From positions 1 through 31,798 of IMG/VR virus record IMGVR_UViG_3300032293_002078: a stretch of DNA of 31,798 bases, one strand, 5' to 3'. Numbering within the stretch: the stretch's first letter is position 1; every line of letters starts with the position of its first letter. The stretch is from a virus. Below the pieces are notes generated by a model. The model ran no database searches and had not been told where the DNA came from. It saw only the letters and a list, made by a program, of their open reading frames with translations. Made by a program: the position numbers and the translations under genes. This document shows, one piece after another, positions 1 to 31,798 of this stretch.

Positions 1-938
1 GTACAAGTGGTAACCTTGGATCTTCAGGAAACGCAGGTACATCAGGATCAAGCCAAACATCAGGATCAAGTGGAACTTCAGGTTCAAACGGTACAAGTGG
101 TAATATAGGCTCCTCAGGATTAAGTCGAACATCAGGTTCAAATGGGTCTTCAGGTTCCTCAGGTATTACTGGTTTATTGGGAGCAAGTGCTTTAAGCGGT
201 TCTTCAGGTTCTTCAGGTTCTTCAGGTTCTTCAGGTTCTTCAGGTACAATGGGGTCAAATGGTATTTCAGGAAATCCAGCTAATTCAGGACTATCAGGAA
301 CCTCCGGTAATGGAGGAACATCAGGATCAAGCGGCACTGCAGGATCAAGTGGAAATGCAGGTAACAGTGGAACTTCAGGAACAAGTGGTGATGAATATTG
401 GGTTATTGCCTCTCATTCTCATGCTTTTACACAAGACTATACTTTAGGTAGTAGTAATTATTATTATGGGGATGATAAATGTGGTTGGTCTGGTTGTGAT
501 TGGGATTTAATAGGAGTAGATTTGATGACAGAATCAATAAAAATTTGTCCAATTAATATGAATGTCTTAATCACAAATCCTTTCAATTTACAAAGTGGAG
601 ATATAATAACACTATGTGGGAATTCAGCAAAAGATAATAAGTCAAATACTGGTTTAGGTTATATTTTAGGTTATTATGATTGTAATAATGGGGTAGATAC
701 AAATGGTAAATTTTTGACTACTGCTTTATTTAGTGGAAGTTCAGCTTATACTACAGCCGAATATGGATGTGAGGAAATTACTAGTCAATACCAATGTTTT
801 AGTGATAGTATTACTCTATCCTCAGCTTTTAATGCTTGTGAGATTCAATTTTTTGTAGGGTTTAACATACAGGATTCAAATTCTGCAAACTCCGCATCAA
901 AAGTAAGTTGGACTCTTAATGTATACCGACCAGGCTAA
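1..938 (+). CDS. Collagen-like tail fibre/adhesin, C-terminal part (5' end outside window)
   Basis: The frame is open from the left edge (first full codon at base 3), so the start lies outside the window; the TTG at 177 is only an internal codon. The first ~130 visible residues are Gly-X-Y triplets, mostly TSG, SSG, SNG and NAG, i.e. a collagen-like stalk very rich in Ser and Thr. Gly is replaced at four triplets (SSQ, LSR, ASA, NPA). A globular domain of about 180 residues follows, beginning near DEYWVIASHSH, with eight cysteines including KCGWSGC, and ending in WTLNVYRPG. Collagen-like stalks with a C-terminal head are typical of phage fibres and surface adhesins; a receptor-binding role is inference. 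Glycosyltransferase genes follow directly, suggesting the Ser/Thr stalk may be glycosylated. The head fold is not recognised. Confidence 0.75.
   Translation, partial: TSGNLGSSGNAGTSGSSQTSGSSGTSGSNGTSGNIGSSGLSRTSGSNGSSGSSGITGLLGASALSGSSGSSGSSGSSGSSGTMGSNGISGNPANSGLSGTSGNGGTSGSSGTAGSSGNAGNSGTSGTSGDEYWVIASHSHAFTQDYTLGSSNYYYGDDKCGWSGCDWDLIGVDLMTESIKICPINMNVLITNPFNLQSGDIITLCGNSAKDNKSNTGLGYILGYYDCNNGVDTNGKFLTTALFSGSSAYTTAEYGCEEITSQYQCFSDSITLSSAFNACEIQFFVGFNIQDSNSANSASKVSWTLNVYRPG
198..242 (+). repeat. Five perfect 9-bp tandem repeats in collagen stalk
   Basis: GGTTCTTCA is repeated five times without a mismatch, encoding Gly-Ser-Ser. The unit is a multiple of three, so slippage would lengthen or shorten the fibre stalk without breaking the frame. 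The surrounding stalk codes for the same triplets with more varied codons, so this block looks recently expanded. Confidence 0.9.
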
Positions 939-987
939 TTATTTAATAAAAAACTATAATATCTTGGTAATTTAAATAATTTTATTT

Positions 988-997
988 ATATTTATAA
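988..997 (+). promoter_or_regulatory. Candidate late promoter element ATATTTATAA
   Basis: ATATTTATAA starts 23 bp before the ATG of the three-domain glycosyltransferase. The same decamer precedes five other genes in the window (see 6059, 8221, 8806, 9847, 12919). Its role as a promoter is inference. Confidence 0.45.
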
Positions 998-1010
998 AAA
1001 ATAAAATGTT

Positions 1011-3671
1011 ATGACAAAATTGTTATTTATTGCTCCTCATTTATCAACAGGTGGACTTCCTCAATATTTAACTAAAAAAATAGAATTACTTAAAGATATA
1101 TATGATATTTATCTTGTAGAATGGGTTGATTGTACTGGAGGGGTTTTAGTAGTTACTAGAAATAAAATAGTAAATTTAATTGATTCTGATAAATTTTTTA
1201 CATTAGGTAATAATAAACATGAATTAATTAACATTATACACCGCATTCAACCGGATATAATACATTTAGAGGAAATACCCGAATTCTTCATGGATGATGA
1301 AATTACCCACCAAATATACACCCAAAATAGAAATTATTCCATTGTAGAAACATCACATGATTCTTCATTTGATACAAATAATAAATTATTTTTCCCTGAT
1401 AAATTTATGTTTGTTTCGGATTGGCAAATTCAACAATATAAAGATTTAGATATTCCTAAAATATTAGTAGAATACCCAATTGAATATACTGAACGTCCAA
1501 ATCGAGAAGAATCATTAACTAAATTAGGATTAGACCCTAATAAAAAACATGTTTTGCATGTTGGTTTATATACTTCTCGTAAAAACCAAGCTGAATTTTT
1601 TGAATATGCTAAACAATTCCCAGATATTGAATTTCACAGTTTAGGAAATAGAGCAGAAAATTTTAAATGGTATTGGGAACCATTAACTAAAGATCAACCC
1701 TTAAATTTAACTTGGTGGAACGAACGCTCAGATGTAGATGCTTTTTATCAATCTATGGATTTATTTTTATTTACTTCTCGGGGACATGATAATGATAAAG
1801 AAACAATGCCTTTAGTTATTCGTGAGGCAATTTCATATCAAATCCCAACTTTAATTTATAACCTCCCAGTTTATTTAGATTATTTTGATAAATTTGAAAC
1901 TATTGATTATTTAAAATTTGATGATTTTAAAACTAATTGTGATAGAATTGCTGAAAAATTAGGTATTAAAGAATCAAATCTAAATGAAGAAATATTTATT
2001 TTATCTACATTCCCTATAAGTGATGCTATAATTGAAACTACATTAAAAACAATAGATTCAATACATGCTCGAGGAACAAAAGTATTAGTAACATCTCATA
2101 TTCCTGTTCCTTTTGAAATCGAATCTAAAGCAGATTATGTTGTTGTTGATAATAACAATATTTTAACAAAACATACTTACTATTGTAATTACTGGTCAGA
2201 CCATCCAGATCATAAAGTCCATATTAATTTAAGAGGAAACGATAATGATGTTTATCATGGACCTAGTGTTCATTCTAATTATGTAAACGGCGCGGCCTTA
2301 GCAAAAAGTTTAGGATATAAAAAATTATTCTTTATTAATTTTGATTACACAATACAATCCCAACATCATATTGATAAAATATCTAAAATATTAGATACTA
2401 AAAAAGCATACTTTGGTAAGTATAAAGCTTCTGAAGGTGATGCTTTGCATACTTATTTTTATGCTTCCACCTCAGATTTCTTTTTAGATCACGTTCGCCA
2501 AGTATTTAATGCTGAGGAATATGAATATTTACGTTTTCAATTAGGAAGTGAAAGTAATGGACTTGAAAATATGTGGTATCATATATTTAAAAGAAGTGCA
2601 GACCAAATTTATTTTGAAGATATTGAAATATTTAATCAAAAAAGTTTAGAAACCTTTAACCACCACGATTTTTCTCAAGTAGAATATTTTACAGTTTTAC
2701 CTACTAATATTCCAAATACGTTTGCTCCTTATATTAGAATTTCTAATAGTAAAGAATCAAGACTTATCCAAATTACAGTACATGATAAAGATAAAAATGA
2801 AGTATTTTTTGATGAATTAAATGTAGAAAGTAAAATAGATTATTATAAAGTTCTCCCATACGAAGAAGGAATGGAAGTAGAATTTAAAATTAGTAATTAT
2901 CATAAAATTCTTAAAATATCTACTATTCAAGTAAAAAATCTTGAATTTAATGGTAATTTAGAAATAAAAAACTTAAATACAAAGATTAAACTAATGCATT
3001 TAGTTACTGAACCTGATTCTAATCTAAAGGAAATTAGATCAGTAGAAAATATTAAAGATTTTTGCAATAAAACAGGTATCAAATACGAACAAAGAGTAAA
3101 TAAAATATGGACAGAATTACCTCCTAGTGATACTTGTGCTCGACCCCAAGATGTTCAAGATAAGCCTGGATATTATAAATTAGCACCGGGTCATTATGGT
3201 TGTTATTTAGCTCATACAAATGCTATTTTAGCAGATGACAATAAAGATTATGATTATATATTAATATTTGAAGGAGATGTAATTATAGATTCTGATTATC
3301 AAGAATTATATGATTCTTTAATTCGCTTTAGTAAAATATCTAAAGAACAAAACCAAGATATAATTGGATTTGGTAATCCATTTAATAATCGTAATTTAAA
3401 TGGACCTAAAATTGAAGACATTTATACAAATGTAACTCCCTTTATCCCTGCTCAGTCTTATTTAATTAATAATGAAAAAATAAATTATATTCAAGATAAA
3501 ATAAAAACAACTTTGTGGGATGCTTTTGATATGTGGGTATGCAATATTGCTCAATTAAAAGTAGGTACTGCTGAAAAAATATACACAAAACACCTCCCGG
3601 GGTTTAGTATTATTGAACAAGAATTTAAAGGAATTGATGAAAATAGTCCCGAAATATACGCTACCGAATGA
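1011..3671 (+). CDS. Three-domain glycosyltransferase (GT-B + GT-A-like + GT25)
   Basis: The 886-residue protein carries three probable sugar-transfer domains. Residues ~1-320 look like a GT4-type GT-B fold, with N-terminal LLFIAPHLSTGG, then HVGLYTSRKNQ and the late LVIREAISYQIPTLIY segment. Residues ~325-555 form a separate alpha/beta domain (ILSTFPISD..., FFINFDYTI) that resembles a GT-A enzyme, less surely. A beta-rich linker (~575-655) precedes a GT25 domain (~658-886) recognised by GCYLAHTNAI near 730 and the acidic FEGDVII near 753, equivalent to the EDD metal site of LPS glycosyltransferases. It would act in the host cytoplasm on nucleotide sugars. Its stop overlaps the next gene by ATGA, implying coupled translation. 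Acceptors could be phage fibre protein or host surface glycan; sugar specificity cannot be read from the sequence. Confidence 0.75.
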   Translation: MTKLLFIAPHLSTGGLPQYLTKKIELLKDIYDIYLVEWVDCTGGVLVVTRNKIVNLIDSDKFFTLGNNKHELINIIHRIQPDIIHLEEIPEFFMDDEITHQIYTQNRNYSIVETSHDSSFDTNNKLFFPDKFMFVSDWQIQQYKDLDIPKILVEYPIEYTERPNREESLTKLGLDPNKKHVLHVGLYTSRKNQAEFFEYAKQFPDIEFHSLGNRAENFKWYWEPLTKDQPLNLTWWNERSDVDAFYQSMDLFLFTSRGHDNDKETMPLVIREAISYQIPTLIYNLPVYLDYFDKFETIDYLKFDDFKTNCDRIAEKLGIKESNLNEEIFILSTFPISDAIIETTLKTIDSIHARGTKVLVTSHIPVPFEIESKADYVVVDNNNILTKHTYYCNYWSDHPDHKVHINLRGNDNDVYHGPSVHSNYVNGAALAKSLGYKKLFFINFDYTIQSQHHIDKISKILDTKKAYFGKYKASEGDALHTYFYASTSDFFLDHVRQVFNAEEYEYLRFQLGSESNGLENMWYHIFKRSADQIYFEDIEIFNQKSLETFNHHDFSQVEYFTVLPTNIPNTFAPYIRISNSKESRLIQITVHDKDKNEVFFDELNVESKIDYYKVLPYEEGMEVEFKISNYHKILKISTIQVKNLEFNGNLEIKNLNTKIKLMHLVTEPDSNLKEIRSVENIKDFCNKTGIKYEQRVNKIWTELPPSDTCARPQDVQDKPGYYKLAPGHYGCYLAHTNAILADDNKDYDYILIFEGDVIIDSDYQELYDSLIRFSKISKEQNQDIIGFGNPFNNRNLNGPKIEDIYTNVTPFIPAQSYLINNEKINYIQDKIKTTLWDAFDMWVCNIAQLKVGTAEKIYTKHLPGFSIIEQEFKGIDENSPEIYATE

Positions 3672-4630
3672 AAATATGCCAAATAGACCCAGGATGTGGT
3701 ATTCCTATTCCCCCTCCAGCTTGGGGTGCTATTGAAAAAATAGTATGGGAATTTACTAATAATTTAGATAAATTAGGACATGAAGTTGATATTAAAATGT
3801 CTGGAGTTATTGAACCAAATGAATATGATATAGTTCATTGTCATGTTGCTAATTTAGCCCTAGAACTATCAAAAAGAAATATTCCTTATATTTATCAATT
3901 ACATGATCATCACGCATATCATTATGGTAAAGATTCTCACGTATATAAAGAAAATTTACAAGCAATTGAAGGTTCACTTATATCTTTAATGCCTGCTAGA
4001 TTTTTAGTTGATTATTTTGATCATCCAAAATGTGAATATTTTTCACATGGTGTGAATATAGATGATTTTTATCCCATTGAAAAAGAAACACCAGTAGAAC
4101 CAAAACTATTAATGATAGCCAATAATGGTCTAGCAGGTAATTCTACATTTGATAGAAAAGGATTTACATATGGTTTAGGTTTAGCAATGCTAAATAATCT
4201 TGAAATAACAATAGCAGGTCCTTCAGACAATAAAAGCTTTTTTAATGCTCATTTATGGATGTTAAATTATCCTAAACTAAACTTGGTATTTGATACTCCT
4301 AATAGTAAATTATTAGAATTGTATCATAAACATGATATTTTTATTCACCCTACAATGTTAGAAGCTGGTCATCCTAATTTAACAATGGTTGAATCTGCAG
4401 CCGCTGGTTTACCTATTATTGCGGATTGGGAAAAAGAAACTGATTTTCATGGTGCTTGGAGATCTCCTCGTAATATATTTGAAATGGATAAAGGTTTAAA
4501 AGATATTATAGATAATTGGGCTTTATATAGAACAAAATGTTTAGAAACAGCTAAAGAATTATCATGGTATAATCGTTCAAAAGAATTAATTAAAATATAT
4601 GAAAGAAGTTTTAATCAAAGAATACAATAA
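3668..4630 (+). CDS. GT4-type glycosyltransferase
   Basis: This 320-residue protein has a GT-B layout. The N-terminal MKICQIDPGCGIPIPPPAWGA followed by a helix (IEKIVWEFTNNLDKLGHEV) is the usual loop after strand 1 in GT4 enzymes. DIVHCHVAN and YQLHDHHAY follow, then SHGVNIDDFYP at the domain hinge. The C-terminal half carries HPTMLEAGHPNLTMVESAAAG, a version of the glutamate-pair motif that binds the nucleotide sugar. It starts inside the stop codon of the preceding glycosyltransferase (ATGA) and overlaps the next gene by 32 bp, so all three are probably one translationally coupled unit. At 320 residues it is on the short side for the family but both lobes seem present. Donor and acceptor are unknown. 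Confidence 0.8.
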   Translation: MKICQIDPGCGIPIPPPAWGAIEKIVWEFTNNLDKLGHEVDIKMSGVIEPNEYDIVHCHVANLALELSKRNIPYIYQLHDHHAYHYGKDSHVYKENLQAIEGSLISLMPARFLVDYFDHPKCEYFSHGVNIDDFYPIEKETPVEPKLLMIANNGLAGNSTFDRKGFTYGLGLAMLNNLEITIAGPSDNKSFFNAHLWMLNYPKLNLVFDTPNSKLLELYHKHDIFIHPTMLEAGHPNLTMVESAAAGLPIIADWEKETDFHGAWRSPRNIFEMDKGLKDIIDNWALYRTKCLETAKELSWYNRSKELIKIYERSFNQRIQ

Positions 4631-5801
4631 TATTACACAACTTAATTTACCTTATAAAAAAAATTTAAATAAATTTGTATTTAATTTTGTAAAAGGAGCA
4701 TTTTTAGAAATAATAGGTTCGGATCCAAAAAAATATTTAATTAAATTTATTAATAATGTAAATAATGAAAGTTTATATGAAACTGAAATTAGCAACAATA
4801 TGTGGACTAAACCTAGTATTGAATATTTTATTAATTGGAGAATTGAGGTTTATGATAAAGAAAATAATGAGTTAGTATTTGAACATAATTATAATGCTAA
4901 AAATAAAAGAGTTTATATTCATTTTGAATCATCCGCAATTGGTGATACATTAGCTTGGTTTCCTGCTATAGAGGAATTTAGAAATACCCACCAATGCCAG
5001 GTGATTTGTTCTACATTTCATAATGAATGGTTTGAAAAAGAATATCCAAACTTAGAATTTGTTAATCCCGGAACTGAAGTAAATGATTTGTATGCTATGT
5101 ATACTGTTGGGTGGTTTTATAATGAAGATAAAACAGTAACAAATTCTAAAATCCCAATTGATTTTAAACAACATCCCTTAGGAGAAACATCAACCTCTAT
5201 TTTAGGATTAAAATATAGAGAAATAAAACCAAAAGTAACAATACCTAATAAATCTAGACAAATTGAAGATAAATATGTTATTATAGCTCCTCACGCTTCG
5301 GCACATGCTAAATATTGGAATTATAAAGGAGGATGGCAATCAATAATTGACTATTTAAATGAACAAGATTATAAAGTAGTAATGATTACTCATGAAAAAC
5401 TAGGAGATAAATGGCATGATTCTAAGTTAGGAGGTACATTAAAAAATGTAATTGATAAAACCGGAAATTATCCTATTGAAGATAGAATGTTAGATTTAAA
5501 ATATGCTGATGCTTTTATAGGTGTTGGAAGTGGTCTTTCTTGGTTATCATGGTCACTAGGAACCCCTACAGTACTAATATCAGGATTTAGTTTACCTTAC
5601 AGTGAATTTACAGATTGTGAACGAGTTTTTAATTATGATACTAATGTATGTACAGGATGTTTTAACAAACACTGGCTAAACCCAGGTGATTGGGAATGGT
5701 GCCCAGAATATAAAAATACATATAAACAATTTGAATGTACAAAAACAATTAATCCTTCTCGAGTAATTAAATCTCTTAATAAAGTTCTTAATATTTATTA
5801 A
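4599..5801 (+). CDS. GT9/BAHT-like O-heptosyltransferase homologue
   Basis: The 400-residue protein begins with a beta-rich domain (~1-100), then a GT-B transferase starting VYIHFESSAIGDTLAWFPAIEEF, typical of GT9 heptosyltransferases and of the bacterial autotransporter heptosyltransferase family (TibC/Aah). The second lobe contains YVIIAPHASAHAKYW and DAFIGVGSGLSWLSWSLGTPTVLISGF, the usual nucleotide-heptose binding end. Near the C-terminus Cys351, Cys354, Cys368 and Cys380 form a CX2C-X13-C-X11-C cluster, matching the metal (iron) finger known in BAHT enzymes. Known members transfer heptose to Ser in repetitive autotransporter adhesins, so the Ser-rich collagen stalk upstream is an attractive substrate, by inference. 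The chosen ATG overlaps the previous gene by 32 bp; there is no later good start before the N-terminal domain. Confidence 0.75.
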   Translation: MKEVLIKEYNNITQLNLPYKKNLNKFVFNFVKGAFLEIIGSDPKKYLIKFINNVNNESLYETEISNNMWTKPSIEYFINWRIEVYDKENNELVFEHNYNAKNKRVYIHFESSAIGDTLAWFPAIEEFRNTHQCQVICSTFHNEWFEKEYPNLEFVNPGTEVNDLYAMYTVGWFYNEDKTVTNSKIPIDFKQHPLGETSTSILGLKYREIKPKVTIPNKSRQIEDKYVIIAPHASAHAKYWNYKGGWQSIIDYLNEQDYKVVMITHEKLGDKWHDSKLGGTLKNVIDKTGNYPIEDRMLDLKYADAFIGVGSGLSWLSWSLGTPTVLISGFSLPYSEFTDCERVFNYDTNVCTGCFNKHWLNPGDWEWCPEYKNTYKQFECTKTINPSRVIKSLNKVLNIY

Positions 5802-5802
5802 T

Positions 5803-6057
5803 ATGGATCAAATAATTCTAACTCCCGAAGAATTATCAGTTTTAAAAGAATTAGATATTAAAAAAAATAGTTTATCTTTAAATTTTAAAGAATTAGAAAT
5901 AGAATATCAATCAAAAAAACAATATCTCCAATTTCAATTAAAAATAATAAATACCAGTTGTGAAAAAATGGGTATTTTATTACATAAAAAATATGGAGAT
6001 GGAATAATAGATCCCGATACAGGCATATTTAAAAAATCTAATTTTGAAAATCCTTAA
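5803..6057 (+). CDS. Small coiled-coil protein, unknown function
   Basis: An 84-residue protein with no family I recognise. It opens with ILTPEELSVLKELDIKKN, and residues ~5-60 have heptad-like hydrophobic spacing, so a helical hairpin or coiled coil is likely. A short glycine-rich end (KYGDGIIDPDTGIFKK) follows. It starts one base after the stop of the heptosyltransferase-like gene and lies just before the tail sheath, so it could be an accessory of glycosylation, of fibre assembly or of the tail; nothing in the sequence decides among these. Confidence 0.6.
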   Translation: MDQIILTPEELSVLKELDIKKNSLSLNFKELEIEYQSKKQYLQFQLKIINTSCEKMGILLHKKYGDGIIDPDTGIFKKSNFENP

Positions 6058-6058
6058 T

Positions 6059-6068
6059 ATATTTATAA
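6059..6068 (+). promoter_or_regulatory. Candidate late promoter element ATATTTATAA
   Basis: The decamer lies right after the stop codon of the small coiled-coil gene and starts 40 bp before the sheath ATG. It is followed by the direct repeat AAATA (about four units of TAAAA). It is one of six copies in front of late genes. Confidence 0.5.
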
Positions 6069-6098
6069 TAAAATAAAATAAAATAAAATACTACTAAC

Positions 6099-8204
6099 AT
6101 GCCCGAAACACTAATATCCCCCGGAGTACTAGCATCAGAAAATGATGGTTCTTTTGTATCAACTCAACCCGTTGTTGCTGGAGCAGCTATTATTGGACCA
6201 ACCGTAAAAGGTCCTGTAAATGTTCCTACAATGGTTAGTTCTTATAGTGATTATCAAAATAAATTTGGTACTACTTTTTTAAGTGCTAGTCAAGTTTATA
6301 CTTATTTTACCTCAGTAACTGCTTTTAACTATTTTAATAATGGTGGTAAATCATTATTAGTATCAAGAGTAGTAACTGGTAGTTTTTTACCTGCAGTTTC
6401 ATGTGACAACAATGTTAGTGGAGGTCTAGGTATAGCTAGTGGTGTAGGATTTACAACTGCTTCCGCAACATTAGATGTAACTACCCTTTCAGCTAGCTAT
6501 GCAGCTGTTGGTTCTAGTTCATTTAATTTAAATGGTATTACTATAAATTACACAGGTTCTGCGCAAGTAAACTCAGCAACTCAAGTTAACATTAATGCTG
6601 CATCCTTTACAACCCCAGCTTCATTTGCCGCAGGTACATTCCCCGCAATTAATGTTAGTTCATCAGTAACTGCTTATACTTCTTCGTGGTCAAATATTAC
6701 AGCCTCAAATACAACAATTACTCTTAATCTATTTTCTATAACTTCTGGATCTTCAAATAATAGCCTTTATTATACTTCAGGAAGTACTACTACTTTCTTT
6801 ACAGGAGGTACAAATACACCAGCTTTTGTTTTAAAAACAATATCTGAGGGTGCTATTATGAATAGCTCTAGTTCATTAGATTCTGCAGGTGCCTTACTTT
6901 CAGGATCAGTAGATAATATTAGATATCAAATCCAAAATAACAATACATCCTCAGGAACTTTTAGTTTATTAATCCGTAGAGGTGATGATAACACAGATAC
7001 CCCAGTTGTATTAGAAACTTGGACCAATTTATCAATGGACCCAACAGCTCCAAATTATATATCTAAAGTAATTGGTAATCAAAGAAAACAATATAGTTCT
7101 GCAGATAATCAAATTGAAGTACTTGGAGATTATTCAAACAATTCAAGATATGTTTATGTATCTAGTGTGTTAACACCCACTCCATTATTTTTTGATAATA
7201 ACGGTATTGCAAAATCTCAATACACAAGTTCAATTCCAATAAATTCACAAGGATCTTTTAAAAATGCAACAGGTGATTTATTTATAGGTGCAGCTAGTTA
7301 TTACGATCAAATTACTACAGCAACAACAGCTCCTCAAGGTATAACAGCAAGTAGTTATAATAATATGATTAACTTATTAGCTAATGCTGATGATTATAGA
7401 TTTAATGTATTATTAACTCCTGGATTATCATCCGCAACTTCTAATTTAGGTGCTTCACAAATAACAACAATAATTAATAATACTCAACTTAGAGGAGATA
7501 ATATTTATATAGCTGATTTAGTTCCTTTTGGTTCTAGTATAACTCAAGCAATTGCACAAGCAAGTACTAAAAATACTTCATATGCTGCTGCTTATTGGCC
7601 TTGGGTTCAAACAGTTGACCCAGATTCAGCACAATTAGTTTGGCTCCCAGCATCTTGTTTAGTAGCAGGAGCTTATGCTTTCAACGATAGTGTCTCAGAA
7701 CCTTGGTTTGCCCCAGCCGGTATTACTAGAGGTGGATTAAGTACAGTAGTTAGAGCTGAGAAAAAATTGTCACAAACAGATCGTGATAATTTATATGCAA
7801 ATAAAGTAAATCCAATAGCTACATTCCCGGGAACAGGAGTTGTAGTATATGGCCAAAAAACATTACAATCAAAAGCATCTGCTCTTGATCGTGTAAATGT
7901 TCGTCGTTTATTAATTGCTCTTAAATCTTATATTTCTCAAGTAGCTCAAAACTTAGTATTTGAACAAAATTCAATAGCTACAAGAAATGCATTCCTAGCT
8001 GCAGTAAATCCATATTTAGAAACAGTACAACAAAAACAAGGTTTGTATGCTTTTAAAGTAATAATGGATGATAGCAATAACACAGCGGATGTAATCGATA
8101 GAAATCAAATGGTAGGCCAGATTTATATACAACCAACAAAAACAGCAGAATTTATTTATCTAGATTTCAATATCTTACCAACAGGAGCAACATTCCCTGG
8201 ATAA
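6099..8204 (+). CDS. Tail sheath protein (gp18-like)
   Basis: This 701-residue protein forms the contractile outer tail cylinder. The N-terminus (SPGVLASENDGS, then VVAGAAIIGPTVKGPVNVP and SYSDYQNKFG) is the characteristic start of T4-type sheath proteins. The C-terminal part has VNVRRLLIALKSYISQVAQNLVFEQN, the conserved helix, and ends with IYLDFNILPTGATFPG, the strand that inter-links sheath subunits. Residues ~100-240 are Ser/Thr/Gly-rich beta sequence and probably form a surface domain that varies among phages. T4 gp18 has 659 residues, so this is slightly longer. The tail tube gene follows after 49 bp, the usual order. It has its own upstream ATATTTATAA element, fitting a strongly expressed late gene. 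Confidence 0.95.
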   Translation: MPETLISPGVLASENDGSFVSTQPVVAGAAIIGPTVKGPVNVPTMVSSYSDYQNKFGTTFLSASQVYTYFTSVTAFNYFNNGGKSLLVSRVVTGSFLPAVSCDNNVSGGLGIASGVGFTTASATLDVTTLSASYAAVGSSSFNLNGITINYTGSAQVNSATQVNINAASFTTPASFAAGTFPAINVSSSVTAYTSSWSNITASNTTITLNLFSITSGSSNNSLYYTSGSTTTFFTGGTNTPAFVLKTISEGAIMNSSSSLDSAGALLSGSVDNIRYQIQNNNTSSGTFSLLIRRGDDNTDTPVVLETWTNLSMDPTAPNYISKVIGNQRKQYSSADNQIEVLGDYSNNSRYVYVSSVLTPTPLFFDNNGIAKSQYTSSIPINSQGSFKNATGDLFIGAASYYDQITTATTAPQGITASSYNNMINLLANADDYRFNVLLTPGLSSATSNLGASQITTIINNTQLRGDNIYIADLVPFGSSITQAIAQASTKNTSYAAAYWPWVQTVDPDSAQLVWLPASCLVAGAYAFNDSVSEPWFAPAGITRGGLSTVVRAEKKLSQTDRDNLYANKVNPIATFPGTGVVVYGQKTLQSKASALDRVNVRRLLIALKSYISQVAQNLVFEQNSIATRNAFLAAVNPYLETVQQKQGLYAFKVIMDDSNNTADVIDRNQMVGQIYIQPTKTAEFIYLDFNILPTGATFPG

Positions 8205-8220
8205 AAAATTTAAATATTAA

Positions 8221-8230
8221 ATATTTATAA
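8221..8230 (+). promoter_or_regulatory. Candidate late promoter element ATATTTATAA
   Basis: Sits between the sheath stop (8204) and tube start; it begins 33 bp before the tube ATG. It would allow separate high-level transcription of the tube gene. Confidence 0.5.
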
Positions 8231-8253
8231 TAAAAAACTAAATAAAATAACAA

Positions 8254-8742
8254 ATGGCAATATTAGATTCTAACGAAATATTTTTCACCGCTTTTGAACC
8301 AAAACAAGCGAATAGGTTTATCGTGTATATTGATGGTATTCCATCATATGAAATTAAGGGTGTAAGTGCAGTTACCCTTAATTCAGGAACAGTCACTTTA
8401 AATCATATTAACACTCAACGTTACCTTAAAGGTATGACAAAATGGGATCCAATTACATTTACTCTTTATGACCCAGTAACTCCTTCAGGAGCTCAAGCAA
8501 TAATGGAGTGGGTACGATTACACCATGAATCTGTAACAGGACGTGATGGTTATTCGGATATGTATAAAAAAGATTTAACAATAAATGTATTAGGTCCTGT
8601 AGGAGATATTGTTTCTGAATGGGTGTTAAAAGGATGTTTTATTACAAGTGCTGCCTTTGGTGAATACAATTGGGATACAGCGGATACAGCTATAAACCTT
8701 ACAATGACAGTTCAACCTGATTATTGTGTGTTAAATTTCTAA
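8254..8742 (+). CDS. Tail tube protein (gp19-like)
   Basis: The 162-residue product is almost the length of T4 gp19 (163) and lies directly after the sheath, as in T4. It begins FFTAFEPKQANRFIVYIDGIPSYEIKGV, the typical first strands of a T4-type tube protein, followed by TLNHINTQRYLKG, the long strand that forms the tube interior, KWDPITFTLYDPVTPSGAQAIMEWV, and ends with AINLTMTVQPDYCVLNF. Hexamers of this protein stack to form the DNA conduit inside the sheath. A strong terminator follows 27 bp after the stop, closing this transcript. Confidence 0.95.
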   Translation: MAILDSNEIFFTAFEPKQANRFIVYIDGIPSYEIKGVSAVTLNSGTVTLNHINTQRYLKGMTKWDPITFTLYDPVTPSGAQAIMEWVRLHHESVTGRDGYSDMYKKDLTINVLGPVGDIVSEWVLKGCFITSAAFGEYNWDTADTAINLTMTVQPDYCVLNF

Positions 8743-8769
8743 TTAAACATTTTAAAATTATTTTAAAGA

Positions 8770-8800
8770 AAGCTCGCAAAAAATGCGAGCTTCCTTTATT
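8770..8800 (+). terminator. Rho-independent terminator after tail tube
   Basis: A 9-bp stem AAGCTCGCA / TGCGAGCTT (8770-8778 with 8784-8792), five-A loop, then a pyrimidine-rich CCTTTATTTCC tract. It is by far the GC-richest intergenic stretch around and stands between the tube gene and the next late-promoter element. Confidence 0.85.
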
Positions 8801-8805
8801 TCCAT

Positions 8806-8815
8806 ATATTTATAT
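8806..8815 (+). promoter_or_regulatory. Candidate late promoter element ATATTTATAT
   Basis: Immediately downstream of the terminator and 41 bp before the ATG of the gp26-like gene. The last base differs from the other copies (T for A). A terminator-promoter pair here supports a transcript start at this point. Confidence 0.5.
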
Positions 8816-8846
8816 ACGAACAACAAAGTTATAATAAATAAAAATT

Positions 8847-9593
8847 ATGGAAGAAAAAAAACACAAATTCCCTACGGAGCACGTAGAATTACCATCAAAA
8901 GGTTTACTTTACCCTGAAAAACATCCCTTATCAAAAGGTACTGTCGAAATAAAATATATGACAGCTAAAGAAGAAGATATTCTTACTAACATAAATTATA
9001 TTAAACAGGGAATAGTAATTGATAAATTATTACAATCCCTTGTAGTAACTAAATTCGATTGGGAAGATCTATTAATTGGAGATAAAAATGCTATTATGAT
9101 TGCGGCTCGTATTTTAGGTTATGGTAAAGATTATCCATTCACATATGAGGGCGAAGAAGTATTATTAGATCTTAATGAACTTCCTACTATTTATTTAGAT
9201 GAAACAAAAGTAACTAAAGGTGTTAATGAATTTGAATTTATAACTCCTACAGGAAAAAATAAACTTACGTTTAAATATTTAACATCAAGAGATGATAAAG
9301 CAATTGAAGCTGAAAGTAAAGGTCTTAAAAGAATTAATAAAAATTCATCTACTGATATTTCAACTAAATTAAAACACCAACTTCTTTCAGTTGATGGGGA
9401 GGATGATCCAAAAACTATTAGAGAATTTGTTGATAATTATTTTTTAGCACGTGATTCAACTGCTTTAAGATCCCACATAAAAGCAACCCAACCAGATATT
9501 AAAATGACATTTATTCACGAAAGTGCAAATGGTGAAGAGGAGGTTGCCGTACCTATGCAGGTACAGTTTTTTTGGCCTGACGCAAGAGTATAG
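8847..9593 (+). CDS. gp26-like baseplate/tail assembly protein
   Basis: This 248-residue protein resembles the T4 baseplate protein family that includes gp26. Its N-terminus reads VELPSKGLLYPEKHPLSKGTVEIKYM, then TAKEEDILTNINYIKQGIVIDKLLQSL and AAARILGYGKDYPF-type sequence, all characteristic of that family, and it ends with VQFFWPDARV. T4 gp26 has 208 residues. The gene sits just ahead of the tape measure, where siphoviruses and many myoviruses encode tail assembly chaperones G/GT. Its last 70 bases overlap a +1 frame that continues as a gp51-like sequence, and a seven-T run at 9567-9573 lies within the FF codons, so a fraction of ribosomes may shift to give a longer protein. Whether it is a virion component or a chaperone is not settled by the sequence. 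Confidence 0.8.
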   Translation: MEEKKHKFPTEHVELPSKGLLYPEKHPLSKGTVEIKYMTAKEEDILTNINYIKQGIVIDKLLQSLVVTKFDWEDLLIGDKNAIMIAARILGYGKDYPFTYEGEEVLLDLNELPTIYLDETKVTKGVNEFEFITPTGKNKLTFKYLTSRDDKAIEAESKGLKRINKNSSTDISTKLKHQLLSVDGEDDPKTIREFVDNYFLARDSTALRSHIKATQPDIKMTFIHESANGEEEVAVPMQVQFFWPDARV

Positions 9594-9810
9594 ATTTAAT
9601 TTATTTAAAACTATTCACGAAATTGTTTATTTTGGACGTGGAGGATATGATTACCTTACGGTATATAATATGCCTATTTGGTTAAGAAATATTACCTTTA
9701 AATTTATTCAAGATTCAATTAACCAAGAAAACAACAAAAATAACCAAAAACCCGGTAATACTACCAAAACAACTTTAGATTGGGTAAATCCTGATAGAAG
9801 TAAATTATAA
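9523..9810 (+). CDS. gp51-like assembly protein, probably a frameshift extension of the gp26-like gene
   Basis: The 95-codon frame begins at an internal ATG, but the first ~16 residues look like a shadow of the upstream gene, whereas from FFGLTQEYRFNLF onward the sequence is protein-like: TIHEIVYFGRGGYDYLTVYNMPIWLRNITFKFIQ, then a polar Asn/Lys linker and WVNPDRSKL. Position directly after gp26 matches T4 gene 51, a baseplate hub assembly catalyst. The join VQFF to GLTQEY at the T7 run makes a smooth fusion of about 320 residues, so I prefer translation by +1 (or -2) frameshift from 8847 over independent initiation. The stop is followed at once by a terminator. Independent initiation at 9523 or at 9670 cannot be excluded. 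Confidence 0.6.
   Translation: MQMVKRRLPYLCRYSFFGLTQEYRFNLFKTIHEIVYFGRGGYDYLTVYNMPIWLRNITFKFIQDSINQENNKNNQKPGNTTKTTLDWVNPDRSKL
9564..9576 (+). promoter_or_regulatory. Candidate programmed frameshift site (T7 run)
   Basis: Frame 0 reads CAG TTT TTT TGG. A peptidyl tRNA-Phe on the second TTT can slip +1 onto another TTT because of the seventh T, after which GGC CTG ACG continues the gp51-like frame. A -2 slip would reach the same frame. The zero frame ends 18 bases later at TAG. Confidence 0.5.
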
Positions 9811-9818
9811 TAATTAAA

Positions 9819-9845
9819 AAAAGGTATCAAATTTTGGTACCTTTT
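9819..9845 (+). terminator. Rho-independent terminator before tape measure
   Basis: A 12-bp A-tract-flanked stem: AAAAGGTATCAA (9819-9830) pairs with TTGGTACCTTTT (9834-9845) with one T-G wobble and a three-base loop. The run of T at its 3' side completes the signal. It sits nine bases after the stop of the gp51-like frame. Confidence 0.75.
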
Positions 9846-9846
9846 A

Positions 9847-9856
9847 ATATTTATAA
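9847..9856 (+). promoter_or_regulatory. Candidate late promoter element ATATTTATAA
   Basis: Follows the terminator stem by one base and begins 26 bp before the preferred tape measure ATG at 9873. This supports the ATG at 9873 rather than the in-frame TTG at 9834, which lies in the terminator. Confidence 0.5.
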
Positions 9857-9872
9857 TATATATTTAAGTCTT

Positions 9873-12800
9873 ATGGCAAAGAAACAGGAAGAAATAAGTA
9901 AAGAAAATACGGAAGCTGCTAACAAAGCAATTGCAGATCAATTAAATCTTGTAAGTCAAATACAAGATAAAATGGCTTTTATCCTGAAAACATCTAAAGA
10001 AAAATATACTCAAGATAGATTAGCTTTAGATTTAACAAAACAAGCTACTAACTTAACAAAATCACTTTCATCAGAATATACTTCCCTTAAAGATGTTGAA
10101 AAAGACATTGCAAGAAATAAAAAACTTCAAAATGAAGTATCAAGGACTATGCTTAATCTTGAAAAAGAAATTGGGGCTGAAGGTAAAAAGAAAATAGAGT
10201 TTATTAAAAACCAAGAAAAAGGATTAGAAAAATCTAAAAAAATATTAGAGGAACTAAGAAAAAATGAAACTTTAGGTATTAAAGGTGCTAAAGAACAAGC
10301 AGATGCTTTAGGAAAACAAATACTTACACGGCAAAAATCTTTAAATACTCAAAAAGAAAATCTTCCAATTGAAGAAAAAGAATATGCTCTTCTTAAAGAA
10401 ACAAGTAAAATCTTAGAAGGAAATGTTGAGCATTTACAAGACCAAGGAAAACAACAAGAAAATCTAGTTAAATCTCAAAGTGTATTTACCTCAGCATTAA
10501 CAGGAGCTAGTAACGTACTTAATAAATTAGGTATGGGTGATTTAAGTAAAAAAATGGGATTAGATGCTGGAGCTAAAAAAGCAAAAGAAATGACCTATAT
10601 ATTAACTGAGGGAGGTAAAAAATCACTAGGTGTTTTTGGTAAAATGAAAGTAGCCGCAGCCTCTTTTGGAGCAACTTTAAAATCAGCTTTAGGACCTTTA
10701 GCTTTAATATCAATGTTAATTGGAGCTATTGTAAATGCTTATAATAAAGGAAAAGAAGCGGCAACAAGATTAAGTGATGAAAATGTAGAGTTATCAAGAA
10801 CAATGGGTGTAGCTCAAGGTACCGCTAATGGAATAGCTGGAGCAGTTAGAGGCATTGGAGCTTCTATGGGTATTACTGGAGGTCAAGCAACAGCATCTGC
10901 TGGAGCTATATACTCAGCACTAGATGGAGCTGAAAAAATATCTACAAGAACATTAGCAACATTTGTAAAACTAAACGTATTTGCAGGAATGTCAGCTGAT
11001 AGTATTGCTGATATCCAAAAATTCTCAAAACTATCTGGAAAAGATGCAGGAGTAGTAGCTGAAGAAATGGCTAAAACAGCACAACATTCAATTAAAGCTA
11101 ATAAAGTTAATATTAGTTTAAGAACTGTTATGATGGAAGTTGGTAAAACATCTTCAATTTTAAAAATTAATATGGGTGGATCTACCTCGGCAATAACTAA
11201 TGCTGTAATTCAATCTAAAAAATTAGGTTTAGAATTAAAACAAGTTGAAGATATAGCTAATAGTTTACTAAATATTGAAGATTCAATTGCTGCTGAAATG
11301 GAAGCAGAACTCCTTACAGGTAAAGATTTAAATCTTGAAAAAGCTAGAGAAGCAGCATTAAATAATGATAATGTAACTTTAATGGAAGAAATTTCAAAGA
11401 ACTTTGGTTCTATGGAAGAATTTGGAAAAATGAATAGAGTTCAACAAGAAGCATTTGCTAAATCAATTGGTATGTCTCGTGATGGATTAGCAGATATGTT
11501 AGTTAAAGGTAAAGAAAATGTAGCAGCAAATACGGCCCTAGTTGGTTCCCAAGGAAGTGGAACAGCAGCAATGGAATCTCAAGCAAAACTTAGTGAAACA
11601 TTATTAGCCCAAGAAGAAGCTAGAGCTAATCAATTTGCTGGAATTTTTGCATTACTTCAACCAATAGTAGAGTTATTTAAAGATATGGGACCTTTAGTAT
11701 TAAAACTAATTACCCCTATTGTTCAAGTACTTGCTCCTATTTTACAAAACATTATGGAAGACCTACTTCCCGTTATTGCTCAACTATTTGATTCAATTGC
11801 CCCTATATTACAAAAACTTGCCGAATTACTTGCTCCTATTATAGAAGTAGTAGGAAAAGTTCTTGTAACCGCGGTTGGTTTTTTAGCACAACTGTTTGAA
11901 AGAATTGTTCCTTTTATAGTAAATATACTAGATGCTTTTATGCCCATAGTAGATATTATAGTTAAAATAGTTGAGGATCTTATGCCTGTATTTTTATCTT
12001 TATTTGATTCTGTTATTCCTATTGTTGAAGAAATACTTGCAGCTTTACTACCCATAATTTCCGAGGTTTTAGCAATAATGGCCCCTATACTAAAAGAAAG
12101 TATGGTACTGTTTACGGACCTATTAAAACAATTATTACCTCCAATTAAAGAACTACTTGTATCTTTAGCACCTGTAATAGGAGATATATTAAAAGCACTA
12201 ATGCCTATTTTAAAACTGTTTATGGAGGTACAAGCAGCAATATTACCTTTAATTATAGATTTATTTAAGATGCTAGTTCCTGTAATTGTAGAAATTTTAG
12301 ATGCAGTAATGCCTATCATTACAGCTCTACTTGGTTTAATTGCACCTATTTTAAAACCAATTCTTGGAATATTTGTAGAATTAGCTAAAATGCTTTTACC
12401 TTTACTTGTTGATAATATAAAACTACTTTTACCTATTTTAAAACCAATTCTTACAATAATTGGGGGCATAGCTACTCTTATTACGGGTATTATAGAAGGA
12501 GATTTTTCTAAAGTAGCAGATGGCTTAAAAGGAATTGCAGAAGGATTAATTAATTTAGTTATAAAAGCTTTTGAATTTATATTAAATTTACCTATTAGAG
12601 CAATCAACGCTCTGTTAGATTATGTACCAAATTTTGGACCAAACACAATCCCCGCAGTAAAGTTTGGAACTGTAAAATTAGCAGAAGGAGGTATAGTAGA
12701 CAGTCCAACTAACGCACTTATTGGGGAAGCAGGACCTGAAGCCGTAGTACCTTTAAATAATGATAAATCTATGAATGTTTATTCTACTACTTTAGAAGCA

Positions 12801-12905
12801 AAATTAGATAAGCTTATAGATTTAGTATCAAAAGGAGGAGATGTTTTTCTTGATGGTAATAAAGTAGGAGTTACATTAGCTTTATCTAATTATAGACAAC
12901 AATAA
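9873..12905 (+). CDS. Tape measure protein
   Basis: The preferred start gives 1010 residues (MAKKQEEISKEN). Residues ~1-190 are charged coiled coil; ~200-300 hold an Ala/Gly-rich hydrophobic segment (AAASFGATLKSALGPLALISMLIGAIVNAY) that may insert into membranes during DNA entry; ~310-590 are a mixed helical domain. Residues ~597-860 are a hydrophobic helix series with prolines mostly 11 residues apart (see finding). The end, LAEGGIVDSPTNALIGEAGPEAVVPLNN, is the hallmark C-terminal motif of tape measure proteins. By the usual rule of about 0.15 nm per residue the tail would be near 150 nm. In the virion it lies in the tube lumen and sets tail length. T4 gp29 is 590 residues, so this is much longer. 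It follows its own terminator-promoter pair. Confidence 0.93.
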   Translation: MAKKQEEISKENTEAANKAIADQLNLVSQIQDKMAFILKTSKEKYTQDRLALDLTKQATNLTKSLSSEYTSLKDVEKDIARNKKLQNEVSRTMLNLEKEIGAEGKKKIEFIKNQEKGLEKSKKILEELRKNETLGIKGAKEQADALGKQILTRQKSLNTQKENLPIEEKEYALLKETSKILEGNVEHLQDQGKQQENLVKSQSVFTSALTGASNVLNKLGMGDLSKKMGLDAGAKKAKEMTYILTEGGKKSLGVFGKMKVAAASFGATLKSALGPLALISMLIGAIVNAYNKGKEAATRLSDENVELSRTMGVAQGTANGIAGAVRGIGASMGITGGQATASAGAIYSALDGAEKISTRTLATFVKLNVFAGMSADSIADIQKFSKLSGKDAGVVAEEMAKTAQHSIKANKVNISLRTVMMEVGKTSSILKINMGGSTSAITNAVIQSKKLGLELKQVEDIANSLLNIEDSIAAEMEAELLTGKDLNLEKAREAALNNDNVTLMEEISKNFGSMEEFGKMNRVQQEAFAKSIGMSRDGLADMLVKGKENVAANTALVGSQGSGTAAMESQAKLSETLLAQEEARANQFAGIFALLQPIVELFKDMGPLVLKLITPIVQVLAPILQNIMEDLLPVIAQLFDSIAPILQKLAELLAPIIEVVGKVLVTAVGFLAQLFERIVPFIVNILDAFMPIVDIIVKIVEDLMPVFLSLFDSVIPIVEEILAALLPIISEVLAIMAPILKESMVLFTDLLKQLLPPIKELLVSLAPVIGDILKALMPILKLFMEVQAAILPLIIDLFKMLVPVIVEILDAVMPIITALLGLIAPILKPILGIFVELAKMLLPLLVDNIKLLLPILKPILTIIGGIATLITGIIEGDFSKVADGLKGIAEGLINLVIKAFEFILNLPIRAINALLDYVPNFGPNTIPAVKFGTVKLAEGGIVDSPTNALIGEAGPEAVVPLNNDKSMNVYSTTLEAKLDKLIDLVSKGGDVFLDGNKVGVTLALSNYRQQ

Positions 12906-12918
12906 ATTAAACTTTTTA

Positions 12919-12928
12919 ATATTTATAA
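12919..12928 (+). promoter_or_regulatory. Candidate late promoter element ATATTTATAA
   Basis: Lies in the 38-bp gap after the tape measure stop and starts 25 bp before the next ATG. Last of the six copies in front of genes; the following baseplate genes have none and would be read through from here. Confidence 0.5.
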
Positions 12929-12943
12929 ATAAAACTAAAAATC

Positions 12944-13210
12944 ATGCCACAACAACAAACATCTCTTTTAAACTTATTAAACACAGGTGCAACTGAGTTA
13001 GCACTTAATGCTCCAACTACAACTCCTAATCTACAATTTTCAAAATTAAAAGCAACCTTTGCAGCTACATCAGACTTAGATTTAAATGGAGTTACACCCC
13101 CAAGTCTAAATCAACAAATCTCTAATTTAGAAGCAACTTTTGCAGCTACATCAGACTTAGATTTAAATGGAGTTACCCCACCAAAATATATTGATAACCA
13201 ACCACAGTAA
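12944..13210 (+). CDS. Small protein with a duplicated 27-residue unit
   Basis: An 88-residue protein of unknown function made largely of two units: SKLKATFAATSDLDLNGVTPP and SNLEATFAATSDLDLNGVTPP, with period 27 residues. The 17 residues ATFAATSDLDLNGVTPP are identical. It starts MPQQQTSLLNLLNTGATELALN. Location between the tape measure and baseplate genes, behind a late promoter element, suggests a virion or tail assembly protein, perhaps binding a repeated partner. No signal peptide or membrane segment is seen. It could also be a chaperone or a decorative peptide; no family is recognised. Confidence 0.7.
   Translation: MPQQQTSLLNLLNTGATELALNAPTTTPNLQFSKLKATFAATSDLDLNGVTPPSLNQQISNLEATFAATSDLDLNGVTPPKYIDNQPQ
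13052..13183 (+). repeat. 51-bp direct repeat, two copies, period 81 bp
   Basis: Copies at 13052-13102 and 13133-13183 differ only at a few synonymous third positions (for example ACC/ACT and ACACCC/ACCCCA). High nucleotide identity with only silent changes points to recent duplication or gene conversion under protein constraint. Confidence 0.85.
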
Positions 13211-13240
13211 TCAATTATTTAACTAATTAATTAAAAAATT

Positions 13241-14539
13241 ATGGGTTTAGTTACAATGCTTACACAACCCGAGTCCTTTCAATTTTATAGAGGTAAGGGG
13301 TATACTTATGGTCCTCGAGAAGTTTCATTAAATGCCGGTACTCCTAATAATGATGGGATTATGGGAAATGGAACTACTACAAAACCATTAATAATAACCC
13401 CACTTCCTTCATTAGATTCCCCACAAACATCTCAAACATCTATTGATAGTTTATATAGAGGAACAGGATTAATGACTCGTGCTCTTTCTGAAGATACTAA
13501 AAGAATTAGTAAATTTTTCGAATCTCCAACAGGTATAAATTTTCTTGCTAAAGAACAAGCACTACTTCTTAAACAAAATATTTCTCAATATGGTTCTGAT
13601 GTTTTAAAATATAAATACATTAATCCGTACTCATATATAGCAAATACTACATTAGCTCCAACCGGAGTTCAAATACCAAATACTTTTACATTTGCCTTAA
13701 ATCCTTCTTTTTCACGTGAAGCCCTTTATGGGGAAATGCCCGTATATAAAACATCGGGAGCTAGAAAAGCAGCTGAAAGAGTATTAAATAAAGGATTAGT
13801 TGATTCTATAACTACAAGTCCTATGTATGTAGCTTCTGCACCTAATGCAGATTATTTAAAAGATACTGTTCCTTTTTATATTCAAAAAATTAATAATGAT
13901 GGTAGTGGTAAAAATACCTACATTCATTTTAGAGCTTATGTAACAGGACTTACAGATACTTATGGAGCTGATTGGACTGAAAACAAATATATGGGTAGAG
14001 GAGAAAAATTTTATTCCTACCATGGTTTTTCTCGAGATATATCCTTTGGATTCTCAGTCCCCGTATTATCTCGAGCAGAACAATCTTCCGTTTACAGTAA
14101 ATTAAATTATTTAGCATCAATAATGGCTCCAGATTATACTGAAGGAGGATTTATGAGAGGTAATTTAGTTAAAATTACTATAGGAGACTACATAACAGAT
14201 CTTCCAGGAGTAATAAAAGGAATAGGTTATACAATAGATGAAGAGGCAGGTTGGGATATAGCTAGAAATGAACGTGGAGATAAGCTAACAGATTCGTATG
14301 TTATGCCTAAATTAATTAGAATTCCAAGTATTTCATTTTTACCAATTCATAACTTTATTCCTCAAACAGTTAGCAATAAGTTTATTACTGAGGGTAAAGG
14401 CTTAAATGTAAATGCCCCATTCATTACCTTTGGACGAGGTAAAAATGCTAACAATAATGGTGGATATGCTAACACAGCAGCAAAACCACTATTTATTCCA
14501 GAAGTTTCATCAAATTTCATTGGTCCACTACCTCAGTAA
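13241..14539 (+). CDS. Baseplate/tail-tube-cap candidate (gp48/gp54 position)
   Basis: A 432-residue protein that lies where T4 encodes the tube-cap proteins gp48 and gp54, after the tape measure. The N-terminal half includes KFFESPTGINFLAKEQALLLKQN and NPYSYIANTTLAP, a helix-turn pattern seen in phage baseplate proteins that anchor the tape measure. The C-terminal half has FRAYVTGLTDTYGADW, KFYSYHGFSRDISFGFSVPVLS, KLNYLASIMAPDY and NLVKITIGDYITDLPGVIKGIGYTID, a tube-like beta fold pattern in tail-tube initiator proteins. The assignment to gp48 or gp54 is by position and fold pattern, not direct identity. It is followed after 12 bp by a gp53-like gene, suggesting one operon. Confidence 0.6.
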   Translation: MGLVTMLTQPESFQFYRGKGYTYGPREVSLNAGTPNNDGIMGNGTTTKPLIITPLPSLDSPQTSQTSIDSLYRGTGLMTRALSEDTKRISKFFESPTGINFLAKEQALLLKQNISQYGSDVLKYKYINPYSYIANTTLAPTGVQIPNTFTFALNPSFSREALYGEMPVYKTSGARKAAERVLNKGLVDSITTSPMYVASAPNADYLKDTVPFYIQKINNDGSGKNTYIHFRAYVTGLTDTYGADWTENKYMGRGEKFYSYHGFSRDISFGFSVPVLSRAEQSSVYSKLNYLASIMAPDYTEGGFMRGNLVKITIGDYITDLPGVIKGIGYTIDEEAGWDIARNERGDKLTDSYVMPKLIRIPSISFLPIHNFIPQTVSNKFITEGKGLNVNAPFITFGRGKNANNNGGYANTAAKPLFIPEVSSNFIGPLPQ

Positions 14540-14551
14540 ACTTAATAAAAA

Positions 14552-14875
14552 ATGAAAAGTAGATACACAAATGTTCCTTTGATTCCCTTTTCTGAAGCCG
14601 AAGGTAATAAAACATTCCCAATACAAAGAAGTACTAGATACCCTGAATTACCTAAAGATGTAAATGATACTTATGCTATTACTACTGATGGGGATAGATT
14701 AGATTTATTATCTCAACAATTTTACGGTGATGTTAATCTTTGGTGGATTATTGCCTCAGGTAACCCAGATCTTATACCTCAAAATTCTTTATTTATTCCT
14801 GTTGGAACTGAAATAAGAATTCCTTATAATGTTTCACTTGCTCAAACACTTTTTAATACATTAAATAGAATATAA
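14552..14875 (+). CDS. gp53-like baseplate wedge protein with LysM-like domain
   Basis: A 107-residue protein. The first ~40 residues (KSRYTNVPLIPFSEAEGNKTFPIQ...TRYPELP) form an extended arm; residues ~42-100 read YAITTDGDRLDLLSQQFYGDVNLWWIIASGNP then IPVGTEIRIP, the LysM-like fold used in T4 gp53 and in P2 gpX-type proteins. In T4, gp53 clips neighbouring baseplate wedges together. T4 gp53 is 196 residues, so this is a short version. It starts 12 bp after the previous stop and ends two bases before the next ATG. Whether it belongs to the gp53 or gpX branch is uncertain. Confidence 0.75.
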   Translation: MKSRYTNVPLIPFSEAEGNKTFPIQRSTRYPELPKDVNDTYAITTDGDRLDLLSQQFYGDVNLWWIIASGNPDLIPQNSLFIPVGTEIRIPYNVSLAQTLFNTLNRI

Positions 14876-14877
14876 CT

Positions 14878-17649
14878 ATGGGAAACCTTACGGGAAATGT
14901 ATTTGATGATGGAGTTATTAATCAAATTCAAGCTAGACAAACTTTTTTAGGAGCACGATATAAAACAGATTCTAATCTTATTTATGGTAACAATACTACT
15001 TCTTTTTTAAGATTAGCATCCTCAGTTAATGTAGAAGCCCCCCAATTAAAAGAAAGAGATCTTAGTGAAAATCTCTTTGGAGATTTACTTTCAAAATCAT
15101 GTGTTTTATTTGGAGGAACTGTAGGGATTGATGATACATTAAATCCTAAATTTAAATTTGGAATTGTAGATAATGGAGGAAGTGGAGTTTTTGATTATGT
15201 AAGTACAATTGCGGCTTACGGGTGGGGAGGTATAGATAAAGGTTTTGCTCCTATGCCATCTGTAGAATCAGCAGATGTAGGTTTTCATAATAGAGGAGCT
15301 ATTGCTAAAGCATCTGTAAAAATTAAAGTTTATTCACTTCAACAACTCCAAATATTTGATTTATTATATTTTAGAATTGGTTATTCTATGCTTTTAGAAT
15401 GGGGTCACAACATTTGGTTAGATAATGATGTAGATCCTATAAAAAACCCAAATCCAATTAATACAAGAACCCAATTTATAACTAAACCATTTGAAAAATT
15501 TTTTACAAATGGATCTACTCAACAAGACATCATAAAATCAATTCACGAACAAAGAAAAGATGATAATTACAATTATGATGCTATGTTAGGTAAAGTAACT
15601 AATTTTACATGGACATTTAATGATGATGGTACTTATGATATAGAGTTAAAATTAGTTGGTTTAGGAGATATAATTGAATCTTTAAAAATTAATAAAAGTA
15701 ATATCATCACTAACAACGTACAAGATTCAAAACTTGCCATTTCAAAAGAAGCGCAAAAAAAAATAGATGATGAAAAGAAAAAAGCAGAGGAAGCTAAAGC
15801 CAAGATTAATACAGGTGCAAACGCTACAGATGCTTCAGTTTCTTTAAAAGATAAATTATCTAGAGCTAATGCAGAGATAGATCGTCTTCAAAAGGCTCTT
15901 AAACCAGCTATTAATAATATTATATCACAAACATACTACGAGGCTGCTGGATTATTTAATAAATTAACTTTAACTGAAGATAAAACAAACAACTCCTCCA
16001 TTTATAAAATTTTAGGTAAAATTTATATTACTGATCCTAATCCGGCAGGAGAATCAGCACTATTAATATTGAAAAAATTAAAGGGTTATATTAACCATAT
16101 AACACAAGCAGATTTAGATGCCGAAAAGAATGCAAATATACTTACCAAAGCTCAATTGGCCGCACAGGATCAAAAACTAAAGGAACTTGAAATAAAGCAA
16201 CAACAAGTAAATAATAATTTATCAGTTTTAGCTTTATCCCCCGAAACTTCAATTGAAACTAAAAATAAAACCGCTTTAAATTTACAATTATACAATTGGA
16301 GAAGTTTATTAACATCTCAAGGTAACAGTAAAAATCTCTATAAAATAAAATTAACATCTTCTCCTTCATCAGGTGCAAAATTAGACTTAAATTTCTATTA
16401 TGTTAGATTAGGGTATTTATTAGACTGGATTGAAAAAAATCTTTTACTATATGATACTACTAAACCCGTTACCTCTGTACCATCTGAAACAGAGCCAGTA
16501 AACCCCCCACAACAAATTCCGAATGAAGTTTACACAACAATTACCCCATCTCCAGGAAATCCAATGTTTCAAATAGACACGGATAGTGAAACAAATTTTT
16601 GTTTGCGATTCCCAGCACAATTTTCATCAGACCCTAAAGTATGTATTATACCTAGTGAGTATAATAAAGATGGTATTTCCTGGAATATCCTTCCAGCCTT
16701 GAAAGCATATTTTGTTGATGGAAATGAATATGCTGGTAAATTAATGAACTTGTTTGTTAATATAGATTACACAGCAAGGTCTTTAGACTTAAATACGGAT
16801 GCAAATGGTAAATCTAATTTATTTAAATTTTTATCATCCTTACTTGACGGTATAAATGATGCTTTAGGTAATGTAAATAAAATAGAACCTGTTTTTGATG
16901 CCGAAGAAAATAAATTAAAACTTATTGAAGGTAGTAGTTTAGAAAAAGTTGAAGAGTTAGTTAAAAATAAAGAAAAATCAAAGGAAATTAAAATGGGTGT
17001 GTTTCAAGTATATGGTATTGGAACGGATAAATCACCCCAAGGCAGTTTTATAACTAATGTAGATTTTCAAGTTCAATTACCTCCAAACATGGCAGCAATG
17101 GCTACAATTTCAGCCCAAGCTGGGGGTAATATCGTTGGGGAAAACGCTACAGGTCTATCAAAGTTAAATAAAGGACTAACAGATAGAATAATGACTTTTA
17201 AACTAGATAAAGACAGTATTGAAGGTGCAAAAGGAACTGGAGTCTTAGACCCTGCAAAAATTTTTGAAACAAATATTAAAGCAGTAAAGAAATTTGTTGA
17301 TGAATTATATGGAGCTGGAATATACTCAAAAGATACAGTAGATTCAACTAAATCCTCAAATAGAGATGTTGCTCTATATTTAACAGGTAATGATGCTCTA
17401 GATAATAAAATGCCTCCACCATTCTTTATCCCCTTTAATCTTTCTTTAAATATGAACGGACTCTCAGGAATGAAAAATTATGAGCGATTTGCTATTACCG
17501 AAAAAATACTACCTTATAGTTATAGAACAGGAGACCAAGGAGGAGTAATTGATTTTTTAATAAAAGGAATATCCCATACCATTAGTAATAACAGATGGGA
17601 AACTAAAATTGAAAGTCTATCAGTAGGTTCAAATAGAAGAAAAAAATAA
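14878..17649 (+). CDS. Large baseplate hub-like structural protein
   Basis: A 923-residue protein. The N-terminal ~280 residues contain VGFHNRGAIAKASVKIKVYSLQQLQIFDLLYFRIGYSMLLEWGHNIW and FTWTFNDDGTYDIELKLVGLGDIIESLK, a beta-rich pattern of a baseplate hub. Residues ~285-340 and ~405-450 are charged coiled coils (for example KKIDDEKKKAEEAKAKI). The C-terminal end, DFLIKGISHTISNNRWETKIESL, is the classic last strand pair of hub proteins of the gp27/gpD type. An alternative is another large wedge component. It directly follows the gp53-like gene and precedes another structural gene by 14 bp. No lysozyme domain is visible, so any spike or lysozyme must be elsewhere. Confidence 0.6.
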   Translation: MGNLTGNVFDDGVINQIQARQTFLGARYKTDSNLIYGNNTTSFLRLASSVNVEAPQLKERDLSENLFGDLLSKSCVLFGGTVGIDDTLNPKFKFGIVDNGGSGVFDYVSTIAAYGWGGIDKGFAPMPSVESADVGFHNRGAIAKASVKIKVYSLQQLQIFDLLYFRIGYSMLLEWGHNIWLDNDVDPIKNPNPINTRTQFITKPFEKFFTNGSTQQDIIKSIHEQRKDDNYNYDAMLGKVTNFTWTFNDDGTYDIELKLVGLGDIIESLKINKSNIITNNVQDSKLAISKEAQKKIDDEKKKAEEAKAKINTGANATDASVSLKDKLSRANAEIDRLQKALKPAINNIISQTYYEAAGLFNKLTLTEDKTNNSSIYKILGKIYITDPNPAGESALLILKKLKGYINHITQADLDAEKNANILTKAQLAAQDQKLKELEIKQQQVNNNLSVLALSPETSIETKNKTALNLQLYNWRSLLTSQGNSKNLYKIKLTSSPSSGAKLDLNFYYVRLGYLLDWIEKNLLLYDTTKPVTSVPSETEPVNPPQQIPNEVYTTITPSPGNPMFQIDTDSETNFCLRFPAQFSSDPKVCIIPSEYNKDGISWNILPALKAYFVDGNEYAGKLMNLFVNIDYTARSLDLNTDANGKSNLFKFLSSLLDGINDALGNVNKIEPVFDAEENKLKLIEGSSLEKVEELVKNKEKSKEIKMGVFQVYGIGTDKSPQGSFITNVDFQVQLPPNMAAMATISAQAGGNIVGENATGLSKLNKGLTDRIMTFKLDKDSIEGAKGTGVLDPAKIFETNIKAVKKFVDELYGAGIYSKDTVDSTKSSNRDVALYLTGNDALDNKMPPPFFIPFNLSLNMNGLSGMKNYERFAITEKILPYSYRTGDQGGVIDFLIKGISHTISNNRWETKIESLSVGSNRRKK

Positions 17650-17663
17650 AATAAATAGTAATA

Positions 17664-18338
17664 ATGCCATATTATCCAAAATCTAAAATCCAAACCAATT
17701 TATTTTCTAATGGAGAATTTCTTAGATCCTCGGATGCTTCTGTATATATTGGCCCTTATTACAAATTATCTGATGGTAAAAAATATGTAGGAATAAACCC
17801 CCAATCCCTTAGATACCCGGATGAATTACTAGATCTTACAACTCCTGATTCTGCTATAACCTCTGAAATTTATACTCAATTACAAACCTCAACATTAGAA
17901 ACCCCCTTTTTATCTACATATTTACAAAACATAAAAACGGCCCCAACACCTCAAAAAATCCCCACCCCTTTTTATCCTCAACCAACAGATCAAGATTATA
18001 CAACAGGATATTTTGATAGATATTTTGCAAAACAAGTTAATGCTCCTATTTTTATTGAAATTAATCAATCAACCTTCCAAAATCTATCAGAAAATAATGG
18101 TGAATATCTGTGGCAATTATATAATGTAACCTCTATACCTTGGCAAATCTCAGGCAATATAGAAAACATATACAAAACCAATAAAAATTTAGTTAAACTA
18201 GCTGAAAAAAATGATTTTAAAGGTTTAGAATTTTATTTAAAAAATAATTATACTAAATTCTATCAAACCCCAACTCCCTTACCTTTTAGGGAACGTAATG
18301 ATAAAATGGATAACCCATACAGGAGAAAAATTTCCTAA
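17664..18338 (+). CDS. Conserved tail-module protein of unknown function
   Basis: A 224-residue protein. The N-terminus MPYYPKSKIQTNLFSNGEFLRSSDASVYIGPYYKLSDGKKYVG resembles a small beta domain present in structural proteins of many environmental T4-like phages (pattern YYPKSxIxTNLxTxGxEF ... YxGxYxxxxDGxxYxG). A Pro/Thr-rich linker (~85-110) is followed by FYPQPTDQDYTTGYFDRYFAKQVNAPIFIEIN and a C-terminal helical part with EYLWQLYNVTSIPWQISGNIENIY. It is the last gene of the tail block; the gap after it carries a different promoter type. Probably a virion protein, but its place in the particle is unknown. Confidence 0.65.
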   Translation: MPYYPKSKIQTNLFSNGEFLRSSDASVYIGPYYKLSDGKKYVGINPQSLRYPDELLDLTTPDSAITSEIYTQLQTSTLETPFLSTYLQNIKTAPTPQKIPTPFYPQPTDQDYTTGYFDRYFAKQVNAPIFIEINQSTFQNLSENNGEYLWQLYNVTSIPWQISGNIENIYKTNKNLVKLAEKNDFKGLEFYLKNNYTKFYQTPTPLPFRERNDKMDNPYRRKIS

Positions 18339-18342
18339 TTTA

Positions 18343-18376
18343 AATTTGGAATTCTAAATTCTAATTTGTATATTAT
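18343..18376 (+). promoter_or_regulatory. Host-type promoter AATTTGG-N19-TATATT before DNA polymerase
   Basis: AATTTGG at 18343-18349, then 19 bases, then TATATTAT at 18369-18376, with the ATG at 18394. It fits the Bacteroidetes -33/-7 promoter and shares exact spacing with sites at 20321, 29067 and 31368. Confidence 0.65.
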
Positions 18377-18393
18377 CAAAATAAATTAAGGTT

Positions 18394-19674
18394 ATGTTTT
18401 GGTTAATAGAAACACAAGAACAAATAAATTATCTTCAACAAAGCAACTTTAAAGAAGTTTTTATAGAGATAATCCCCCACCATGATAAAGTACACCCTGC
18501 TTTAAATAATATTTCTTTAGTATATTTTAGACCAGTTACCGCCTCTAAAGGATTTATGATATGTCTTGATCATAGTGAAACCTTAAGCATCAACAATCCA
18601 GTAGTAAATGAGTTATTAACGTCAGTTGAGTGTCTATGGGTGCGAGATAAGAAAAATGCATTATACTACTTTCAAATTAAGAGCTTGCGCGATATAAACA
18701 TACTCACTCCTCCGTATATACAAGAACAAACCCAAGCACACACATATTTTTATAACAAGTATCCGGAAAATCTAAAAATAAATAAAATTATTCCGGTAGT
18801 TAAACACTATGAGTATTGTGAAAATATTTATAATAAAACAAAACAACATTTTACACAAGATGTACCTCAACATTTTGACTTTTATAACAATAAATCAACG
18901 ATTGCATTTTTTGGAATCGAAAAAAACGGAATAAACATAAATGAAACAGTTTTTAATCAACATTTTCCCCAAATTAACCCTTTGTACTCCATTAGGGATA
19001 ACAAAATATATACCAACTATAACTTATTTACAACTACACGTAGACCAAGTAACACTTTTAATGGTCTTAATTTTGCGGCATTAAATAAAGAAAGTGGAGC
19101 TAGAAAAAGTTTTATACCAACCGGTAAATTTATTGAGTACGATATTAGTGCTTATCATCCTAACCTTGCTGCTCGTTTAGTTTCTTTTGATTTTGAGGGA
19201 CAAGACGTTCATCAAATATTTGCGGATATGTATGGTACAAGTTATAAAGAAGCTAAAGAACTTACATTCAAACAACTATATGGAGGAGTATTTAAAGAAT
19301 ATGAACACCTAGAATTTTTCCAAAAAATAAAGAAATTTATTGATAACAACTGGAATGAATTTAATAATATAGGAGAAATTAAAGTACCAATTTCAGGCTA
19401 TAGCTTTAAAAAAAGCGAGTTAGAAAACATGAATCCACAAAAGTTGTTTAATTATATATTACAAAATTTGGAAACATCAATGAATGTTTGTATATTAACG
19501 GCGTTAAATAAATTACTAAAAGGGAAAAACACTAAATTAGTATTATATACTTATGACAGTTTTTTACTAGATTATGACGAAAGTGAAAATTTATTAAAGG
19601 ACATAGAAGATATTTTTAAAAGTAAAAAATTACAAATAAAGATTAAACATGGAACAAGCTACGATTTTGAATAA
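18394..19674 (+). CDS. Compact family-A DNA polymerase, exonuclease domain degenerate
   Basis: A 426-residue polymerase of the Pol I family. Residues ~1-160 occupy the place of the 3'-5' exonuclease but lack the expected DxE (FIEIIP at 23-28 instead) and the later catalytic Asp, so proofreading is probably absent. FFGIEKNGININ (~172-183) matches the start of the thumb. Then RRPSN (216-220) and GLNFAAL match the template-binding segment; motif A is EYDISAYHPNL with Asp250; motif B is Lys288-x3-Phe292-x3-Tyr296-Gly297; motif C is TYDSF with Asp388, replacing the usual HDE with YDS. It would copy phage DNA with the gp32, UvsX, helicase and 5' nuclease encoded nearby. T4 itself uses a family-B enzyme, so this is a replacement. 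It overlaps the next gene by 26 bp and has its own host-type promoter. Confidence 0.85.
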   Translation: MFWLIETQEQINYLQQSNFKEVFIEIIPHHDKVHPALNNISLVYFRPVTASKGFMICLDHSETLSINNPVVNELLTSVECLWVRDKKNALYYFQIKSLRDINILTPPYIQEQTQAHTYFYNKYPENLKINKIIPVVKHYEYCENIYNKTKQHFTQDVPQHFDFYNNKSTIAFFGIEKNGININETVFNQHFPQINPLYSIRDNKIYTNYNLFTTTRRPSNTFNGLNFAALNKESGARKSFIPTGKFIEYDISAYHPNLAARLVSFDFEGQDVHQIFADMYGTSYKEAKELTFKQLYGGVFKEYEHLEFFQKIKKFIDNNWNEFNNIGEIKVPISGYSFKKSELENMNPQKLFNYILQNLETSMNVCILTALNKLLKGKNTKLVLYTYDSFLLDYDESENLLKDIEDIFKSKKLQIKIKHGTSYDFE

Positions 19675-20107
19675 TCATCATAATATTTATTGGGAGGAAA
19701 CCCAATTAAATAACACAGATTTGAACAACAAGTTATTTTGTACATTCGTTACAGAAGATATACTAGAAGAAATGGTTTCTAGCATATCAAACACATATAC
19801 GATAATGTATAATAAAATGTTTGTTCTTTTTGTTAAAAGTACAAATGAATATGTTATTACATATAATGTAGATCAAGGAAATGTTAGTAACATTCCTATA
19901 AACACTATTTTAGTACATAGAAAAAAAGAAACCAATACTTTATATACAATCAATGCTTTAAATGATTTAATTAAAAAATTAAATGATGGAGTAGTTGATA
20001 CTAACTTTAGAGTAGATTGGAAACATTATCAAAATTGTATTTTACTTACTCAAGATGGATCTTTTAAACAATTAAATACAAAAGTTTATAAAATTATTGA
20101 TCTTTAA
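19649..20107 (+). CDS. Unknown protein coupled to DNA polymerase
   Basis: A 152-residue protein, start overlapping the polymerase gene by 26 bp, which suggests translational coupling and a replication-linked role. The sequence is beta-rich in the middle (YTIMYNKMFVLFVKSTNEYVITYNV) and ends with INALNDLIKKLNDGVVDTNFRVDWKHYQNCILLTQDGSFKQLNTKVYKI. I do not recognise the family. It has no membrane segment or metal motif. It might be a polymerase accessory or a replacement for a clamp-associated factor, but this is only positional inference. Confidence 0.65.
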   Translation: MEQATILNNHHNIYWEETQLNNTDLNNKLFCTFVTEDILEEMVSSISNTYTIMYNKMFVLFVKSTNEYVITYNVDQGNVSNIPINTILVHRKKETNTLYTINALNDLIKKLNDGVVDTNFRVDWKHYQNCILLTQDGSFKQLNTKVYKIIDL

Positions 20108-20287
20108 ATGACAAACGAACAATACATTAGATTGCGTCTTCTAGATAGAGAAAAATTAGCTGGTATTATTACCGAAGACCAATACATACAAAAATTACAA
20201 GAATACCAAGAGGCTGATAAGTTAGCAATCCAAGCAGAAAACATTGTTGACCAAATCAATAATGATGAAAATATTTCTGATGAATAA
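20108..20287 (+). CDS. 59-residue helical acidic protein
   Basis: This small gene begins at the base after the previous stop (TAA at 20105-20107, ATG at 20108). It encodes MTNEQYIRLRLLDREKLAG then IITEDQYIQKLQEYQEADK and ends in an acidic NNDENISDE. Two amphipathic helices are likely. The abutting position and clean protein-like composition support it as real. Function is unknown; it may partner the preceding protein or gp32. A promoter for the next gene lies just downstream. Confidence 0.65.
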   Translation: MTNEQYIRLRLLDREKLAGIITEDQYIQKLQEYQEADKLAIQAENIVDQINNDENISDE

Positions 20288-20320
20288 AATCATAGAAAAT
20301 TTTTTAAATTAGTCAACTAT

Positions 20321-20354
20321 AATTTGGCATCTCGTTAAATTGTTAGTATATTCA
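20321..20354 (+). promoter_or_regulatory. Host-type promoter AATTTGG-N19-TATATT before gp32 homologue
   Basis: AATTTGG at 20321-20327 and TATATTCA at 20347-20354 are separated by 19 bases, 28 bp ahead of the ATG at 20382. The 94-bp gap is otherwise plain AT-rich leader. Strong independent transcription suits an abundant single-strand binding protein. Confidence 0.65.
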
Positions 20355-20381
20355 CGTTATAAATAATAAATTAATTAAGTT

Positions 20382-21215
20382 ATGGATTTAAATGAAATGA
20401 AAAACAGACTGTCTGCAATGCAGTCAAAACAATCCGGAAAAGGTGGCGGAGAAAAAAAATCTATCTTTTGGAAACCCTCAGTAGGTAAACAAATTATTCG
20501 TGTTGTACCTTCTAAATACAACAAAACCATCCCATTTACAGAAATGTATTTCCATTATGGTATTGGAAAAAATACTATGGTATCTCCTATTAATTGGGGT
20601 GAAAAAGATCCTATTGTAGAATTTTCTAAACAATTACGTACAACTAGTGATAAGGAAAATTGGCGTTTGGCTAAGAAATTAGATCCAAAAATGCGTATTT
20701 TTGCTCCTGTTATTGTTCGTGGTGAAGAAACAGAGGGAATTAAGTTATGGCAATTTGGTAAGGAATTATATATGGATTTCTTAAATCTTGCAGATAATGA
20801 AGATGTTGGTGATTTTACGGATGTAATGATTGGTCGTGATATTACATTAACTACTGTAGGTCCTGAAGTAACAGGTACAAGTTATAATAAAACAACTATC
20901 ATGCCTAAAGTTAAAGAAACTCCATTAGCAGGTGATAAAACAACAATTGAATCATTGTTAGAAAATCAACCTAATCCTATGGATGTATTTAAAAAATATT
21001 CATATGATGAAATGAAATTAGCACTTCAAGAATGGTTAACTCCGGAAGATGAATATGAAGAAGGTTCTATTATTGATGATGAAAAGGAAGAAAAAGCTCC
21101 TTTAATATCTCCTGAAAAAGCATACTCAATTAAAACACCATCTGCTGTTAAGGTAAGCAAAGCAGATAAATTTGATTCATTATTTGAAGAAGAATCAGAC
21201 GATTTACCATTTTAA
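20382..21215 (+). CDS. Single-stranded DNA-binding protein (gp32-like)
   Basis: A 277-residue T4-gp32-type protein coating single-stranded DNA at the fork. The N-terminus (MDLNEMKNRLSAMQSK, then basic GKGGGEKK) corresponds to the cooperativity arm. KSIFWKPSVGKQIIRVVPSKYN and PFTEMYFHYGIGKN begin the OB core, and FGKELYMDFLNLADNEDVGDFTDVMIGRDITLT is a typical central segment. Unlike T4 gp32, there are no cysteines in the core, so the zinc site is missing. Residues from ~225 are an acidic tail ending EESDDLPF, the same type of tip that bacterial SSB uses to recruit partners, whereas T4 gp32 ends differently. It heads the recombination-replication block and is followed 14 bp later by UvsX. Confidence 0.88.
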   Translation: MDLNEMKNRLSAMQSKQSGKGGGEKKSIFWKPSVGKQIIRVVPSKYNKTIPFTEMYFHYGIGKNTMVSPINWGEKDPIVEFSKQLRTTSDKENWRLAKKLDPKMRIFAPVIVRGEETEGIKLWQFGKELYMDFLNLADNEDVGDFTDVMIGRDITLTTVGPEVTGTSYNKTTIMPKVKETPLAGDKTTIESLLENQPNPMDVFKKYSYDEMKLALQEWLTPEDEYEEGSIIDDEKEEKAPLISPEKAYSIKTPSAVKVSKADKFDSLFEEESDDLPF

Positions 21216-21229
21216 TATAAAAAACAAAC

Positions 21230-22312
21230 ATGGCAAAAAGTAAAAAAAGCGAATCGCTAACGGCTGCTCTCTCCTCAGAACTTAGATCTAAATTTGATTT
21301 AACTAAGTTCAAAGAAAAGAAAATGCTAAATTCAAATGTAAAATTTAAAGATCAAAAGTGGATTCCTTTAAGCCCGGCATTCCAGGATGTAACTTCATTA
21401 CCTGGAATTCCAATGGGTCATATTGTACTTCTTAGAGGACATAGTGATACTGGAAAAACAACAGCAATGATTGAGGCCGCAGTTTCCGCTCAAAAAATAG
21501 GTATTTTACCTGTATTTATTATAACTGAAATGAAATGGAACTGGGAACATGCTAGACAAATGGGCCTCCAGGTTAATGAAATTGTAGATGAATCAACAGG
21601 TGAAATTTTAAATTATGAAGGTAATTTTATATATGTTGATCGTGAAATATTACACACTATAGAAGATGTAGCTGCATTTGTTTTAGATTTATTAGATGAA
21701 CAGAAAAAAGGTAATTTACCTTATGATTTATTATTCCTATGGGATTCTATCGGATCAATTCCTTGTGATCTCTCAGTTCGTTCAAATAAAAATAATAATG
21801 AATGGAATGCAGGAGCGATGTCAACACAATTTGGAAATAGTGTAAATCAAAAAATTACATTATCTCGTAAAGAATCATCTCCTTATACTAATACCTTAGT
21901 ATGTGTTAATAAAGTATGGACAGCAAAAGCAGAGGTACCAATGGGTCAACCAAAATTAATGAATAAAGGAGGATTTGCAATGTGGTTTGATGCTACTTTT
22001 GTAGTAACATTTGGTAATATTTCAAATGCAGGTACCTCTAAAATTAAAGCAATTAAAGATGGTAAACAAGTTGAATTTGCTAAACGTACAAATATTCAAA
22101 TTGATAAAAATCACATCAATGGTATCCAGTCAAGAGGAAAAATCATTATGACACCCCATGGATTTATTAATGATACAGACAAAGAACTTAAATCCTATAA
22201 AGACGCACATACAGCCGAATGGGTAAGTATACTTGGGGGTACAGATTTTGACATTTTTGAAGAACAAGATCAATATGAACCCGTAAACATCTTTGCCCAA
22301 GAACCAGATTAA
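21230..22312 (+). CDS. uvsX: UvsX-like recombinase (RecA family)
   Basis: This 360-residue ATPase promotes strand exchange and recombination-dependent replication. Walker A is GHSDTGKTT (70-78). EMKWNWEHARQMGLQV follows, then the Walker B strand DLLFLWDSIGS and DNA-binding loop region NNEWNAGAMSTQFGNSVNQKI, and MNKGGFAMWFDATFVVTF. T4 UvsX has 391 residues, so length is normal. It would load on gp32-coated DNA with help from a mediator (UvsY), which I cannot identify in this window. It ends one base before the 5' nuclease gene ATG, so the two are surely co-transcribed. Confidence 0.92.
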   Translation: MAKSKKSESLTAALSSELRSKFDLTKFKEKKMLNSNVKFKDQKWIPLSPAFQDVTSLPGIPMGHIVLLRGHSDTGKTTAMIEAAVSAQKIGILPVFIITEMKWNWEHARQMGLQVNEIVDESTGEILNYEGNFIYVDREILHTIEDVAAFVLDLLDEQKKGNLPYDLLFLWDSIGSIPCDLSVRSNKNNNEWNAGAMSTQFGNSVNQKITLSRKESSPYTNTLVCVNKVWTAKAEVPMGQPKLMNKGGFAMWFDATFVVTFGNISNAGTSKIKAIKDGKQVEFAKRTNIQIDKNHINGIQSRGKIIMTPHGFINDTDKELKSYKDAHTAEWVSILGGTDFDIFEEQDQYEPVNIFAQEPD

Positions 22313-22313
22313 T

Positions 22314-23354
22314 ATGAAAAAAAAAGAATTACTTAAACTCCTGGACAATTTAGTTGAGGAGCAGGAAACAGTCTCCTCAAATAGATACGATAGAGTACTT
22401 TTAATTGATGGTTTAAATTTATTTTTTAGAAATTTTGCTATGATGAATATCATCAATTCTCAAGGAACACACGTAGGGGGTTTAGGTGGTTTTCTTCGTT
22501 CCTTAGGATCTTTAATTAAACAAATTCAACCTACTGCTGTATTTGTAGTATTTGATGGAATAGGTTCCTCTACAAATAGAAAAAACTTACTCCCCGAGTA
22601 CAAATCAGGACGTAATCTAACTCGAATCACAAATTGGGAAGTATTTGAAAATTTAGAAGATGAAGATGATGCTAAAATTAATCAAATTGTACGAATTGCT
22701 CATTATTTAAAATGTTTACCTGTTAAAACAGTAGCAATTGATAAAGCTGAAGCAGATGATATTATTGCATATTACAGTGATATTCTCCCAAAAACATATA
22801 ATTCAAAATGTTTTATAGTTTCCTCAGATAAAGACTTTATACAATTAGTTAACGATAATGTTATAGTATATAGACCAATAGAAAAAGAATATTATACTAA
22901 AGATACAGTTAAAGAAAAATTTGGAGTATTAGCTGATAATTTTATTCTATATAAAATGTTACTTGGAGATAATTCTGATAAAATCCCAGGAGTAAAAGGA
23001 TTAGGAGATAAAGGATTACTTAAAAAATTCCCAGAACTAGCTGAAAGGGTATTAACATTAGATGAGATCTTTGAAATTGCGGGACAAAAACATAAAGAGC
23101 ATGTAATATATGCTCGTATTGCTTTTGAACGTGACAGACTAGAACAAAATTACAAAATTATGAATTTAAAAAAACCTTTATTAGATGACAATGATAAAGA
23201 ATTTTTAGAAGCATTTGCAGAAGAAGATAATTTAGCTTTGAATACTGGAGCTTTTTTACGATTTTACCAAGATGATGGTTTAGGTCATTTAATCAAAAAT
23301 GTGGATTTTTGGATCAATGATACATTTAAAGTACTAAATAGTTTTAATAAATAA
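22314..23354 (+). CDS. 5'-3' exonuclease / RNase H (FEN family)
   Basis: The preferred ATG at 22314 gives 346 residues; an in-frame TTG at 22293 lies inside uvsX and is unlikely. The acidic metal sites of the FEN family are visible in order: VLLIDGLNLFFRNF (Asp32), VFVVFDGIG, then KAEADDIIAYY, FIVSSDKDFIQLV, and the helix-hairpin-helix entry LLGDNSDKIPGVKGLGDKG. In T4 the equivalent is RNase H, which removes lagging-strand RNA primers. Because the family-A polymerase in this phage lacks its own 5' nuclease domain, this separate protein would supply that activity. It sits between uvsX and the helicase. Confidence 0.9.
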   Translation: MKKKELLKLLDNLVEEQETVSSNRYDRVLLIDGLNLFFRNFAMMNIINSQGTHVGGLGGFLRSLGSLIKQIQPTAVFVVFDGIGSSTNRKNLLPEYKSGRNLTRITNWEVFENLEDEDDAKINQIVRIAHYLKCLPVKTVAIDKAEADDIIAYYSDILPKTYNSKCFIVSSDKDFIQLVNDNVIVYRPIEKEYYTKDTVKEKFGVLADNFILYKMLLGDNSDKIPGVKGLGDKGLLKKFPELAERVLTLDEIFEIAGQKHKEHVIYARIAFERDRLEQNYKIMNLKKPLLDDNDKEFLEAFAEEDNLALNTGAFLRFYQDDGLGHLIKNVDFWINDTFKVLNSFNK

Positions 23355-23389
23355 GTTATATTACATTCACAATTTAAAAAATAAAAGTT

Positions 23390-24760
23390 TTGACACTATC
23401 GAATCTTTCCCAATACGGAATTAATTTTCAAATTAAAGTATTATCTTCATTACTAACTCATAAGGAATTTTTATTAAATATCCATGATGTTATTAGTGAA
23501 GATTATTTTGATAATCAAGCACACCAATGGATTATTAAAGAAATTTTAAAATATTATCAAAAATACCATACTACTCCTTCAATGGATGTGTTAAAAGTAG
23601 AGTTAAAAAAAATTGATAATGAAATACTTCAAGTATCAATAAAAGAACAACTCCGTGAAGCTTATAAAGCATCAGATGAAGATCTTAAATATGTTGAAGA
23701 AGAATTTTCAAATTTTTGTAAAAACCAACAACTTAAAAGAGCGTTATTAAACAGCGTTAATTTTCTTAACGTGGGAGATTATGATACAATCCGTTCATTA
23801 ATTGATAACGCATTAAAATCGGGACAAGACAAAAATGTAGGGCACGAATATAACAAAGAAATTGAATCTCGTTATAGAGAAGACCATAGAGTTGTAGTAC
23901 CTTGTCCTTGGGAGCCTTTTAATACCTTATTACAAGGAGGATTAGGTAATGGTGACTTTGGATTAATTTTTGGTAATCCTGGAGGTGGTAAATCTTGGAC
24001 CCTAATTGCTCTAGGTGGATATGCTGTTAAAATGGGATATAATGTTTTACATTATACTCTTGAATTAGGAGAAGATTATGTAGGACGCCGTTATGACTCC
24101 TTCTTCACAAACATCCCAGTAAATAAAATTACTGAAAAAAAACATAGACCAAAAGTTGAAGAGGTTATTGCAGAATTACAAGGTCAATTAATTATTAAAG
24201 AATATTCGCCAGGTAAGGCATCAATGTCTACAGTTGAATCACATATTAAAAAATGTATTGATCAAGATTTCAAACCAGATTTAGTCATTATTGACTATGT
24301 AGATCTTCTTCGTTCAAGAAAAACAAATCGTGAACGAAAAGATGAAATAGATGATATTTATATTAGCACAAAAGCCCTTGCACGAGACCTAAATATACCC
24401 GTATGGTCTGTTTCTCAAGTAAATAGAGCAGGTGCAAAAGATGATATTATTGAAGGTGATAAAGCCGCAGGATCATATGATAAAATGATGGTCACTGATG
24501 TTGCAATATCTTTATCAAGAAAACGTCAAGATAAAGTTAATGGAACCGGAAGATTCCATATTATGAAAAATAGATATGGAATGGACGGAATGAGTTTTAA
24601 TGTTAAAGCAGATACATCAACAGGCCATTTTGAAGTTTCAGAAAGAGCAGAAGATGATGATGAAGCTACTTCTCCACAAACTGCACTACCTGTTTTCAAT
24701 ACTATTGATTATATGGATAAACAAGAGTTACGTAATAAGTTTTTCGAATTAAACACCTAA
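23390..24760 (+). CDS. Replicative helicase (gp41/DnaB-like), TTG start
   Basis: A 456-residue hexameric helicase. The N-terminal ~150 residues are a helical DnaB-type domain. The RecA-like motor has Walker A GNPGGGKSWT (195-204), LHYTLELGEDYVGRRYDSFF, Walker B LVIIDYVDLL, and the sensor WSVSQVNRAG, with a later SRKRQDKVNGTGRFHIMKNRYG. T4 gp41 has 475 residues. The start is TTG, preceded by AAATAAAAGTT exactly as other genes here have before ATG, which supports it. No later ATG precedes the conserved N-terminus. A primase is not seen in the window. The nrdB gene follows after 8 bp. Confidence 0.9.
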   Translation: MTLSNLSQYGINFQIKVLSSLLTHKEFLLNIHDVISEDYFDNQAHQWIIKEILKYYQKYHTTPSMDVLKVELKKIDNEILQVSIKEQLREAYKASDEDLKYVEEEFSNFCKNQQLKRALLNSVNFLNVGDYDTIRSLIDNALKSGQDKNVGHEYNKEIESRYREDHRVVVPCPWEPFNTLLQGGLGNGDFGLIFGNPGGGKSWTLIALGGYAVKMGYNVLHYTLELGEDYVGRRYDSFFTNIPVNKITEKKHRPKVEEVIAELQGQLIIKEYSPGKASMSTVESHIKKCIDQDFKPDLVIIDYVDLLRSRKTNRERKDEIDDIYISTKALARDLNIPVWSVSQVNRAGAKDDIIEGDKAAGSYDKMMVTDVAISLSRKRQDKVNGTGRFHIMKNRYGMDGMSFNVKADTSTGHFEVSERAEDDDEATSPQTALPVFNTIDYMDKQELRNKFFELNT

Positions 24761-24768
24761 TTAAAAAT

Positions 24769-25749
24769 ATGAAAAATATAACAAAACCACGATTGGTATA
24801 TAAACCTTTTGAATATCAAGAAGCTGCAGATTATTGGCTTAAACAACAACAAGCTCATTGGTTACACACAGAAGTACCAATGATGTCGGATTTAACAGAT
24901 TGGAATTTTAATTTAAATAAAACTGAAAAAAATATTATTGGTTCTATTTTAAAGGGATTTGCTCAAACTGAAACTGTTGTAAATGATTATTGGTCAGGTC
25001 TAGTAACAAAATGGTTTCGTAAACCTGAAATTATTATGATGGCTACTACTTTTGGTGCCTTTGAAACAATTCATGCTGAAGCTTATTCTTTATTAAATGA
25101 AACTTTAGGTCTTGAAAATTTTGATGAATTTTTAGAAGATGAAGCTACAATGGCTAAAATTCAAAATTTAATGAATATAAGAGATAGTTTTCAAGGAGAA
25201 ATAGATTGGCACGAAGTAGCAAAATCACTAGCTATATTCTCAGCATTTACAGAAGGTGTTAATTTATTTTCTTCTTTTGCAATTTTATTAAGTTTTAAAA
25301 TGCGTAATAAACTTAAAGGGGTAGGACAAATAGTAGAATGGTCTATTCGAGATGAATCTCTTCATTCTGAAGCTGGATGTTGGTTATTTAGAACTTTAAT
25401 TCAAGAAAATCCAAAACTCAAAACTAAAGAATTAGAAGCAGCAATTAATGAAGCCGCTTTACTTTCCCTTAAACTAGAAATTGATTTTATTAATAAAGTT
25501 TATGAGCTTGGAGATTTAGAAGGTTGTTCAAAATATGATCTAGAACATTTTATTAAAAATAGAGTAAATACTAAATTAGGTGATTTAGGATATAAACCAA
25601 TCATATCAAATATAGATGTAACTGCGGTTGAAAGAATGAAATGGTTTGATCACCTCTCAGCAGGAAAACAACATTCTGATTTCTTTTCTACAAGAGTAAC
25701 TAATTATAGTAAAGGTCATATAATGTTTGATGAAAGTATTTTCGATTAA
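24769..25749 (+). CDS. nrdB: Class I ribonucleotide reductase, small (beta) subunit
   Basis: The 326-residue protein carries the diiron/dimanganese radical site. Metal ligands line up by spacing with E. coli NrdB: Glu68, Glu99, His102, Glu162, Glu196 and His199. Tyr106 lies in the radical tyrosine position (ExxHxxxY). The first ligand is Glu instead of the Asp84 of E. coli, a feature known from class Ic. The C-terminus ends KGHIMFDESIFD, the tail that docks with NrdA. It lies 8 bp after the helicase and 24 bp before nrdA. It makes deoxynucleotides for phage DNA synthesis. No N-terminal ATP-cone is present, so overall-activity control on this subunit is absent. Confidence 0.93.
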   Translation: MKNITKPRLVYKPFEYQEAADYWLKQQQAHWLHTEVPMMSDLTDWNFNLNKTEKNIIGSILKGFAQTETVVNDYWSGLVTKWFRKPEIIMMATTFGAFETIHAEAYSLLNETLGLENFDEFLEDEATMAKIQNLMNIRDSFQGEIDWHEVAKSLAIFSAFTEGVNLFSSFAILLSFKMRNKLKGVGQIVEWSIRDESLHSEAGCWLFRTLIQENPKLKTKELEAAINEAALLSLKLEIDFINKVYELGDLEGCSKYDLEHFIKNRVNTKLGDLGYKPIISNIDVTAVERMKWFDHLSAGKQHSDFFSTRVTNYSKGHIMFDESIFD

Positions 25750-25773
25750 AAAATAAAATTATAAAATTAAATT

Positions 25774-27486
25774 ATGGATAATAACAACTTATCAATAGAT
25801 TACACACAATGGGAACGTGGAAAAGATTATCCTGAATATTTTGATGAGGTTGCCTTAAGTACTATTTCAAAAGGATATTTACTTCCCGGAGAAACACCAA
25901 AAAAAGCATACAGACGAGTAGCACATTCTGTAGCTATGCGTTTAAATAAACCTGAATTAGAAAACAAATTTTTTAAATATATTTGGAATGGATGGATTGG
26001 ATTGGCTAGCCCTGTACTCTCAAACACAGGAACGGACCGCGGATTACCGATTAGTTGCTTTGGCATCGATACTCCAGATTCAATCAGAGGTATTGGCCTT
26101 ACAAACGCAGAACTTATGCGACTTACCTCTTATGGAGGTGGAGTTGGAATTTCCCTCTCAAGAATTAGAGGAAGAGGATCAAATATTACCGGAAATGGAA
26201 AATCCGAAGGAATAGTCCCTTGGGCTAAAATTTATGATTCCACTATTATAGCAACTAATCAAGGATCAGTACGAAGAGGAGCAGCATCTGTAAATTTAGA
26301 TATTAATCATAAAGATATTAATGAATTTCTTCAAATCCGTAGACCTAAGGGTGATCCTAACAGACAATGTCTTAATCTTCATCAATGTATAGTTGTTGAT
26401 GATGCATTTATGAAGCGTTTAAATGATCGTGATAGTGAAGCTATGTCTTTGTGGTTAGAAATTCTTAAATCTCGTGTAGAAACAGGAGAACCATATATTA
26501 TGTTTAAGGATAATGTTAATAAAGATAATCCATTAGCATATAGAATGAATAATCTTGATGTTAGTATGACTAATATTTGTACTGAAATTACATTACATAC
26601 AGATGAAGAACATTCATTTATTTGTTGTTTAAGTTCTTTAAATTTAGCTAAATATGATGAATGGAAAAACACAGATTTAGTTGAAACTGCTGTATATTTT
26701 TTAGATGGGGTAATGGAAGAATTTATTGTTAAAACAAATGGTAAAGACTCAATGATTCGTTCTCACAGACATGCTAAAAAAGGACGTGCACTTGGTTTAG
26801 GTGTAATGGGTTGGCATACCTTTTTACAACAAAAGAATTTACCTTTTAATTCAATTGCATCAACAGCCTGGACACATACTATTTTTAGTGATATTAAAAT
26901 TAAAGCAGAAGCAGCATCTCGTCAACTAGCTGTAGAATATGGTGAACCTCTGTGGTGTAAAAACACAGGTATGAGAAATACTCATTTATTAGCCATAGCT
27001 CCAACAGTATCCAATTCACGTATTAATGCTTGTTCCGCTGGTATTGAACCCCAACCAGCAAATGTTTATGTGTTTAATGGAGCTAAAGGAACATTTATTG
27101 TTAAAAATCAAGAATTAGAAAAATTATTAGAATCTAAAGGAAAAAACCAAAATAAATATTGGGACCAAATTTTAGCAGATAACGGATCAGTTCAAAATTT
27201 ATCACATGATGTTTTAAATGAAGAAGAAAAAGAAGTATTTTTAACATTTCCCGAAATTAACCAATTATCTTTAGTTCAACAAGCCGCAGCCCGTCAACGT
27301 TATATTGATCAAACCCAATCCTTAAATTTAGCTTTTGATCCAACAGATTCTCCAAGATGGATTAATCAAGTCCATATAGAAAGTTGGAAATTAGGAATAA
27401 AAACCCTATACTATTTAAGAACCGACTCTGTAATTAAAGGAGATTTAGGCTCTCGTACATCTACTTGTTTAAGTTGTGATGGATAG
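25774..27486 (+). CDS. nrdA: Class I ribonucleotide reductase, large (alpha) subunit
   Basis: The 570-residue catalytic subunit keeps the key residues: Cys95 (PISCFG) and Cys284 (ICCLSSLNL) as the redox pair, Asn267-Cys269-Glu271 (TNICTEI) as the active-site radical group, Tyr546-Tyr547 (TLYYLRT) for radical transfer from NrdB, and C-terminal Cys565 and Cys568 (CLSC) that receive electrons from thioredoxin or glutaredoxin. APTVSNSRINACSAGIEPQPANVY is the usual family block. E. coli NrdA has 761 residues; here the N-terminal ATP-cone is missing, so dATP feedback inhibition is probably lost, which would suit a phage. It forms an operon with nrdB. Confidence 0.95.
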   Translation: MDNNNLSIDYTQWERGKDYPEYFDEVALSTISKGYLLPGETPKKAYRRVAHSVAMRLNKPELENKFFKYIWNGWIGLASPVLSNTGTDRGLPISCFGIDTPDSIRGIGLTNAELMRLTSYGGGVGISLSRIRGRGSNITGNGKSEGIVPWAKIYDSTIIATNQGSVRRGAASVNLDINHKDINEFLQIRRPKGDPNRQCLNLHQCIVVDDAFMKRLNDRDSEAMSLWLEILKSRVETGEPYIMFKDNVNKDNPLAYRMNNLDVSMTNICTEITLHTDEEHSFICCLSSLNLAKYDEWKNTDLVETAVYFLDGVMEEFIVKTNGKDSMIRSHRHAKKGRALGLGVMGWHTFLQQKNLPFNSIASTAWTHTIFSDIKIKAEAASRQLAVEYGEPLWCKNTGMRNTHLLAIAPTVSNSRINACSAGIEPQPANVYVFNGAKGTFIVKNQELEKLLESKGKNQNKYWDQILADNGSVQNLSHDVLNEEEKEVFLTFPEINQLSLVQQAAARQRYIDQTQSLNLAFDPTDSPRWINQVHIESWKLGIKTLYYLRTDSVIKGDLGSRTSTCLSCDG

Positions 27487-27507
27487 TACATTAATCTATA
27501 AAACACT

Positions 27508-28752
27508 ATGAAAAAATATTTTTTACCATTTATAATAGCTTTATCTGCATTATCTGTTAGTTTGTCTGCTGCTTTTTATTCAGTAACTGGTCTTAGTATG
27601 TTATTTGCTGGAGCTAGTTTTGCAGTTTTAATTATGGCTTCTTCTTTAGAAGTTGCTAAATTAGTTATTGCTTCCTTATTATACCAATATTGGAATACAT
27701 TAAATAAAATTTTAAGAACTTACCTTGCGGTAGCTACTTGTATATTAATACTAATTACATCTGCAGGAATTTATGGTTTTTTATCGGCAGCATATCAAAC
27801 TACAGCTACAAAATCTGAAATTATTGATAAACAAATTGCTGCCTTAGAAACTAAAAAACAACTTTACACAGATTCTAGAAATAATATATTAAAAGAAAAA
27901 CAATCCCTCTCAGATTTACGAGGTACATTATCTAAAGGCTCAACTACTCAATATACGGATAAAAATGGTAATTTAGTAGTTAGAACAAACAATGCTGCAA
28001 TTCGTAACATTGAATCAACATCTAAATCAGATGAAAAATTATCTGAAAAAGTAGATGTAGTAAATGATTCTATTTTTAGTTTAGAAAATCAAATTTTAGA
28101 AATTAAAACTAATGGTGAAACTACAAGTGAATTAGGTCCTCTTAAATATATTTCAAATTTAACAGGCCAACCGATGGATAAAATTATTAATTGGTTTTTG
28201 CTTGTTATTATTTTTGTGTTTGACCCATTAGCAATATCTTTAGTAATTGCTGCTAATTTTGCTTTTGCCCAAATTCGTAAAGACCCTATACATGATTTGA
28301 CTGAGGAAGATAAAGAATGGTTAGATGCTCCCTTATTTGAAGAAGAATTTAAAGAAGAATCTAAACAAGATGGAGTGCCAGTAATGATAGATCCTAAAAC
28401 AGGTAAATTCTTTTATGAAGAACCTGATCCTAAAAACAAAAATTTAGATTTAGATGGTGATGGTGTTGTTGAAGAAGAGGAAATTAAAGAAGTATTTAAT
28501 CAAGTTGATACTAATGATGATGGTGTTATTGATGAAAATGAAGCTAAACAATCTAATCTAGATAAAAAAACAACAAATAAACTTAATCAACTTCATAAAT
28601 CTCTTTCAGCCCTTGAAGAAATTAATAATGAAAATAATTATGATTTTCAATGGAAAAAAGATATAGTAAAAGAAGAAATTGATAATATTAAAAAAATTAT
28701 TATGAATCAATTCAATGAGGAAAAAGATGATAATACAATAACTTATTTTTAA
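27508..28752 (+). CDS. Membrane protein with coiled coil and two EF-hand-like loops
   Basis: A 414-residue protein of unknown function. Hydrophobic segments at ~5-27, ~30-60 and ~70-95 are followed by a polar, coiled-coil region (~100-220; KSEIIDKQIAALETKKQLY) and a further strong membrane segment at ~227-255 (WFLLVIIFVFDPLAISLVIA). The acidic C-terminal part contains two calcium-loop motifs: Asp314-Leu-Asp316-Gly-Asp318-Gly with Glu325, and Asp334-Thr-Asn336-Asp-Asp338-Gly with Glu345, only 20 residues apart, tighter than a normal EF-hand pair. The last ~60 residues are helical and charged. It follows nrdA by 21 bp. It may alter the host membrane, for example in superinfection exclusion or lysis control, but that is conjecture. 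Confidence 0.75.
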   Translation: MKKYFLPFIIALSALSVSLSAAFYSVTGLSMLFAGASFAVLIMASSLEVAKLVIASLLYQYWNTLNKILRTYLAVATCILILITSAGIYGFLSAAYQTTATKSEIIDKQIAALETKKQLYTDSRNNILKEKQSLSDLRGTLSKGSTTQYTDKNGNLVVRTNNAAIRNIESTSKSDEKLSEKVDVVNDSIFSLENQILEIKTNGETTSELGPLKYISNLTGQPMDKIINWFLLVIIFVFDPLAISLVIAANFAFAQIRKDPIHDLTEEDKEWLDAPLFEEEFKEESKQDGVPVMIDPKTGKFFYEEPDPKNKNLDLDGDGVVEEEEIKEVFNQVDTNDDGVIDENEAKQSNLDKKTTNKLNQLHKSLSALEEINNENNYDFQWKKDIVKEEIDNIKKIIMNQFNEEKDDNTITYF

Positions 28753-28769
28753 AAACTTATGCAAAAAGA

Positions 28770-28801
28770 GTAGGATTCCCAAGATCCTATTCGTATATTT
28801 A
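28770..28801 (+). promoter_or_regulatory. Small hairpin and TATATTTA element before 28830 gene
   Basis: A 7-bp hairpin TAGGATT / GATCCTA (28771-28777 with 28783-28789, one wobble) is followed by TTCGTATATTTA, the same dodecamer core as at 31390. The AATTTGG box is not conserved here (GAGTAGG at the matching place), so it is a weaker promoter candidate, possibly with a terminator. Confidence 0.4.
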
Positions 28802-28829
28802 CGGTATAGAAATTAAAAAAATAAAGGTT

Positions 28830-29060
28830 ATGTATAACGAATTCATTTATCAAGAAGAACAAGAATACAAACAGTATCAAAAAATCATAAATACTAAAGA
28901 GTATTTAACTCAAGAGGAATATGATTTTTGTGTTAAATGGGACGCAGCCGAGGCTTGGAAATACCTAAACAATATTGGAGAAGGTCGTTGGTTAAATATC
29001 AATGTTTATTCTGAAGTTGAAAAAGAAGATTATGATTTAAGAATGGAACAAGGTTTATAG
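28830..29060 (+). CDS. 76-residue acidic protein, unknown
   Basis: A small acidic protein: MYNEFIYQEEQEYKQYQKI, then TKEYLTQEEYDFCVKWDAAEAWKYL and YSEVEKEDYDLRMEQGL. It is rich in Glu and Tyr and probably mostly helical. The start context ATAAAGGTTATG matches other promoter-proximal genes. No family is recognised. Small acidic phage proteins in early regions often bind host proteins or mimic DNA, but there is no direct evidence here. Confidence 0.6.
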   Translation: MYNEFIYQEEQEYKQYQKIINTKEYLTQEEYDFCVKWDAAEAWKYLNNIGEGRWLNINVYSEVEKEDYDLRMEQGL

Positions 29061-29066
29061 ATATTA

Positions 29067-29100
29067 AATTTGGTTTCCTAAAAAATTAGTTTTATATTTA
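29067..29100 (+). promoter_or_regulatory. Host-type promoter AATTTGG-N19-TATATT before 29112 gene
   Basis: AATTTGG at 29067-29073 and TATATTTA at 29093-29100 are 19 bases apart. The ATG follows only 11 bases after the element, so the leader would be very short or absent. Confidence 0.65.
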
Positions 29101-29111
29101 AAAAAAACACA

Positions 29112-29309
29112 ATGAAAAATCAAAATTTACATAATAACAAAATTGCTAATATTATTGATATAAATAATGCTATTAAGGAGGTATGGAATTACCATCCTGA
29201 TAATCCTAAGCAAATAGATCCTGTTTTATATCATGCTATTTTAGTTAAAAAATTAAAAATTATGGAACAAGATTTAAAGGAATTTGAAGATAAATTAGAT
29301 AATGTATAG
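29112..29309 (+). CDS. 65-residue protein, unknown
   Basis: A small, mostly helical protein (IANIIDINNAIKEVWNYHPDNPKQIDPVLYHAILVKKLKIMEQDLKEFEDKLDNV). The last half is an amphipathic helix with heptad-like leucines. It overlaps the AT-hook gene by 8 bp, so the two are probably translated together and may act together. No family recognised. Confidence 0.6.
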   Translation: MKNQNLHNNKIANIIDINNAIKEVWNYHPDNPKQIDPVLYHAILVKKLKIMEQDLKEFEDKLDNV

Positions 29310-29898
29310 TTTTATAAAAGAAACAAGTATTAGACACAGTAAAGAAGTTGTTGCAGAACATATTAATAAACTTCAACCTATTAACTATAATAAATTTATG
29401 TGGTGGCGTACTCATACTGATAAAGTTGTACCTCTTGGTAAACGAGCACCTTTAAAAGACCGTATATTAAATGGTGATTTTAATCCATCATCATATTTTT
29501 GGCAAGCTCAATTATCATTATATATGGCTAAAGAAAAATTGGATTTAACAAAACATGATTCCCAATTCCAAGTTGAGATTTGTGCTGTAGATTTTGCACG
29601 ATATAAACGTTTAATGGAGGATTTTGAAAAAGAAGAAACATCACGTGTGGTTGCTCTTTATGATGCCTTTACATCTGCATTTCAAATTACTAAAGAAGAA
29701 CTTGAAACTGAATTTCTTAAATGGCCTGGGGATATTTTAAGTTTTTATGATAGAGCATCTAATTTTTTTAGAACAACACCTGCTGAAAATAGAAAAAATA
29801 TGAGAGGTAGAGGTCGTCCTAAAAAAGTTAGAACTCTTCCAATACCGGAGGTATTAAAAATAAAAAGAGGTAGAGGTCGTCCAAAAAATCATCTATAA
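29302..29898 (+). CDS. Protein with two C-terminal AT-hooks
   Basis: The 198-residue protein has an unfamiliar helical domain (~1-160, including PLKDRILNGDFNPSSYFWQAQLSLYMAKEK) and a basic C-terminus with two AT-hook motifs: MRGRGRPKKVR near 168-178 and KRGRGRPKNHL at the extreme end. The RGRP core is the DNA minor-groove binding element for AT-rich DNA, which is what this genome is. The 17-bp sequence coding for the hooks is repeated exactly (29803-29819 and 29866-29882). A DNA-binding role, for example genome compaction, replication or transcription control, or host nucleoid interference, is inferred. It abuts the GNAT gene by one base. Confidence 0.75.
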   Translation: MYSFIKETSIRHSKEVVAEHINKLQPINYNKFMWWRTHTDKVVPLGKRAPLKDRILNGDFNPSSYFWQAQLSLYMAKEKLDLTKHDSQFQVEICAVDFARYKRLMEDFEKEETSRVVALYDAFTSAFQITKEELETEFLKWPGDILSFYDRASNFFRTTPAENRKNMRGRGRPKKVRTLPIPEVLKIKRGRGRPKNHL

Positions 29899-29899
29899 A

Positions 29900-30232
29900 A
29901 TGATAGATATAAAAATTATACAAATTAAAACTAATACGCAAAATATGTATGGGTGGATTGCATTAAATTCAACCGATCATCCTGTTGGACATATTTTCAT
30001 GCATATTGAACTTGATAACAAAATAAAATTTATGGATGCTTGGGTACATGATGATTTTAGACGCCAAGGTATCTTTAATAAACTTTGGGATACTCGATGG
30101 GAATATGTAGAAGAACATTTTAAAAATTACACAGCATTTGCCTGGTGTTTACCTACAAGTATTAATTTACTTCGTAAAAAAGGATTTGAAGAGGGAGAAA
30201 CATGCATTTACATGGAGAGAAAAATTAAATAA
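29900..30232 (+). CDS. GNAT-family acetyltransferase
   Basis: A 110-residue short GNAT protein. The acetyl-CoA binding signature lies at AWVHDDFRRQGIFNKLWDTRWEYV (RRQGI corresponds to Q/RxxGxG/A), with the preceding strands YGWIALNSTDHPVGHIFMHIELDNKIKFMDAWV. The last strands are FAWCLPTSINLLRKKGFEEGETCIYMERKI, with the usual 'position in a row, then larger loop' ending where many GNATs have xxxYxKxGFxxxG. It would transfer an acetyl group from acetyl-CoA to an amine on a protein or small molecule. Position next to the AT-hook gene raises a host or phage DNA-binding protein as a possible target, by guess only. Confidence 0.8.
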   Translation: MIDIKIIQIKTNTQNMYGWIALNSTDHPVGHIFMHIELDNKIKFMDAWVHDDFRRQGIFNKLWDTRWEYVEEHFKNYTAFAWCLPTSINLLRKKGFEEGETCIYMERKIK

Positions 30233-30234
30233 TT

Positions 30235-30324
30235 ATGAACTTAATAGGATTTACATTAGGATATTTTGCAGTAATTGCTTCAGCTTTACTGTTAATTTTT
30301 AACATGTTTAAAAAACAAAAATGA
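30235..30324 (+). CDS. 29-residue single-span membrane peptide
   Basis: A short gene in the gap before 30321: MNLIGFTLGYFAVIASALL then LIFNMFKKQK. The hydrophobic stretch of ~21 residues ends with a basic tail, so N-out/C-in insertion is expected. Its TGA overlaps the next ATG (ATGA), and its ATG is two bases after the GNAT stop. Size and tight spacing support a real gene. It could be a regulatory or lysis-related peptide; no family is recognised. Confidence 0.6.
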   Translation: MNLIGFTLGYFAVIASALLLIFNMFKKQK

Positions 30325-30569
30325 AAAAAGTAGTTTGTATAAATGACAGAAAGTTACCTGAAGGTGCTGAAGTTGTAAATGGAAGAGAATATGAAGTTGT
30401 TGAAGAATCTATAAATAATTATGAACAACGAGTGTTTATTATTGCAGGAATAAAAAATGAAGGAACAACTAAAATGGGGTTACGTTGGGTAGGTTATGAT
30501 GCATCTCGTTTTGCAAACCTAGAAGCAATAGCTGTAGAATCATACGAACATGCATATGTAGAAAATTAA
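30321..30569 (+). CDS. Small SH3-like domain protein, unknown
   Basis: An 82-residue protein starting MKKVVCINDRKLPEGAEVVNGREYEVVEE. The pattern KKVVCINDxxLPxGAEVVxGxEYEV, a beta-barrel opening, recalls small conserved proteins from Bacteroidetes phages. The rest (QRVFIIAGIKNEGTTKMGLRWVGYDASRF) is compatible with a small SH3-like barrel. It is coupled to the membrane peptide by an ATGA overlap and lies 5 bp ahead of the transglycosylase-like gene. Function is unknown. Confidence 0.6.
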   Translation: MKKVVCINDRKLPEGAEVVNGREYEVVEESINNYEQRVFIIAGIKNEGTTKMGLRWVGYDASRFANLEAIAVESYEHAYVEN

Positions 30570-30574
30570 TTAAT

Positions 30575-31369
30575 ATGAAAAAAGTAAAAATATCACATGA
30601 GGTACCATTTTGTCTATTGACAAAAAGTAGAGAATTTAACGATTACGATTATTGTTTACCCCATTTAATGGATGAAAACGAAGAATATCGTGTATTTTTC
30701 CTTAATTCAAAAAATGTAGCTCGATATATTATAATGGACAATTCCCTCCATGAACTTGGAGAAGCATATAGCACAGATCGTTTAATGTATTGGGTAAATA
30801 AACTTGAACCAGATGAATTTATTGTACCTGATGTTTGGGAAGATTATGCTGCTTCAGTTCGCAATGCAAAACAATGGGCAAACATTCAACTCCCGGAAAA
30901 TACAACTAAAGTAGCTGTTGTGCAAGCAAAAAGTTTACACGAAGCTAACTTATGTGTTCAAGCATATAAAGATTTGGGATACAAGAAAATTGCATTTTCA
31001 TATGGTGCTTCATATTATAATGATATTTGTCCACACCCAAATCAAGATTTAGGTAAAGCTATTGGAAGATTTATGGTAATTTCTACTATGTTTAGAGATA
31101 AAACAATCGTCAATACAGATCGAATCCATTTACTTGGAACTGCTTCCCCTATTGAATTTGGTTTTTATAAAAATATGCCATTTATTGAATCTATTGATAC
31201 CTCAAGTCCAATTATGGCAGCAATTGGTGAAATGCCATATACAAAAATGGGATTACATCAAAAACCAATAGCTAATATGAATAATATTCAAAGTATAAGC
31301 AAAGAGTTTGTTAACGAGGATCTTGTAGATTTTAATGTAGAAATGTTTCGCACAATAAATGGACTCTAA
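30575..31369 (+). CDS. TGT-superfamily protein, DpdA-like (candidate DNA guanine transglycosylase)
   Basis: The 264-residue protein follows the order of a tRNA-guanine transglycosylase TIM barrel: YIIMDNSLHELG with Asp55 (substrate-binding Asp), FIVPDVWED with Asp86, KVAVVQAKS with Gln117 (base recognition strand), AFSYGASY, IHLLGTASPIEF (the LMGVGxP block) and FIESIDTSSP with Asp208 at the nucleophile position. It lacks the Cys-rich zinc site that tRNA-acting TGTs have near the end and is ~110 residues shorter. Phage DpdA proteins are short TGT relatives that put 7-deazaguanine bases into phage DNA as protection against restriction. No preQ0 synthesis genes are in this window, so the base would come from the host or from genes elsewhere. 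A terminator overlaps its stop codon. Confidence 0.7.
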   Translation: MKKVKISHEVPFCLLTKSREFNDYDYCLPHLMDENEEYRVFFLNSKNVARYIIMDNSLHELGEAYSTDRLMYWVNKLEPDEFIVPDVWEDYAASVRNAKQWANIQLPENTTKVAVVQAKSLHEANLCVQAYKDLGYKKIAFSYGASYYNDICPHPNQDLGKAIGRFMVISTMFRDKTIVNTDRIHLLGTASPIEFGFYKNMPFIESIDTSSPIMAAIGEMPYTKMGLHQKPIANMNNIQSISKEFVNEDLVDFNVEMFRTINGL

Positions 31370-31391
31370 TTTGGAGTCTATATTTTCTTTT
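31360..31391 (+). terminator. Terminator overlapping the stop codon of the TGT-like gene
   Basis: A 7-bp stem TGGACTC / GAGTCTA (31360-31366 with 31374-31380, one G-T wobble), loop TAATTTG, followed by TATTTTCTTTT. The loop carries the AATTTGG box of the next promoter. Confidence 0.6.
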
Positions 31392-31401
31392 CGTATATTT
31401 A
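31368..31401 (+). promoter_or_regulatory. Host-type promoter AATTTGG-N19-TATATT before 31418 gene
   Basis: AATTTGG at 31368-31374, TATATTTA at 31394-31401. The -33 box lies in the loop and arm of the upstream terminator, so one sequence serves to end and begin transcription. The ATG is at 31418. Confidence 0.65.
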
Positions 31402-31417
31402 ACCAAAAATAAAAGTT

Positions 31418-31675
31418 ATGGAATATTTAAGTTTATATGATTACCTAGGAAAACCTGCAGGTAATGATCTAGGAAAAGAAGTAGCATCAGCCGCTATTAA
31501 CGCGAATATTAAAATGCAAACCCGTGAAATTACTAATCCAAAATACGAAGGGAGAGTAAATCTTTACCCTAAAGATTTCTTAGATTTCTATTTTAGAGAA
31601 CCAGAATCAATCCATCAAGAAGATTTACCAGGAACACTTAATAGAGTTATTGATGAAGATGATTTACCCTTTTAA
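31418..31675 (+). CDS. 85-residue protein ending in an SSB-like DDLPF tail
   Basis: A small acidic protein: MEYLSLYDYLGKPAGNDLGKEV, AINANIKMQTREITNPKYEGRVNLYPKDFLDFYF, and the terminus RVIDEDDLPF. The last five residues DDLPF match the end of the phage gp32 homologue at 21215, and resemble the partner-binding tip of bacterial SSB. The body has no recognised fold. A role in docking to SSB-binding proteins of host or phage is inference. It has its own host-type promoter and is followed after 2 bp by another gene. Confidence 0.7.
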   Translation: MEYLSLYDYLGKPAGNDLGKEVASAAINANIKMQTREITNPKYEGRVNLYPKDFLDFYFREPESIHQEDLPGTLNRVIDEDDLPF

Positions 31676-31677
31676 TC

Positions 31678-31798
31678 ATGGATAAATTAACAAAACAGGA
31701 ATTTGAAAAATTCCGTGAACTGTGGAAAGAAGAATGGTATACTCATTGGAGATTATTAGATATAGATTTTGAATGTTATATGCTAATGAAAGGATTAA
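31678..31798 (+). CDS. Partial gene, cut by window end
   Basis: ATG two bases after the previous stop opens a frame that stays open to the right edge: MDKLTKQEFEKFRELWKEEW then YTHWRLLDIDFECYMLMKGL. The last three bases TAA are out of frame. It is Lys/Glu/Trp-rich and helical. Function cannot be told from 40 residues. Confidence 0.55.
   Translation, partial: MDKLTKQEFEKFRELWKEEWYTHWRLLDIDFECYMLMKGL

Follow-up and report, generated by a model that had tools for sequence, protein, structure and literature searches.

The window analysed here, a stretch of 31,798 nucleotides of viral DNA (positions 1 to 31,798 of IMG/VR record IMGVR_UViG_3300032293_002078), begins with a putative virion self-glycosylation cassette, whose products would coat the collagen-like stalk of the phage's fibre with sugar, starting from a heptose on Ser. 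We assign this reading a probability of roughly 0.8. Relatives of the cassette's bacterial autotransporter heptosyltransferase (BAHT) lie near long, nearly proline-free Gly/Ser/Thr fibres in many phages, an indication that such phages may add sugars to fibres of their own.

All features described here are on the plus strand. The fibre reading frame (3-938) is open at the window edge, which cuts off the N-terminus and the greater part of the stalk; the 311 visible amino acids represent the 3' end of the gene, with the stalk at about 9-395 and the C-terminal tip at about 396-935 (Pfam Collagen, E=2e-14). Next come GT1, a multidomain glycosyltransferase of 886 aa (1011-3671), GT2, a GT4-type glycosyltransferase of 320 aa (3668-4630; Pfam GT4 matches just below the cut-offs), and the 400-aa BAHT (4599-5801), a predicted TibC-type O-heptosyltransferase and the proposed initiator on stalk Ser. 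Overlapping transferase genes directly after the fibre had been pointed out in a preliminary description of this DNA, and the overlaps indeed measure 4 bases for GT1/GT2 and 32 bases for GT2/BAHT. Since the succession collagen ORF-GT1-GT2-BAHT recurs in roughly 30 of 59 loci compared (near-duplicates counted), the layout is not due to chance. An 84-aa ORF (5803-6057), present in the nearer relatives, separates the cassette from a tail sheath gene (6099-8204; Phage_sheath_1 E=1.9e-15, phrog_23 E=3.1e-66), and tail tube and baseplate genes are also found downstream.

The stalk had initially been described as almost entirely Gly-Ser/Thr-Ser. It is a Ser/Thr collagen, with Ser/Thr at 0.66 of the X/Y positions, but the wording was too strong: counted by one rule it has 39 triplets (43 by another), and GSS and GTS together make up 51% of the 39. 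Over the 10,703 triplets of 22 selected Ser/Thr loci, the Y position is Ser at 0.62 and Thr at 0.08. This Ser dominance agrees with TibC, where the glycosylation sites found are Ser according to PMC4358343. Counterparts of the fibre tip were limited to L003 (48%) and L004 (49%) in the set of relatives compared, with one more, L309 (31%), in a separate locus set.

To the third transferase gene a likeness to bacterial autotransporter heptosyltransferases had been ascribed, and a structure prediction against TibC had been proposed; both sequence and predicted fold bear this out. The BAHT matches TibC over residues 45-396 with E=1.9e-57. Its AlphaFold2 model (pLDDT 89, pTM 0.85) aligns to TibC in Foldseek with TM 0.81/0.83 and E=4.9e-34, and in VIA-align with Z 38.9 and rmsd 2.6 over 359 residues, spanning residues 23-400. 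The model has the TibC fold, an N-terminal beta-barrel followed by a GT-B catalytic domain. On this basis the BAHT is a member of the TibC-type heptosyltransferase family, and heptosyl transfer to Ser is predicted.

The key residues were compared across 45 aligned viral BAHTs. TibC Asp110, the candidate catalytic base in PMC4358343, corresponds to Asp116 in the window (codon at 4944-4946) and is invariant (45/45). The four iron-finger cysteines are equally invariant (TibC Cys339/342/358/370; Cys351/354/368/380 in the window, 5649-5738), with iron binding itself being predicted. Regarding the sugar-binding residues of TibC, Lys230 and Trp305 are kept in 45/45 and Arg286 in 38/45, and the Thr226 position is Thr or Ser in all 45. 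Pro300 is replaced by Gly in 44/45. The residues Phe265/Val266, the hydrophobic tip of a beta-hairpin thumb that serves the TibC dodecamer (PMC4358343), appear not to be kept: Asp or Asn occupies position 265 and mostly Lys, Asp or Glu position 266, with 8/45 sequences gapped and the alignment of this loop being unsure. Some phage BAHTs are fused to GT4, FkbM or PIG-L domains.

A rival possibility is that the transferases serve, in infected cells, to alter the LPS or capsule of the host, perhaps against superinfection, and that they sit beside the fibre merely because this is a host-recognition region. Pelagimyophages have glycosyltransferases in their host-recognition cluster that have been interpreted as host-surface modifiers (PMC7029224), and the LPS heptosyltransferases WaaF and WaaC are structurally related to the BAHT. 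They score, however, only Z 17.2-17.8 against the BAHT model, compared with 38.9 for TibC, whose alignment starts at residue 23 and thereby includes the N-terminal strands. Moreover, LPS modification does not predict a link to the amino-acid composition of the fibre, and we consider this explanation very unlikely.

Phage seroconversion (gtr) cassettes place the flippase GtrA beside a bactoprenol-linked glucosyltransferase. No such pairing was seen here: when the three transferases were scanned against Pfam, the GT4, GT25 and GT9 families came up, all other matches having E>=0.1, and none of the three proteins matched a flippase family, which also speaks against LPS modification.

The main evidence that the stalk is the acceptor comes from the linkage between enzyme and fibre composition. 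The test did not take this window as its starting point: records were chosen by Ser/Thr-collagen DNA alone, and the collagen scan was independent of phage lineage. Pattern loci dropped beforehand numbered 14 of 120 for Ser/Thr and 22 of 117 for Gly-Pro. Of 106 Ser/Thr and 95 Gly-Pro records, 50 each were then examined for BAHT, chiefly the longest contigs as far as lengths were given, which they were not for 6 controls. The 50 Ser/Thr records had Ser/Thr 0.54-0.99 and Pro 0-0.16, and the 50 Gly-Pro controls Pro 0.09-0.56 and Ser/Thr 0-0.45. BAHT was found in 23/50 Ser/Thr-collagen versus 0/50 Gly-Pro-collagen records (Fisher p=8.7e-9), and among records of at least 60 kb in 14/20 versus 0/15. 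The remaining 27 of the 50 Ser/Thr records lack BAHT, including 6 of the 20 long ones. As a control, a GT4 domain (PF00534) was searched for in these 27 BAHT-less records (3 matches) and in the 50 Gly-Pro records (6 matches); the 3/27 indicate only that GT4 is no stand-in for BAHT there.

In 15 of the 23 BAHT records the collagen lies inside the 12-19 kb around the BAHT, where both orientations and varied fusions and gene orders occur, and in the other 8 elsewhere in the record. A total of 61 non-redundant BAHT loci have collagen in view; their stalks are of the Ser/Thr type in 48 cases and of the Pro type in 13. For the 38 loci chosen by neither collagen nor oxygenase, again with collagen in view, the numbers are 33 and 5.

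Such a pairing could also arise by common descent within one phage group, with no functional tie between BAHT and collagen. Indeed, 36 of the 61 loci have a tail tube of the same lineage in view, and the independent pairs available for the stalk/oxygenase switch described below number only 4-6. Against this, Ser/Thr collagen is also close to the BAHT in Microcystis phage Mel-JY01 (PP395634), the single carrier with a named host encountered in this analysis, and in the 735-kb phage LR756501, whose BAHTs are distant (40-42% identical). These two and the collagen-selected loci above retain the pairing, their gene order, fusions and orientation being different. As the collagen scan made no use of lineage, and as close relatives switch stalk type and oxygenase jointly, mere co-inheritance appears highly improbable to us.

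Another virion protein could be the acceptor instead of the stalk, namely the tail sheath, the baseplate or the fibre tip. The sheath gene is downstream in the lineage of the window, and sheath ORFs vary in the loci compared (about 507-864 aa). In 25 of the 61 loci with collagen in view, however, no tube relative is in view, and L061, L304, L307 and L316 have no sheath or tube match nearby. The tip, in turn, varies among relatives while the transferases are constant. Furthermore, of 46 BAHT-less tail-tube loci, 19 were searched whole and one with a 27-residue BAHT end was excluded; in the resulting 18 records with the same tail tube, collagen occurs in 2, in neither case of the Ser/Thr type. 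We therefore see little chance that one of these proteins, and not the stalk, is the target. L397, a BAHT-less locus of 6.8 kb, has 13 Ser/Thr triplets.

The preliminary description had taken transferases kept in phages lacking a Ser/Thr fibre as evidence against its proposal. In part such phages exist: 13 of the 61 loci are of the Pro type, and in LR756504 (636 kb) a BAHT is present and no collagen match was found, as opposed to 48 of 61 loci with Ser/Thr stalks. By the classes of this analysis, 11 of the 13 Pro-type loci have Ser/Thr at 0.04-0.18 of X/Y, L470 at 0.64 and L495 at 0.42. All 13 still have a collagen stalk, so that the collagen stalk as acceptor outlasts the narrower version of a Ser/Thr stalk.

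In a further 60 of 121 non-redundant BAHT loci no collagen is in view, 49 of them having less than 7 kb upstream. In IMG/VR as a whole, at least 585 stretches carry a BAHT. The 11 with at least 7 kb fall into several kinds. L303, L310, L311, L312 and L319 have a collagen pattern elsewhere in the record, and the record of L450 contains Ser/Thr collagen. In that of L427, an ORF of 4,026 aa is rich in Gly/Ser/Thr but its triplets are interrupted, and L047 has 30 triplets under another rule. In the records of L056, L059 and L063 the collagen pattern is absent; likewise, no collagen was found in the whole 8-22 kb records of L055-L059.

The Pro-type loci showed a second regularity. A gene for a 2OG-Fe(II)-oxygenase-family protein (oxygenase b) is present in 13/13 Pro-type versus 1/48 Ser/Thr BAHT loci. 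Since 8 of the 13 were obtained via oxygenase genes, the comparison without these is 5/5 versus 1/48. Close relatives switch stalk type and oxygenase jointly (L028 and L425 versus L415; L436 and L439 versus L026 and L052), in 4/4 independent pairs on supported branches (sign test p=0.125, 4 pairs). This co-switch, together with the BAHT linkage across several gene orders, orientations and fusions, supports the earlier proposal of the stalk as acceptor. These oxygenase-family genes encode small stand-alone proteins (PF13640 or DUF6445) and occur in relatives, outside the window's cassette; in the four cassette proteins, Pfam detected no lysyl hydroxylase domain. An equation of the oxygenase with a prolyl hydroxylase holds only partly. 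Of 50 non-identical loci chosen by oxygenase b (PF13640) and having a collagen, 41 had Pro>=0.08, 7 were mixed and 2 were Ser/Thr, and of 20 loci chosen by gene a (DUF6445, with no oxygenase family match of its own) 6 were of the Pro type.

Altogether, the following mechanism is proposed. The phage would make a very long collagen-like fibre, presumably trimeric, in which Ser (and Thr) replace Pro in the G-X-Y repeats. In the cytoplasm, the TibC-type enzyme would transfer heptose from host ADP-heptose to stalk Ser. A host origin of the donor is assumed because matches to ADP-heptose nucleotidyltransferase (TIGR02199) occur in only 5 of 32 BAHT records (3 of the 5 being near-copies), all of them weak and below the curated cut-off. 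The heptose would probably be lengthened by GT2 and by GT1's transferase domains into a short oligosaccharide, perhaps methylated by FkbM-type domains in some relatives. The sugar coat would most likely aid forming, stiffening or shielding of the almost proline-free stalk. Beside the masking, altered host binding or protease protection that the preliminary description put forward as possible effects, helix stabilisation may be a benefit. In Pro-type relatives the cassette gains the oxygenase-family protein, which would hydroxylate the stalk. More tentatively, and with the odds somewhat against it in our judgement, TibC-type O-glycans may substitute for proline, so that a nearly proline-free Gly-Ser/Thr triple helix folds and holds in fibres of up to about 1 micrometre, while proline-using relatives add 2OG-Fe(II) hydroxylases; these would be two exchangeable stabilising chemistries, set by fibre-adjacent genes.

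In the case of GT1, the first of the glycosyltransferases noted earlier, a transferase was correctly recognised, yet Pfam and the AlphaFold2 model (mean pLDDT 79, pTM 0.46) indicate that it is more than one enzyme. Residues 1-321 (1011-1973) form a predicted GT4/GT-B domain (Pfam Glycos_transf_1, E=1.6e-10; VIA-align to 4xsu with Z 18.9, rmsd 3.8, 290 aligned). From the secondary structure of the model, a putative GT-A-like domain follows at residues ~327-550 (1989-2660) and a beta sandwich at ~558-652 (2682-2966). The C-terminal part, residues ~659-880 (2985-3650), appears GT25-like (Glyco_transf_25, E=1.6e-4), with PF01755 reaching 22.0 bits at residues 716-807, just short of Pfam's cut-off of 24. 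Human COLGALT1 provides the best Foldseek matches of whole GT1 (E=1.1e-10), but we do not press this likeness because TM is low (0.19/0.29) and because COLGALT1 is missing from the VIA-align rows, which concern residues 1-321 only. GT2 is 57-99% identical in relatives where it is present, and in several phages it is fused to the BAHT.

Several known systems offer parallels. With the TibC/AAH BAHTs (PMC4358343) the phage enzyme shares the fold, the catalytic-base Asp, the sugar-binding Lys and Trp and the four-Cys iron finger, and in both cases a repetitive Ser-rich neighbour is the likely substrate. It differs in being phage-encoded, in having a collagen-like fibre and not an autotransporter adhesin or passenger as neighbour, in the fusions of some members and in the thumb residues and Pro300. 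Mimivirus L230 is a collagen lysyl hydroxylase and a glucosyltransferase related to GLT25D1 (PMC9614988). It resembles the cassette as a virus-encoded enzyme for the virus's own collagen-like proteins, with a parallel in the oxygenase-family genes of Pro-type loci and a possible one in the putative GT25-like domain of GT1. The present case, in contrast, concerns a phage of bacteria, proposes TibC-type initiation on Ser and has no oxygenase in the window's cassette. In mycobacteriophage virions, capsid and tail-tube subunits carry glycans at their C-termini (Freeman et al. 2023, as cited in PMC12619734); the idea of glycans on virion proteins is shared, while the present proposal involves a TibC-type enzyme and a collagen stalk. 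In Riftia cuticle collagen, stability has been ascribed to glycosylated Thr, not 4-hydroxyproline, at stabilising positions (according to the title of a work cited in PMC11766948). This animal, Thr-linked collagen is a functional parallel and not a relative.

Among the best matches in the open-licence PMC literature on phage and BAHT, collagen, virion sugar or hydroxylase, none joins BAHT, phage and collagen. In PMC12619734 and PMC7029224, fibre-adjacent phage glycosyltransferases are for the most part assigned roles against host LPS or on DNA. As fibre composition tracks the enzyme, a class of these genes gains a testable substrate, and because stalk residue and oxygenase gene switch as a pair, the question of how non-animal collagens are stabilised can be tested directly. 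If correct, the proposal would provide a bacteriophage counterpart of collagen glycosylation, extend the TibC family beyond autotransporters to a triple-helical substrate and open a source of very large, glycosylated, nearly proline-free collagens. The fibres in our survey were up to 4,661 residues long.

The fibre and transferase cassette takes up the first 5.8 kb of the window, which is a viral record 31,798 bases long. It begins with the 3' end of the collagen-like fibre gene (3-938), followed by GT1 (1011-3671; 886 residues), which Pfam and modelling predict to be a modular chain of GT4/GT-B, GT-A-like, beta sandwich and GT25-like parts, by the GT4-type transferase GT2 (3668-4630; 320 residues) and by a gene of 400 residues resembling bacterial autotransporter heptosyltransferases (BAHT, 4599-5801). 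GT1 and GT2 overlap by 4 bases, GT2 and BAHT by 32, and 3' of BAHT an 84-residue ORF precedes tail sheath, tube and baseplate genes. In the visible part of the stalk, X and Y positions of the Gly-X-Y triplets are 0.66 Ser/Thr, and GSS or GTS account for 51% of 39 triplets. Farther along, 20382-27486 is a stretch of replication and nucleotide genes (ssDNA-binding protein, UvsX-like recombinase, exonuclease, DnaB-like helicase, and both the small and large subunits of ribonucleotide reductase), and the 414-residue protein at 27508-28752 has weak EF-hand matches, below Pfam cut-offs.

The preliminary description had likened the 400-residue protein to bacterial autotransporter heptosyltransferases, and this likeness was borne out. 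Its sequence matched TibC, an autotransporter heptosyltransferase of solved structure, with E=1.9e-57, and an AlphaFold2 model (pLDDT 89) matched with Z 38.9 and rmsd 2.6 over 359 residues. Much weaker structural matches were to a Veillonella GT9 (Z 19.9) and to LPS heptosyltransferases (Z 17.2-17.8). All 45 aligned viral sequences kept the counterparts of TibC Asp110, Lys230, Trp305 and its four iron-finger Cys; the counterpart of Arg286 was kept in 38, and that of Thr226 was Ser or Thr. PMC4358343 gives roles for these TibC residues, and the glycosylation sites it reports are Ser, with no Thr. The thumb residues that the TibC dodecamer requires did not appear conserved among the 45 sequences, in a loop whose alignment is uncertain, so the phage enzyme may differ in oligomeric state.

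Scanning IMG/VR with the protein yielded 59 relatives, and with a profile at least 585. The proposed association with the fibre recurred: in most window-lineage loci that extend upstream, GT1-GT2-BAHT is preceded by a Ser/Thr collagen ORF. Exceptions were L028, with a Pro/Gln collagen, L035 and L037, with collagen downstream on the opposite strand, and L055-L059, where none was found. The fibre tip varies while the transferases stay: among the window-lineage loci compared, only L003 and L004 have a tip matching that of the window fibre. In the case of Microcystis phage Mel-JY01, a Ser/Thr collagen (203 triplets, 0.80 Ser/Thr) lies one gene before a GT4-BAHT fusion, and in the 735-kb phage LR756501 one adjoins GT1 and a GT2-BAHT fusion. 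In this part of Mel-JY01 (L061:1-3052 and 4750-8430), hypothetical genes, most of them on the opposite strand, overlie the open collagen frame, and the fusion is annotated as methyltransferase FkbM, a domain that Pfam does not show there. Some relatives do carry FkbM methyltransferase domains (L028, L306, L307).

A converse scan was carried out on IMG/VR DNA of eight Gly-Ser/Thr-Ser/Thr triplets, so that the enzyme was not the starting point; of the 120 loci, 106 proved to be Ser/Thr collagens with at least 15 triplets. A BAHT profile found the enzyme in 23 of 50 Ser/Thr-collagen records and in 0 of 50 controls picked by Gly-Pro triplets (p=8.7e-9); for records of at least 60 kb the counts were 14/20 and 0/15. 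For 15 of these 23 records the 12-19 kb fetched around BAHT contained the collagen, with both orientations and various fusions represented; for the remaining 8 it lay elsewhere in the record. A GT4 search of the 27 BAHT-less Ser/Thr records and the 50 controls found GT4 in 3 and 6, respectively. From the tail-tube scan, 18 BAHT-less records of the same lineage were searched whole: two had collagen, one of Pro type with a DUF6445 gene and one Gln-rich, and none of the 18 had the Ser/Thr type. The species-genome collection held 63 BAHT loci, of which 7 had a Ser/Thr collagen of at least 15 triplets nearby, although in L627 and L629 this is a doubtful short ORF. All seven are MAG contigs, and two have the tail-tube gene; the pairing thus seems to be chiefly, though not exclusively, a phage trait. 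A 17-kb contig from a Winogradskyella bin (L624) carries a Ser/Thr collagen, BAHT (58% identical) and the tube gene; being a MAG, it gives a weak hint of Bacteroidota hosts.

In some close relatives, first L028, a Pro/Gln collagen replaces the Ser/Thr one, and between collagen and GT1 stand a GT2/methyltransferase gene and genes a (DUF6445, PF20043) and b (2OG-Fe(II) oxygenase family PF13640). Gene b has an H-x-D...H set, the iron triad of this family, invariant in 8 sequences. Among 61 non-redundant BAHT loci with collagen in view, all 13 of Pro type had b (5 also a), versus 47 of 48 Ser/Thr loci with neither and one with b. As 8 of the 13 were fetched via a or b, the count without them is 5/5 versus 1/48 (p=2e-6). 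A prediction set beforehand, that b loci with unseen collagen are of Pro type, held in both testable cases of 7 named (L617 and L507, Pro 0.26-0.31). The BAHT tree shows 6 changes of stalk type, and the oxygenase switches with it in 4/4 independent pairs on supported branches (p=0.125; four pairs cannot reach significance). Beyond the BAHT loci, the oxygenase is less closely linked to Pro. PF13640 and DUF6445 genes adjoin phage collagens in many IMG/VR contigs (L028:3803-5047, L425, L436, L439, L506, others), DUF6445 also Pro-poor ones.

Most likely, the cassette enzymes act on the collagen stalk, as this would best explain why enzyme content tracks stalk composition. BAHT would start by placing heptose on stalk Ser, with ADP-heptose probably supplied by the host, and additional sugars would come from GT2 and GT1. 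The Y positions (Ser 0.62, Thr 0.08; 10,703 triplets from 22 chosen loci) fit a Ser-specific enzyme. As to benefit, a putative stabilisation of a nearly Pro-free helix is favoured over masking by analogy with vent-worm collagen, whose stability PMC11766948 ascribes to glycosylated Thr.

Several points stand against this reading, and stalk glycosylation is putative. Firstly, 27 of 50 Ser/Thr-collagen records are without BAHT; in six of these the collagen loci were inspected, and one had genes for GT11 and GT25 at most 7 kb away. Secondly, the preliminary description had held that transferases kept without a Ser/Thr fibre would speak against the fibre as acceptor. Such cases exist in part: transferases persist beside Pro-type stalks (13/61 loci), so that Ser/Thr richness is not strictly required, but a collagen is still there. 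Thirdly, the 636-kb phage LR756504 has BAHT and gave no match to Pfam Collagen or the Ser/Thr pattern. Lastly, BAHT is fused to a PIG-L deacetylase domain in L055 (5162-8887), L349 and L351, with GT4 too in L055 and L351; no collagen is near, but in the two larger records of this group a Ser/Thr collagen lies tens of kb away.

Phage virion glycans, TibC-type transfer to adhesins and giant-virus collagen modification are each known separately. Their combination in phages was not found among the best matches in the open-licence literature searched.

The window fibre is a stub; a full-length frame from a relative encodes 4,661 residues with 1,286 triplets. With a triple-helix rise of 0.286 nm per residue, this fibre would be about 1.1 micrometres long, provided that all triplets form triple helix. 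On one strand of the uncultured LR756501.1 (735 kb) there are 1,273 overlapping matches to a five-triplet Ser/Thr-collagen pattern, so that this huge phage has collagen genes of very great size. The N-terminal stretch MAQVRFLDQVPVGVYN, perhaps a virion anchor, is common to the giant fibres G007, G019 and L618 from different phages, and that of G007 ends C-terminally in a Peptidase_S74 chaperone domain (L017).

What the first reader, a model, noticed from the sequence alone, without database searches (positions are those of the whole stretch)
9523..9810. Likely programmed frameshift joining gp26-like and gp51-like sequences
The gp26-like frame ends FFWPDARV while the +1 frame, entered at a seven-T run, continues GLTQEYRFNLF... 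as a gp51-like tail. The overlap start at 9523 gives a poor N-terminus. The place, right before the tape measure, is where lambda-type tail chaperones G/GT use frameshifting. This would extend that logic to T4-like genes 26 and 51, which are separate in T4.
Basis: partly seen in the sequence, partly recalled or inferred. Interest (0 to 1): 0.7.

Follow-up and report, generated by a model that had tools for sequence, protein, structure and literature searches.

The report
Ribosome frameshift making phage tail chaperone
Two overlapping reading frames in this T4-related virus are almost certainly joined when some ribosomes skip one base at a run of seven T's, giving a short and a long form of a tail-building helper protein; the trick is known from other phages, but here it runs in the unusual forward (+1) direction at a site kept almost unchanged in hundreds of environmental viruses.

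Summary
The gp26-like ORF (8847-9593) runs into a T7 tract (9567-9573). The +1 frame continues from there as a conserved gp51-type C-terminal domain (9574-9810). In 199 non-redundant relatives the site is nearly invariant (core YTT TNN CCT, usually TTTTTTTGGCCTGAC), although synonymous sites just upstream are free. In a blind 15-mer scan of viral contigs, 118 of 119 copies sat in frame at the end of a gp26 homologue, all 118 with the +1 frame open. Variants TTTCTTT and TTCTTTT exclude transcriptional slippage and sequencing error as general causes; TTCTTTT also argues against a -2 shift. A third of relatives have no start codon for a separate second gene; the GTG at 9523 is chance. Best explanation: +1 ribosomal frameshifting makes short (TAC-N) and long (TAC-NC) tail assembly chaperones. 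T4 encodes gp26 and gp51 separately, gp51 itself being gp26-like plus this domain. Other T4-like phages show the junction in the -1 frame, most at T TTT TTY. Two relatives inside the +1 clade lost the site and gained an ATG-started gp51. Tail-chaperone frameshifting is known; the novelty is the direction switch and conserved cassette in T4-like phages.

The parts
8847..9593 (+). Frame-0 ORF, gp26-like short tail assembly chaperone (TAC-N), 248 aa
   Evidence: phrog_150 baseplate hub E=2.7e-11; PF12322 in 33/58 relatives, best 1.5e-22; AlphaFold model pLDDT 91.5, Foldseek hits to gp26-type baseplate hub proteins
9567..9581 (+). Slippery cassette TTTTTTTGGCCTGAC; in frame 0 TTT TTT TGG CCT GAC
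   Evidence: Near-invariant in 199 relatives; blind scan 118/119 in this context
9570..9573 (+). Proposed slip: P-site TTT (9570-9572) re-pairs on TTT (9571-9573) with TGG in the A site; next codon GGC (9574)
   Evidence: Variant codons TTT CTT TGG, TTC TTT TGG, CTT TTT TGG leave only YTT-T constant; inference from re-pairing rules
9574..9810 (+). +1-frame ORF, C-terminal gp51-type domain of the long chaperone (TAC-NC); consensus GLTPEYR..LF..IH.IV..G.GGY...TVYNMPIWLR
   Evidence: 58-member alignment A1; dN/dS median 0.58; weak phrog_634 match in relatives; fused product matches phrog_150 end to end
9591..9593 (+). Frame-0 stop codon TAG ending the short form, 24 nt after the first base of the cassette
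9523..9525 (+). GTG taken by the ORF caller as start of the second ORF: not a real start
   Evidence: Homology in this frame begins at the T run; 67/194 relatives have no ATG/GTG/TTG before the site in this frame
8254..8742 (+). Tail tube protein (gp19-like), upstream neighbour
   Evidence: PF06841 E=2.5e-7; phrog_4542 E=3.9e-29
9873..12905 (+). Tape measure protein, downstream neighbour (ATG at 9873; TTG 9834 is the ORF caller's start)
   Evidence: phrog_6090 and phrog_305, tail length tape measure, E about 1e-10

Best explanation
The two frames are one recoded gene. Most ribosomes read 8847-9593 and make a 248-aa gp26-like protein, the short tail assembly chaperone (TAC-N). A minority pause with peptidyl-tRNA-Phe on UUU (9570-9572) and UGG in the A site. 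The tRNA slips one base forward onto the overlapping UUU (9571-9573), and translation goes on in the +1 frame through 9810. This gives a 320-aa long chaperone (TAC-NC), equivalent in architecture to T4 gp51. By analogy with lambda gpG/gpGT the short form should coat the tape measure protein and the C-domain of the rarer long form should recruit tail tube subunits. Shown by sequence: the joined frames, the fixed +1 phase, selection on the site itself, absence of a usable start in many relatives, family assignment. Inferred: the exact slip codon, the ratio of products, and the chaperone function.
For: Phase always +1: 148/148 relatives with a complete ORF2 are open for at least 55 codons in +1, versus 0/148 in frame 0 and 1/148 in -1. 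Site: 199 non-redundant loci, TTT TTT TGG CCT x157, TTT CTT TGG CCT x16, TTC TTT TGG CCT x12, few others. Information at frame-0 third positions is mostly 0.02-0.18 bits upstream but 1.6-1.9 bits in the cassette. The Phe column at the slip is TTT 136/136, while three other conserved Phe columns are 67/136, 113/142 and 127/144 TTT. Conservation switches to the +1 periodicity after the site: mean frame-0 third-position information 0.25 upstream, 0.99 downstream. 67/194 loci have no ATG/GTG/TTG upstream of the site in the +1 frame, and in most of them the first one is about 100 nt inside the conserved domain. Blind 15-mer scan of IMG/VR: 118/119 copies at the end of a gp26 homologue (HMM E<1e-5), all 118 with +1 open; 117 hit the ORF2 HMM at E<1e-3. 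Isolated Flavobacterium phage immuto and Microcystis phage Mel-JY01 carry it too. T4 gp51 = phrog_150 + phrog_634, and the fused window product aligns to phrog_150 from 8 to 277 of 282, versus 8 to 150 for ORF1 alone. Loss of the site goes with gain of an ATG-started gp51 in L178/L182, nested in the +1 clade.
Against: No protein or ribosome-profiling data. No conserved downstream RNA structure and no 5' Shine-Dalgarno-like stimulator was found, so what raises shift efficiency is unexplained. The phrog_634 match is weak for the window's own ORF2 (E=0.19; 1 of 58 relatives at 0.001). Direct hhalign of the alignments with single T4 sequences found nothing. The PDB tail chaperone 2ob9 appears only as a non-significant structural match (E 4.4).
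Confidence: 0.9

Rival explanations
1. -2 ribosomal frameshifting (as recalled for Mu-like phages): the same frame is reached by slipping two bases back, adding one extra Phe at the junction.
For: Gives the same downstream frame; with T7 or T3CT3 the P-site tRNA could re-pair two bases back (sequence).
Against: 12 non-redundant loci have TTC TTT TGG, where a -2 move would put the Phe anticodon on UCU (mismatch at the middle base) while +1 re-pairs perfectly. GXN1 (TTC TTT CGT) and LR756508 (TTT CTA) also fit +1 better than -2.
Confidence: 0.05
2. Two separate genes: the second protein starts on its own codon, for example by translational coupling.
For: A GTG lies at 9523 in frame; two relatives (L178, L182) do have an ATG-started gp51.
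Against: 67/194 relatives have no ATG/GTG/TTG before the site in that frame, several with a stop one or two codons before the T run, and the first start then usually lies about 100 nt inside the conserved block. The slip motif would have no reason to be invariant. The two separate-gene relatives are precisely those that lost the motif.
Confidence: 0.03
3. Transcriptional slippage on the T7 homopolymer, giving mRNAs with U6 or U9.
For: Homopolymer of 7 in the window and most relatives.
Against: 16 loci have TTT CTT TGG and 12 have TTC TTT TGG, where no run exceeds three or four T's; the rest of the cassette is conserved equally there.
Confidence: 0.01
4. Sequencing or assembly error in a homopolymer: the gene is really one open frame.
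For: Homopolymers are error-prone; the contig is a metagenome assembly.
Against: The same +1 relation in about 190 non-redundant contigs from many samples and in isolate genomes, including sites without a long homopolymer; the blind motif scan gives 118/119.
Confidence: 0.01

Closest known systems
Phage lambda gpG/gpGT and the TAC frameshifts of other long-tailed phages (Xu, Hendrix & Duda 2004, as reviewed in PMC5009743)
   Different: Shift is +1 rather than -1; site is YTT TNN CCT instead of a -1 heptamer; proteins belong to the T4 gp26/gp51 families
T4 gp26 and gp51 (PF12322 / phrog_150, phrog_634); T4-like TACs of Vladimirov, Gautam & Davidson 2022
   Same: Same protein families; T4 gp51 is a gp26-like part plus the C-domain that the frameshift adds here
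   Different: T4 carries two separate genes on opposite strands; here one recoded gene makes both
gp26/gp51 of Kyanoviridae and some other T4-like phages (P-SSM2, Sf-CH8, HTVC008M, AS-zj, S13, pf16, Atu_ph04)
   Same: C-domain continues in another frame from the same FF place at the end of gp26
   Different: There the continuation is in the -1 frame, in most at a canonical T TTT TTC/T heptamer
+1 sites of bacterial RF2 (CUU UGA C), influenza PA-X (UUU CGU), and the archaeal myovirus HSTV-2 TAC ('very likely +1', PMC5009743)
   Same: P-site YUU tRNA slipping one base forward onto an overlapping UUN (RF2, PA-X: own knowledge); HSTV-2 is a +1 TAC precedent
   Different: No stop codon in the A site and no conserved 5' Shine-Dalgarno element as in RF2; no homology of genes shown

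Membership tests
G/GT-type tail assembly chaperone recoding | Gene pair between tail tube/sheath and tape measure | tested here: met
   gp19-like tube 8254-8742 before, tape measure after
[quoted passage not shown]
lambda sub-type of TAC recoding | -1 shift at a heptamer X XXY YYZ | tested here: not met
   C-domain lies in +1; -1 frame closed in 147/148
G/GT-type tail assembly chaperone recoding | TAC fold of the short protein (HK97 gp13-like) | tested here: inconclusive
   2ob9 ranks 13th, E 4.4, TMt 0.40
G/GT-type tail assembly chaperone recoding | Both products made in a fixed ratio and needed for tail length | not testable with these tools
   Needs protein experiments
T4 gp26 family (PF12322, phrog_150) | Match to family profile | tested here: met
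   phrog_150 E=2.7e-11; PF12322 just under cut-off for the window (22.8 vs 24.5 bits), 33/58 relatives match at E<0.01, best 1.5e-22
T4 gp51 family (gp26-like part + C-domain) | End-to-end match of the fused product | tested here: met
   P0003 4-288 to phrog_150 8-277/282, E=6.4e-12; T4 gp51 3-248 to 13-280
T4 gp51 family (gp26-like part + C-domain) | phrog_634 match of the C-domain | tested here: inconclusive
   E=0.19 for window, 0.001 for one relative
RF2-type +1 cassette | YUU in the P site followed by U | tested here: met
   194 of 199 loci have YTT followed by T with the +1 frame continuing
RF2-type +1 cassette | In-frame stop in the A site and 5' Shine-Dalgarno stimulator | tested here: not met
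   A-site codon TGG/TAC/TTC; upstream third positions unconserved
Mu-type -2 shift | P-site re-pairing two bases back possible in all members | tested here: not met
   TTC TTT TGG loci

The most novel reading that the evidence does not exclude
A whole branch of T4-like phages (Immutovirus-like, Mel-JY01-like and large uncultured groups) makes its gp26/gp51 tail chaperones by +1 frameshifting at one short, nearly frozen cassette (YUU UNN CCU) that works without a stop codon, Shine-Dalgarno element or RNA structure, in hosts as different as Bacteroidota and cyanobacteria. The same junction is a -1 site in Kyanoviridae and other T4-like phages and was replaced by separate genes at least twice (T4 itself; L178/L182), so recoding direction has switched at a fixed place in one gene family.
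Probability: 0.65. Interest if true: 0.65.

Novelty: new variant of a known kind. Interest (0 to 1): 0.55.

Why it matters
A 2016 review (PMC5009743) states that G-T type frameshifting is widely conserved in long-tailed phages 'except T4'. These data show recoding of the T4 gp26/gp51 pair itself in T4's relatives, and two routes (+1 and -1) to the same product, with separate genes as a derived state in at least one case. The cassette is short, sharply defined and abundant, so one reporter test would show how a +1 shift can be driven without the usual stimulators. It also corrects annotation: immuto's record misses the domain, and cyanophage gp51 genes are missing or start late.

Tried and rejected
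GTG at 9523 as a start (not conserved). Downstream stem-loop: RNAalifold on 58 representatives gave no structure, mean z of the 60 nt after the site -0.4. A 5' Shine-Dalgarno-like stimulator: upstream third positions carry almost no information. Direct hhalign of alignments A1/A2 against single T4 sequences: nothing; the PHROG profiles served instead. PDB structure search of the gp26 model: nothing significant. The tblastn step returned no upstream hits (the command used an option tblastn does not have); it was replaced by the HMM test. The key prior paper (Vladimirov et al. 2022) is not held, so what it says about frameshifting in individual T4-like phages is known only through citations.

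Full report
1. What is there. ORF 8847-9593 encodes 248 aa ending VQFFWPDARV*. In the +1 frame the sequence is open up to the stop at 9808-9810. Through the T run 9567-9573 it reads FFGLTQEYRFNLFKTIHEIVYFGRGGYDYLTVYNMPIWLRN.... The neighbours are a gp19-like tail tube protein (8254-8742) and a tape measure protein (from ATG 9873), so the pair sits exactly where tail assembly chaperones sit.

2. Protein families. The first frame matches phrog_150 (baseplate hub, E=2.7e-11) and, just under cut-off, PF12322 T4_baseplate; 33 of 58 diverse relatives match PF12322 at E<0.01, the best at 1.5e-22. In T4 itself phrog_150 and PF12322 match both gp26 and gp51, and phrog_634 matches gp51 147-246: gp51 is a gp26-like part plus a C-domain. 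The window's fused product (320 aa) matches phrog_150 from 8 to 277 of 282, whereas ORF1 alone stops at 150. The frameshift product is therefore laid out like T4 gp51. The ORF2 match to phrog_634 on its own is weak. An AlphaFold model of the short form (pLDDT 91.5) finds T4-type baseplate hub proteins in the viral library (52 matches at E<=0.001) and nothing significant in the PDB; the HK97 tail assembly chaperone 2ob9 appears at E 4.4.

3. Conservation of the arrangement. Scans with each half separately gave about 160 loci in IMG/VR, all with gp51 in the +1 phase to gp26 and homology of the second frame starting at the T run. Adding relatives of Mel-JY01, LR756508 and GXN1 gave 199 non-redundant loci. 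Frame-0 codon quartets: TTT TTT TGG CCT 157, TTT CTT TGG CCT 16, TTC TTT TGG CCT 12, TTT TTT TAC CCT 3, CTT TTT TGG CCT 3, TTT TTT TTC CCT 2, TTT CTT TAC CCT 1, and five odd ones. Only YTT-T and CCT are constant. CCT can be explained by double coding (Pro in frame 0, Leu in +1), but the T's at third positions of the two Phe/Leu codons cannot. Upstream third positions carry mostly 0.02-0.18 bits; those in the cassette 1.6-1.9. The Phe column at the slip is TTT in 136/136, other conserved Phe columns 49-88% TTT. After the site the conservation pattern changes to that of the +1 frame (mean frame-0 third-position information 0.25 upstream, 0.99 downstream), and the frame-0 stop lies within that stretch, so +1 reading starts before that stop.

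4. Blind test. Of 119 copies examined, 118 lie in frame at the end of a gp26 homologue (HMM E<1e-5), all 118 with the +1 frame open for at least 45 codons or to the contig end; 117 continue as an ORF2-type domain at E<1e-3. None is open that far in -1 or frame 0. The remaining copy, L376, looks like chance. Several of the C-domains are highly diverged, so the DNA cassette is kept better than the protein it leads into.

5. No separate start. In 67 of 194 loci the +1 frame has no ATG, GTG or TTG between its last stop and the site, in several the stop is directly upstream, and in most of them the next start lies about 100 nt inside the conserved block.

6. Direction and type of shift. TTC TTT TGG (12 loci) allows perfect P-site re-pairing at +1 but not at -2, nor tandem slippage. 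TTT CTT TGG and TTC TTT TGG remove the long homopolymer, which excludes transcriptional slippage there and homopolymer error as a general cause. The simplest common step is P-site Phe or Leu tRNA on YUU slipping to the overlapping UUU, as in RF2 (CUU) and PA-X (UUU); that comparison of mechanism is inference from own knowledge. No downstream structure or Shine-Dalgarno-like stimulator was found.

7. Evolution. In P-SSM2 and ten further phages of Kyanoviridae, Straboviridae and other groups the C-domain lies in the -1 frame from the same FF place, in most at T TTT TTC/T, and the annotated gp51 is often missing or starts late (Vibrio D503 has CTT TTC, a weaker site). T4 has separate genes on opposite strands. 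L178 and L182 have lost the cassette (TTC TTG TAT CCT; TTC CTT TGG CCA), the +1 frame is closed, and a gp51 ORF with its own ATG starts 2 and 5 nt after the stop in the remaining frame. In a 75-row tree these two form one clade nested in the +1 clade next to Flavobacterium phage immuto, and the main +1 clade is separated from the -1 clade by a well supported branch (long branches, so deep placements are unsure). L187, a distant relative of GXN1, looks like a -1 case (T TTT TTC).

8. Known or new. Tail chaperone frameshifting is established; a 2016 review says it is widely conserved 'except T4' and names one likely +1 case, HSTV-2 (PMC5009743). Vladimirov et al. 2022 identified the chaperones of T4-like phages; per PRFect (PMC10885494) some T4-like phages carry a short and a fused long gene, and per PMC12846349 poly-T -1 sites are known in T4-like TAC-N genes. 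I found no report of +1 recoding of gp26/gp51 in the held literature, but the key paper was not readable. Hence: new variant of a known kind.

9. Hosts. Isolates infect Flavobacterium and Microcystis; most bacterial genome bins with relatives are Flavobacteriales or other Bacteroidota, and the eight long enough to judge all carry the +1 arrangement. The bins probably hold phage contigs; this is a hint on hosts, not proof.

Noticed in passing
L280 (P-SSM2) about 980-1020; L281-L289: Cyanophage and several other T4-like gp26 genes end in T TTT TTC/T with the gp51 C-domain open in the -1 frame from that point, often with no start codon; the annotated gp51 is late-starting or absent.
   Followed up: partly
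L178 3160-3530, L182 3160-3500: Two contigs inside the +1 clade have lost the slip site and carry an ATG-started separate gp51 with a new N-terminal stretch (MENIDNLLREIQ / MNIDRFLQELQ).
   Followed up: yes
L162 (GXN1) 3200-3230: GXN1 has TTC TTT CGT CCC at this place with the +1 frame open, the same UUU CGU core as the influenza PA-X +1 site.
   Followed up: partly
L187 3140-3170: A distant relative has GAT TTT TTC and the C-domain in the -1 frame.
   Followed up: partly
NC_055915.1 150538-150761 (L160): The immuto record leaves the gp51-type domain unannotated and calls a short hypothetical protein there instead.
   Followed up: yes
window 12944-13210: Small ORF with a nearly perfect internal repeat (LKATFAATSDLDLNGVTPP / LEATFAATSDLDLNGVTPP), no PHROG match.
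   Followed up: no
window 18394-19674: 426-aa ORF with no Pfam or PHROG match, with a GKFIEYDISAYHPN...YTYDSFLLDYDE pattern reminiscent of a DNA polymerase active site.
   Followed up: no
window 27508-28752: Membrane-protein-like ORF with an EF-hand-like motif (DLDGDGVVEEEE...), EF-hand matches just below cut-off.
   Followed up: no
window 9566 and the same place in relatives: The base just before the T run is C or G in 182 of 199 loci although it is a third codon position; possibly marks the edge of the cassette.
   Followed up: no
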